From the NCBI GenBank assembly GCA_963971425.1, contig OZ020514.1, forward strand, positions 40,275,158-40,339,157: 64,000 bases of DNA, in the 5' to 3' direction. The first letter of the stretch is position 1, and each line of letters begins with the position of its first letter. Source of the DNA: Bryoerythrophyllum caledonicum. Its lineage: Eukaryota > Streptophyta > Bryopsida > Pottiales > Pottiaceae. Positions 1 through 64,000 of the stretch are shown here, piece by piece. A program made the position numbers and the translations under genes. The notes under the pieces were generated by a model, which saw only the letters and a list, made by a program, of their open reading frames with translations, was not told the DNA's origin and did not search any database.

Positions 1-650
1 TTATTGCAACGACATCCGCCATCAACTCAACCGAGACATCACACAAGTCACCTAGGTCGACAATGTCACCGTTGAGAAAAGAACCTCAATTGCTCCACAC
101 TTTCGCAAAGCAGATAATTCAATCGCGCGGTGGGTAGAGCTATATCAAACATTTTTGTTGCGTTAGCTAATGCTACAAATTTAGTGACGATTGCAAGGAC
201 GTGTTCTGCCGAATGAATTTTGTACAGTCCCAGAACCTAACAATCTTTGGTCAGTAATAAGCGTGGCGGTCTGTTCGTTGTTTTTAGTCCTCAATCAAGA
301 TGATCGGTGGGACAAACGTTCTTCCATAAGCCTCTTCCATCCCTATTAACTCTAGACCCCATTCCTTCGTCATGTCGGCAAGGAAAAAGGCGGTAGGCTG
401 CGATCTGGGTCTCCTTGATATGGCATTGTGAGCAATCTGCAACTGATTGCAGATTTAAGCGTCACCGGGAGCAACTCCTTCGTCACATTCTTTAATGCTT
501 CACGGTTGGCTCTGCAAAAATGAACAAAGAAAAAGACTATTAAGAACAGGTCACATGATTCTGAAATTGCAATCTTAAAGCGAGATTCATGCCAGAGAAC
601 AAGAGCGCTGCGGATTACGAACAAGACAGCGGGGTTGCTCCAGATCAAAT
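1..650. other. no recognisable gene
   Basis: I see no conserved coding region, RNA gene or repeat here. The short open frames have no recognisable motifs and unremarkable composition. Confidence 0.5.
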
Positions 651-1225
651 CTAGGACCGGATGCGCTCCCGATCATCACGAGGAGATCAGGCGCGCTCAC
701 GATCTCCACAGTAACATCAAGCAATCACATGTTCTCCACTAAGAGATCCATGGCGCAGTTGATATCGTAAGAGATCGGGCTTGCTCCCGGTCATCAATGG
801 GAGATCAGGATTGCAAATGATGTCAGATGGAGGTCGGGTGCACTCCCGATCTCAACTAAGAGATCGGGCGAGCTCCCCGTCCCAACAAGAAGATCCGTCA
901 GGCTTCTCATCTTTACAAGGAGATTTGTAGCGCTATCGACCTCCACTTTCTTGATCAATCGCGCTCCCGAGACCTCTATTGAGATCGTCGGAGCAAACTA
1001 TCACGAAAGAGATTGGGAGCGCTTCCAATATCATGGCAGATCGAGCGCGCTCCCGAACTTCACTGGGATATTTTGAGAGCACCTAATGTCCATTGGGTGA
1101 TTGGGTGGGCTCCCGATCTTTTAGTGGAGATCAAACGAGCTCCCGATCTCACCTAGGATATCGGACGCGCACCCAATCCCAACCGAGGCATCGGGTGCGC
1201 GCCCGATGTCAACTGCATTTTGGGT
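650..1225. repeat. GC-rich degenerate minisatellite with palindromic core
   Basis: About 16 degenerate units of roughly 30-40 bp follow one another. The shared core reads approximately GATCGGGCGCGCTCCCGATC, which is itself nearly palindromic. Units differ by substitutions and small indels and are separated by spacers such as tcaactaaga. The array stands out from the AT-rich surroundings by its GC content. Nothing directly downstream can be named as a gene it might serve. In style (short GC-rich units, CG-rich core) it resembles the arrays at 42-56 kb, but the unit is different. Confidence 0.75.
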
Positions 1226-2985
1226 GTATGTACGATCACTTAACATACGGATTTACGTATATGGAAGTATATAAACAATTCAAATATGAATGAACAAAGA
1301 AATACTTATTGGTTCAGCCACTCCGGCACCGGATTCGATTCACTGATCGCCACTGCCATCCTCGCCGATTATAAACGCTGCAGAGTATAGATCTGATTCA
1401 ATAGGTTGCCTCAACATCAATGATTCCTGACCCAAATCAAAATTCCTAAACACCAAACCTCAAAACCATCTATAGCTTTGGACTAGGAGAAACCAATCGA
1501 TTATCTTTGAATGAACTTAATGAAACCTGAAAGCAGTTCACTTCATTCTAATCAATCAACTAACAAAGTATTGACTGAAATTCAAAATTTCAATATACCA
1601 TCTCAGCATATGAAGATGGCTAGCAAATCTGCTGCATGCAAGCCATTCATTGAATTATAACTAGGAGAAACCAAGGCGATTTCTTTGAAATGAATTGAGT
1701 GAAACCTAGGAGCAACTCACTTAATTCTAACTAATCAACTAACATTATTCTCAATGAGGAATGTGAAATTCAACCTACCCAAACACGGGGTCTGATCTTC
1801 TTGTTGCTAGTATGTCGTGAACGCCGTCCACAGTGCTCACCTAAGAAGATCACAAAAGATCACAGAAGGTCGCACCTGATTGCTCTTCCTTGCATGGATA
1901 CGCACCTCTTTGTTGGGCCTCTTCGGTTCAACCTGTCTCTAGGTACGACGAAGCGCTCTCTAGTTACAAGCATGAAGATGAGAATGAAGAACACAATGAA
2001 GGACAAACCGCGAACATAGATAGAAGGAAAACAATAGAGAAAGACCGTAGTGAAGACGGCAAAGGCGATGAGAATGACAGCAAAAAACAACCACAAAAAT
2101 AGAAAAAATGGCTATGGCGAAGAGAAAGAGAGGGCTATGGCGAGCTCGAGCATGGGAGGAGAAAGGAAGAATGAGGATGGAGAAGAGAAAGGTGAGGGTG
2201 GACTGTGAGAGTGAGGGTTGGCTAGCATTTGATTGTTGTCGGCTGAAGTTGACGTCGTTCGCTTCCTAATGATAATCGGATACTTATGGCAACGAGAAGT
2301 ACTTCCTCGTATGATGAGCCTCCAAATGAATTCAATGGACTTAAATATAACTAGAAACTCATGACATTACATGAAATCCATAATCCTAGAATGCATGTAC
2401 CCCAGGCCGTAGACCCTAAACCTAAGACCCCGCCATGCAGACCATGCATTATTTTATTTTTATAAATGTTGGGTGGAAATGAATTAAAACATGTGCCTTA
2501 CGCATTGACACTAACAAAGGGATTATTTGTCAACAAGCCAATTTCCTTTTTTCAAGGACATTGACTCAATCAATGATATTTTTTATTTTAGTATTCCAAA
2601 GCCTATTCAGTTCACGAATATCCAACCCACTTCCTTCTCATTATTCCCGGCTAATACTCAACATCCAATATATGTACCCTAAGCGTTGATTGGTTTTTTG
2701 TTGTGTTTACAACCAAAGGCATTATTTTATTACAAACACAGGGACTTCTGATAAACTACCATTCTATTTTATGGATTACCCGTAACCACCTCTTTTTTAT
2801 TTAGATTTTCCATCAACGGGAGATCTCTAGCAAAGAGATATTATATATGTGGTTTTATATTTTCGTTATACTCTATTGTATCAAATTTATTGTTACATTT
2901 ATGGTTGTCGATAAATTTAAGGTTATAGTTTATAGTTATTGATTAAGTTTGATTTATAGATTTATTGGTAATATAAGCCCTGAAC
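1226..2985. other. no recognisable gene
   Basis: Small overlapping open frames near 1.8-2.1 kb (up to 78 codons, on both strands) have no recognisable domain. A purine-rich stretch lies at about 2.1-2.2 kb. Nothing else can be supported. Confidence 0.45.
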
Positions 2986-3178
2986 CTTCAACCATGAACC
3001 TTGAACCTTTAGCCATGAACTATAAACCGTGAACACTGAACCTTTAATTGTAAACCTCCAACCGTGAACCGTGAACCGTAAACCATGAACCCTGAACCTT
3101 TAACTGTGAACCTTCAACCTTCAACCTTCAACCCTAAACCGTGAACCGTGAACCCTAAACCCTAAATTCTAAACCATG
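2986..3178. repeat. degenerate telomere-like heptamer array
   Basis: About 27 heptamers of the form AACCNTN run in phase, for example aaccgtg, aaccatg, aaccctg and aaccttc. Several perfect ccctaaa units, the plant telomere repeat, lie towards the right end. The period of 7 is kept almost throughout although the units vary at positions 5-7. This looks like an interstitial telomere-like tract that has drifted, or a heptamer satellite seeded by one. Confidence 0.7.
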
Positions 3179-4589
3179 ATGCGTAATTCAACCTAAATAC
3201 AAAAGCCAAATCCGAATTCATAGAATTGGCTTGTTGTAGTTCTAAAAGTATCTGCTCAGAATTTTGTGCACGTATCTTCTCAAACATCCATGTTACTACC
3301 ATGAAACTAGGGAATGTTGACAAATGTTCCCTTTTGTAACGATTGCCAAGGTTCTACTTATTATGCCAAATGAATATGATTAGTGGGCAAAAGTGGGCCG
3401 ACTCTTTTTCCGAGGTACGGTATTTTTTCATTCACAAAGATGAATACCAGAAGTCCAATACGATTACATTATATTGTGTTATAGTTGAAGACGTGTTACG
3501 ACCCTAGTTTCTGCAAAAATACATCATGGGGCATACATCATCTTCCGTTTCTCAATGAGCAGCACTCTGGAAATAACATGGTTTTTTTACGATACGATCA
3601 TGCCAAGAGTACGAGCCTTTCATTATCATGAGTGCAATGTGGCCTTCGTCGTGGGCACGTCAAAGAATGCGCACTTTCATGATGGTGTACAGTAGTTAGA
3701 TTGAATGAGCATGCATGCCCAAGATCCGTTTCAAATTTAAGCGCGTGAATTTTTCCTTCAGGAGGAGATGGGAAGGGTTGATAAGAGTATCCTTCAACTC
3801 ATCTCTCATCCTTTTTTGCTCTGGAGGTTTGGGATACCGTGGAAGCTGAGAGAGTCAATGAGAGCGATTGCGTGCGCAAATTCGTGGTAGTAAAGTGTAA
3901 GGCAACGATTTGACATTATTCCATGAATGTTACATATATTTCCTCGTATGATTCTGTATCCGCTGTCTTTTTGAAATGATTGGTGAGGATTGTGTTGCAT
4001 TCTAAACTTTTAGTTGTTCAACAGCTTTCATGTAGTGCTTCTGTAACTAATTCGTCTTTGTTGATACTATCATAGCCTGGAAGCCCTAATTTTTTTCAAA
4101 TCCAAATTTAAGATGTTGTAATTGCTTGGTGTATGCTTCTATACAATTGCCCGCACGTTTGTAGCTGAACCTCTCTGTTTATTCCGCAAATATTCCGTTT
4201 GGCAAGTGCTTCTTTTACGACCTTGACATACGAGCAGAAGCCAAATAGAGATCTACAGTTGTTCAAGCCGTGCAAGTTTGGCTTCTCCCTTAGCTTGTCA
4301 GCCAACAATGGCTGCTTTCCCTGAAACCGGTGGTTGTCATTTTGAACTTACGCACGTTATTCGGAGATCTCTTAGTAGAATAGTCTGGAAAATTCTGCGA
4401 AATGTCCTTGGTGATCTGATTTTAATTAACCAAGGATCTCCAGTTGGATATGCCTAAACTTTTAGCTCCACCCTACTCCATCATAGGCAAACTATACGGC
4501 GTGGTTGTAGATTTGTCTCCGGTCATCCGGAGATCTCCGGCTAGTCCAGCCTTTGACATTGAGCTTGATCATCCAGTAGGTATCCACAT
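3179..4589. other. no recognisable gene; flank of the DUF7869-type relic
   Basis: No conserved frame is visible. The right part contains the 14-bp palindrome CCGGAGATCTCCGG at 4527-4540 and a partial copy at about 4363. Similar copies recur through the relic that follows. This stretch may hold decayed 5' exons or an upstream region of that gene. Confidence 0.35.
4527..4540. repeat. 14-bp perfect palindrome CCGGAGATCTCCGG
   Basis: This is a perfect inverted repeat. Partial copies sit near 4363, 5052, 6003, 8335 and 8483, all outside the best-conserved coding blocks of the surrounding relic. Possible transposase-binding or hairpin motif; function unknown. Confidence 0.5.
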
Positions 4590-7500
4590 CCACTCATACT
4601 CCCATTGAGGGCATCTGCCACCAACCGAAGATCCACTGATGTAGCACGATAGTATGTCTACTTCTGAGTCGTGGGAGCATGACCCAGACGACCTTGCCAT
4701 GGTCGCAGCTTCGTGCCCCGATTATCGACATGTGAATTACACGAAAGACTATGAACCATCCCAAGAGTCTACAAGAAGTTCGAGCTGTTGCGGTCAAAAT
4801 TGTCTATGAACCTTATGAGGCCGGCTTTCGCAAAATTGGATAAGCGTCCATTGTTGAGGTTCACCCAATAGGACAATGGCTTGGAGTCAACATACCAGTT
4901 GGTTTGAGGGAGTTTGTGTTACTTAGACCAACGGCCATAATTTCCACGGAAGAAGATTTATCACTCATTATCTTTCAACGTGGGTACGATTTACATGTTC
5001 ATACACTCTAGCGGACAGTCTTGTGGAGAAGGGCAGATGCTATGATTCCATCCGGAGATCTCCAGTCAAAAAATTCCCCAATTGTACCGCGAGAGCATTG
5101 GGTTGGACTTGAAGTGCAGCGGTCGGACGGAAATGGGTTGCTGCTCTGCTTTGGGAGAATTATAGCCGCGTTACCAACGGATCATTTCCGTAGTGGTTGG
5201 TTGGGTGAAGATAACATCGATGTTATGGTCCTAGACGTTTTTATTGGGGACATAAAGAAAATTATGAGTCATGAATCGTGGCCCATTTTGGAATGTTGTT
5301 GTCCTTCCATTTGCATCCCGGCCTCTATAACGTGATTCTGATGCGCATTTGGAGGGTCGTCCGAAGGAGCCATACCGCTTTATTTCCTGACAGCAGGACC
5401 TAAACAAGAAGAAATTCTTCTACACCAAGAAGACTACCGACGATGAAATTCGCAAGGTCAGCTCGAAAAGGTGCTGTCCAAAATGTTGCTGCCAATATTT
5501 TCTACGATCTCGGACTCTTTCAGTTAGGCAAAAAATCTATGACAAATCCTTCAAAGATAGAAAGGAGTATGCAATCTCGCTAGACGGGTCGTTTCGTTCA
5601 TTGATGGGGACGGGAAGAAAAAATACGTCACGCTCTTCAGAACAGAGGTCTGCTTCGTTGCATCATACACGATCTATGGAATACGGAAATCCATGTTTCA
5701 CACGTATATGGGACAATTCAGTAGAGGAATTATCTATGTTACTCACGGTAAGAAGGGCATCAAGCGCACACAGCTTGCCACTATACAAGCCATGGGATCA
5801 ATAACGTCCATTATTGATGACAACGCGGATCAAATGCCTTACCAAATGCAGAGTGTTGAAAATGGTTGGATTGACACTCTCAAGTATCTTCCGGCTGGAA
5901 ATAACTAGAAGCAAATACGTGCCAGCGTAAATGAGTTCCTTAATTAATCCTTGCATATTGTTATGGACTTGTAATCTCCATCCTTAGTCATCCTAAGTCG
6001 TAGTATCCCAACCGGAGATGTCCGATTAGGTCTTTGCTAACATGCAAGGACCACTAATTGATCACCTCTGTATTGCCTACTTTCTGTTGGATTTCTCTTC
6101 AGAATTACTTCTTTCACACGTAGTCTCGCACTCGGTTATTGTTTCATTTTACAGACAAACAACTCCTATGGACTATCGCCTGAAAGTCAGTCCACAATTA
6201 GCAAGGTCCAAAAGGAATTCATCTGAAATATTGCTATCAAGCCATCTGGAAGCACCTTCGCAAAATGCAGTATCTACGATGAGCTCAATCAATTCTTACT
6301 AACGGCTCTAAAGGAGACGCCTTCGCACGAGATATTCTATAGCAACACGCAGGCGCACTTGAATCACCAACAATCATGCCGGAAGCTTTACGCGGCATGG
6401 AGAGAGGAGTCGAAGGCGAAGCCGCTGACCTTTCTTTGTGTCATTCACGACAAGATGGACACTGCAAAGACGGCTCTTCCACGCATGTGGAGGACGACTA
6501 AGGCAACATCTGGTCTCAGACAGCTTCCCATGAATGTCACCAGAATGGTGTCGCACGATCATGTCAACGGAGCATATGCACACTACGCTCCTGCTTTATG
6601 ACCTAGAGATTCGAACGCCACCATCTCCTTTGGCAAAAAAATTTAGGCGGCTTATAGGAGCACCATTATATGAGACGCGCGCGCTTTTTGAGCACCCACC
6701 TGCGAACTCAATGTTCGAAGTGCTCATTAGGGGGAAGAGCAGGTGCGACAACACTTTAGAGCCCGTGGAGCCGAGTGCTTTCAGCGGACCGAAATCCTTG
6801 CCATCGAAATTTTTACTGCATCTCCACAACTCAGCAAAGAACAACAAGAACCAATATTGATGGCATTCTTATCACTATTAAGTGCTCGAGGTGTTTTCAA
6901 GGAGATTCAGGTAGGCTTCTTGGTGGTCGAACATACCTATGAAGATATTGATGCTTACTTTAGTCATCTATAAAAAAAACTCAAGAAAAGTAGTACATAT
7001 ATTCTAGTGGAACTAATGAAGGTTGTCATGAAGTCACAAAAACTTGCCTTCAGGCCTAAAGTTATCCAAGAGGTGGTCGACTATAAATTGAACGTCAAAG
7101 GTTACCTAGGCAGTGGGGCGGCACGTCAGGTAGGAATAAGTGATATGCATCTTTTCAAGTTCTATGTTAACAATGACGATGTTTTGGACATGAAGTTCAA
7201 GAAATCTACCGTTGACGCAAAGTGGCTATCCTTGAATAAACAGCCAATAAAACTCTAGAAGGTAGATGAATGTAGACGTCCCAAGTTCCCAACAGGATCT
7301 CCCAAGCCCGCCCCCTTCAAGCCCATGTGTAGGGTAATGAGGAGAAAAACCCGGTCGGAAACCAAGATGTTGCCAGAGACAATGCCAGAAAAGCGACGAA
7401 GAACAAATATTTCATAAGGATGGGGCTCCGGAAGTCCATTGAGTACTTGGCCTCCGGAATGTCTAAGTGCACAGGGTATGCAAAGTCCATCCACTCTTAC

Positions 7501-7995
7501 CTGCAGTATTGGAAGGACATCATCGACGAGCTTGACAAGCCACTTCGAAAGATGTCTTCCTAACTCGAAGAGGGATTTTGACCTTGCCATGATTGGAGAG
7601 GCCCTCACAAGGGAGGTGGGGATTCCTTGGAATTGCTTCCACAACCATTGGATGTCACTTCGAAAGATGAGGTACTGGAGACTTACTGCGGACCCGCCAG
7701 TGAAGCCCCAGAGTCCACTTTTAATCCCTGGCGTGACATGCGTTAGTGGTTTTGGGTTTTAGTAAGACCCAGTGATCCGGACATCTATCTTGTCTGGCAG
7801 GGTAGAGCACTTTCCGACGTCATCAAGGATGAAAGAAATGCCAACCACGTCAAATTTCTCGGTAAGTACTGGGAGCCTGATAACAAGCAGAAGAATTTGA
7901 AGAGGAAGTACCAAGACTGCTAGGAAGCCACATGGATTCTTGACCAAGAGAAGTCTATATGGTATCATGTGAGTTTTGTGTTGTTGCGACTTGAT
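4590..7995 (+). pseudogene. decayed DUF7869-type gene (transposon-like RNase H-fold protein)
   Basis: Fragments in all three plus frames line up as one long protein. At 5.02-5.3 kb there is a segment containing REHWVGLEVQRSDGNG. At 5.6-5.9 kb a conserved block contains QATIQAMGSITSIIDDNADQ-like sequence (read TIQAMGSITSIIDDNADQ). At 6.36-6.6 kb comes IHDKMDTAKTALPRM. At 6.8-7.0 kb lies NNKNQY, then GVFKEIQVGFLVVEHTYEDI, the most diagnostic part; it resembles the N-K-Y ... GHTHEDID signature I associate with DUF7869 proteins. At 7.77-7.95 kb is a C-terminal piece with WQGRALSDVIKDE. In-frame stops and frame changes are many (at least ten), so it is not functional as read. A likely intron lies near 5.94-6.15 kb, ending ttttacag. 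The family name is from memory and the catalytic role is unknown. Confidence 0.5.
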
Positions 7996-9246
7996 CAAGC
8001 AAAGTTAACCAACTTACGAGGTCTCCATTCACTGCGTTAGGGATACGGTGATCAGTCACAGTATCTAAGTTTTTGCTCTACAGTAGTTGAATCTTGAAGA
8101 GTCATCCACATCCTCGCGGAAGTGCACCAAAGATCTTCGTCTGTGAAGACGATTGAAGTTCGGCCCCGAGTACAACATCCCTCTCTTCAACTCCCGCAAG
8201 TCATCTTCAAGATAAGCGGAGCCGTGCTCTTGCATTCACTCCCATTACAATACGTAGAGTAGTGATAGTGTCACAATTGTCTGGTATATGGCAGCGGAAT
8301 ACCAAAAGTCCCGCACATCCCGCCGGAAGCTGATCGGAGATCTCTGGCTGTTTATACCGTAGAAGTTTTGCTTCTCTATGTTTTAATGGCTGACATCGGC
8401 TGCCATAATGCCGGATGTTATCTTCAAGAAAGGTGGAGGGACAAACTTCCATATACTGCCATGTACATCTGGTGAAGATACGGCCGGAGATCTTTGGATA
8501 GGAAAATCACATCTACAATTCTCTAGAATGAGGTCCGCAGTAGAAAGTGAGCCTACGATTATGACATTACCTAGGTGTACTCAAGAGCACATAATCAAGT
8601 TCGTAGATCTCTAGTGAGTAAGAAACTGCAAGTTATCAGTAGATGGTACTTCAACCGGATCAACGTGAGTACCTACGTGAATGATATAGTCTCAAGGTCC
8701 AACAAAATTTGCCTTGCTCAAGTCCACAGGGGGTTGCCTCCTTCATTGCCCTAGGAATAGTCCTCATCTTCACGTAGAAAACTTCTCACATAGTCGCAAA
8801 TCAAAAAAATTAGAGACCACTTGGGCTTCCTCCTGGCAGATTCCTTCGTAGATTTCAAACAGGCCACTGCTGGAATGGAAAGAGGCTGTAAAAGACCTAG
8901 TACATATCAATCATCCGAGTACCTCATATGATTCAAGTGATGCTGAAGGCTGGCGGCGGAGATAGTACTTCCAATAGGACATTAAGACGGGACGCATGAC
9001 GCGTGGCTCACCATGCTTAATTCTCCATAATGTTGAGTCATGATTGTGGAATCTACCTTGAATTATAAAGATCTCGGTGTAATGGAGACTCAAATCAATG
9101 ACGGTTCCTCTACATACGATGGAGAAGTGTAATGAATGGGTGGGTAGGGAGGAAAGTATAAGAAGGAGTTGAGGGATGCGGTCGTCCATCTGTTTGTCGT
9201 TCAACCTATAGTCTCTTAGTCCAGAGCCAGGGTGGAGAGAGAGGAG
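7996..9246. other. no recognisable gene
   Basis: Short frames only, with no motif I can name. Two more partial copies of the CCGGAGATCT motif occur near 8335 and 8483, so the repeat unit that contains the DUF7869-type relic may extend this far. Confidence 0.35.
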
Positions 9247-9570
9247 ATGGCTACCGCAAGTAGGAAGAGGGAGAGGGAAGATATAGATTCAGTAGAGAGT
9301 AGAGTTACACAAAGGATGGAGAGCGACGTTGAGGAAGTGGAGAAAGGAAGAGAGATTTTGTTACAGGACGACAGCAGGTACACAAGGGAGTACTGTTCAG
9401 AATGGCATGTTGTGGACGAAGTGGAGGACGAGGGGGAGATCAAATATGTACAAGAGAAGGAGGACGGCATCGACTATGAAGTGGAGGACGAGAAGGAGAT
9501 CGACTCTGAAGTAGAAAAAAACTTGAATGGAGATACATCGTCTGAAGAAGAGGAGGAGGACGACTGGTGA
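9247..9570 (+). CDS. hypothetical acidic, Glu/Lys-rich reading frame
   Basis: From the first ATG at 9247 this frame codes for 107 residues, very rich in E, D, K and R, ending in a run of acids (EEEEEDDW). Part of it is a short imperfect tandem repeat (EVEDEGEI / EVEDEKEI) from a purine-rich repeat of about 57 bp. There is no recognisable domain. The composition may simply be what a purine-rich repeat encodes. I cannot say that it is a gene. Confidence 0.2.
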   Translation: MATASRKREREDIDSVESRVTQRMESDVEEVEKGREILLQDDSRYTREYCSEWHVVDEVEDEGEIKYVQEKEDGIDYEVEDEKEIDSEVEKNLNGDTSSEEEEEDDW

Positions 9571-11269
9571 TATGAAGACGAGGAGGAATCTTACTTGGAG
9601 GGCGGCTGCAACCCATTTCAAATTGGGTGTGAGACAAGGTCCAATGTTGATTTGGACATGTACGCACCAACACACTGAAAAGATGCTTAGAGCTCTAGAG
9701 AGAGGTAGTGCCAGAATAGAAATTGTTGTAAGATCCAAGAGATTTCTTTGAGACCAGCCACAAGTGACTAGTAGATTTGTTGTTGTATCATTCGCTATTG
9801 TAAAGAGAGCCCACTGTACACGAACTTGACTCAAACGTCTTCATAATCAACATATTGCCACTTCCTTGAATTACCGCACCTGAATTTTTCCATATGAATT
9901 CTTCCATGCACATGCGAGCTATCGACTTACTAACGCATTATCATTTTTAAACGACCGAGCAACTCGATCTTGCGTATTCAGCTTCCAACCCAATATCTCC
10001 GGATGGCAGAACGACATCCTTGACATGTCAATGCTCCAAGCTCTTAAATATACTATACTATTCTTGTACAACTTTTTGTATCATTGTACACAGGAAAGAC
10101 ACTGGACGTGGACCCATGTTTTTTGGTCCTTCTCCACTATACTACCACAGAAATGTACACTGGACCATATTACATGGTATGTTTTATAAACATGTAAGCT
10201 TGAAACTTGTTATCAATTTGTCGATCGCGGCTAAGAAAATTCCATGCTTGTTCTATATCATGCATCACTATCATCGGTTCGTTTCGTATTACTGAAATCA
10301 TTCAAAGATATCCGGATGATTAATCAAAATTTATTCACCGAGTATCCCTTTCAATTTCTTTGGTGCCATTATTTTACTAAACAAAAATCCTTCTTCCTTA
10401 TTTCTTGACTTTGCAAAGTCCAGACATAGTTAAATACAGCATAGTTGTGAAACTTGTTTATTTGCCATATACTAATGATTGCGCATGGAACATTGAAGTC
10501 ATGATGTATGTGATTTATGAAGTGATGATAAATACAAGCATAGCCTGGGTTGCCACGTGAACGCATGAATGGGCCTCAAGCAACATCATTGATTTTTCTC
10601 ATTAGTGAAACTCAACTGAACTCTAGGGCATTGTTTGGTTTGGAGAGAATGAAGAAAGATTGCACAGATGTGCCATAGATACTAGACCATCATGGGCCCA
10701 TTGGTAGTGCAACATGCACATAAGTTTTATACAGTCTATCTTAACTGTGTATGTGCTAGTCAATATTACAATACATATTCTAATAAGAAGTCTTCTATTG
10801 TTTAGATATAGTGTCATATATAAACATGATTACAGTGACATGTTGAAGTGACCTCAAATTAAATGATGGTAGTTGAAGAATTTTCAAAGAAAATATATAT
10901 ATGGTAGATAATTATAATACATTCTTCTACTCAATGTTAAAATTTGTAGCTATATATATTGCCCACATTTTTTCACAACATGCCAACTATTTTACCTCTT
11001 CATTTGAGGATAAAATATTATTATTTGAACCAAAATGATTCACCGATTTATACATGTCAATAATCTTTTAAAAGACCCTATCTATGATTTATATGAAGAA
11101 CTTCAAAATTGTCTAGTGAAGATTATATATCATGAGACTAACTCAAATACCGTACACCTATTTTTCACCAATCAAACTTTAAATTTATTAGTAGATAACA
11201 TTAATGAACCATTCCCAAAGACAACCTATATTTTTATTATATATACAATGTTAAAAAATGTATGTCGTG
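9571..11269. other. AT-rich, no recognisable gene
   Basis: The small open frames on both strands have no motif. No repeat array or RNA gene was recognised. Confidence 0.45.
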
Positions 11270-12275
11270 AATGAAATTTCTGAGAACAAATCACATATTG
11301 CCCTTCAATGCCCAATGTATAACCCCAAAAGCCCTCTCCACATCCTTCCATGCCCTCTCTTGCATTTTAGCATACCACTTCTTCTTCTCACCGCGTGGAT
11401 CACTTTTGTGATGGTTTTTACAAATATAGCCCAACCAAGATAGATCTCAATAGCTAAGAGGTAGCAAAGGTTGTATTAAGCCCATTCACTTTGAATTTTG
11501 CACTTAGCATGTTACCTCGCATATAATTAAGCGTCAATGGGCTCCCGTCAATGTCCTTGTTGGAACTTGTTGATCCAATTTAAGCATGCCATATCCAAAG
11601 ATTGTAAGAGGCAATCGCCTCCATAACTTTTGATTGAGCCCCATCCTTGTTCAGCTACTGTCCTTGTCAAATAGGACAATTTTTTCCTGACCCAATGAGT
11701 GCAATCAATGAAATCAAACCGAAGTCTTGGAGCTCATTTAGCTGCATTTGATGCAGTATATCTTCCAGCATAGGGTGCCTCAAACGGTGTGATCCACAAA
11801 TATTGACCACTGCAAGAGCAAACCTGTTGAAGCTCTCAGTGGCAGTGGTCTCCAATATGTGTTAGTATTCATCAATTACATCTGCCACCATGCCATAACT
11901 TGGAATTCAAAAAACAATCGTCAACTTCTGAATCAAAGATTCCCAAAGTTTTTCCACAACATCTCCTTTCACATAAACAATAAATCATGCTCCACTACAG
12001 CATCATGAATCTTCAAGAAAAGCGGCTTACGCATGCAGAACCGTTGTTGAAGATTGTCTTCCTCGTAGGTTGATTCAGACTCTGCAAAGTAACCCTTCCA
12101 TATTTGATCTTGCCCTCTTGTGAAGTCTCTGCCAATATTCAGAGCTTTGCCTCGTTTGGAACCACCATGCAATTGCCCCAGTACCTCTTCACGTTCCTGC
12201 TCATACATTTTTTTAAGTTCTTTGGACATCATTGTAAAAAAAAAGCAATTCTTTTTTAGGATCACTTTCTTCATT
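11270..12275 (-). pseudogene. PIF/Harbinger nuclease relic (ALP1-like)
   Basis: Minus-strand pieces in several frames follow the order of plant PIF/Harbinger nucleases. First comes GGSKRGKALNIGRD ... QQRFCMRKPLFLKIHDAV ... EHD (12.0-12.27 kb), then TTATESFNRFALAVV (11.8 kb), then the worn segment that in the family reads SIDCMHW..WKNCP (11.67 kb, only GKNCP well kept). EAIASYNLWIWHA follows at 11.6 kb, then PRWAIFVKTI-like and WKDVERAFGV segments at 11.3-11.4 kb. In the family this is the DDE endonuclease that acts with a Myb-like partner; no partner frame was seen here. Several stops and frame changes break it. I could not find terminal inverted repeats. Confidence 0.7.
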
Positions 12276-12924
12276 GTCAAATGTAAGCTGATCCTACACA
12301 AACTTCAATAAAGGCTCCATCTAAATTAATTTTTGGAAGCACAAAGATCTACAATATAAAAAAAGTATAGTATCGAAAAGAAATGTGCAAGCATAAGTAA
12401 TGTTTGTTAAATTCAAGTCGCCCCAACAAGGCGTAGAAGTGGAAAGGCAAATTTTTAAAAATATCAGAAGGAAAAGAAAAAGCAAAGTAAAAGTATAATC
12501 TGGATATAGAAGCTCAATGAATAAAATATATTGGGTCAAAATATATTTGCCTTGTAGAAAAAGAGAAAGAAGGAAGTCTCAAAAATGGCCTAAATCTAAA
12601 CCTTTATAAACCTCTAAAAGTAAAAGTCCAAAAATAAACAACTAAACATAAAGCGAACTCTAATTTCAATGTTAGGTGTAGGCATACTATATGATTTACA
12701 AATGCTATAAGTTTTTATTCTTTAAGAATATTTTTATCAACCATGTTGACAATAATCTTGCCTTTTATCTAGTATAAATGATTTTACTCTAAATATAGAA
12801 CTTCATACAATGTAAAAAATCATAACACATTTATATCATACAGTACCACTACACTAAACATAAAATTTATTGTAATATAAAGTTAGTAGCAATATATGTA
12901 AAACTCAAGTCAATTTTAGAATGA
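12276..12924. other. AT-rich, no recognisable gene
   Basis: Very AT-rich DNA between the Harbinger relic and the Helitron pair, with no conserved coding sequence. Confidence 0.5.
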
Positions 12925-13250
12925 CTAGAGTGTTACCCGTGTCCTCTGGACACAACATTTTTTTGTGTTGAGTCCCCACCTCCCCGTCCCCTAGCCCTTT
13001 CCTTCCAATCCATCGTCCCACCTGTCCTTGTCCCATTGTCCCCCGTCCCCCGTCCCCCGTCCCCCGTCCCCGTCCCCGTCCCCATCCCTTTTTCCGTCCC
13101 CGCCTCGTCCTTTTATCCAAAACCCTAACTTTTAGCTTTTATTTAGTTTTTAGCTTTTAACTTTTAACTTTCGCATCACTTTTTCATCCAAGCTCGACGC
13201 GTTCATCCGTTCGATGCATTCTTCATCCTGTATTCTTTTATTGATATAGA
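12925..13250 (-). mobile_element. non-autonomous Helitron (left of a tandem pair)
   Basis: Read on the minus strand, the element starts with TCTATATCAATAAAAGAATA and ends with a hairpin (GTGTCC-AGA-GGACAC), ten bases, then CTAG. This is the Helitron form: 5' TC, and 3' hairpin followed by CTRR. On the plus strand it is preceded by A (12924), as expected for insertion between A and T. It is 326 bp, has no coding capacity, and is filled mainly with gtcccc-type repeats. Its 5' end at 13250 touches the 3' end of the next Helitron with no base between. Confidence 0.8.
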
Positions 13251-13700
13251 CTAGTGGGGTACCCGTGTCCTCCGGACACAACATTTTTTTGTGTTGAGTC
13301 CCCACTTCCCCGTCTCTTAGCCCTTTCCCTCCAATCCATCGTCCCCCCCGTCCTTGTCCCCTTATCCCCGTCCCCCGTGCCTTGTCCCCGTATCATTGTC
13401 CCCTTGTCCCCCATCCCTCGTCCCCGTCCCCCGTTCCCGTCCCCGTCCCCGTCCCCGTCCCCGTCCCCGTCCCCGTCCCCGTCCCCGACCTCGTTGCCGT
13501 CCCGTCCCGTTCTTTTATCCGAAACCCTAACTTTTAGCTTTTCATTTTATCCAAAATCCTAACTTTTAGCTTTTCATTTCATCCAAAATCCTAACTTTTA
13601 GCTTTTCATCCAAAAGCATTTTTCATCGACGCGTTCATCCACTTGACGGACCATTTTCATCCAACGGATTTCTCATCCTGTATTCTATTATATTAGTAGA
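13251..13700 (-). mobile_element. non-autonomous Helitron (right of a tandem pair)
   Basis: On the minus strand it starts TCTACTAATATAATAGAATA and ends GTGTCC-GGA-GGACAC, ten bases, CTAG. The plus-strand neighbours are A at 13250 (last base of the other Helitron) and T at 13701, so the pair as a whole sits in an AT target. It is 450 bp and shares ends and interior with the left copy. It also has a run of about ten ccccgt hexamers near 13430-13490 and a repeated block (cttttagcttttcatttcat) near 13530-13600. No Rep/helicase frame is present. Confidence 0.8.
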
Positions 13701-14839
13701 TATATCAATGCATTGTCTTTCTCTTAAAAAACTTTGCGTGCTTCCATAATTAAATAATTGACTAGTGAAAATGGTTTTAGGTTTTTAGATATTTTTCATC
13801 AATCCTAGCACATTGTATAATGTTCATGCAAAAAATGCAAAAAAAAGGTAAAAATTTCATGCTAGCAGCGACACTTTCGACAATCAACGGCACGTTGAGG
13901 CGAAAGACAACCACTTGCAGACGCACGCTATTGTGATTTGGCTTTGGCCCCTTGTTGGTCGTGCAATGCCCTAGCCGACAACTCAATTGGAGGGCCATAA
14001 AACCCTTCGCGTCTCCATTTTCTTTCACCGGGTTGGCCTGGAAAGGGTAGAGATGCTCTTAGCAACTGAATCTAGTCTATAGCTACACCTAAATTCATTT
14101 TGCTATCACTACTCTAACATCAAGTGCAAATAGGCCCTTAAAACATTTCATTGAAAAGTAGCAATGGTAGGGGTGCATTGCAACATCACTCCATTTGCAA
14201 CATGTTGGACATCATATACATTGAACAAGACGTTCCAAACAATGTGTTGAAGCACTTGTTTGGTGAAAATGATACATTAGTCGTGAGAAGAGACATGGAG
14301 AAAAGAGGACAACAAGCCATCTATATACAGTGTGTGGCAAAATGGAGTCAAGTTTGTGGAAACAAATTTTTGGCTGTCAATTGTTGACTATTCATTGAAT
14401 GAAATTGCAATTTTAAAAATAGAAGAGATACAACATGGAATTTATGAGCTGTCATAGAGTTTATGTTGACACCATAGATTATAATAAGAATAAATTGTCC
14501 AAGTACAAACACATGTCTTGACTCAGTTTTGCATGCCACTCCATAATAAATACAGAGAGGTTAAAAAAAATGCATTGAGGACTTATGAGTCCAAATTGAC
14601 AACGACATGTTGAACTACAATGTTGCAATAATGAATTTGAGTTATATGCACATTGTAAGTAGACTTTGATTACTCAACATGGTGTACTTAGAGGAGTTTT
14701 CTACAAGTGTTTGAACAGACCTTGATAACTCCATTTTGATGAAGTTGCAAGCTGGTAGGTCTACAAGGGATGCAGCAAGTAAGTTGTAGTGTCTCAGAGT
14801 CATGTTGCAATACTTAGAAGGAAGAGATTATCTGATATT
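13701..14839. other. no recognisable gene
   Basis: A 78-codon plus-strand frame at 14151-14387 matches nothing I know. A tacagtgtgtggcaaaa sequence at about 14325 looks like the end of a Tc1/mariner element. It could be the left end of the Tc1 relic to the right, but I found no matching inverted copy. Confidence 0.35.
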
Positions 14840-15709
14840 TTTACTAGTAGTGACGGCAGACCACAAGCGCAAATGCGCAGAAGAGAGCATGCATTAGAGT
14901 TGTCACATCATGAAGGTTTGACGTTGCAACACAGGCTACCCAACATATATGTGAGGAATGCCAAGTTACTGTAAGTGTTGATTTAGTGAGAAGGATCTTA
15001 TGTAGAGCAGGGCTGAGATCAAAAGTGAAGTAGAAAAATCGGAAATTGAACCTAAGAGACATCAAGGATCATCTTTATTTGCTAGGCGTTATGAACATTG
15101 GACCATTCAAGATTGGCAGTACGTCATCTTCTCTGATGAGACAAAGGTAAATCGATTTTGCTCGGATGGTCGTTGTTGGTGTTGGATTTGTAATGAATTG
15201 TCTCATGATTTAAAACAAGTTAAACAAATTGTAAAGTTTGGCGGTGGTTGGGTCATGTTGTCGGGTTGCATGTCAATCCAGGGCCTAGGCATGTTTTGTA
15301 GAGTTGAAGGAAGAATGGATCAACATCATTACAAAGAAATCTTGTAGAGAGGTTTAATGTACACTGTGATGGCATTGATCTTGATCCTTTGAATTTGATT
15401 TTTCAGCATGACAATGAGCCCAAACATACAGCAAATAGTGTTCGCCAATGGTTAAGATCACAAAAGTTTGATGTTCTTAAGTGGCCTGCACAATCTCTTG
15501 GCCTAAATCAAATTGAGCATATTTGGGCATGGCTAAAATGTCATCTTAACCAATTTGAAAGTGCTCCAATAGGAATTTTAGAGGTGTCGAAACGTATTGA
15601 GGAGTGTTGGGCTTCTATAAAACCAGAGGAGTGCAAGAGGTTGTACGAAAGCATGCTACGACAAATCCAAGTTATTTTAGTTGCCAAAGGCAAGTGGCCA
15701 AAATATTGA
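14840..15709 (+). pseudogene. Tc1-like transposase relic (DD34E)
   Basis: Pieces in two or more plus frames follow Tc1 transposase order. At 14.95-15.03 kb is a worn second helix-turn-helix, VSVDLVRRILCRAGLRSKVK. At about 15.1 kb comes WTIQDWQYVIFSDETKV, holding the first catalytic Asp. At 15.24 kb is FGGGWVMLSGC. The open stretch 15389-15709 reads FQHDNEPKHTA (second Asp) and then LGLNQIEHIW (catalytic Glu). Thirty-four residues lie between the second Asp and the Glu, the DD34E spacing of Tc1. The usual SPDLNPIE is altered to SLGLNQIE. The N-terminal half is badly worn, and its inverted repeats could not be fixed. Confidence 0.75.
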
Positions 15710-16385
15710 GTTGTTTTTTTTATTGAAGTTGCAAAATTGAGTCAAAAGACACAATTTCTTTTTATTGGAATTTTCTTGTAAACACTCATGTAAGGACTTT
15801 CTTTTGCATTAAATTGTAGCTCAATGAAACTACTACCTTGTACAGTATATGATTTGTGCATATCTATTGTCAAATTTCTTGCATTGGTAATTGAATTTGA
15901 AATTATTTGACTGAGTTTTGTCAGACATTTTATATTGTTGGGACCCTCTAGGAACTATACCAAGCTATAAGTATAAAACAAGAAATAAATCATGGCTATT
16001 CCTTCAAAAGAAGCCAATTTCATGTTTTCAATATTTGCTACAATGTTGTCGTCTATTGTTGTCAAAAACATATAAAACAACATACTTTGAACATTGTGAT
16101 TTATATGTTCCAAGCTTAGCAAAGAATTTGCTTTCTATAACTAAAATCACAAGCATTTGGAACACAATTGTCACTTTCACTCACGATCATTAAATCTTCA
16201 AACCGATATCCATACCTCACCTATATTTCACCAACAAGTGACTTTCAAAATTGGAATAAGTTTTATTTGCCCTTGGCATTGGTATCAAGATATTCTATTA
16301 AAACTTTGTCCAAATCAAACCTTGAAACATTGCAAAGGTATTATAGCATGGATCACCTTAGATGTTTTACTTTCAATTTTATGTA
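15710..16385. other. AT-rich, no recognisable gene
   Basis: Short frames without motifs lie between the two Tc1 elements. The TA at 16384-16385 is the likely left target duplication of the next element. Confidence 0.45.
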
Positions 16386-16392
16386 CAATAGG

Positions 16393-16966
16393 GTGACATT
16401 CAAATTGGCCGTTTAGTAGTTCCAAGGATAGTGTCCTACACTGCTGCCAACTTTGACACCCTCCGCAAAGCTGAGAAATTGTTATTTTACCATGAAAATT
16501 TGGAGACAGCATCATCTTTATGTTGAAAACATGCATACCAAATTTCAAGTCCAGGAGACTTATACAAAAAAACTTATGCAAGATCTACCAACATGGGATA
16601 GCTGTGAGAAAAGTGTCACAGCTGCCAACTTTGACACCCTCCCAAGAATTGAGGAAATTTTTTTGCCCATGAAATTTTTGGAGCAAAAACATTATTATGT
16701 TGTTTGCATGTGTGGAAAATTTCAAGTCCAAAAGACCCATACAAAAAATAATATTCCAAATCTACCAACATGTGTAGTTTTGAGAAACAAAGGGGAAAAC
16801 CATTTTACTACTTCCAACTTTGACGCCCTCCTTAGGATTGAGTTTTTGTTGATACATAGTGAAATTTTTGGCACAAGATCATCTCTACGCTGGTAACATG
16901 TGGGATAAATTTCAAAGCCAAAAGACATACATAAAAAAAGTTATTCTATATCTATCAACATGTGTA
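16393..16966 (+). repeat. left inverted arm with three internal direct repeats
   Basis: This matches the complement of 18588-19153. Within it, near-identical blocks reading about GCCAACTTTGACACCCTCC start near 16446, 16624 and 16813, spaced 178 and 189 bp. Such repeats in Tc1 IR/DR elements are transposase-binding sites. The long open frame across the arm (16453-16896) is present only because the arm lacks stops in that phase. Confidence 0.85.
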
Positions 16967-17587
16967 ACTATGATAAACAATTTGAAGGTCATATTGAAAA
17001 TGTCAAAATATCTTTGACACCTCATGCTTTTTCATTGAACTCAATCATGTGAGTAAGCCACCAAACATAAATGCTTCTCAAAAATATCAATAACATCTAA
17101 ATGAAGAAGTGAAGAGGTGTTCCATGCAGAAGAATCCACTTGGCCATAAAGTGTGCATTAGACACATGACAAATTTTTTCTTCTAAATATCTATTGAACA
17201 CTATGTAAAGGGAATGGTGTGTGTGATTTGTGATAGACTGAATGTTGGAACAATCCTCAAAACAGAGAGTGTTGTATTGTGGGATGCATGAGTGTTGATT
17301 CACATTGGGCATACATGATGAGTGATTAAGAGCAAAACGATTTTTCATGTATGCACATGGGCTTGTGTTTTGGCGACCCTTCTCTCTCCTCTCTGCTCCA
17401 GCGCCTTGGCTCCCTTCTCTCCCCCTTGCTCTGCTCCAGCCCTATTCTCCTTCCTCTGCCAATTGTCACGTGTCAATCCTGAAACCCCCTTTGCTCTGCT
17501 CTAGCCCCTTGGCCCCCTTCTCTCCCCCTTGCTCTGCTCTAACCCCTACTCTATTGCTGTAGCTAGCATCATGCACTCTATAAGTTT

Positions 17588-18714
17588 ATGATGGCAATTT
17601 CAGATGAAATTCGTGCTCGCATCATAAGTTTGAGTGAGGGAGGATTTACAGGAGTTCAAATTGCAGCTACTATTGGAGTTCCTATTAGAACAGTTACAAG
17701 GTTAGTAAAAACATTTAGAGAAGATGGAACCTACAAGCGCAAACCTTGCGGTGGAAGTCACGCTAAAAAGCTTAGTGATAGAGATGTTCGTAGTATTGTG
17801 CATTACTCAAAAATTCATCGTTGCTCTTCACTCTCAGAGATTAACAATGCATGTCCTACTCAAGTGTGTAGACGTACTATTCAAAGGGTCTTACATAAAA
17901 TTGGCATTTTTAGTCGAATTGTAGTCAAAAACCTTTTTTGACACCTCGTCACATGTTTCAACGATTAGCTTTTGCTCAGAAGTACCGTGGATGGAGTGCA
18001 AAAGAGTGGGAGCGTGTTGTTTGGACAGATGAATCTACTTTTGAAATTGGAAAAAATTCTCGGCAAATTCATGTTTGGAGAAGTGCATACGAGCGTTATT
18101 CATCAAGTTGTCTAGCTCCTACTTTTAAAACTGGAAGGACTTCTTTAATGATTTGGGGCGCATTTGCCGGAGGACAAAAGTCAGAACTTGTCTTTATGTC
18201 TAAAGGTCAACGTTCTGCTAAGGATTTTATAGAAGTGGTTTACGATGCCAAATTGGTTCATTTCATGAGTCAAATTCCACAAGGAGTGCTTATGGAAGAT
18301 GGGGCACCCGTCCATAGGAGCAAAATATGTGAAGAATGGAGACAAAGCCACCTTCTCAAAGAGCTCAACTGGCCTGCAAACTCTCCCGATCTCAATCCAA
18401 TCGAGAACGTTTGGAGGATGTTAAAAGATGCTGTGCAACATGGCAAACAATGCCCTAGAAGCTTAGATGTGTTGAAGGTAGTTCTTGAAAGAGAGTGGAA
18501 GTTAGTCAATAGTACAAAGCTCCTTCAACTATGTCATTCTATGCCCTCTAGGTTACTAGCAGTGATTGACGTAATGGAGGACATACATGTTGGTAGATAT
18601 GGAATAACTTTTTGTGTACATCTTTTGGCTTTGAAATTTATCTCACATGTTACCAGCATAGAGATGATCTTGTGCCAAAAATTTCACTATGTATCAACAA
18701 AAACTCAATCCTAA
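17588..18714 (+). pseudogene. Tc1-like DD34E transposase, one frameshift from intact
   Basis: The first frame (17588-17941, 117 codons) is the DNA-binding part. It has two helix-turn-helix regions (about residues 5-50 and 60-110) with GFTGVQIAATIGVPIRTVTR and CRRTIQRVLHKIGI. The second frame (from 17938) is the catalytic domain: WTDESTF (D31 of this frame), MEDGAPVHRS (D121) and PDLNPIENVW (E156). That leaves 34 residues between the second Asp and the Glu, so DD34E. The two frames are offset by one base. The family reads KKPFL here; the run of five A at 17927-17931 is one A too short, which would explain the shift. The last ~40 codons run into the right inverted arm. The enzyme cuts and joins DNA at TA sites. 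A sequencing error in the A run is possible. Confidence 0.85.
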
Positions 18715-19153
18715 GGAGGGCGTCAAAGTTGGAAGTAGTAAAATGGTTTTCTCCTTTGTTTCTCAAAACTACACATGTTGGTAGATTTGGAATATTATTT
18801 TTTGTATGGGTCTTTTGGACTTGAAATTTTCCACACATGCAAACAACATAATGATGTTTTTGCTCCAAAAATTTCATGGGCAAAAAAATTTCCTCAATTT
18901 TTGGGAGGGTGTCAAAGTTGGCAGCTGTGACACTTTTCTCACAACTATCCCATGTTGGTAGATCTTGCATAAGTTTTTTTGTATAAGTCTCCTGGACTTG
19001 AAATTTGGTATGCATGTTTTCAACATAAAGATGATGTTGTCCCCAAATTTTCATGGTAAAATAACAATTTCTCAGCTTTGGGGAGGGTGTCAAAGTTGGC
19101 AGCGGTATAGGACACTATCCCTGGAACTACTAAACGGCCAATTTGAATGTCAC
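18588..19153 (-). repeat. right inverted arm with three internal direct repeats
   Basis: Inverted copy of 16393-16966. The direct-repeat blocks lie near 18718, 18907 and 19086, with the same spacing as on the left. It overlaps the 3' end of the transposase frame. Confidence 0.85.
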
Positions 19154-19160
19154 ACCAAAG

Positions 19161-20228
19161 TAGAGATGATTTACATTTGGCTCAAACAAAACATTTAAAA
19201 TAAACACTAGAGGTATTTGATAAAAAAAATATATCAAACATTTATCATTCAAGTGTCAATTTAGCTCCAAGCTTTTAAATATTACTACTTTTTGTCCAAT
19301 CAATGAAGAATAAAAAAAAATATATGAACGCATACCACAATTTTACTTTGTTTTTAAGACTAGATATGATGAAAAAATTATAGAAATAATCAAGACATAA
19401 ATACATGGAAAAGAAAGAGAAAATATGACTCAAAAACTTTAAACCGAAGAAAGGGACTTCATGTAATCATTTGAGAAAATCAACCCAAAAAGTTGCATGC
19501 AATAAAAATAAGGCAATTCCTTCTACAAGTCTTAAAAAAATTGACAATTACAATGCTAGAAATGGGAGTTTGTCCAAAGACTTGTCTTTTTGACAATTCA
19601 CATATTAGAATTGGTACTTTGTACAAACACTTGATTTTTCAAAATAGAGAAAAATAACCATATATATACAAAGTGATATAAGTCTTCACATGTAATAGGC
19701 TTCATCTACTAGTCTTAGGAACAATAATTTTTCAAACCCAATAATTACATGTGCTTCTCTTAAATTTGGGCATTAGGACTCATCATAAATGTGATACCAG
19801 TCTCCTCAACATAGTGCATTGTACCGAAAATAGAGAAAATAACAATCTACCCAAAATATAACAGATACAAGAAGTAGATTAGCTAATCTTATAAATCTCC
19901 AAAAAGAACTGTAGACCACACACCTATTCATTTGAATGCTGAGTGCAGCACTATGTCATTCTTCATGGTTGCAATATTTCTACCTTGGAGGGCAGGGATC
20001 TGGTGAACCCACCTAATCACATGGTCATGAAATCGTCAATTTTACCTCAACTGTTTCTGTCCAAATTACTGCAAATACAGAGTACCAAAATAAAATTGCA
20101 GAATCACTGCCATTGAAGCTGGTGCGGTAAAGTCCAGCTATAAGTACACCAACACAGAAGCTGGTCACACAATTACATGACCTGAAGGGTCCACCTAAAC
20201 ACTTGCTTAGCTTTCCAATCAATGTAAT
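19161..20228. other. AT-rich flank and 3' region of the SAC3A-type gene
   Basis: No coding sequence was recognised. The right few hundred bases should hold the 3' untranslated region of the minus-strand gene that ends at 20229. I did not find a convincing polyadenylation signal. Confidence 0.4.
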
Positions 20229-23200
20229 CTAGGGTCGAGAAAAGAAGTCATTTAAAGCAAGATTTGCATCCCCATGAGGAACCACATCTTCAGGCTCTGG
20301 CACGAACAGGCTTGTTGTGCTCAACTTTGTTTCCACGACTAACTCGTTCAAGCTGCTATCGAACTGAAATCTGGCACCGTGGGCCCTCAACCACTCCTCA
20401 CAATCTTCCACTCCTTCACTTTCTCCTGGACTTAGATCAGCAGTGAACCCTAGAGCCCGTGCCACAGAAGCAACAGGAACGGTTGGGCGGTAAGACCGTG
20501 TCATACATTTCACGGCTTCAAACCTCATTTTCTCAATGTAAATGTCCATCAAGCAAGGGCTCAGAACCGGAGCTGTTCTATACAAGCGAAAGAAGGCCGT
20601 GTAGTTGCCTACCGCCACTGCGTTCCGAACTGCTAGGGCGTGTTTCACTACATCATCTCTCCTTCCATCGGGAATTAATCTGGCCATAGCAGACAACAAA
20701 TCTCTGCTATTGCCGCGATTAAAAAGAATATACAACAAGCTGTAAGCAGCGAATTCGTTGCTGCAACCCTTGATGCCTTCCCCATACAGGCATTTCAGCT
20801 GTGTTTGGCACTGGTTGTATTCTGGTAAATCGCCAGCCTCTAAAGCCACCCGAGCATGTGACTCATACACTTCCACTGTAAACTCATCTCGGATCCGTTG
20901 AATAGTAAGATCCTGTCGTATAGACTTAAGCTGCTCACATTTAAACAGATAACTCTTGGTCGTATTCTTCACCATCTCTAACGCTCTCCTCAACACATCC
21001 TCCGGTCTAACTGTCTGGGGATCCGGTGCAGAAGTCAACCGCAAATATCGTTTCTCCACCTCTTGACACATTCCACGTATAGTCAAGGAATCCCAATCCA
21101 AATCCTCAACGGCCCGGCCGTGTTGCCTCTCCGCTGAATTCAATGCTAACTGCAACGCCGTTGCTCTTCGAGCAGTTGCACCGCCAACAGTAAGCCGCAT
21201 TCCTCGCCCTAACCCCTTACCTCCTCTTCCAATATCTTTACCGCGATCAAAACGTTTGAACCGGTTCTGCCGCCTTACGATCTCTTCCGAAGTATCACCC
21301 GTTGACTGAGATCCCAAATGCTCTCCATGGCCGTGCTCCTCGTCACTCTCACTTGAGGCACTCTCACCACGTTTGATCGTTGAACCTTTCCGCAACCTTT
21401 TCAAGCCTTTGTTCTTTGAGTCATTACCTGTCATGGTGGTCATAATAGTATTTGTCTTGCTCCCTATGTCCTGCCACTTTTCCCGTTTACTGTAGGAATG
21501 CATGCTATCTTTGACTTTAAGTGAATCGTGACCACCTACTCGGACAGTGCCAGAAAAACGAAGAGACCGTCTGGCATCAAAATCCGACTCCTCTGTAGCT
21601 GGAGACTCCCAGCGAGTTTTCAACCGCGTGGTTGGATTCCATTCCAGTTTAGCCGAGGTAGACCGCTGCTGTAACACCTCTGATCTCGAAGGTAAAGATG
21701 AGGTAGATGGTATAGCAAAAAGTGGCTCCGTATCCCAATCTCTTGTGAACAACGTCCCATCCAAGGAAGAAGTCGTGATCATCTCCTTCATGACGTTCTG
21801 GCAAACTGCTTTTTGTGACTCATCCTCGCATCGCGATAAAGCTCTCTCCACATAAGCACGTAGTGATGAGGGGAACATTCCAGGCTGTAGTGTCGCATCC
21901 GCGACAGTATCTGCGGAAACACTGGAAGGAGACGAGTTCTTGGCAGGAGCACTTGCATAAGATGGATGTGTAATGTTATTACCCACAGCCGAACCACCGA
22001 CATTTCCTGTTATCCTTGGATTTGTAACAATGTGCAGCTTTATTTCTTTGCTCTGCTGCTGGTGGGTATTGTGAATGGCGTGGCTAATCTGGAAATCTAG
22101 CGGTTCTTGCTGAAGTTGCGCAGCAGGAGTAGTCCTATACATCGTCAAGGGTGGTGAAAATCTCTGACTACAATGACCACTATGGAATGCCTCATTGGGG
22201 ACTCCGTTCCATACTGCGCCTGCACTCTGAGCTTGATAGGTCAAAGAAACCTGAGAGCCTTGCACATCACCATGTGACACCATACCGGCTTGCCAAGAAG
22301 GCCGAGGTACTGCAGTGCCAGGAGGTGGCGGCTGCTGCGGACTTGAAGCAACAATACTCACAGCTGTTGGAGCTGCCACCTGAGCTGCAAGTCCGCCAGA
22401 AGCTGCTTGGGGAGCAACATTGCTCTGGATGTCAGCTTGTGAAGCGGCTTGCAAATTGGAGTAATAATCAGCCCACTGTTGCGTGTAATCTTGTGCATAC
22501 TCAATATTATCTGGCGTCCCAGAATTAATATCATTAAACGCGGCGGTCGCATTCGAGCGCGGTGTCAGATAGCCTGTGTAACTAAAATTCCCCTGATTGA
22601 GATGGTTCCATGAACTTTGGGCCTCTTCACCATCACCTGCATGCCCATAGTCAGCAGACCAATTGGGATCATAGTCCCCACTGCTGCCATGAGGCACTGT
22701 ATCTATGTGGGTACCTAGGTGTGAATATCTTGCAGGTGGCGCCTGTAGGTCAGCGGCACTGCTGTAAATTGTTGCATTATGAAGATATACCTCTGTCCCA
22801 TGCTTCTGGAAACCTTGATCAATGTTTGCCTGATAATACATGCTGCCGTCGGCAATCTGGTCAGACATGTAAGTATTCCCTGCATATCCTTGAGCATACG
22901 ATTGTAACCCATTTGCTGCCACAGGATGGGCATGAACCCCAGGTACAAGATGAACATAACTATTTCTAGGTTCCAATTCCACTACTCCATAACTTGCATA
23001 CTCTTGCCCCTGATGCTGCTGAGCGTAACAATTGTACCCAGAGTACGCGTCAGTGCCACTGTTCGCCACCGGATAATCACTTACTGCCCACGCTGGTGTA
23101 TTCGCCAAACTAGGTGGTACGGGTGCCTGCGGCGGTGGCATAGTAGGTAGAGGAGCTGTCACTCCCTCTTGAACACCCTGCCTCATTTCCTCCGCCTGCT

Positions 23201-23348
23201 GAGGCAGACAGTACCCATGCCACTGTTGCTCATGCGGCTGCGACACTGTATTGTAGTGGGGGCCACTCCAAGAATCCCCAGGAGCAGAATATGCGGCAGG
23301 GTCTCGCGAGATTGGAACGCCATACAATTTTTTCCTGTCGTCAGACAT
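20229..23348 (-). CDS. SAC3/GANP-domain protein, SAC3A/THP3 (LENG8) type
   Basis: An uninterrupted 1039-codon frame starting at ATG 23348 (MSDDRKKLYGVPIS) and ending NDFFSRP. Residues 1 to about 480 are rich in Q, P, Y, S and A and low in complexity. About 480-740 is a charged linker with RRQNRFKRFDRG. About 745-1000 is the SAC3/GANP domain, with LTIRGMCQEVEKRYLRLTSA, QLKSIRQDLTIQRIRDEFTV, EYNQCQTQLKCLYGEG and SYRPTVPVA. It closes with the plant-type tail VVPHGDANLALNDFF. Length and domain order fit plant SAC3A (about 1000 residues). In the family, SAC3 proteins are PCI-type scaffolds in mRNA processing and nuclear export (TREX-2 and Thp3-Csn12 like complexes). It is intact and is the only clear host gene here. 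The coding part has no intron, which is unusual if relatives elsewhere in plants are multi-exon as I recall. Confidence 0.93.
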   Translation of the reverse strand: MSDDRKKLYGVPISRDPAAYSAPGDSWSGPHYNTVSQPHEQQWHGYCLPQQAEEMRQGVQEGVTAPLPTMPPPQAPVPPSLANTPAWAVSDYPVANSGTDAYSGYNCYAQQHQGQEYASYGVVELEPRNSYVHLVPGVHAHPVAANGLQSYAQGYAGNTYMSDQIADGSMYYQANIDQGFQKHGTEVYLHNATIYSSAADLQAPPARYSHLGTHIDTVPHGSSGDYDPNWSADYGHAGDGEEAQSSWNHLNQGNFSYTGYLTPRSNATAAFNDINSGTPDNIEYAQDYTQQWADYYSNLQAASQADIQSNVAPQAASGGLAAQVAAPTAVSIVASSPQQPPPPGTAVPRPSWQAGMVSHGDVQGSQVSLTYQAQSAGAVWNGVPNEAFHSGHCSQRFSPPLTMYRTTPAAQLQQEPLDFQISHAIHNTHQQQSKEIKLHIVTNPRITGNVGGSAVGNNITHPSYASAPAKNSSPSSVSADTVADATLQPGMFPSSLRAYVERALSRCEDESQKAVCQNVMKEMITTSSLDGTLFTRDWDTEPLFAIPSTSSLPSRSEVLQQRSTSAKLEWNPTTRLKTRWESPATEESDFDARRSLRFSGTVRVGGHDSLKVKDSMHSYSKREKWQDIGSKTNTIMTTMTGNDSKNKGLKRLRKGSTIKRGESASSESDEEHGHGEHLGSQSTGDTSEEIVRRQNRFKRFDRGKDIGRGGKGLGRGMRLTVGGATARRATALQLALNSAERQHGRAVEDLDWDSLTIRGMCQEVEKRYLRLTSAPDPQTVRPEDVLRRALEMVKNTTKSYLFKCEQLKSIRQDLTIQRIRDEFTVEVYESHARVALEAGDLPEYNQCQTQLKCLYGEGIKGCSNEFAAYSLLYILFNRGNSRDLLSAMARLIPDGRRDDVVKHALAVRNAVAVGNYTAFFRLYRTAPVLSPCLMDIYIEKMRFEAVKCMTRSYRPTVPVASVARALGFTADLSPGESEGVEDCEEWLRAHGARFQFDSSLNELVVETKLSTTSLFVPEPEDVVPHGDANLALNDFFSRP

Positions 23349-23357
23349 CTCTTACTC

Positions 23358-24165
23358 CTGCCATAAAATGGATAGGGTTCGACTCAATACCGCATTGCTG
23401 GTGACCTGCTATTGCCCATGTTCAAGCACGCTGCAAGCTAGTTAATTTGCAGAACTGCATCGCAACAAAGGCTCAGCAGCTAAGGAGATAATCGGCACTG
23501 GCTTCAGAAAAAAAGCGCATGCTTAAAACCTACTCTCAACTAGATTACCTTCGAAAAGACGCCACACTTAATCCATTCGTTGAAGGCATAATTGCTCAAC
23601 CATCCACAATCCTGCTCACAAAAACTCTTATTTTCCTCTGTATCATAAATGCCGCTGGACACGGCCAGATGACACAGCACCTCAGATCTGCGCTTGGTTA
23701 CACCAACTGGGAAACCTGCTCCCAAAAATTTCTTACCGCCAAAGGATGAAAGTCAGAAATGCGAGAATACACAAAAACTGCAGAAAGCGCCTGCATTTAA
23801 ACGAAGGCAAACACCTGCGTGCTCAGTTTCAGAGCGGCAGCGCAAATTTGAAGAAAAAACCCCATCCTGAATCATTTGAAGATTGAATCTAACTTCCCAG
23901 CACCCAAGAACTGTATCTAAACCTAATCATGTCAAAACCAGAAGAAAGCTTTCCACAGAACGACATTTATTGCTGCTTCTCCAAGACCAAGATCGTCCTA
24001 AACATACTTCCTCTCTATCTGTGAACTGTTAAACCACCTCCCGATATCGAGAGATGAAATGCCACCCACCTCTACACACTTCATATCCAATTTCATTATT
24101 ATTTTGCTCCATAACCACAGAAACAGTATGTACAGGATGGGCACTAATATGATGAACAAACTCAC
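23358..24165 (-). other. possible 5' UTR intron of the SAC3A-type gene
   Basis: On the minus strand, GTGAGT starting at 24165 follows ...CTTTTACATG. The sequence TTTTATGGCAG, ending at 23358, comes ten bases before the start codon. They would bound an 808-base intron in the 5' untranslated region. This is inferred from splice-site appearance only. Confidence 0.4.
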
Positions 24166-24420
24166 CATGTAAAAGTTGCAAGATCAAAGCAGGAGGTGGA
24201 GCTGAAACCCTAACCGACAAAGCTCCAAACTGCACCGAACAATTTTGGTTCTTGATAGAACAACTCCACTCTTGCCGCTGGAGACCAGCGGCAACCAGTC
24301 AATTTCGCAGGAAACCTTTCTAAATGCATTTAGAGAAGTGGATGAACATCGGTCCTTTTGAAAGGGGCTCTAGTGACGAAAGAAACGCGGGGCAACAGCC
24401 GTAGGAATCAAGCACAACTT

Positions 24421-26339
24421 AGGACCACTAGGACCCAGATAGCATTTGCGACCTTATGTAGGTCAATTTTGTAACTACCTACTCTGTAAGTAGATACGTT
24501 AAAAATGAAGGACATGTTCATTCCTCTAGGATATTTTTAGAATATCAATAAGACATAATAAAATCCTAAGACCTTTCGCCATGATTGGTTGAACTATGCT
24601 ACTAGCCTCCAGTAGGTAAGAAGGATTTGAACTAGTAAATTAGGAAAGTCTACGTTTTTCCATCCATTTAACCCTTTAGTGCCCAAGCAACAACTTTGTG
24701 GCTACTAAGAGTGTTAAATCTTAATCGAAATGAAATTCGTAAAGTACTAGATTGCAGGCTTTGAAGTTCATATTTGCATATACATTACATGAATATTTTA
24801 CAATTATTAAAGCATGATTTGAAATATTGGAATAAAAAAAGTTATGAACATAACATGTTCAATATAGCTACTCACAAAATTGTCTCAATGTTTGCTTGAA
24901 CACCATACTTTCTCAATACTTCTATTTTACGTATTTCATTGACCTGCCCTTTTTCAAAAACTTTTATTAGCATCTTCAAAGTACATTGTACAAAAATCAA
25001 AGCAACCATGTTTATTAAAAAAAAGACAACAAAAAGCATATGATCTGAATATTTATTGCAAGCCCTAATATCTCCTATCAAAACCAATAACCGTTGATTA
25101 TGTTGGATGCTTATGATTGTCTTTTGTTATAACATTGGAAACTCCCCATTAATTTTTACCTTTTTACTAAGGATAGAGATCATGATGAAAATACAAGGTT
25201 GACATATTAACAAATTGTACTTTTTGACAAAGTCACTTAAGAAACACAACAATTGTAAGTTCTAACATTTAGCTATTAACATGAGTAAAGACAGATGTAG
25301 TATATGACTTGTGGAGGTGCCCATTACTATAAAATAGAAAAGTGAAGCTCGTTCATTGTAGTCTTAAAAGAAAAATGAGAAGAAACTCAATACAATGCTA
25401 CTTTATCTAAATCCAAATCTTTAAAGGTTCGGATTGCTCACAGTTCAAATCTAGTAAAAATATCATGATTTAGAACTGGCAAGAATCTAAAAAATTCTCA
25501 GTTCCGTTATATTTGGCGTAGAAATGCTTTGAGAGACTCCTCGCATGAATTAAAGGTAGTGAAGAAACTTTTGAAAGTTAACCAAAGAATTAAAGTAAAA
25601 TTTTCAAAAAATAAGATATAATATGATGTAGCGTGTAAACTTACATAAATCTATAAGTGGGTTCACCAACGAAACTCAACATATGTAAAGGCAAAAGAAT
25701 TTGAGTCATACAATAGATTATTTTCTCCTTGTTTTTATGAGGTATCAAAATCAGATGGAAATAGGTTACTTGTAAGAATTGGATAGAAATAGATCATGGC
25801 AACTAGGATCAGATCCATGGAAAACAAGAATGATGACATCTCAAGGGTTCGACTATAAATTAGACTACTGAGGTTTCAAGTTAAATTGAAACAATATGTG
25901 ATAATAAGTTATATAAATGACATATGATGTTATCAAGGCATCCTCTTTACATTCATATATAGGGATCATAGGGTGTAGTCTTTAAATGCATCTTTTGGAT
26001 CCCAGAATTACAGAATAAACTTTCCAATGTCCTCATCTCCAACTTTACTATCAATTATTAAATGCGCTCTTCAACTATACATGATATATTTCAGGATTTG
26101 AAGGACAAAATAGTCCCTAATCCCACTATGGCATCTTGTCATCTATTTAGCGAGGCTTCAATTTCTTCTTATACAACAAAGTCTAAGTCTCTCATCTTTT
26201 GCTCTGACATCAACTCCAATAATGAGATTAGAAGCTCGCACTCCAATCATGCATTGGGAAGAAGCATTCTCTTGAGGCGGAAGGATTGAGAGTAAGAGGT
26301 TGCTCAAGTACTTCAAGTATTGTATTTTTTACATGGCTT
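24421..26339. other. AT-rich, no recognisable gene
   Basis: No conserved frame, array or RNA gene recognised. Confidence 0.5.
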
Positions 26340-26640
26340 ATCATATTTTAAGAACTGCTCGTAGTTATTATGGCATTATAAATAGATGAAGTAGATTTGG
26401 AGGGACAAGTAAAAACAAAAAAACAAAGAGAAATGAAAGGACCCATGAGGTTAAACCGCCAAATATCCCATATTTGTTGGCGAAGGTTGTTACCAAATGT
26501 TACTATGAGTAAAAGTCTAAAAAAACAACATCTCACTTCAAACATTGTTTATAATAACTTGTATATTTTAAATGCCTGTGCAACCATTTTTCTACTTCTA
26601 TTGAATTTTAATAGGTTTTGGGCACACTCATTTGAATTGC
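26340..26640 (+). mobile_element. solo Copia LTR, diverged
   Basis: This matches, with many changes, the LTR at the right end of the Copia fossil (34.1-34.46 kb, minus strand). It shares the start (TTAAGAACTGCTCGTAGTT here, TTAAGAGTTGCTCGTAGTT there) and the later block around aagcattgttt and caaccat...ctacttttctt. No internal Copia sequence accompanies it, so it is a solo LTR or a truncated piece. It is old. Confidence 0.6.
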
Positions 26641-29533
26641 ATATGTAGGATTATGGTCCAAATTGGTTAGGAAAAGGTCTTGAGAGTCCTTGAGCTTTGG
26701 AGGTGTCCAAGAGTTTATAGAAGGTTGTTAGCATTGGAGGGGCCCATGAGTTCACAAAGAGTTTTTGAAGTAATAGAGGTGATTAAGGACGCCACGACAA
26801 GTCTCTAAGAGCATTGTTGATATACATTTGGGCTTTTAGATTTTTAGGTTTTTCAAAGTATTTGTGTACTTTTGCCATACATTTGATACACAACTTATAT
26901 GGTAGGTGCTGATTTCTGCATATTTAAGGTACATAAGTACACATTTGAACTGAAATAGATCTTAAAAAGGGATCATTTGAGTGATTGAAGTGAGGAGCTA
27001 TGATGGTTCCTTTCAACTTCTGTAAGTACTCTAGAGTGGATAAAGAAGAAAGTCCAAAAAATATGGGAAGACTTTTTTGATGTCATGGGTATATAAGACC
27101 TTGAAAATCTAGAATATTAAATGGAATGCTAGTTTCTACAATTTAGATATTATCAAGTTGCAGTATAAAGCATTTATATAGCAAATAGTCTATAGGATGA
27201 AATTTTTATAGTTTTTGTACAATGTTGTATTTGTCATGTTATTCTTTTAAACAATGTCATGTTATTCCTACAATTGTTGTTACATCTACCCGAATTACAA
27301 TAGACAAAGAATATATATATATGTGTAAAACATGCAAAAAGGGATGTTAGTTTGTAGAAAAGCTAATCATCTCCACTACTCCAACAATCAAACATCTTTT
27401 GAATTGTCGTAGAATGAGTCCACATTAGGTAGACTCAAGTGTTATGAACTTACATAATGACAAATGTATTTGGCATGTAATACTTCCAATAGTCTTCAAA
27501 TTGAATGATGCCTAAAGATATGGTATATTGGTTTTGAATTGAAAACTACCTATTGAATAAAAAGATGTGTTTGAGTATTGTTTATAGTGTACATATATCT
27601 TACCTTTGTGTATTTAATTCTATGGAAGCTCAAATATATGTAGAATTATTTCACTAAATATGGCAAAATAACGACTGTGAGTTAAATTATTGCATTAACA
27701 GTTATTAAGGTTCTCCTTACAATGTAATGGGAATACAACGTCTAGCTCATCAATCTCTAATCTATCCAAGAAAAATCCGTATTTCCAAGTCGATTCTACT
27801 ATAACCAAAATATCTAATCATGCAAAGAAGGCTATGTGATACAATCATATGTCTTGTTGTTGATTATCATTGAGACATTAATAAGGGTTGCATTTCAACA
27901 CTTGTAGACAATAAAAATACACACATTAAAAATTAAGAAGCCAACTGGAGATTATATGTTTTCAAATGAATCTAAAAAAAAATCATCTTTACACTATACA
28001 TTTTGATGTTCAAAGAAGATATTTACGTCTCAAATACCTTCATACATTGGAGAAATTTGAATTGTCCTTACAGAATATTGCAATGTATGTTAATACCTCC
28101 TTGAGTTTCCAAGCAGCATTGTTCGCAAGTGGAAATGCGTCTAATTATCCCAGTCTTGCTGAAGCTCCACGTTGCGTCAACCCAACATCTGCTACAACCT
28201 CACTTGCATATTCAGGAACATAACCCCCTTCTAGATAGAAATCTATAATGTTAGTCTCCATCGCTTATCTACATAAATGAATACCTCAATATACATGCAT
28301 GATTCACTTTGGACCACTCTATTACCACACAAACATCAACAATCACACGCATCAGTGCATTTGAATAAAAATATCATGTTCTCGTGACCAAGGCAGGAAG
28401 CGTTCGTCCCCTTGCAACACTCTTAACCACATAAAAAACCTCCATTGATTCTTGTTCAAGGCTATCATCCATACATAGTAGTATTAATTTTGTACCAAGC
28501 GATAAGTGCAATACAAAAAGTATTTGAAGGTTCAACAAAAAACTTGTGTACTTCCATGTTGATAAAGAAGGGAAGTTTGGAGTCAAACTTGGCTAATATA
28601 AGCTAACTGATTAAAAATTTGCAAACCCCAACTACAGCCATGTCTAAGATATCTACTATTGTAATCAAGGTATCACCTTTGAAAACCCATTGTGACTTCA
28701 AGTAGATGATGGAATATAATGATTAACATCTTTGAACAAATAATGTAAGTATGCTCTTCCAACTTATCAAACTTTGAAACATTCATCTACGTAGACACGA
28801 GAACATGTTCGGCTTCCTTGAATAAGTTGGTTGCTTCAAACCACAATTGCTCCAATGGACAAAATTATGCAACCTCTAACTCATCAAATCTAAAGTATTA
28901 AACTCTATTTTTCTTATAAGATACACCAAAGTCATAGTAGGAATTCAAAGTCATATAAAGCTTGCAACTACTCCAACAAAATAAAGAGCTACTAAAAATT
29001 TGATTCTAAATTATTATTCCATGAGAGATAATAAATAGTCATTTTCTCACTTTAGGCTGATACTCAAGGACTTTCTTCTTTAGGATCTATTTCTTTAACC
29101 TTTGCCTTTTTCTTGTATTAAACCATTACGGCAATCAACATCTTCTTTTCCAAGCTTTTGATTTTCTTCTCAATTGTCGAAATTTCTTCTTTCTTCTTTC
29201 ACCTGTCTTTTGATTCCCTTTTTTTCATGTGAATCCATTAAAAGGTTTGGATTACCTTGAATATCCACATGCTTAAGTTCCATTCATAAAGGTCTATTTA
29301 TTGACCACATGCAAGGTTTAAGAGAGTTTGAAATATATTATATAATACATTTATACAAAATAGTATTATAAAATGCTATAGTATTATACAAATTATGCTC
29401 AAAGAACCTTTGTTATAGAAAATCAACAGAGAACATATGATTTTGGCAGCATACAAGGACTTATAAAACTTCTAAAACTCTTAAGGATGTCTCTTTATTA
29501 AAAAATCATGGAATTTGAACAAAAAAATAAGCA
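26641..29533. other. AT-rich, no recognisable gene
   Basis: Some weak minus-strand frames at 28.0-28.6 kb look like a very worn gene, but I cannot name it. Nothing else is supported. Confidence 0.4.
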
Positions 29534-32500
29534 CTATGTCTTTTCAAGCAACTTGCAAGTCCATCTAAGCACTATGTCGCTTATTTTTGAGAAGACACAG
29601 GCTTCAAAGTGTCGCTTTCTCGCAAGTGCCATCAACACATTGGCCACCATGTCTTTCATTGGACAATGCTTCAAGCTAATCTTGTCGCTCTCCAACTTCT
29701 TGCGAATGAAGTGATGTTGTACATCAATGTGCTTCGTGCGTGATTTGTGTGTGGGGTTCTTCCCAAGGGCTATGCACCCTTGGTTGTCACACATGATGGT
29801 CGTTGCTCCTTTTTATACAAACTCCACATCCGCCAAGAGCTTGCAAAGCCTAATAGTCTCCTTCTTACTTTGGCTAGTTGCCATGTACTCTACCTCTGTC
29901 GTGGATAAGGCAATGGTGGATTGCCTCTTCCAATTCCACAAGATGGCACCATCTCTAACAAAGAACACATACCTCGTTGTTGAACCATGCTCACCGCAAA
30001 AGCAAGGTCAACCCGTGTAACCACCATGGCATACATCAATGACCCAACTCCACTCTTGTATGTCACACCTCATCTCACCTTGAATGGCTTCAAATCTGTT
30101 CCTACGAGATCTTCAACAACTTGAAATTTGTATCAAGTGGTGTACTAATAAGCTTGCACTTTTCCATATTGAAGCGCTTCAGCACCTTCTCAATGTACTT
30201 AATTTGGCTCATGGTCATGGTGCGTGCCTTGCGGTCCCTCATCAATTCCACACCAAAACAATACTTCAACTTGCCAAGATTGGTCATGTCAAACTCCGCG
30301 TCAAGCTCGCCTTTGAGCTACTACAACTTGGCCGAAAGGCTAGCCAAGATAATTAAGTCATCTACATAGATGAGCACTATTAATAAGTACTCATCCGTTT
30401 GCTTGATGTACAATGAGTGATCCGCTTCGCTTCTTGTAAAGTCAATGTGTTGGTACCTAGCCCTTGGTGATTACTTGAGTCCGTATAACGACTTCTTGAG
30501 CTTGCACACAAGATGCTCAAAGTTCCTCTTTTCAACACCCTGTGGTTGGCTCAGGTAGATGTCCTCTTCCAAATCGCCATTTAAAAATGCAGTCTTCACC
30601 TCCATTTGGTGGATCTCCAAATCCAACGCGACTCCAAGCGCAAGGACGCACCAAATGGTGTTGAACTTTGCAACGGGAGAAAAGGTCTTAAGAAAGCCCA
30701 CTCCTTCAACTAGAGAGTATCCCTTTGCTACCAACCGCACCTTGTGGCACACAACTTGACCCAAAACATCCATCTTCAAGCAAAACACCCACTTGCATCC
30801 GACACTTTTGCGACCCTTCAAAAGGGGAGCAAACTCCCTAGTTTCATTCGCCATGAGCAAGTCATACTCCTCTTGCATGGCCGCCCTCCCACTTTCTTGC
30901 ATCCTTGGATCGCATGGCTTCACACACGTTCAATGGATCCTCAAGGATGGCCACATTGGCTTGCTCCACTTCATGTTTCGGCAAGATGTGATTTATCCAC
31001 CACTCTCCACATAGCCGTCGCTACCTTCATGGATATTGTCGCTCTTGAGTACTTCCAATATTTTCATCACCACTTGGTGTTGATGTAGATATTGTTGATG
31101 CCCCATGGTTGCACCTTCTTCTTCACCATCCACCGTCTCCACTTTCATGGGATCACTATCACCCGTGGTACTTGGTCTGGAAGATTTGACCACCATAACC
31201 AACAAAGGCGTCTCACTACTCCTACTTGGACTCATCTTCAAACCATCACCAATACTTGAGCTATCTTCAACAATCAGCACATCACGACTCCAAATGATCT
31301 TTTTCGTCTCAACACACATGAGGCGATATGCCTTGGTGCCCTCGCATTAGCCAAAAAACAAAGATTTTATGCCATATGCATCAAGTTTACTCCTCTTTGC
31401 ATCCGGCACCATCGCATATGCAATGCATCTAAACACACGCGTGCAATACATGGCTTACATACAATGCATGGCTTGCGGCCGCTCCAAGGCTCTTGTGGTG
31501 TGATGGTAGCAAGCGCTCTTGTCGGGCACCGATTGCGGATGTACACTGCATTGGTCACCGCTTCCGCCCAAAAAACGAGCTTGAGCCGTTGAACATGGAT
31601 CATGCTCCTCGCCATCTGTACAATGGTGCAATTAGCTTGCTCGGCCACTGTACTTTGCTTTGATGTTGATGGTTGCCTCTTGGTGCCGCGATGCTTCAAG
31701 TAGCCTCAAAATGTGTTGAAGATGAACTCTACTATTATTGGATTGAAATACTGATCTTGTGCTGCGATTGCTACTCCGCAAGCGCCTTGAACTCCTTGAA
31801 CTTCTCAAGGAACATCCCCTTTGTCTTTAACATGTACAACTACGCCTTCCTTGAAAAGTCATCAATAAAGGTCACAAAGTACCTTGCACCGCCAGTGGAC
31901 GTAGTCTTCATGGAGCCGCACACATTGGAATTTACAATCTCCAAAGGCTTTGTGGCACGAGTCTCTCTATCCTTTGGAAATAGTGCCCTATGTTGCTTGC
32001 CTTGCACACACCCTTTACAAAATGGCATAGATGACTCATCTTTGCAAAGGGCCATGCCACTTACCATGCTTTGAATCAAATGCACACTTCTCACATTCAA
32101 ATGACCAAGTTGACGATGCCAAAGCTCCATGGCGCCATTCTTGCTTGATGAGTGCCAAATTGGCCGCATCCGCCTTATACACCTTGGTAAAAGTTGTCTT
32201 CACGAGGTGCTACCGCAAATACATCACCATTTGGGGCTGTATTTGTGCACGCGTCCATATTGAATTGTACCTTCATACCGCTTGATACAAGTTTGCTCAC
32301 CGAGAGCAAGTTTGGTTGCAATTTGGGAACATGGAAGACGTCCTTGATTGTCATCCTCTTCAAATGCCCCCTTACGAGCACTTTAACAACAATGGAGTAA
32401 TTCCAATGGCATCCACAACACTATCATCATTCAAATGCACGTTGCCTAATGAATTACCTCATACGTATGAAATGCCGCCAGATGTAGTGTCATGTGTTCT

Positions 32501-34462
32501 GTGGCGCTCAAATCTAAAATCCACTTACAAATGGGTTTGAAATATGGTCCATCTTGAGCTGCAAATGCATAGTCATCATCCTCCTTGGCATGGTTGGCAT
32601 TCTCCTTCTTCATTGCTTGGTTTGCGTTGCCCTGCTCCCCGTTCTTTGGCTTGAAGCAATTTCGTGCGAAATTGCCGGATTTGTCACAATTGTAACATAC
32701 ATTGGGCTTGCCACGTGAGGATTAGCTGTCTCCTTTGCTTTGTCTTAATACCAAGGCTGCATCATTGCCATGCGCCTCCTTTCCCTTCCACTTAGACACT
32801 TTGTGCATTATTTGTGCAACCACAAATTCCATGGTGAGGTCCTATATGCGCAAGATCTCCAATGCGGTGATCAAGTGCTTAAATGAGGGCTACAAACTCT
32901 CAAGCTATGTCAACACCACATCTTCATCTTTGACGAGTACCTCCAAGCAATAGAGTTGATCCACAAATGCCTTCACTTGGTTAATGTGGGTCAACATGTC
33001 ATCACCTTCTTGCATCTTGATTGTAAAGAAGTCGCGACGAAAGAACTAGATGTTGAATAAACTCTCCATTTTGTGGATGTTGCACAATGTCTTCCATGCT
33101 TCCGCTGGTCCTTTGCAACTCTTAATGTGAGCAAGTTGGTTGTCCACCAAACTGAGCCCAATGATGGACATGGCCTTGTTCACACACCGATTGTAGTCCT
33201 TTTTGACCTTTGGATAATCGTTGGAGGATGGAGGTTCCTCGGAGTCCTCAACAATCTTTCAAAGGTCTATGGACTCCAACACCATCTCTATCTTGAACTT
33301 CCAATGATTAAAGTTGTCCTCCTTGAACATATCAATGACTCTAGCACTCTCATTGTCAAAGTGGCGAGATTGGCCCTTCTAAGCTCCTAATATGCTCTTA
33401 CGCACCTCAATCACTCAATTGAGACCCTTAAGGCTCCCAAATGAATACCTTAGCACCTTAGACACTTCAATCAGCCCCTTCAAGGCTCTAACGTACAAGA
33501 AGAATCAAATGAGTCACTTCTAAATTCAAATGAGCAAAAGTACTACCTAAACACTCAAGTCTACTACTTGTAGACTCAAATGTACACCTTTGCACCTCAT
33601 TCAAATAAATCAACCCCTTCTTTGCTCATATACGCAAATATGGACGTCAATATCCATAATGAGCTTCACGTTGACTCCAATGTACAACTTTTCACCTCAA
33701 TCACTCAAATCAACGTCTTTAGAGAGCAAACAAGCGCATCTACTATGAATGAACACTTTCAAGATTCAAGAGCTTGAATGTGCACAACCGCCGCTCTTTG
33801 CAACTCTTTGTGCCTTCTCAAATGGCCTTTAGATCTCCAAATGAGCCCTTTTGCACATCCTAAACTTTAAATGAGCCCTTGTGCACCACTAAAATTCTAA
33901 AGCATCTCTTGTGCATTACCAAAGCTTCAAAGCCTTTCTTGTAGAATACGGAAGCTCCAAAGCCTTTCTTCTCCACCACCATAGCTCCAAAAGTTGTCTT
34001 TGTGTACCTCCAAAGTACAAAATCAGACCTTGTGCACTCAAACACTCAAATTCACTTAAGATCTTCTTTAAACAACTTAGCAACAAATCTCTACACTTGC
34101 AACCCACATGGGTGGGCCCATAATCTATTGATATTAAGAAAAGTAGAGAGATGGTTGTACAAACAAGTGAAAGACACACAAGGAAGTACAAACAATGCTT
34201 GGAGTCAGATGTTCTTTCTTTCAAAGGCCTGCACTTATACTACCACCTAGTGGCGTCTCATGCATCTTGTATGTGGCTTTTCAAGCAACTTGCAAGTGCC
34301 TTCTAAAGTATCAGGCAATTGGCATCTCAAGCAACTTGCAAGTCCGTCTATGTCAACTCATGGCCATCCATTTTTCCTTGCTTATCCCAAGTGGGTTGGT
34401 CCATCTACCTCAATAACTATTTACAATGTCGTGATAACTACGAGCAACTCTTAAGTCCAACA
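29534..34462 (-). mobile_element. Ty1/Copia LTR retrotransposon fossil
   Basis: Minus-strand element. Its 5' LTR (about 34095-34462) begins TGTTGGACTTAAGAG. Then follow gag with a worn zinc knuckle (about 32.6-33.3 kb), protease (about 32.4-32.5 kb), integrase (about 31.4-32.2 kb, with LWHRQLGHLN), reverse transcriptase (about 30.1-30.9 kb, with QMEVKTAFLNGDLEE) and RNase H (about 29.53-29.8 kb, with KHIDVQHHFIRKK). This order (integrase before reverse transcriptase) is Copia. The 3' LTR is reduced to a short piece at its left end. It is broken in ten or more places and old. Confidence 0.9.
34095..34462 (-). repeat. 5' LTR of the Copia fossil
   Basis: Begins TGTTGGACTT on the minus strand, a usual Copia start. 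It contains an internal repeat, CAAGTTGCTTGA, seen twice. A related solo LTR lies at 26.34 kb. Confidence 0.6.
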
Positions 34463-34815
34463 GATACCTCTTAGGCTCCTATCAATTAGGAAACTACGGC
34501 TATCTAATTTATATGTAGTTTTGGCACTTACTAAAATTATCATAAAAAAATCATATACATCACTTTCTCTCATTAATCTATCCTAGAGGCAAAAATAGTA
34601 TTATATTAATGAGAAATTTGTTGAAAGTGTTAATTTTATAGCCAATAAATATGCCTATATCAATGCCCTTGGGCGCACAAGATTATTCCATGAAAGAAGC
34701 ACGAGATCATTAAGAAAACATGAATATCTCCATTTACGTACCTTGCTTTTGCTTGGTGTAGGAAGCGACTTGTAGGAAGGAAGAGCCAAAGTATGAATTT
34801 TTTTGCACCATGCTT
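34463..34815. other. short AT-rich spacer
   Basis: Lies between the Copia LTR and the CACTA element. CTT at 34813-34815 is the left target duplication of the latter. Confidence 0.6.
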
Positions 34816-37595
34816 CACTATAAGAAACCCGTGTCTTTTGTGACGTGTTGAAAAACACGCTTGAACATCAAAATAAACATGTTGTGACATCAATGTTGAT
34901 ATCACCGAAAATCCGTCTACCTTGACAGGCAAATTTTTTGATAACATGGTTGATTTGGGGTTGTCAATCTCTTGACATCCAAATGAACGTGGTCTAAAAA
35001 GCTTTAGAAAGGGCTCCACGTGGAGGGGGGCCGACGTCCACATCAACAATGTTTTCTTTTGGACAGCGCCACGCGGGATTTGTTTTCATCCAACTCCATT
35101 TTGAGCGGGCAATGACATGGAATTTAATATTTGCTAACTTGGACCCCTAATTTTTGACGTGGACAGTCCACGTTAACTGACGACATGGTTTTAGGGTATA
35201 TTATGTCCACACAGGGCTGTTACTTTTGGCGTTTGTTTTGACATGCTCATGTTGTTCATGACATCAATCCCAACGTTCGCACGTTTTGCTAATATGTTGT
35301 CATTGATATTTGTCATGCCAGAGTTCATGTTCACTTGAACATCCTCTTTGTTTATGCGGACGTTTTTCTAAATATGTATTTAAAAAACTACTGTTCTATG
35401 TGATGTTCTCTTTAACGTGGGATGAATGAGTGACAGTGTCATTGGAGACGTGAAACACTGTTAGCTCTAATGTGAGAGATGAACATGCCATCAACGTAGC
35501 TTTTACATTCCAGGTTACATGGACGGTGGCCAACCGTGGAACACCATTGCTACATTCATTGCCTGCAGCAATACAAAGCATCCTATACATCCTTGTGGTC
35601 TACTAATTGAAGTATGACATACAAAGTGTATCTCATCTAACGCGACAAAAAAAAGTCAGATTCTTCTTAGTCACTTTTAACACAAGCTACGGAGGTTTGG
35701 ATGACCTAGTTGGCTTTGGTGTTGGGCCTTTGCTTCCTGCTACCTTAGTTGTTTGCTTCGTTGCCTTTGTAGCTTGTGAGGTCTTTACAACACGTCGTGA
35801 GCGGGTTGATGGCTTAGTGGATGCTTCAATCACTTCTTGCAAGAATTTACTAGGATGACATATTAGAGTGGACACTTGCATCCATTCTAGAGCTCAACGG
35901 ATTGATTTTTTCCAATTACATGGAATCACTACCTCTAACATCAACATAGGCTAAGAAAAGAACTTGCTTGTGAAAATGAAAGCATTTATAGACCACAATC
36001 ACTCGTAAGGTAAATTAGAGACACTGTTCCCGTCCTTAGTAACATTACAAAGTGTCATCTGTGATTGTCAAAAAAGACGTCAGAATTGATAGGGGATTGT
36101 CATGTCAAAGACTCCAGTCCTCTTTTTGTTGCTAGACAAATTGAGATCTTTAAAGTCAAGTTGATCTAATTGATGCAGTCATCAAGAAGATTGAGATCAA
36201 GTGACTTAGGTGCCGTAAGAGAGAGATATTGCCTCAAGCGAGTTTAATAGCACCTCTACTGTCTTCTCAAATCACCAAACAAATCCAACAAACTGCAAAT
36301 ATCAAGTACAAAGCTTTGGGGTCAAGGCTTACCACTTACGTTTCACTTGATGTCAAACTCAACAACAACGTGTCTACCTGCATATTTCTGGAGACGTCAA
36401 TTCATACGGATACTATGTTACAAAATTAAAAATCATAAGAACGAACCCTCCCTGTTGGAAAAGGTCTCACTCTGTGCAGACTTGTGTATACTCTCCTGAG
36501 CAAATTCTCCTCCAAACCAACATGCAAACATCATATACTTTCCAACAAAACTATTTTCTAGTGCTCAAAATTGACTCCACCACATCTACAAGGCATCACC
36601 TCCTACTACACAGTGCCGACAATGATGTTGTTGATGGAGATGAAGATGAGCTTCACAAAGATTCTGTTGAACCATGGTGCCCTCCGAATTGCCACCTTTA
36701 AGAGCTCCGCACGCACACAATCAACCACAAAATCCATCAAAAAATCCAAACCCTACTACAACACGAAGCATGTGGAGTTGTTGGGCGTGACTTTGGGGTG
36801 TTGGTTTGTTTTGTACCTTGGCAATCGGGCTTATAGCAACGCTTGACAAGGCGGATGTTGTCCTTGGCGACGGCCATGACTCTACATACAAACCAAACAA
36901 TCTCCAGATTTCATAATTTCATAACTAAAACGTCAGAAGGTGCCTACTCAAAATTCATGAAAACCCACCTACCTATGTAGACGAGCTGGGTTTTCAATGA
37001 GAATTCCAGTAATGAAGGACGGAAGATCGCAAAACTCTAAAAACCCCAGCAATCGCGCCTTTGCTTGCCAAAACCCAACTTCAATCTTCGATTGCGCCCT
37101 CTGTATTCAAAACCCAACTCCAATTTTGTGACGAGGATGAAGAAGAAGAAGTGCGTACGTTTAGAAAGAAGGTAAAGGAGAGGAATTGGTGCACATTCTG
37201 ATGGTGATGGCGGAGGTCTATGGATTTATTTGTGCGCCGATGCTTATAAAGTTTTTGCCTACTTATATAGACGAGCTGCCCATTTTTTGAATTTTTTAAT
37301 TCTGGGCAGCAGTCTGCAGTCATGCTACAGTGAAAATAAAAGCAGTTGCTAACGTGGACATCTCGTGCTTTCTATGATATTACACTCTGACATGACCATG
37401 TTTTTTTTGACATCACCAAAAATGTATTAGTCTACGATGACATCAGCGCGTTTTGTCTTTAACATGAACACATCTTGTTGCAACGTCAAACTAAATTCGA
37501 GGTACTGTAGAGATTTTCCGCCTGACGTGTGACATCACAGAAAACACAACACGTAATAGCCTTGACAACACCAAAAACATGGTTTTCTTATAGTG
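34816..37595. mobile_element. non-autonomous CACTA (EnSpm) element
   Basis: Begins CACTATAAGAAACC and ends GGTTTTCTTATAGTG. It is flanked on both sides by CTT (34813-34815 and 37596-37598), the 3-bp duplication of this superfamily. Total 2780 bp. The subterminal 300-500 bp on both sides repeat short motifs such as GACATCA, CATGGT and GACGTG, as expected for transposase-binding sites. I found no TNP2-type transposase, so it should depend on a helper. The interior (35.6-37.1 kb) has modest open frames without known domains. It may include captured host DNA. Confidence 0.85.
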
Positions 37596-37598
37596 CTT

Positions 37599-39384
37599 AT
37601 TAAAAAGGTTGTAAGGGCAAACAAGTTTTCTTGAGGATTTCTACATATTCACATCTAGATTTAGATTGATCCAATCACATTAATTAGGTCAAATGAAGCT
37701 GTACTATACTTGGCAAAGGATGGAATAAAACCATATCATGAGCAAGATAGTGCAAGGAGCATGCCTCATACCATCATAGCATGTGTGCTTTGTTAAATCA
37801 CAACCCTTTTTATTTGAATGAGAAGATCTAAGAATAAAACGTGGCCACATCGGCGAAGAGGATTTTGTCCTTTCAAGAATTGGCTCTCAAGCAAAAAGGC
37901 TATCAACAACTCTCTTGTCCATTGCCATTGACACATAGTCCATGGTGAATTGAGTTGTAGCAGTTCTAAAAGTTGTAATTCAACAAAAGAAACAAGCATC
38001 ATCGTCTAGATTTAAGAGGAAATCCAATGATGCTTGACAATGATAGCCCTAGATTTATGAATAAACATTTCTTTTATACATCCTCAAATTTATAGATGAT
38101 AAATCAATTCATGCAAGGAAAATTGTACATTTATAAGTATCAAAGATCAATGCAATTAACCATGGACTATGTATCAATGTAAAGATGTTATATACAATTA
38201 ACCATGGACTATATATCATGTAAAGATGTTACATACAATTAAAATCGTTTTCCCTATGGAACTAATGCTGCACCTCCTCCCGATTGATGATTAGGTTTAT
38301 GATGTAGGTGATGTGTTCTTGGACCACTGTAGAACATAGGCAAGCTCTGGAGATAGTGAGATCAATATTAAGCAAGCCCATCTTGCAAATCATAAATGCT
38401 CCCAAGATATAGAAGCAATCACTTTGATAGATAGAAATCAATACAAGCACTATAACCTGTAGCTTTGCATTGTTTGAAGTAAGAAGCGTTCTTGGATATA
38501 TTAAACATGTGTTTAGTTGGACTATTCTTGATTTCCATAGTACATTTTTGGACTAAATTGATTGCCAAACCCATGAATGGAATGCTTGGACAAAGTCTTC
38601 ACGAAGATCTCTTTTTAAGTGCCTTGCTCTTTCATGTTGTTTTTCCTTGATCTTCCGCCAAGGAATCTTATCATCATCTTCCTCACAATAACTTTTAGAA
38701 AAATACTCAAGAGAGTGATAAAATAGATACTCAAATATCTCCTTGGTTGTCAATCTCATCATCGCATGCTAGACTGTGATGGTGGCCAAGTTAGTCAACT
38801 AAGATAGAAACTGGAGACATTTTAGAAGCATCTTCATATGTTTTGGAGCATCTTCTCACATTTTAGAAGCACCTTTACATGACAAGACTTCACCTAGTTC
38901 TTGTACATTGCTAGCACTACTTATGGATGTCTCGAAGATTTGGATAGAAAATGCTAAGCAAAGTGACTTTTGAGTGCAAATTTCCTTATGACTAAAAGCT
39001 CCTATTGGAGCTTGGACGACCTATGTTTAGAGAGAGAACACTTGCTTCAACACCAAAGCTCAACTTTTGGAGAATGCAAATAAAAAACATAGAAGCATCA
39101 AGTGGTTGACTCGGTGACGTAATGAAAACTTGTCTAAACTATTGCCAAATTTGATCCAAACTAAGTACAATGAGCCTCTCTAATGTGTACAAAATGAAAT
39201 ATACATTATTACAACAATTGATTTTTCTCGTTTATATTTTAATTGCTTTCAACTTAATATTAGAGAATAACTTGTATGTGGAGATGAACTTGACAATGAC
39301 TCGGGTTCATTATGTTGGGGTACGTTTGCAAGGGACTAATGTAATGACACCTGAGAAACAAGAGACAATTGGTGGTGATGACAA
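37599..39384. other. AT-rich, no recognisable gene
   Basis: Only short minus-strand frames (about 37.8, 38.3 and 38.6 kb) without nameable motifs. An imperfect repeat of a ~60-bp block (taccattgcaattaaccatggactat-like) occurs at 38.15-38.24 kb. Confidence 0.4.
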
Positions 39385-40310
39385 TCAATTAGGAAGTGGT
39401 GTTGAATCCACCACCTGGGAAGGTAGCACTTGGCAATGTCTTAGACAAAGCAGGCAGGAAATTGCAGTGAGTTTACAAATTGCATCAGACGTTTGCCTTC
39501 CGTCTATGGTATTGTTGACCAAAGGCTCAATGATGCTGACAAATTCAGTGTCGAAAGGAGGTTCAAAAACGGCTCCACATAGATGCTTAAATTGTTGCAT
39601 CATTGTGAGCATCTTCAAGTTTTGCTCCATGAATATTGTCATGTTGCTTCTAAAAGAGGTCATTTTTTCTTTTCCTCCTCGAGCTTAGATGTAGGATGTA
39701 GAAGCTTGAGCTTGAAAATACTCCAGCAAGAAATTGTAGAAGAAGCAATTGCTACATTTGAACTTGTATCGTAAAGGAGAAAATTCTTTCTTATTAAACT
39801 GGTATTCTCTGTCAATTTATCCAAGTTGGATGAAGCCCATTTAAAGCTCTCAATGATAATCTTTGAGCTCACACCATTGTCTAAGTGCAATGAGCAACTT
39901 GCAACATTGTCGTCAAGTGTTTCTCTAAGATCATTGTCACAAGAGGCAAAACTGTCTTGAACTAATTGATCATACGTTTGTTGTTTTGAACATTTCAATT
40001 ATCCTCGTCCTTGTTCTCAACTTTTTTTTCTTCTTTAAAAGGACTGACACCCCGCAAATAAAAAGCGTATGACGTTGATGTGATATTTTGAAGTGAGGAA
40101 AAATATTTTGTTTAGCTTAAACGCAAGTGTGGCTATGTCCACAAGGATGTCCATATTATCAGCTCGTGAGATAAAAATGTCTTTGAGCAAGGCATCTACA
40201 AACTTCACCAAGGAACTCACATTACATTTGAGTTTGTATCTAACTAAACAAACAACATTCATCTTAAGAACCAAAATAATGACGTTATAATGTTCAACTT
40301 GACTATTCAC
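39385..40310 (-). pseudogene. unrecognised minus-strand coding relic
   Basis: Three minus-strand frames follow each other: 40310-40035 (91 codons), 39998-39660 (112 codons) and 39663-39385 (92 codons). Their composition looks protein-like, with alternating hydrophobic and charged residues. Examples are KFVDALLKDIFISRADNMDI and SSNLDKLTENTSLIRKN. Similar worn sequence may continue to about 40.8 kb. I do not recognise a family. It may be a decayed gene of a helical protein. Confidence 0.25.
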
Positions 40311-42454
40311 TTTAGTTCAAGTTAAGCTAAAGTGTTTGTCCTCTTGGCTTAGTTTAGTGATGCAAGTGACTATAGCTGAATTTCTATTGAATATAAATTG
40401 GAACTCCAAATGTTGTTAGTTCCATGATTGAACCAAGTCAAGAACACCTACACTTCAGTTTATCCAAGACAAAGTGTAAGATGAAATGATCTTATCATAG
40501 TGGCTTAAAGTAACTTGGCGTCATTGAATATCGAGAGCACCACATTGCTTGGCTTGAGATAGGACTTCATCTTTAATATTGAATTGTACGTTTGATACTC
40601 GACCTCAATATACTTCTACGACTTCTCAAACATTGGAATGCGCACTGTTGGAATTCTTTTCTATGATTGAGCATGTTTGTCTCAAGATTCTTAATGAGCT
40701 AGAGCAAGCTTGGGCAGAGCTAAGTAGTTGTACAAGCGCTAAACCTTCTTTGGGATGTAGGTGGAGAGGATCCGGTTGTAGACATTAAAGAATGCCAAAG
40801 TCTACGTGAACTCATTGAAGTTTAAGTCCGCATTTGCGCTACTTAAGATCCAGAGCTAGAGGAGGATTTATTTGTGATATGTTAGTTTCCTCAAAGAACA
40901 TCTTCATGTATTCTTTGAAGTATGGCTTCCCCACTAAACTCTTTGACTTCTTCTCAATCCTATACATAACTCAGAAGTTGCAAACAACAAGTTTGACATT
41001 GCAATTGTAATTCGCCCATATGTAAACATGCCATATTTTGAGGGAGATGTTATCCTTGTTTTAAATTCAAAAGTGCGCCTTTTGTAGGCGCTTGGAATTG
41101 CAAGCGATTGCAAACTAAAATCTTGAAGAATTGCTTTACATTGGGCAAGAGCTCTTTATTGATGCAATTTAGGGTTTTCATTTCCTATGCTCTTCAATGA
41201 ATGCATAGGTTATTTTCATAGTTGAAAAAATTAGCCATGTGTTTGTTGCAATACTATTATTTAATAATTTAAACTCAATACTGGAAGTTATTATTTAAAA
41301 TACTCTACTTTTTATCGTCATCTCTACTTCACGTTCAAAATACATTGGGACTATTCTACACATCACAAAAATGTATTGTAAAGTCTCAAGACCTAAGTTA
41401 TGAACATAATTACGATAAGATCCTTTTTTGTGCATATGATCTTTTAACGCCAAGAATGCCCATACCAGAGTTGTCGATTATGCCATGATGGCAACCAAAT
41501 CCGTCATAATGTCATAATATCAAAACACTTTGTCATGCTGTCATTGTAACGGATCGTGACATAACTACGACAAGGCTATTTTTACATCTTAATATTCAAT
41601 AAATCCATTTACCTCCAGAGAGAGACGTCAAATATCATAAGGCATCTCCGTGCTAGATGTGCAAACATGTCATCAACTAGGGTAATTACATGTGTGGTCA
41701 CCTACAACATTGCCTGCAGGCTCCATCTACGCGCTAAGTGCACTGCTCATCGTCCGCTCGCCATTAGTGCCCCATTCGGGTGATGACACACTACTCTTGC
41801 CTCCCTATCTATTGATCACATTGTATGACAAGTACAATTTGAAGAAAATCTAGAATCTCCAATATGTTGGTAGCAAAATGGATATCTTACCTATTGAGCA
41901 CATGATGGATGTGTCGTATCTTTTGACATCCAATTCCGATGCATACTTTCAAAATATAGAAAAAAAGTAGGAAAAATAGAAAGTACAATCTTCAATGCAA
42001 GAAATGAGGAGAAAGCGTTTGTTTTTGTCAAAATTTAAGTATTGGCCCATCTGCATCAATAGTCCTTGTATCTAGTTCCAAAACAAAATTAGAAAAAATA
42101 AATTTAATACTCATATTTTAGAACTTTCCAAAAAATCACATTTGCTACATTTTTGGTCAATTGGCTATCAACTAACATATTCAAATAGAGGATTATGGTT
42201 CTTAAGTAGAAGATTCTATATGGCTCTTTAAAACATAAAATTGTTATTTACAATTTCACATAATGAGAATAAAAATATGAATCACGAATTGGGACAAAAC
42301 AAACGTTTTAGATTTGTACTCATTTTAAGGTTTTTTTCATGCATTAAATATTTTGATTCTTTATCTTTAATAATGCAAGATGTGGGGCTACACCTACTTA
42401 TTTTTTCCTCCAAAACATATGATAATCTAGTCTTAAATTTAGTACAAACTTGTA
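40311..42454. other. AT-rich, no recognisable gene
   Basis: No conserved coding sequence. CTTTGCCC at 42455-42462 is the left target duplication of the large hAT element. Confidence 0.45.
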
Positions 42455-42462
42455 CTTTGCCC
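42455..42462. repeat. left 8-bp target site duplication of the large hAT
   Basis: CTTTGCCC, directly before CAGGGTTGT. Its partner at 56000-56007 is CTTTGCAC. Confidence 0.7.
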
Positions 42463-42471
42463 CAGGGTTGT

Positions 42472-42545
42472 TCGGCCGTCCGTCCGTCCGGTAGTGTCCG
42501 TCCGTCCGACTGTCCGTTCGGTTGAGGCTACTGTCCGTCCGATAA
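42472..42545. repeat. left subterminal GTCCGTCCG repeats
   Basis: Several GTCCGTCC units just inside the left terminus. The right end has a similar group at about 55938-55985, and both contain GCTACTGTCCGTCCG. They are candidate transposase-binding sites. Confidence 0.65.
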
Positions 42546-42614
42546 GGGTCAACCGTGGTTTAACCATGACTCGAGGTAAATCAATTTACCCACTGCCACG
42601 AAGGCGACTACGTG

Positions 42615-43078
42615 GCTGACACGTCGTCAACAGGGTCGCAAGCGTGCAGACAAGGGGGCGGGCGCGTGAAGAGGGCGGGCGTGTACGGAGATGGGCCGGG
42701 TGCATACTGAAGGGGCAGTTCGCGCGCGGAGATGGATCGGGCGCGTATTGAAGGGGCCGCACGCATACAAGGGAGGACCGGAAGCGTACCATCTTGGGCC
42801 GGGCGCGTACAGCGGTGGATCAGGCGCGTACCGTGAGAGGCCGGGCGCGTGCAAGGAGGACCGCGCGCGTACCGCAAGGGGCCATGCGCACGCGGTGAAG
42901 GGCCAGGCGCATACTTGGAGGGGCTGGCGCGTCCGACCAAGGTCGCGCGCGTTCGTAGAGGGGCTGCGCGCGTTCGCGGGGGAGGGCTCGACGCGTTCGT
43001 GGAGGGGGCTAGGCCGGGCGCATGGCCTTTGGGGTCGCGCGCGTACGAGTATTGAATTCAGGGGTCGCGCGCGCTCTC
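42615..43078 (-). repeat. GC-rich ~21-bp array, left subterminal, reversed
   Basis: About 21 degenerate units of ~21 bp with the core GGCCGGGCGCGTAC, the reverse of the core in the other five arrays. Because the rightmost array (55505-55805) is in the opposite orientation, these two form subterminal inverted repeats of the hAT element. The long open frames over this array (up to 151 codons) are repeat translations, not genes. Confidence 0.8.
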
Positions 43079-43244
43079 TCACTTCTTAACATGCATGAGC
43101 TTCATGTCGCAATGTGTATGAAAAATGATAATCTTTTATCTATCACGAGATGGGCAAAAAGCACCATCACATCACAATGCTAATATATATTGCAAAATGA
43201 TCAACAATTGAAACCTTCACTATCAATACGCTAAGTCAAAATTT
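43079..43244. other. AT-rich spacer downstream of the kinase-like gene
   Basis: Lies between the left array and the kinase-like gene, whose 3' end is at 43245. No feature recognised. Confidence 0.5.
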
Positions 43245-44233
43245 CTATATCTCATAGCGGAAGCAAGCGTCCAGAACTCCAAAGTTGAATGGTTTAGCCA
43301 TTAGCTCGTCAACCACTTTGTAGAATGTTGCACGTTTGAGGGGATCTCGCTCTAGTAATTTCTCGATCTTCACTTGAAAAGCTGCATAGTTGACGGTTGA
43401 TTTGAAGAATGTTGAGTGAGATTCTTTCTCCAAAATCGCTCTAGCCATCCACCCAACGGAGTACGAATCGGCGAGCTAAGTGTATTGGTGTCGCCGCTGC
43501 ATCACATCCAATGCCGTTTCCAAATCTTGTGGGCCGAATTTGTAAAACAACTCTGGAGCTACCCAATGTCGTCTACGGCGTTGATAGTCAAGCTCCGTGT
43601 CGATCTGGAATCCATATTTTGATGGCTCTTCGTATGATATTTGGCTCGCAATTCCAAAATCACAAACGCCAATGAAGACAGACCCTGGTTTCTCTGGAGG
43701 AAAGTGGAGAAGCACGTTTGTGGGAGCGATGTCATTGTGAATGACATTTGCCTTGTGGACTTGGGCCATGGTGCACATCAAAGCCGAGGCAGGTCTCGCT
43801 CTATTCTTTTGGAAGGCTAGGATTACTCTCTCTATGAATGAAGCATAGTGATACATGCCATATGCATCCTTGAACGATTCAGAACTCTCCAGAGCGCGCT
43901 CGAATTTCGACTGGACGTCGGCCTGTAAGCACATGATTCCTGGCTCACCCTTTTCCAAATAAACTTGACGGAATCACACTACGTCAGTTTCACACCATCG
44001 ACGGTAGTATTGTATTGCCACACCTTGAAGAAATGCGGTATACTCCTTTGGTGGATAACCGGCATCCTTTTCGTGCGCAGACATTTTTGCTTCGCCCTCT
44101 TTGACGGTGCTTTCAGTGCATCGGAAGGATTGCGGCTCGACTTTGCAACGCTAGTAGGTGGAAGCTCAGATGCATCTGGAGCATCTAATTCAACATATGC
44201 GGGCCGCTTTCTAGTATTACGATCAGTGGCCAT
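43245..44233 (-). pseudogene. protein-kinase-like cargo gene, decayed
   Basis: From ATG 44233 the frame reads MATDRNTRKRPAYVELDAPD, a Lys/Arg-rich leader. After a frame change near 43.97 kb the kinase core follows: VIHNDIAPTNVLL (catalytic loop, HND in place of HRD), CDFGIA (DFG metal loop), RRHWVAPEL (the APE region) and, after an in-frame TAG at about 43.48 kb, LADSYSVGWMARAIL (helix F). The tail is LLERDPLKRATFYKVVDELM. No complete glycine loop or clear VAIK lysine was found, so the N-lobe may be missing or worn. It lies on the minus strand, head to head with the first family copy across the array at 44.46-44.88 kb. As read it has one frame change and at least one stop. Its substrate is unknown. 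Confidence 0.65.
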
Positions 44234-44454
44234 TGCAATAATCACAATCCTACACAAACTATAATTTTATAAAAAAAATCAAAACCTCTCCCGGACCCAA
44301 TGTGTGGTGGCCCCCCTCTAAGTTCCTAGCAAAGTACGAATAGTACTAGGACATGGAGCCACTTGAGAGGAGCCTATGTGATTGATATTAGAATCTGTTC
44401 CATTTATAGTGAAATGAACCCTGGCCTCGCATGCGCATCCGCATGCGCGTGACC

Positions 44455-44880
44455 AAGACGCCATGCACCCAGCCCGTTCCCGTACGAGCTCGGCCCTCCA
44501 GCGTACGCGCCTGGCTCGTAACCGAACGCGCCCAACATATTCCCGCACGCGCCCAGCCTGTTCCCGCACATGTCCAACCTCTTCCCGCACGCGCCCGGCG
44601 GTTCCCGCTTGCGCCCAGCCCGTTCCCGCACGTGCCCAACCCGTTCCCATTCGCGCCTGGCCTGTTCCCGTACGCGCCCAACCCGTTACCGCACACGCCC
44701 GGCCCCAAAGTCCACGCGCTCGACCGTGGATCCTACGCGCGAGGCCCCAAACCCTATGCCCGAGACCCCGAATCGTATGCACGAGACCCCAGCGTACGCG
44801 TCCGGTCCCCATACGGCATGCGAGCGTTCCTCATGCCACGTACGCGCCCGACCCACTAGTATAAATGGTCGTGCGCGCCC
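44455..44880 (+). repeat. GC-rich ~21-bp array between kinase-like gene and family copy A
   Basis: About 20 units of ~21 bp with the core CGCGCCCAGCCCGTTCCCGTA or CGCGCCCGGCC. It lies between two divergent genes (kinase-like, minus; copy A, plus). A TATAAATG follows at 44860. Open frames across it are repeat translations. Confidence 0.8.
44860..44867 (+). promoter_or_regulatory. TATA-like element before family copy A
   Basis: TATAAATG at the right edge of the array. A downstream GGAAATCGTGGC (44906) also occurs after the array before copy B (48103), so the two upstream regions are homologous. It lies 282 bases before the ATG, so a 5' UTR or intron must lie between. Confidence 0.4.
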
Positions 44881-45141
44881 ATCCCATCTCACAAACGCCA
44901 ATTGGAAATCGTGGCCTTTAACTATCTTTTTGAGGTGGCTGATTGCTTGATCTTTGATTGGGGCTCCAGATTTGCACATTACTACGACGTATTGCATCAC
45001 CGCATCGATCTCCGTTCGAATTACTTAACATTGCTACCTTGTATTATTTTGAAATCCAAGGTGGTAATTGTTTGTTTTTTTTTGGATAGAGCTTAGCGTA
45101 GTTAACAAATAATTTGGTAGATTTTTTTACAGTGTTCGGCT

Positions 45142-47550
45142 ATGGAGAGTGAGAGTGAGCTGGATGCCCAACAACAGCCACCAATGTCCACCACGCAGAG
45201 GAAGAGGGAGAAAGACAGAGATAGGGCGAGGCACGGGAAGCTCCAAAAGAAGCGGATGCACGTGTTCAACAATCCAGCAAAGATTGCATTCGTGGGTCGG
45301 CAAGATGAACCATCGCCATGGTCGTCTGTCACTTGCGAGGATTACATCGAGTGGAGCCACCTGTTGAAGATATTTCCTCCACATCGCCATTTTATAAATC
45401 GTCGTGCAAACAAGGCGAATTTGAAGTATTGCATCAATGAGGCGTTTCGAGCTCGTGCCCTCCAAGTTCACCAATACTTATACGAGCTCGAATTCATGCC
45501 CCGCAATGATTGTCCCTTTTATCTCTCTTGCATGGTATATGCGGAGGTCGTTCTCAATAAGCGAGTGGATTGGAGGACTGTGCGGAAAACTCCCAAAATG
45601 CCGAGGGTGTGGATGCATGCCGATGTGCCTAGGGAGCAACATCCAGTGTTTCCTTTTACGGCACTAGGGCCACAGAAAACGGATGGACCAGAAGAAGTAG
45701 CTCCAGTAGAGTCAGATTCATCACCGGATTCGGACTCAGATGTACGTGTAGGTCGACTTTCATCAACTTCTCTGTGCGTCACGGAAAAAGCGCCAACAAG
45801 TGAAGCTCCATCAAGCAGGACGTCTACTGGTTCAAGGAGGTGGCCAAGTACATTTACCAATCGTAAATCTTGTTGGCGATGATGAACCCGCCGCGAGGCT
45901 TGAGGGTGTTGGAGATGAAGAACCCATCCATGTTATGGATGAAATGCCAATGATGGATGTCGTAGTCACCACTTCCAACACTAGGCATGTAGCATCAGGG
46001 TCGAGAAGTACGACCGTTGATGCTCACCAAGAGTTATTGGACACTATAAGTTTGAAGGATGAGATGATTCAATGTCTCCAAGAAGAGATTGAAAACCTCA
46101 AGCTGTTATCCAGTGAAAAGGGTGATATTATCACCAAGCAAGCAACCGAGATAGAAGTGTTGCCAACTAGACTAATATTGGCGGAGTTGCTCGAGGTGTG
46201 GACGACACAATCCTCGACAATGTTATTGGCAACATTACTAGCTGCTTGCTAGATGCCCCGACAAGACCACCGCGTCACCGCTTTGCTAGTCGTCCGTCCG
46301 GTTTTCTACCGCCGCCGACTGTAGCAGCGCAGCCATTTGTAGATTCCATCGGCACCGAGGATTCTCTGTCGTTTTCCCCAGCCAATCCAAGCACGGAACT
46401 TGTTCAGCTTCGCACTGCAAATGACATCCTTCGAAAAAGGATTAGATCGGTGAGCGAGCAGTATTATCAATGGAAGGTGGCATGCATCTTGAATGTTGAC
46501 CGTGCGAGGCAAATGGCAATAGAGATCCAGAAGATTGACAACGAATATTTGACGAATAATATGCGTCGTGACTTTGGACTCGCATCTTGGGCTCACATCG
46601 ACAAGATGTTTCCAACTGAATTGCCTCTATTGCCAGATGGTAAATCTATTCACTTGGCAAAGTTGGAGTGGGACCACATAGAGGCTATGTCTTCTCATGC
46701 CCTTCAATCAAGTGGAAATGTGGCACCACGCAAATTATGGCCAACACCAGCAAGCTTCACGCAAAATGAAGATGCTTGCCCGGTTTGTTTAAATCCTTTC
46801 GGGCCAGAAGGTGCATATGATCTTGGCACATGTTGGTGTTTAAACCATCTGATGTGTCTCCTAGGTGGTATCTTGACACGTAGGTTTTGCGCAAAGTGTA
46901 GAACACCATTTCATAAGCACTTGTATGAATTGTTTGGCCTCACCACCTACATGCCACCTAGTTGGGAGTTGAACCCAGAGAATGCGCCTGGGGATGCCTA
47001 TGCTCAAAAGTGGGGAGAAGATTTGGTGTGGGACTGGCGTGCGCAGTGCCACGAACTACATAAGTCCAGTGTAAGCACGCAATTTGGTTGGGAAAATGAC
47101 CACGAAGAAATTGTACGAGCGGCCAAGAAGCTCATATCGGGAACCACCGCGGACCATGTTGGTAAATGAAACTTCTTCTACCAAGTCATGGGCGGATATT
47201 GGAATGCTAGGCGGAAGCAATTTCAATTCAGACGACATCCAGATGGGAAACTGTGGAATCACTAGGGACGTGTGGTGTCAGAATTGGGAGAGGCCACTGA
47301 TCTTGACCTTCGCAATGTGTTGCAATGGGAAGAATCGCAATGGAAGGAAACTTGGAAGGAGGAAGCTATTGACTTTCTTCTTGAGGAACATAGTCCGGCG
47401 ACTATGAAGACTCTCAAAGCACTTCGGAACTCCGAAATGTTACGTGCTCTGGTAAACGCGGATGGGCCTCACCGGAGGACGCGAGCGACTTGTAAATTGC
47501 TAGATGATGGGGCCTTAGGAAGTGGTGAACCAAGTGGAGCTGATGCCTGA
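45142..47550 (+). pseudogene. cargo family copy A, RING-like C-terminus
   Basis: Best kept of three paralogues. Frame 1 (45142-45882) has a basic start (KREKDRDRARH), then the family block KKRMHVF ... PSPWSS ... YIEWSHLL ... ANLKYCINEAF ... VYAEVV ... VDWRTV, then an acidic Ser/Asp stretch. Frame 2 (to 46252) is coiled coil (LLDTISLKDEMIQCLQEEIE). The third part (46198-47169) has KIDNEYL helices and a Cys/His cluster, CPVC-x14-CWCLNHLMC-x11-CAKC. Its eight ligands have the C4HC3 order, like a RING-type zinc site. A probable 120-base intron (47162-47281) joins it to the last part (to 47550). Two frame changes at about 45.84 and 46.19 kb have no convincing introns, so it is slightly broken or mis-sequenced. 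If active, a RING would suggest ubiquitin ligase function; the N-terminal block is unknown to me. Confidence 0.6.
47162..47281 (+). other. probable intron in family copy A
   Basis: It starts GTAAAT and ends GTGTCAG. Its 120 bases keep the frame, and it contains the only two stops (47167, 47263) that separate the RING-like part from the following coding sequence. Removal joins HV-E-LGEATD. Confidence 0.5.
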
Positions 47551-47757
47551 TGAAGTGGAGTATAGGCAAATAGAATGCAAGATGAAAGCGTAGCATTTGT
47601 AACTATTTTGTATGTTGCAAAATTTGCATATGCAATATAAATATAAGGACATCTTTAAAGCATTGACTCATTTCTTGCATCTCCTTTGAAACATTGAAAT
47701 TAGTTTCTAGCATTTAAGATAATCCAATTTGCAAGAACTGAACTTTCCATGGTCCTT
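47551..47757. other. 3' flank of family copy A
   Basis: AT-rich, with several AATATAAAT sequences that could serve polyadenylation. No gene seen. Confidence 0.4.
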
Positions 47758-48078
47758 GTTCGTGCGCGGCCGGCCCAACAACGCACGCGCGCGGCCTCAA
47801 AAGGCATGCGCCTGTTCCCCATTCGCGTGTGCCCAACCTCACAGCACACACGCCCAGCTTCAAAGCGCACATGCCCGACCCCGAAGCGCACGCGCCCGGC
47901 CTCAAAGCGCATGCGCCCGACCCGAAGCGCACGCGCCTGACCCCATTTGCACGCGCTAGGCTCCCTTCGCTCGAGCCCGACCACTTTGTTCGTACGCGCG
48001 AGACTATGATTGGTATGCGCGAGACTATGATTGGTATGCGCGAGATCGTCCCATCTCGTACGCGCGCGGCCTATGGGA
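47758..48078 (+). repeat. GC-rich ~21-bp array before family copy B
   Basis: About 15 units with the core CACGCGCCCGGCCTCAAAG. The right end has the GTACGCGCGAGACTATGATTG variant in a short tandem. CATAAATT follows at 48095. Confidence 0.8.
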
Positions 48079-48094
48079 GGCATGCGCGCCTCGC

Positions 48095-48172
48095 CATAAA
48101 TTTGGAAATCGTGGCACGATGGGCCCACTTTCCAGGCGCTTTGGCCTGTAACTGCCACGTGGCGGCTGCTTG
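48095..48172 (+). promoter_or_regulatory. upstream block shared by family copies B and C
   Basis: A TATA-like CATAAATT, then GGCGCTTTGGCCTG and CCACGTGGCGGCTGCTTG (which includes the G-box core CACGTG) at 48135-48172. The same block lies at 50381-50418 before copy C, also after an array and TATA. The conserved order suggests a shared promoter. Confidence 0.5.
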
Positions 48173-48251
48173 CTAAGCACTATTGGAAAGTGGGTCATGG
48201 TGTCTATTGACACACTTTTACTCCCGATGTCCCTTCACGCTAGTTTCAAGC

Positions 48252-49031
48252 ATGGACTCAAGTGGGCCTTCTGAGATTCGGGCTTCCGAGAAGAAAATGA
48301 AGAAACGACAGCATGATGCGGGACGAGTACGCAACCACGAGCAGAAGAAACGCATTCACATGTTCGTCGATGGTGAGCTGAAGGCATTTTGAGGCTAGGG
48401 AGATGTACCAAACCCGTGGACATTTACACAGTGTGCAAAGTACATTGCCTGGTGTCATTTGGGACGAATGTTGCCGCATTTGCGGTATTCGCAACTTTGC
48501 AAATACGACAAGGATAATTTAAATTACTGCACCAATGAAGTATTCAAAAAATGGTGCATCCAAGCGTACCAGCACATCTACAACACGGCAAAGGTTCACC
48601 GGAACGAGGTGAATCTATCCATTTTACGTATGGTGAATGCTGAAATTATACCCGGAGTAGTAGTCGATTGGAGGACGATGGAAATACAACCAAACTCCAA
48701 GATGACACCAGTATCCACGGCGACACTACCAATAGAGCGCAAGTTTCCGAGCAAAGCTCTAGGAAAAAAGGCCAAGGAGGTTGAAGTTCCAAACGAGGAA
48801 ATTGTGTGGTCTGACACTTCCAGTGGCGACTCGGATACTAGGTGTGACTCAACTTATTGCAAGGAGATTGAAGGCTTTATTAAATGCCATAGGCTAGATT
48901 CTGCCCTCCAAGACACACCGACAATTGGAGAAGATTCCGGCAAGGAAAATGATCCAACTGAGATGGACGCGGTTGCATATGAGAACATCAATGAAAACCT
49001 AGAGTCTTTTGATGATGTTCCAATTGGTTGA
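48252..49031 (+). pseudogene. cargo family copy B
   Basis: ATG at 48252 (MDSSGPSEIRASEKK), then HEQKKRIHMF. After two in-frame stops (48390 TGA, 48396 TAG) the same frame continues for 190 codons: NPWTFTQCAKYIAWCHL ... NLNYCTNEVF ... QAYQHIYNTA ... VNAEII ... VVDWRTME, then an acidic tail. It matches copy A over the N-terminal block and copy C more closely. It ends before any coiled-coil or RING-like part, although worn coiled-coil-like sequence follows to 49.2 kb. The second stop lies at the same place as one in copy C. The rest of the frame is open, so decay is slight. Confidence 0.6.
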
Positions 49032-49875
49032 GAGTCTCATCTTCAACTAAATATCAGCAGAGTATACAAGAATACAAGAAACTGGTAGAAGAAGCCAACC
49101 GCAACTAAGAAATACTTAAAAAATTACGCGTTGTACTCCAAGAAAAGGACAATCAAATCCAAGAATACTCAAAGTTGGTGTTTACTTTAAAGTCGTAGAA
49201 TTTGATAGCAATGGAAGTAGTGCCATGAATGATAAACGGGCAATTTTGTAACATTTTGAAATCATAGACCTTGTGAATTTTATAAATTGCACTTCATTTG
49301 TAAATGGCTTTAGTTCGAAACAATATTGTTTATCTACGACGTTAATCAAGTTTGTACGGTTCAGCATGTTTTTTAATTTGTACAATGTAATAAAGTGAAT
49401 GTTCTATACAGTCTTGTATACATTTAAATTATATATTTGATGAATGTGTTATGATCTTCCATGATTGTACAACTTCATGCACCCTTGTCAATAAATTAAA
49501 TTCACTTTTGTCTAATATTTGATAACCGACTACAATAGTCTATAGTATCATCGAGAATTTTTTTGTAGTGAAATTTATATCATGTGTTGAAGAATAAAAC
49601 TTAAATTTTTGTCTCAAACATGTAAATCATAAGACTAAACAATAAAAATCATGTTACTATTAAATGATTTGGGATGTAACAAAATCCCCAATATTAATGC
49701 AACATTATTATTCTTGGTTGAATTATATGTAATTAATTGCAACGGCCTTCCAAATGAAAAGATATGGCATTCTACCATACAAATTATCCATATTATATCT
49801 TAATATGAGTATAAGTTTGCTGAACAAATCATTGAGCATGCTAATTGAAGGTACTAACTCTCCTCAAAAAATCAT
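49032..49875. other. AT-rich, no recognisable gene
   Basis: The first 150 bases hold the worn downstream part of copy B (KKLVEEANRN-like). The remainder is AT-rich with no feature. Confidence 0.4.
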
Positions 49876-50216
49876 TAAGTAAGTATAAGTATTGTGTGCC
49901 TAAGTAAGTATATGAATTGTGTGCCTAAGTAAGTATAAGTATTGTGTGCCTAAGTAAGTATAAGTATTGTGTGCTTAAGTAAGTATAAGTATTGTATAAG
50001 TAAGTATAAATATTAAGTATTGTATGTATAAGTATAAGTATTGTATAAGTAAGTATAAGTTCAAGGTCCTTGGTTATAAGTAAGTATAAGTATTATATGT
50101 CAAGTTCAAGGCACAAGGTTATCAGTAAGTATAAGTATCGTATGTCAAGTTCAAGGCACAAGGTTATAAGTAAGTATAAGTATTGTATGTCAAGTTCAAG
50201 GCACAACTTCAAGGCA
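49876..50216. repeat. AT-rich tandem repeats (AAGTATAAGTATTGT type)
   Basis: Two nested arrays. The first has about six 24-25-bp units of the type AAGTATAAGTATTGTGTGCC-taagt. The second has about three ~46-bp units that add GTCAAGTTCAAGGCACAAGG. The array leads directly into the GC-rich array at 50217, a sharp change in composition. Confidence 0.8.
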
Positions 50217-50330
50217 CACCCCTCTTGCTTACGCGCGCAGCCCTCCAGCGTACACGCGCAGCCCTAAAGCGTACGCGCCCAACCCTCTCGCGTACGTGCG
50301 CCTCTTGGTCGTATGCGCCCGCCGTAGGTC
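50217..50330 (+). repeat. GC-rich ~21-bp array before family copy C
   Basis: A short array of about five units with the core GCGTACGCGCCCAACCCT. It is followed by CTATAAATATT (50340). Confidence 0.75.
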
Positions 50331-50339
50331 ACTAATTTA

Positions 50340-50418
50340 CTATAAATATTAGATTTCAAAGTTACGGGCCCCACTTCCTAGGCGCTTTGGCCTGCAACTC
50401 CCACGTGGCGGCTGCTTG
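50340..50418 (+). promoter_or_regulatory. TATA-like element and shared block before family copy C
   Basis: CTATAAATATT at 50340, then GGCGCTTTGGCCTG and CCACGTGGCGGCTGCTTG at 50381-50418, near-identical to the block before copy B. Confidence 0.5.
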
Positions 50419-50537
50419 TTTGGCACTTTCGGGAAGTTTTTTACGGTGTCTATTGACACCTTTGTATTTCGCCAGCTTTGTAGTCCTCCACCTCGTCACC
50501 ATAGATTCTGGACAACCATCTACCACTAGCAGTCCCC

Positions 50538-51514
50538 ATGGAAAACAACAACGTGATTTTCGTCACGCAATCTCAAAGCAGAAGAAGCGCCTTCACGTAT
50601 TGATGGTGAAAAGATGAAGGCATTTTCTGGTTGAGAGGCAATTCCAACTCCATGGACATTTGCACAATGTGCAAAATACATTGGATGGTGTCATTTGGGG
50701 CACCTTTGGCCATACTCGCGGTATTCTCTAATGCGACGTACAAATAGGGTCAATTTGAGATACTGCACCAAAGAGTTCTTTAAGGAGCGTTGCATCCAAG
50801 CTTACCAGCACATTTGTGACGAGGCGAAAGTGCGCCGCAACTCGATAAATATTTCAATTTTTACGGATGGTTTATGCGGAGGTGGTACTTGGCGTACTAG
50901 TTGATTGGAGGACAATGGAAATTCACACACACTCTAAGATGGCGCCAGTCATTGGATTAACAATACCGTTTGTGCGGAAGTTTCCAGGAGAAGGTCTCGG
51001 GAAAACCATGGAAGTTGAACCTTCGAATCAAAAAATCGAGTGGTCCACGTCTTCATCTGACGACTAGGATACATGATGTCATTAGTCTGTGCGTAGGCAA
51101 CAAGAATTGTCCATCATATCAGGCTTGAACCCTAAACCATCGGTTTCACAACAAGACGGAGATGCCACGAAGACGGATGCGGTACTAGAGGAGGGCGTGG
51201 ATAATAAAAAAAAGTCTACGGAGGGTGACTGGGTGAGTCGTGACGATTATCTTCCAGTTGTGAAGCGACTAAATGAAAGCTTGAACGTAATTGAGGATCT
51301 AGGAGAAGATCTCGATGAGAAGGATAATGAAGTTGCGAAATGTCTTGAAGAATTTGAAGACTTGAAGCCACAAGTTCGGGAGAAAGACAATCTTCTTTCA
51401 TTTTTTACTGGCTTTAGGGGAGTTAAGAACTACAACTGTGCTAGAAATGTACATAGAGCAATGTTGAAACGTTTTGGAACAAGAGCTTTCTACAATTTTG
51501 TAACTGCCATTTAA
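50538..51514 (+). pseudogene. cargo family copy C
   Basis: Worn paralogue of B. Pieces in two frames read SKQKKRLHV, then TPWTFAQCAKYIGWCHLGHL ... NLRYCTKEFF ... QAYQHICDEA, then MVYAEVVLGVLVDWRTMEIH. The last part (51089-51514) has a coiled coil (VVKRLNESLNVIEDLGEDLD). There is a stop just before TPWTF at the same place as in copy B, stops near 51.07 kb, and frame changes near 50.6 and 50.87 kb. No RING-like part remains. Many stops could have come from C-to-T changes. Confidence 0.6.
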
Positions 51515-51649
51515 AATTGAACGATATTTTGCATATTTAATAAAACCTTGTAAATTGAGTGGCATCATGTATATTTAGTGGATTTTTATCAGATATTTTA
51601 CATATCAAAATATTAAGTGTTGCAATATTTCAATATATTGTCGAATTAG
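51515..51649. other. short AT-rich spacer
   Basis: Lies between copy C and the next array. No feature. Confidence 0.5.
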
Positions 51650-51835
51650 TGCGCACGCCCCAACATTGTGCCGCCTGGCCCTAGAGCGTACACGCCAGGC
51701 CGACAGCGTGCGCTTTTGGCTGGAAGCGTGCGCGCTTAGCCCACAGCGTGCGCGCCCGGCCCCACAACGTGCGCGCCCGGCCACATAGAGTATGCGCCCG
51801 GCCCCCCTTGTTCGCGCCCGGCCCCAGATGCTCAA
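51650..51835 (+). repeat. GC-rich ~21-bp array before the hAT transposase gene
   Basis: About nine units with the core CGTGCGCGCCCGGCCCCACAA. A TTTATATAAG follows at 51844, and the transposase start codon is 198 bases further on. Confidence 0.8.
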
Positions 51836-51843
51836 GCTCCTAC

Positions 51844-51853
51844 TTTATATAAG
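51844..51853 (+). promoter_or_regulatory. TATA-like element before the hAT transposase gene
   Basis: TTTATATAAG, directly after the array. It fits the array-TATA-gene order seen before copies A, B and C. Confidence 0.5.
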
Positions 51854-52041
51854 AACCATATGCGATGTGCTTGACTCACCTCACATCCTTGGCTTCGTGT
51901 CCTGGAACTCCTTATTGGGCTCCTTGCATGAATCATAAGTTTGTGAGTGACCTTTGGGTCCACATTTTCTATGCTCACACAATTTCCTATTACTTTTGGC
52001 GGATTCTCTATGGCACAACATTGCGCGCCAATTTTATTGTG

Positions 52042-55000
52042 ATGTCGTCTCAACAAAGGGCTCAAACGAAGGAGTGGGCCCCATGGTACACATTTAACAA
52101 GAAGGATCAAGTGACATGTGTTTGGTGCAATTACACGTTCGCATACAAACGTGGGAGGTGCATGTCACACTATGGGTATCCACAATGGACAAAGACTTCG
52201 TGCACTAAGGCCCCAACGGCTGTTAAGGCCCGTTTTAAAAGATGCGGGAATATTATTCCTACTAGGATGACCGAGGCGGAGATCATTGGCCTTCCTAGCG
52301 CACCAGCAACATGTTCCACTGAACCTTGTTCTAGCCAATCCATCCAACAAGGTAGTTTCTTGGAAACTCAAAATGAGGAGAACACGCAGTCCACAAATCC
52401 TCTAAGCCAAGTAGCATCATCAACACCAAGATCTGTACAACAACAGAGCTTTCCAGAGGCTTACCAAAAAGAAAAACGAAAAGAGTTGGACGAATTATGG
52501 GCACATTTTTTTTATGAAGCAAACGTTGCATTCAACATGGTTAGACATCTGGCCTTCATCAAGGCCACCCTCGCAACTTCAAAGGCGGGTTTTGATTATA
52601 CACCGCCATTGTATAGTGCCATGAGGACGACATACATTGAGCCTCTAAAAAAAAAGTGAAAGACCTTGTGGACAAGAAGATGGGCGTAGATATTGCCAAG
52701 TATGGAGCAACAATATGCTCGGACGGGTGAGACAATGTTACACGTCGCCCTCTCATGAATATCATGCTCGTATGTCCAATGGGTGATATCTTCTCGGGGT
52801 CTATAGACACCACGGATATGAAGAAATCTACGGCATATATAGGGGACCAATTGAAAAGTTTAATCCGTAAGGTTGGACCATTGAATGTCGTCCAAGTGTG
52901 CATTGATAATGCTTCAAACATGTTGGGGGCAATGAAGAAGGTCAACGATGAGTACCTCCACATATATACTCAAGGGTATTGTGCACATATTTTGGACCTC
53001 CTCCTCGAGGACTGGGGGAAGGAAGACATATTTGCAGACCTCGTCCAGAAGGCAAAACAAATTGCATTGTATATCCGGAACCACCATGAGCCCATGGCCC
53101 TTTTTCGTCGATTTTCGTCAAAATTGTCTCTGTTGTGGCGAGCAGCAACAAGGTTTGCATGCAAATACATAATGATCCATCGTCTGTTGGAAGTAAAGAA
53201 TGCCCTGGAGATGGTTGTGATAGACCCAGCATGGATATCCTACGTATCCTCTCTTTCCGATAGGCGAAACGGGCACCGTGCCCATGCGAAGGCATCGCAG
53301 GTGCGAGCCATTGTTCTACACGAGACTTTATGGCATCGGTGCACTAACTTTGAATTTGTAGTGGCACCAGTACTAAACACATTGCAGACTTTTGATGGTG
53401 ACACTCCGGCATTGGGAATTTCTTGGGTGACCATGAACAAGCTAAAGGAGCACGTGTTCAAGCTGCGCAATGCGCCGTTCAACATGCCTGACGGAATTGC
53501 AACTCGCCTCGAAGGATCATTCGTTGCCCGTTGGAAGATGATGACAACAAATCTCCATTATGCAGGGGCTTTATTGAATCCTTATCTAGCCAATAATTTG
53601 CAAATTCAAAACAATGGTGAGGCCAAAAGGGCACTAAACAAGGTTGTTATCATGCTCTGCGGTGCACTCGGAGTGTCTATTTTGGCAGTAATGCTCGAAA
53701 TCACAAAGTATGAAGAATTGTGAGGCCCACATTCACCATTGGAAGCTAGGGAAATTAAAAACAACAACCTATTGCCTCACCAATGGTGGAACGGCGTGGG
53801 CGGGCAACCATTGCCTATCATTGCGAAGCGTATACTAGCACAAACCTGCTCGGCCTCGTCATGTGAGTGTAATTGGAGCATGTATTTGTTCGTGCATAGT
53901 AAGAGCCAAAATCACTTGGGAGTGCAGAAAGCGGAAGATTTGGTTTTCATCTACACGAATAGACGATTGCTCCAAGAACGTGCTCAACCAGATCCGATTT
54001 GATGATATGAGGAGAATGTGCATTCAGAGGAGTCTGATCCAGATGGGGGACTTCCTTCAAACACATAGGACGAGGGCTTGGAGTCGGATGATGAGGGTTA
54101 CAACTAGATGGGTGTTGATTGAGAAGACCTTGTCGGTGACAACAACCCCGTGTCTGATCATAGCCCACATAGGGACAACTCTGCAAACAACGAGCACGGT
54201 GGAGATGCACTTCATGACCATTTTCACAACGTCCACGGTGACCCAGTGGATTCTTTTGTGTTTGATGATGTCGACGCAGCGGCAGTCCATACTGTAGTAG
54301 AATTATCGGGTGAAGACCGTGCCCAAGAAGCTATGGCAGAGGAAGATGGGTCGGCATTGGGGGCAATCTTGATGGAGATGACAACATCTCGGAGAATCAG
54401 TCTCCCAACTCAAACGGCTCTGGCGCCTCAAGCCCTTCTAGTGGCGATGGCCCTGATCTCGACGGTCATGGCATTGGCATTGCAGCACACAATACATTTC
54501 CTCACGATGGAAACGAAGTGAGTTGTGGTGAAAACAATAATGAATCCCATGAGCCAATGGCCACCACGAGGTCCATTGAAGTTGTGAGAAGCACTCTGGT
54601 TTTGCCTCAAGCAATAGAACTGGACTCAGAGGAAGACATGCCACTCCAAGATTTGTTTCGGCGGCCACGTGCTCAAAGTACCGCATCGATCGGAAGAACT
54701 CTTTTACGTGTAAAGAAAAAGACCTCTTCAACAATAGTTTGGCCACCCGTCCACCGTAGCGCACTCGGCCCAAATGGTGGTGTGGAGCGCGCGATACGAA
54801 TCCCACAACTTCCCTCCGCGAGGGTTGGGTCCTCTACTATGAGCAACCATTTAGGGACACGGAGGGGCGAGAACAATGGTACTCTCCCTTTCTTCACGGG
54901 ACCTTGGCAAAGCGGAACCTCGGAGAGAGTCATTGGGGCCAAAGGCAACCGCTCTATAAACATGGATGGAGTAACAAACAAAAGGAAGAATATCCGAGTA

Positions 55001-55267
55001 AAAAGACTTGTGAACGCCGCATCAACTACTGGAGCTGAGCTACAATTACGAAACTTGGCCTCAGAGATTGAGGAGTACGTGGCACCAGTCTTGGAAAATT
55101 CAGCGGAAAACTTCTCATCATCGGGCGATGATGCAGACGATGAGGATTGCGATGAGGTACTTGGCAACAATACGGTGGTGCTTCGCGGGCTTTCTCTTCC
55201 CCAAAATGTTCGCCAATCAAAACGGAAGCGGAAACACAATGAAGAATCCTCAAGCTCAGATGATTAA
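52042..55267 (+). pseudogene. hAT transposase (BED finger, DUF659, hAT dimerisation), lightly broken
   Basis: Start chosen at ATG 52042 (MSSQQRAQTKEWAPW); an upstream in-frame ATG at 51865 is less like the family. Order: BED-type finger (CVWCNYTFAYKRGRCMSHYG), Ser/Gln-rich linker, DUF659 start (ELDELWAHFFYEANVAFNMV ... TTYIEPLKKK), RNase H-like core (VQVCIDNASNMLGAMKK, GYCAHILDLLLEDWGK), hAT C-terminal dimerisation part (LPHQWWNGVGG ... CNWSMYLFVHSKS ... DLVFIYTNRRLL), and a long acidic tail with a basic cluster (KRKRKHNEESSSSDD). Breaks: a frame change in an A run at about 52650, TGA for Trp at 52727 (CSDG*DN), TGA at 53721, stops at 54000-54003, 54069, 54105 and 54117, and a frame change at about 54.5 kb. 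It probably mobilised this element. Confidence 0.8.
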
Positions 55268-55504
55268 AAGATGACGGACACGAGGGAACTACAAGTTAAA
55301 AGTGTCTTTAGTGGTGTGGTGATAGCATGGTACAATAGTACCGCGGTTTTAAAATATGTACTTGGTGTTGAGAGTGCCCATTCATGAAAGCACCACATTG
55401 AAATAAATAATTTTAATGTTAGAGCACCCTGGTACAATTGTATTCTTTCAAATTCTCTAAACCTCAACCCTTTTGAGAGGCAAATGCAGTGTTTGATCGC
55501 ACAC
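55268..55504. other. 3' flank of the hAT transposase gene
   Basis: AT-rich spacer before the right subterminal array. No feature. Confidence 0.5.
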
Positions 55505-55805
55505 GTCCAACCCCTAACCGCGGGCGCCCGATAGGCAGGTGCGCGCGCGACCCACAATGGTACGCGCCAGGCCCTTGACGCCGCACGCCCGGCCCCTACC
55601 GGTACGGGTCCGACCTTGACGGTACGCGCCCGGCCTTGATGCGTAATCGCTCGGCCCTGATATGCACGCGCCCGGCCCTGTATGTACGCGCCCGGCCCTA
55701 ATTGGAACGCACCTGACCCTACTTGAATGCGCCCGGTCCAGATTGGTACGCGCCTGACCCCAAATGCTGCGCACCCGATCTGGAGGCACGCGCCCGCCCC
55801 TTGAT
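55505..55805 (+). repeat. GC-rich ~21-bp array, right subterminal
   Basis: About 14 units with the core GTACGCGCCCGGCCTTGATG. It faces opposite to the array at 42615-43078, so the pair acts as subterminal inverted repeats. No gene follows within the element, unlike the four inner arrays. Confidence 0.8.
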
Positions 55806-55937
55806 GTGACGTGGAAAGTTGTCTAACATGTCGTGCACACGTGTTTTATTAGGGGGTAAGTTGAAAATTTGATTTAGGGTTTGTAATTTTTTTTTACACG
55901 CAACTGTCAGCCAAAAAGTGTTGTCCATCTTGTCCAT

Positions 55938-55999
55938 CCGTGCTACTGTCCGTCCGTCCGCTGTCTTTTGGCCCCTGTCCGTCAATATAGACAACCCTG
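55938..55999. repeat. right subterminal GTCCGTCCG repeats and terminus
   Basis: GTCCGTCC units, then GACAACCCTG ending at 55999. This pairs with the left end at 42463. Confidence 0.65.
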
Positions 56000-56007
56000 C
56001 TTTGCAC
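56000..56007. repeat. right 8-bp target site duplication of the large hAT
   Basis: CTTTGCAC, one mismatch to the left copy CTTTGCCC. Confidence 0.7.
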
Positions 56008-56043
56008 TAAGTTGTGCCTAAGATTGAAAAACGTAAAAGCGTA

Positions 56044-56450
56044 GTATGCGACCACCCATCCACACACCATCCGTAGAATCCATTCCCAATCCCCTTCCGC
56101 GCTCCATCCGCGCTTTTTTTGTATTACATCCGCTCTCCATTTGCATTCCATCCGCTTCCCATCCATGCCCTATCTCCGCACCATCTGCACCATCCGCTCA
56201 TTTTATTTGCAACCCTCTTTTGCGCCCCATTTTTCCCCATCTGCGCCCCATCCGTAGTCCCGGTCCGCACTTCATCCGTAGTCTCCATTCGTAGCTCCAT
56301 TCACGTCTCATCCGCTCTCCATCTATAGTCCCTATCCACAGTACCCTTCGGACCCCGTCCGCCTCATATTCGCCCCAGCATTCGCCGCCCGTCGGCTGCA
56401 ACATCCTCTAGTTCACGCCCCATTGACGGCCCATCCGCGCCCAACTACCT
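56044..56450. repeat. degenerate CATCCGC array before the second hAT relic
   Basis: About 25 pieces of 12-20 bp that end or start in CATCCGC or CATCCGTAG, pyrimidine-rich and imperfect. Like the arrays inside the large hAT, it lies shortly upstream of a hAT transposase-like sequence, but the unit is unrelated. Confidence 0.7.
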
Positions 56451-56596
56451 ACATGCTCCGTATGAATTTTAGTATAAATTAGTGCCGTCCTAAGGCAACA
56501 TTGCGTATCCTAGCATAGTTTATTTCAAGACCTTGGATTCTTTATATAAAAATGCATTGTATTAGATCCCATTGCTGAGAAAGGTTTGAGGAATTC
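56451..56596. other. spacer with TATA-like sequence
   Basis: Contains tttatataaaaa at about 56540, before the second hAT relic. Confidence 0.35.
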
Positions 56597-58905
56597 TTGG
56601 TGGCACTTACATTCTTGCTACGCCATGCCGTTTCGGAATTCTACATCGAATCTTTGGTAAAAAGACATGGGTTATGCTCCTATATCTGCATGACAATTAA
56701 ATGTTGGTTTTGTTCTCAAACCATGTCCTATAGAGCAAACATGATGTTGTTGCACATGGAGTACCGTCCTCGTAACGGTGCAGGGCGTGATGTTAAAAGT
56801 GTGTAGGATGGTGCCTCCACATATGCGTGTGTTGTTTCAAGAACGTGATAGCGGTGTCCCGGATTGTCATGATGTTTCCAATAATTTACCCCTCCCCTTT
56901 AGGCGGCAAGGATGAATTTTGGGTGGAACCTTTATTACCACAATCCATGAACAAGTTCAAAATTTGCAAACCACTCGTGAGGTGGAACCTACACTAGTAG
57001 ATCCAAAACCTTGACAGCTATGCCACCTCTTCTTGATCAAAGGCTTCAAGTCTTTTGCAAAACAACTCTTGGATAGGCTTTGGTCTAGTGCTTTTCACCA
57101 AACAAACATACCATTTAATATCATTAGGTCTTCTGCATGTATAAAAGACGATTGTGTAATTGCGCATGTATAAATGTCAGCATAGAACCCGCAGTCTTAT
57201 AATGTCGTACGTACGAAGATGTTGACTAAAAAAAGTTAATCTAGGAAGGGAGATCAATGAGAACATGGAGGACTCAACATCATAGTATGGAGTTATGGTA
57301 TTTAGTGATGGTTGGCTCAACATTCAAAATCAACATTTGCTAAAAGTTAACTAATCAGGCAGAAATGGAGATGTTTTCCTTGGCACCATTGATACATTGG
57401 GAAGATATAAGGACCATTTCTACGATGCTTCTCAAATCCAATCGTTTCTACAAGGAGTCGGGCTTGTAAATGTTGTCCAAATATGCACAGACAATGTTGT
57501 GTCATGTAGCCTACATACTCTGACATCATGCAAGCAATTTTTTATCTCCATGTTCAAGGATGCGCTACTCATTGCTTGGATCTTACATTCGAAGATTGGG
57601 CGAAAGAAAATTGGGTGAGAAGGTTAGTGAGGAAGGCTAGGGCTATTTGTTTATTCATAAAAAACCACCATACTCTACCTGCAATCTTCCAAAGGCTATC
57701 ACTAGGTCTTGCTATTTGCCTGCCTAAGGAGACACCATTTACAACAAATTTTATTATGATAGAACATTGCATCCAAGTTTGTTAGGCCGTAGAGAGAATG
57801 GTGGTTGATGAAGCATGGCATATTTTCATTGCAAAGTTGTAGACCCAAGCCCTAGCTACACATGCGAAAGGCATGTTTGCATGGTCGGTGATACGCTCTA
57901 CTGGATTTTGGAACAACTGTGTGAATTTTGTGTACATGGTGTTGTTGGTGGTACGTATCTTTTGTGTGTTTGACGAAAATGCTCCTACAATGGGCATTAC
58001 ATGGAAGGTTATATTGGATTTGGAAACACATGATCAAGGATTCACCAAGGTCGTGTTTCAATTGAGACAAGTATTGGCAACTATGGCATTAGATGCCTTC
58101 AAATGAGGTTGTGACTTATGCTTACTGACCTTCATTAGGCAAAAGCTATGTTAAATCCTTCTTTGCAAGGATGGGCCCCTGTGCATGAGAATAAGCATAC
58201 GAGACAAATTTTGAATTGAGTCCTTTGAAAGCTAGTTACAAGTTTAGAAGATCTTGGGAGGGTCTTCAACTAGTACCAAGATTTCATTGAAAATAGAGGG
58301 ACATTTGCAGATATGATGGATTCAAATGTGCTCAATGTATTGTTCCATGAATGGTGGGATGCAATCAAAAGGTAGGGCAAAGGGATTGCAATTAATCGTG
58401 AGACGCATACTTGCTCAAGTATATTCTGCTTTAGCATGCAAATTGGAGCATATACTCCTGTGTTCACAACAAGTTCTACAATCACCTAGGACATAGTTGG
58501 GCGGAGGACCTCGTGTTCATTTCCACCAATTCTACGCTCCTAATACATCAAAGGGGAACAAGGGTAGGTAAGTGGCTTAAGTTAAACGGTGTGCATCTTG
58601 ATGATGAAAGCAACAAGGAAGATCCAGACAACCCAAATGAGGAAGGACGTTATCCTATAAACACCATAATTGTTGTAATGAGAGAATTCAATGATTTTGG
58701 GAAAATACAACTTAAGTCAAGTCAAGTGGAATTGAACCAAGAGATTGAGTACTTCACTGAAAATGGACAAAACAACCAATCATTGAAATATTCAAATGGC
58801 CATAATTTACTTAAATTTTGTCCACATTGGGCATATGAGAAGTTTTTTGACATCTACAAAAGAAGTCGATGTCAAAAACACCTCTTATGTCCAATTTGTC
58901 TCTAA
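56597..58905 (+). pseudogene. second hAT transposase relic, older and from another family
   Basis: Pieces in three plus frames: a BED-like finger (IKCWFCSQTMSYRANMMLLH, about 56.69-56.75 kb); VGLVNVVQICTDN (57.46 kb); CATHCLDLTFEDWAKENW (57.55 kb); FIKNHHTLPAIFQRL (57.65 kb), which aligns with IRNHHEPMALFRRF of the first hAT; MVVDEAWHIFI (57.8 kb); ENAPTMGITWKV (57.98 kb), like DTPALGISWVTM; LFHEWWDAIKR (58.34 kb); and a C-terminal STNSTLLIHQRGTRVGKW (58.5 kb). The last open stretch (58513-58905) is an acidic tail. Many stops and frame changes. It is not a copy of the first transposase at nucleotide level. No terminal repeats were found. Confidence 0.65.
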
Positions 58906-60379
58906 TTATTATTTTAACAATCCTTTTCAAGGGCTACCAATGAAGCATTGGTGCAATAACTGCACGAGGGATTGGTGCTTCATTAGTAGCTGTGGGAGTC
59001 TAAAATTCCTATTTGGTTGCTCCTACCAACAAAATTAGCTAAATTGTGATTTTTAGTTTAGATAATCGGCAAAGTAGTTAGTATTGCATAGAATTAGATT
59101 ATATAGCAAATAGTGAAAATAGGAAAATGCTTAATTAGTTTATTAGTGTTATGGTGGTAAAATTGGATCTTAAAACAATCAAACTTTATGCTCGAAAAAA
59201 CTAAAAGAGAGTGACTGGGAAAGTCATTGGGACAAGGGTTCAAATCACCACTTTGGGCAAAATTAGCTAGTCAAGTTTTCATTGAGTAGATAGACTATTT
59301 ATTAGTTTTCTTTCTAAATTAATTGATTAGGTTTCCTTTTTAATTTAAGTGTTGTTGAAAATTTAAATTCTTATTCAAAAGAATAGGAATTTAAATTTAT
59401 ATGAAAGAAAAAGATAAAAAGAAATAGGGAGAAAAGAAAAAGAAAGATTTAAAAATAGATAAATATCAGTTGATACCCTACCAAGTTCAAGATATAAGCC
59501 TGATACAGGTATCACCTTGGTAACGAGGAGGGTATCGCTCGGATACCAAGGGGGCCCCGGGAGTTTGCAGCCACATAGAAGAAGTCGAGGGTTTTAAGCT
59601 GCAAAGTAGGGTTTGTGAGAGATTGCAACGGAGGGGATTTTCAACGCGACAAGGTGGCGATCTCTAGGCATGGAAGTGGTGCAAAGAGGTTCACAACCGC
59701 GATGAGAAGACTCAAAGACTAAACCACGATTGCAAGAAGGTTATGGATGGAACCGGGAAGAGGCAAGAAACTGTGAACAAGGTGCTTCTTGTCAATTGTT
59801 AAGTGTTTCATGTTTGTGAAATTTCCTTGTTTGTAAGTTCTCTTCATTCACTTGTTTTTCTCATCTTCTTTTCCTGGGGATAATCTCTGGTTGTCTTTTT
59901 TCCGGTCTAGGGAAAGTCTACGGATAGACTCTACTTAGACCTTGTGCATCTTGAAGTCTTGAATTTATGTTACTTGTGCATCTATCCATTTTCTGTGTAT
60001 TCATTTTCTTCCTTTTCATTGTTTCGGCCTTGTGGCAAGTAGTCTTACTACTCTCCCTATTCTTCCCTTTTTTCTTAGTCTTGCCTAAATTTTCTGTCTT
60101 TTCCCGGTCTCTTGGTCTCCTAGAAAACCCCCTTCAAAAATTCTTGTTTTCCTAGCATAGTCATCTCTTTTGCTTAAAGTGGTTAATTGTTATCTTGTTT
60201 CGTCCAGTTGTGTTTCTAGATATGTGGGATGCGTACATCTACATAAATTTTGAAAAGGGTTCTAGAGAATGTACACCATTTGTCCGATATACTTGTGTTT
60301 TTTGGGCCAGACCGGAAATTGTGATAAGTTGGTAGGGTGATTGGTGGAAGTACATGCACATCCCGGAGTTAGTCCATCC
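58906..60379. other. no recognisable gene; hairpin-forming block at 59.47-59.56 kb
   Basis: AT-rich to 59.46 kb. Then a short stretch repeats GGTATC and GATACC in both orientations (gataccctaccaag ... cttggtaacgaggagggtatc) and could fold. 59.58-59.9 kb looks like a leader of the relic that follows (purine-rich, no frame). Confidence 0.35.
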
Positions 60380-61297
60380 CAGACAACATGACTCCATCAT
60401 TGACACATAAGCTTTCCAAGGTTGATCTTAACAAGTGGGAGGGGGCTTCAAAAGGAGCACATTTGGAGGAAGACCTCACCTGGATGGGTTAGATGGGATA
60501 GTACGAGAAATCTTAGATCTTCCAAAAGGGATATGGAGCTGCGGAGTTGCTACCTTCCGAGTCACCCCAGTGAGTCTATCGAGCTAATCCCCCAACATGG
60601 ACCAAAGAAGTATGGCGTAATGTGTACTCTTTTACCAAAGAGGAGCAATGGAAGCTCGGGGTCAAGCGGAAGTTGCTGGGTAAGCACCTAACAAGCTCCT
60701 ATGAAGTTGGAGTGCTACTGGAGTGATCAATTGATGAACAACCGGTTTAAGAGGGTGGTTGAGTTTTTAAACCCAATCTTCCATCCCAACCGACGTGAAA
60801 GAATCACTACGGCTAGCTACAACCTTCATACATGCATTCTTGGAGGACTCCTTCATTGGGGATTTTTGTTGGAAGAAGCGTTTATGCCACAGCTCCAAGC
60901 AATTCAACAAGGTTGGTGTTCCAAGACTTTCTTAACTCCATACCTTATGCATCTGTTTGAGCATTATGGCTCTCTGGAACTGGAAAAAAAGAAGATTTTG
61001 AGGCAAGGGATGGTTTGCCAGGACTATTTTCCCTGGGCCTTTCCCCAACTTACTGAAGGAAGTTTGGCGCTATCTGCAAATCAACAAGGGGCGTCATCTA
61101 TTCGGTCATTTTGGAATGATGATAGGTCATTTTGGTCTCACTGAGAATATTCATCACCACCACCCTGGCCATCCGAGAATTTCATAGTAGTGGGGAAAAT
61201 AGCCAAGTTCTCTCGGGATGTTCAACTGATGGAGATGGAGCTTCTGAAGCAAGGAGTCTTCAGAGGGCTCTTGAGAAGGTGTTTTGAGTAGAAGACA

Positions 61298-61712
61298 CAC
61301 TATAAGAAACCCGTATTTTTTGTGATGTTCCAAAAAGCACAGAAAAATGTCTAAAAAAACAGGGATGATGTCCATGAAAAAATCACCTAAAATTGGATCA
61401 ACCGAAACATGCAAAAACATGGCAAAAATTGCACTCAACATAGACAATGTTTACCTTAACATTTCTGCCAACATTTACGCGTGTCCTTGCTAACATCCCC
61501 ATGTTTGGTAGCTAACATCCCCGTGTTTGGTAGCTAACATCTCCATGTTTGGGAGCTAACATGCCCACGTTTGCCAACTAACATCTCCATGTTTTTTACA
61601 ACGTCCTGTTAATTCTGATGTTTTTCTAGATGTCACTTTTCAAAATGTTAATGTCGAGCGGAACGTCTACGATTTTAGGTGACATCACAAAAAACACGGG
61701 TTTCTTATAGTG
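61298..61712. mobile_element. CACTA MITE, 415 bp
   Basis: Starts CACTATAAGAAACCCG and ends CGGGTTTCTTATAGTG. Flanked by ACA on both sides (61295-61297 and 61713-61715), a 3-bp duplication. The terminal ~30 bp resemble those of the 2.78-kb CACTA element at 34.8 kb, so both may use the same transposase. No coding capacity. Confidence 0.88.
61487..61598. repeat. 22-bp tandem repeat inside the MITE
   Basis: Five units of about 22 bp, GCTAACATCCCCATGTTTGG and variants, without interruption. Confidence 0.85.
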
Positions 61713-62376
61713 ACACCATCGACATATTAATTGCAGCCTGGAAGGTCCAAAAACAATTACCAAAGTAAAGAGGGATCTCTGAACGTACAAGATGGAGCAC
61801 CTTGACACAAAGGTCAAGGCACATGAGACTATGGTGGCACTAATCAAGCTGCTTGCTGGACAGACAAGTGCCATTATACCAATTCAAGACTGGAGCCCAA
61901 CCCGGAAGAAAAGAATGTTTAATTGTACCAGTTCTCTTTTAGATGATGATGATCCGCCCACTCAATGTCTAATGAGTAGAGCGGATTCTCCATCTTCCAA
62001 AGAGTGGGGTGTGAAAGTCTATAAGAGACACTAAGGTCTCCTAGTCAATCCTCCTGGGAAAGAACCGGTTGATTCTTCTCCCTCACGAACGGATTCTTGG
62101 GTTGAGTCTCCACTAGTTATGTTTGTTGATTCGGTGGAAACTTCCCATACATTGTAGATACTCTCCATCTACTAGTAGGTCTCCCGGTTGAGACTTCCAA
62201 CCCTTTGGTGGATCCTCTTAAGAATATACCGGTGGATACTCCCAATCTTCCGGTCAATCCTCCCATGGATCTAGCAAAAGATAATCCACTCTTTTGGATG
62301 GATATTCCGGATGAGCCTATGTTATATGTTATTGTAGATTTATCCTATGTGCTGATAGGATATTGCAAGGTGTAGT

Positions 62377-64000
62377 TGATAAACGCTAGGGTGAGAGTAG
62401 TGATGTCAATGAGGTCCCATTGTGTACCCGGTTACTACCACTTGAGTGACTGGGCAATCCTTGATTCTTGGATCAAAATGTCATTTTCAACCTTTTGTGG
62501 ATCTGGTTTCTAGAGAGTTACTAGTGGCCTTTGTGTATTTAAGGAGCCTTGGGCTTTTTTTTTATGTACTTTTCTCTTTGTTGATTTGCTTGTGTCTTGC
62601 CTTCATTGCTTGTGTCTAGAGTTATTGTTGAGCTTCTGTGAGTAGAGAACGAGGGAGTTGAGTCCTTCTAGTGGATCTTTGCTAGGATGTGCAAGGTTGT
62701 GGCTTGTTGAATGTTATGTGATTGAATGTAAGCTAAGGCTTTCGGAGGGAGTAGGATATCCAAGCTTGATGCTGGAGTAAGATTCGGGATCTACTCCAAA
62801 CTCTAGACCAGTTGGATCGAGAAGATTGATTTCCAGATGGGATCCAGAAAGCCTACTGCTATTTATGATAGCATCCTTTAAGTGGGAAGTGTTTGGATTG
62901 GTGGAGAGGAGAGGTGACATCCCCCTCCTTGGTACACCGAGAGAGATCCCAGCTAAGCCTTAGACTGGAGTATTCCCAATTTTCTACCATTACAGTGGAT
63001 GAGATCCCTTGATCCCCATGGAAAGTTGTCTTGCTTATGTGAATCACTTAGCACTAGATTGTTGTGATTCTTGTTTCATCCTTGTTTGATTCATTGACTG
63101 TGGTTGTAGTTGGAATCGGGCTTTGCGTGACTGGTTTACTGGGACTGATTTCCAGATTGTTTTCAAGAATGTTTTTCGGTAAATTGTGAGGGCCGATGAA
63201 CTAGCTACAACCTCTTAACTTTTTTATGGAGTAGAGTTAGGTTGTGAAGATTGTGGACTCTGGACTACAAGAACGAAGGGCAGTGTTTTTCCAAACACTG
63301 TAAAAACTTACCGGAAAACTACTCTGACGATGAACAGAGTTTTAATTAAACAGTTGTGGTTACTTGTAACCGGTCACTAAGGTACCGGAAAAGCCATCCT
63401 TCCGGGTGTGTTGAGGTATTGAGTATGTATTGTTCTTAGATTTAGAAAGTTTGACACACGATAAACATCCTTGGACACAATCTGGTTAGGTGGGCTCACG
63501 TAAGGTTAATTTCGGTTAACTTTGGAAATTATGAACCACTGGACTACGTCGGTAGCCCTTCAAAATGATTGTCAAAACAATAATTAGGGACAAAATTCTT
63601 GTCAAGCCAACACGATAAGTAGCGTTCAACTTCCTATTTATTGAAAACAACCTTTCACTTGTCAAACTAAACAAGGCTATGTCGTACGAAAAGGTGGAAG
63701 GAGGTCTAGAATAGGATTTAGACAAAAGGCAACCTCTTTTTATGCAAACCTCAATGCGGTTGCGGACGTACCTATAGCACTTCCACATTGCAAAGTAGCT
63801 TCTACTAGCACTCTAAGTGATAGTAGACGCTAGAAGACTACACGAGGGATAAAGAGACGTCAAAGGAATCAAGGAATAGAAATGTCATTTATTGTTGAAG
63901 ATTAGGACCAATCAGACCAAAGACCCAATTTGGATGCTGATGGAATACGTATTGTCAAGGGCTCCCATTCAACAAGGAGGTTGATCATTACTTGAGATGA
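62377..64000. other. no recognisable gene
   Basis: A T-rich stretch at 62.55 kb and short frames on both strands with no nameable motif. A weak 90-codon minus-strand frame at 63516-63788 matches nothing I know. Confidence 0.45.

Follow-up and report, generated by a model that had tools for sequence, protein, structure and literature searches.

Structure of the element and its genes

The window studied here, the whole stretch of 64 kb of DNA that was analysed, contains at positions 42463-55999 a single copy of a 13.5-kb interval with the marks of one hAT insertion. It begins with CAGGGTTGT (42463-42471) and finishes with ACAACCCTG (55991-55999), both given on the plus strand; these 9-bp inverted termini, described in the initial annotation, are exact, and each occurs once in the window. 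The 8-bp duplication that had been placed at the borders was indeed located there by comparison of the flanking 8-mers (CTTTGCCC at 42455-42462 and CTTTGCAC at 56000-56007), but its two copies are not identical, with one mismatch in eight positions. When the 17 CAGGG and 24 CCCTG sites of the window were paired at distances of 200-30000 bp, CTTTGCCC/CTTTGCAC was the sole pair of 8-bp flanks with at most one mismatch. A control asked for 9-bp inverted ends opening with [CT]AGGG, set 0.5-20 kb apart and bordered by 8-bp flanks that differ at one position at most; 300 first-order Markov copies of the window yielded 2 such pairs in total, compared with 1 in the real window.

Subterminal repeats were recovered at both ends on the plus strand, as five partly overlapping copies of GTCCGTCCG on the left (42478-42541) and two overlapping copies on the right (55948-55960). 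This motif was counted 8 times on the plus strand of the window and never on the minus strand; seven of the eight occurrences lie near an end and the remaining one, at 46292, is inside G2. Since all occurrences are on the plus strand, the end clusters are direct and not inverted. Shuffled windows contained a mean of 0.10 occurrences and a maximum of 2, both strands counted, and the clusters make the hAT insertion secure. In summary, the interval presents short CAGGG-type inverted ends, an 8-bp duplication with one mismatch and, in its transposase, the C-terminal dimerisation domain of hAT elements.

Five gene bodies were delimited within the element from our reading of the reading frames: a kinase-like gene on the minus strand (43245-44233) and, on the plus strand, G2 (45142-47550), G3 (48252-49198), G4 (50538-51514) and the transposase gene G5 (52042-55267). 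The kinase-like gene matched Pkinase in Pfam (E 4.4e-9) over part of the C-lobe only (profile positions 102-179 of 263), in agreement with the initial annotation, and in the PDB it matched generic kinases, with 92 sequences reaching E 0.01 or lower and a best E of 6.4e-5. For G5, Pfam supported two of the three transposase domains previously named, DUF659 (E 7.4e-24) and Dimer_Tnp_hAT (E 8.7e-5; 22.7 bits against a cut-off of 21.4). For the third, a BED finger, the N-terminal piece gave no Pfam match up to E 1, which leaves a Cys/His pattern noticed by eye as its basis. G5 ends in a long acidic, serine-rich tail. In-frame stops or frame changes were found in all five gene bodies, which means that this copy is incapable of activity in its present state and looks dead.

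The three-copy gene family noticed earlier was upheld by sequence searches: G2 and G3 share 36% identity over 149 aa, and for G3 and G4 the identity is 58-60% in the two G4 pieces used as queries and 43% when a longer stretch of 131 aa is taken. A basic motif, QKKR-x-H, was seen by eye in all three members ahead of the N-domain; that of G4 sits in another frame than its N-domain. A coiled-coil-like region was also noted in the family. The largest member, G2, carries an extra C-terminal part, long and Cys-rich, whose RING-like pattern is a guess made by eye: one expected Cys is apparently missing, and the only Pfam matches, at E 0.14 and 0.24, fall below the cut-off. Pfam recognised no DNA-binding domain in G2, G3 or G4; the G2 N-terminal and G3 pieces had no match up to E 1, and the other family pieces had sub-threshold matches only. 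The all-helical model of the family N-domain was weak (mean pLDDT 49.9), and its Foldseek comparison with the PDB returned 9 matches up to E 10, none of them at 0.001 or below. A second fold model of the family was poor as well (mean pLDDT 38.5). Nothing was drawn from the folds for these reasons. With the pieces searched, nothing homologous to the kinase or to G2-G4 was detected outside the element in the 64-kb window at E 0.01 or below. In IMG/VR, the pattern matches obtained with the transposase piece (30) and with the G2 N-terminal piece (3) yielded no confirmed relative.

A single array motif at both ends and at four promoters

Six GC-rich arrays are distributed along the element. Array L (42630-43075, minus strand, 17 lattice units) and array R (55490-55815, plus strand, 15 units) correspond to the opposite-facing end arrays already on record. 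The other four, all on the plus strand, were absent from the initial annotation: A1 (44420-44865, 19 units) lies between the divergent kinase-like gene and G2, A2 (47740-48090, 16 units) upstream of G3, A3 (50205-50330, 5 units) upstream of G4, and A4 (51640-51835, 9 units) upstream of G5. Each of these four is followed by a TATA-like stretch, as judged by eye. The repeat finder, which contributed to the delimitation of array R, had reported the GC-rich arrays as separate, whereas comparison of core matches and lattice placement revealed one system, in which a 15-bp core, GTACGCGCCCGGCCC, is followed by about six free bases on a 21-bp lattice in all six arrays. The core corresponds to bases 1-15 of the consensus that the repeat finder gave for 55622-55699, within array R, so the other five arrays are independent of that derivation.

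With up to three mismatches, the core matched the 64 kb 47 times, 46 of them in the arrays, one elsewhere in the element and none outside; with up to four, 63 of the 65 matches lay in the arrays, one elsewhere in the element and one outside. These counts bear on whether the two ends could belong to nested elements. Nested or chimeric ends were discarded as the main reading, given that both ends and four internal promoters carry one motif. Orientation was near uniform: at up to three mismatches all matches of array L were on the minus strand and all those of the other five arrays on the plus strand, with two exceptions at up to four. Matches on the opposite strand at up to five mismatches amounted to 14 (two in L, seven in A1, none in A2 or A3, three in A4 and two in R).

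Placement of units on the lattice, performed with no threshold on single units, gave 81 units, against a mean of 10.8 in arrays shuffled by a first-order Markov process (50 rounds). Of 75 gaps between units, 47 measured 21 bp and 18 measured 20 bp, with a mean of 20.8 bp, close to two turns of DNA. Core positions carried 0.98 bits and linker positions 0.12; core conservation is inflated by the placing of units on core matches, and the cores of shuffled arrays reach 0.76 bits, which makes the number of units the stronger evidence. Self-identity at lag 21, which is free of any choice of units, was 0.42-0.63 in five arrays, while A4 peaked at lag 20 (0.50, with 0.41 at lag 21); averages over lags 5-59 were 0.28-0.31, and a coding control stretch peaked at 0.31.

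Between adjacent units, identity was 0.64-0.72 in the core and 0.25-0.48 in the linker; between units of different arrays it was 0.62 and 0.25, respectively, so that the core is kept between arrays, with the caveat of unit choice. In A1, A2 and A3 the likeness of adjacent linkers (0.45-0.48, vs 0.25 between arrays) implies that slippage also shapes the arrays.

CpG observed/expected values were 1.10-1.44 in the six arrays and 0.77-0.95 in the five gene bodies. Values of 0.55 and 0.48 were obtained for the left and right flanks, 0.49 for the AT-rich stretch between G3 and G4, and 0.68 for the SAC3-like frame. This pattern fits arrays that may have escaped methylation and does not prove it; high CpG is possible in GC-rich DNA whatever its methylation. 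Furthermore, changes of the deamination type were present at the core CpGs (position 3 reads T in 19 of the 81 units and position 10 reads A in 16), which indicates that the arrays were not fully protected.

Selection on G3 and G4 and conservation of their promoters

To compare G3 and G4 at the codon level, 108 codons in two frame-consistent pieces were used, the remainder being left out and G2 being excluded as too diverged. Synonymous sites were near saturation (pS 0.678, dS about 1.75), pN was 0.213, and the pN/pS ratio was 0.31 (bootstrap 0.23-0.43), in comparison with 1.0 and 1.39 in wrong-frame controls. Differences numbered 28, 19 and 54 at codon positions 1, 2 and 3. These data indicate that G3 and G4 evolved under purifying selection, the low ratio implying that the proteins were constrained for a long time since the duplication.

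Alignment of the non-coding DNA revealed a 100-bp promoter block on the plus strand, at 48121-48220 for G3 and 50367-50466 for G4, that is 81% identical (81/100) although synonymous sites are near saturation. Both blocks contain CCACGTGG and GTGTC-TATT-GACAC. Selection may have kept the block, or alternatively gene conversion may have done so. In addition, the G2 and G3 promoters have in common an exact 14-mer, TTGGAAATCGTGGC. Among the 28 pairs formed by eight regions (five promoters, two ends and the neighbour described below), G3/G4 and G2/G3 were the two that stood out, and no such shared block was found at the ends or in the kinase or transposase promoters. G3 and G4 look as though an array, a promoter and a gene had been duplicated as one block. 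Should A2 and A3 have been copied along with these genes, their cores would have been kept while synonymous sites were randomised.

A decayed relative next to the element

Immediately outside the element, at 56050-58905 on the plus strand, tblastn, lag analysis and CpG content identified a decayed related transposase with a CpG-rich array of its own. The transposase is collinear with G5, with homology over 56916-58542: the N-terminal piece of G5 matched at 27% over 77 aa (E 6.7e-5), the middle piece at 33% over 190, 37% over 60 and 36% over 44 aa, and the C-terminal piece at 63% over 35 aa. In the array (56050-56450), lag peaks were observed at 11 (0.41) and 22 (0.37), and CATCCG was present in 9 copies in 411 bp, compared with 12 in 47 kb of background. 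CpG observed/expected was 1.33 in this array and 0.46 in the decayed transposase. The pairing of array and transposase is therefore common to this element and at least one relative, and their motifs differ. A right end of the element lying further out, so as to include this neighbour, was considered and rejected; the duplication fits at 55999/56000, and the neighbouring array differs in motif and period. Degenerate AACCCTA repeats are also present in the window and, together with the DUF659 transposase, make it probable that the DNA comes from a plant.

Possible function of the arrays

The interpretation starts from four directly established results, namely the anatomy of the element, the array motif, the selection on G3 and G4 and the conservation of their promoter block. 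The termini and the near-perfect duplication fit a hAT element, and one array motif links the ends to the internal promoters; on these grounds, there is good support for a single hAT unit that holds the kinase-like gene together with the three-member family. With one dead copy at hand, mobility as a whole unit rests on internal evidence. The initial annotation thus holds in outline: its observation was confirmed and its one-unit reading stands on that same internal evidence, but it missed the array-tagged promoters, and its description of the further genes as cargo is probably wrong, because G3 and G4 were under long protein-level selection and their promoter block was conserved. The earlier reading should be widened to a hAT with five genes and with one regulatory array common to its two ends and four of its promoters.

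Sequence-specific anti-silencing by a transposon protein has been described for the VANDAL Mutator-like elements of Arabidopsis, whose VANC proteins counteract silencing and whose binding is accompanied by loss of methylation, according to the portions of PMC5735166 and PMC10398659 covered here. Like VANDALs as presented in those portions (PMC5735166, PMC10398659), the element is a multi-gene DNA transposon with a motif that differs between families, and its non-coding regions contain dense, same-orientation repeats of a family-specific motif. Unlike VANDALs, it has a hAT transposase, short inverted ends, an 8-bp duplication and a CpG-containing 15-bp core on a 21-bp lattice, and anti-silencing is suggested by analogy. 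In the G2 N-terminal and G3 pieces, Pfam detected no VANC-type domain up to E 1, so as far as a Pfam-level comparison can tell the array binder would be unrelated to VANC.

The 21-base repeat at most promoters and both ends suggests that the element had its own system of gene control, perhaps one for escape from silencing. We tentatively favour, at a confidence a little short of even, the reading that the locus is a copy, now dead, of a large hAT that was formerly autonomous and had several genes, and whose arrays were bound by an element factor that kept its promoters active. Cleavage at the CAGGGTTGT ends would have been the task of G5, which probably recognised the GTCCGTCCG subterminal repeats, and the other genes would have been working parts of the element and not passive cargo. 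The six arrays, at the two ends and in front of G2, G3, G4 and G5, would be dense, mostly one-orientation putative binding platforms. Their likeliest binder would be a factor encoded by the element, with the G2/G3/G4 family as the leading candidate; it may have held promoters and ends active and unmethylated, as VANC does for VANDAL. Both the identity of the binder and its effect, be it activation or anti-silencing, are inferred here. Findings counted against this reading include the single copy, the five disrupted gene bodies, the lack of a recognised DNA-binding domain in the family and its poor fold models, the deamination-type changes at core CpGs and the slippage within arrays. A bolder version, in which some hAT elements independently evolved full sequence-specific anti-silencing, with G2/G3/G4 proteins recognising the CpG-containing, 21-bp-phased arrays at most promoters and both ends, arrays and proteins coevolving and neighbouring hAT families using different motifs, is conceivable but doubtful.

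Other binders can be envisaged. CAMTA proteins bind the CGCG box (VCGCGB), and arrays serving as landing sites for such a host transcription factor would make the element a multi-gene hAT that is induced by stress and lacks its own anti-silencing factor. The box occupies core positions 2-7 in 36 of the 81 units, 60 of the 100 plus-strand VCGCGB sites of the window fall inside arrays, and arrays precede what by eye are TATA-like stretches. However, 45 of the 81 units lack the box but keep the rest of the core, whose conserved length of 15 bp exceeds that of the box, and arrays also stand at the two ends, away from the start of any element gene; we judge host control of this kind unlikely. The transposase itself might bind the arrays as extended subterminal repeats, with promoter copies for self-regulation. 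Subterminal repeats of hAT elements are often inverted near the ends, as L and R are here, and the related neighbouring transposase is likewise paired with an array. Yet a separate subterminal repeat, GTCCGTCCG, is already present at the ends, the arrays begin about 170-180 bp inside each of them, and copies before every rightward gene are unnecessary for cutting, which leaves the transposase an improbable binder.

The favoured reading of an element with its own array-based control was also set against two simpler histories. Capture of several host genes, or of a neighbouring cluster, as passengers would account for a kinase-like gene unrelated to the others and for three adjoining genes of one family; plant hATs carrying gene fragments exist as Pack-hATs, Pack-TYPE elements being non-autonomous carriers of captured fragments in the portion of PMC8903248 covered. 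The likeness lies in hAT ends that enclose further genes. In contrast to Pack-hATs, which lack a transposase and carry captured host fragments, the present element has a transposase gene and two family genes under long selection (pN/pS 0.31); its own array stands at each rightward gene, and G3 and G4, near synonymous saturation under constraint, have kept a promoter block. Capture consequently appears quite improbable. Least credible of all is the view that the arrays lack function and are neutral GC-rich minisatellites that slippage has spread. Neighbouring linkers in A1, A2 and A3 do resemble each other more than linkers of different arrays, but between arrays the core is 62% identical against 25% for the linker (the former inflated by unit choice), each array has a near-uniform orientation, and array positions follow promoters and ends.

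Relation to other transposons

Array-tagged promoters in a hAT, together with a gene family under selection and an arrayed neighbour, would suggest that the anti-silencing strategy described for VANDALs arose more than once. If this is true, one 15-bp unit in fixed phase and a small protein family would offer a clean test system for the evasion of methylation by transposons. The hAT7 elements of rust fungi, which encode a TET/JBP dioxygenase, likewise add to a hAT a gene whose product may act against DNA methylation, but with 7-bp duplications and an enzyme in place of the putative array binder; promoter arrays are not mentioned in the parts of PMC12730594 covered, on which these statements draw. 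The whole word hAT is absent from the main text of PMC13317346 and PMC6431247. No hAT with such arrays was found in the literature as judged by titles and the first lines of abstracts, a weak negative with most subscription journals outside its scope.

In the Spm/En CACTA system, the element protein TnpA acts on GC-rich and subterminal repeats, against methylation. What is proposed here resembles it in setting an element protein against methylation at GC-rich repeats, and differs in superfamily, proteins and repeats. DUF659 transposases are common in plants, and plant Ac-like/DUF659 hATs have CAGGG-type ends, an 8-bp duplication, a dimerisation domain and subterminal repeats, all of which are also present here. 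Ac itself measures 4.6 kb in the portion of PMC3260210 covered. On the other hand, the present element, with 13.5 kb, five genes and six arrays of one motif, exemplifies a hAT unit rich in genes instead of limited to one.

Surroundings and interior of the hAT element

The right border of the dead, multi-gene hAT transposon (position 55999) is directly adjoined by a decayed relative of the element's transposase, which occupies, together with an array of its own, positions 56050-58905. This array is CpG-rich, with an 11/22-bp period, and showed a CpG observed/expected ratio of 1.33 vs 0.46 in the body of the neighbour. An inverted repeat of 51 nt (84% complementary) was detected at 58895-58945 and 63544-63594, with approximately 4.6 kb between the copies; the left copy begins where the transposase remnant ends, and the pair may bound another element.

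Within the hAT element, a lone GTCCGTCCG, the subterminal repeat, was found at 46292-46300 in the coding part of G2, one of its three related genes, being the sole copy away from the element ends. The interval between the other two genes, G3 and G4, contains AT-rich tandem arrays of 25- and 45-bp units (49876-50206), which differ from the GC-rich arrays of the element.

Other elements, genes and repeats in the window

A Tc1/mariner-like element was identified at 16375-19171, with a DDE_3 frame (17914-18714) flanked by inverted arms of 563 nt that are 96% complementary and contain tandem repeats of about 177 bp. Arms of this length seem unusual among Tc1/mariner-like elements. A CACTA-type MITE-like unit of 415 bp (61298-61712) has 31-bp inverted ends, 97% complementary and starting with CACTATAAGAAACCCG; similar but weaker ends were observed at 37383-37595.

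On the minus strand, a long SAC3/GANP open frame (20229-23351, E 2.1e-26) is likely a host gene, and a Copia-type reverse transcriptase remnant is located at 30471-30929 (RVT_2, E 1e-34). At 12920-13510, a block that contains TACCCGTGTCC...GGACACAACA together with a microsatellite rich in CCCCGT is present in two adjacent copies, and degenerate, telomere-like AACCCTA/TGAACCT repeats lie in the interior of the window, at 2978-3175.
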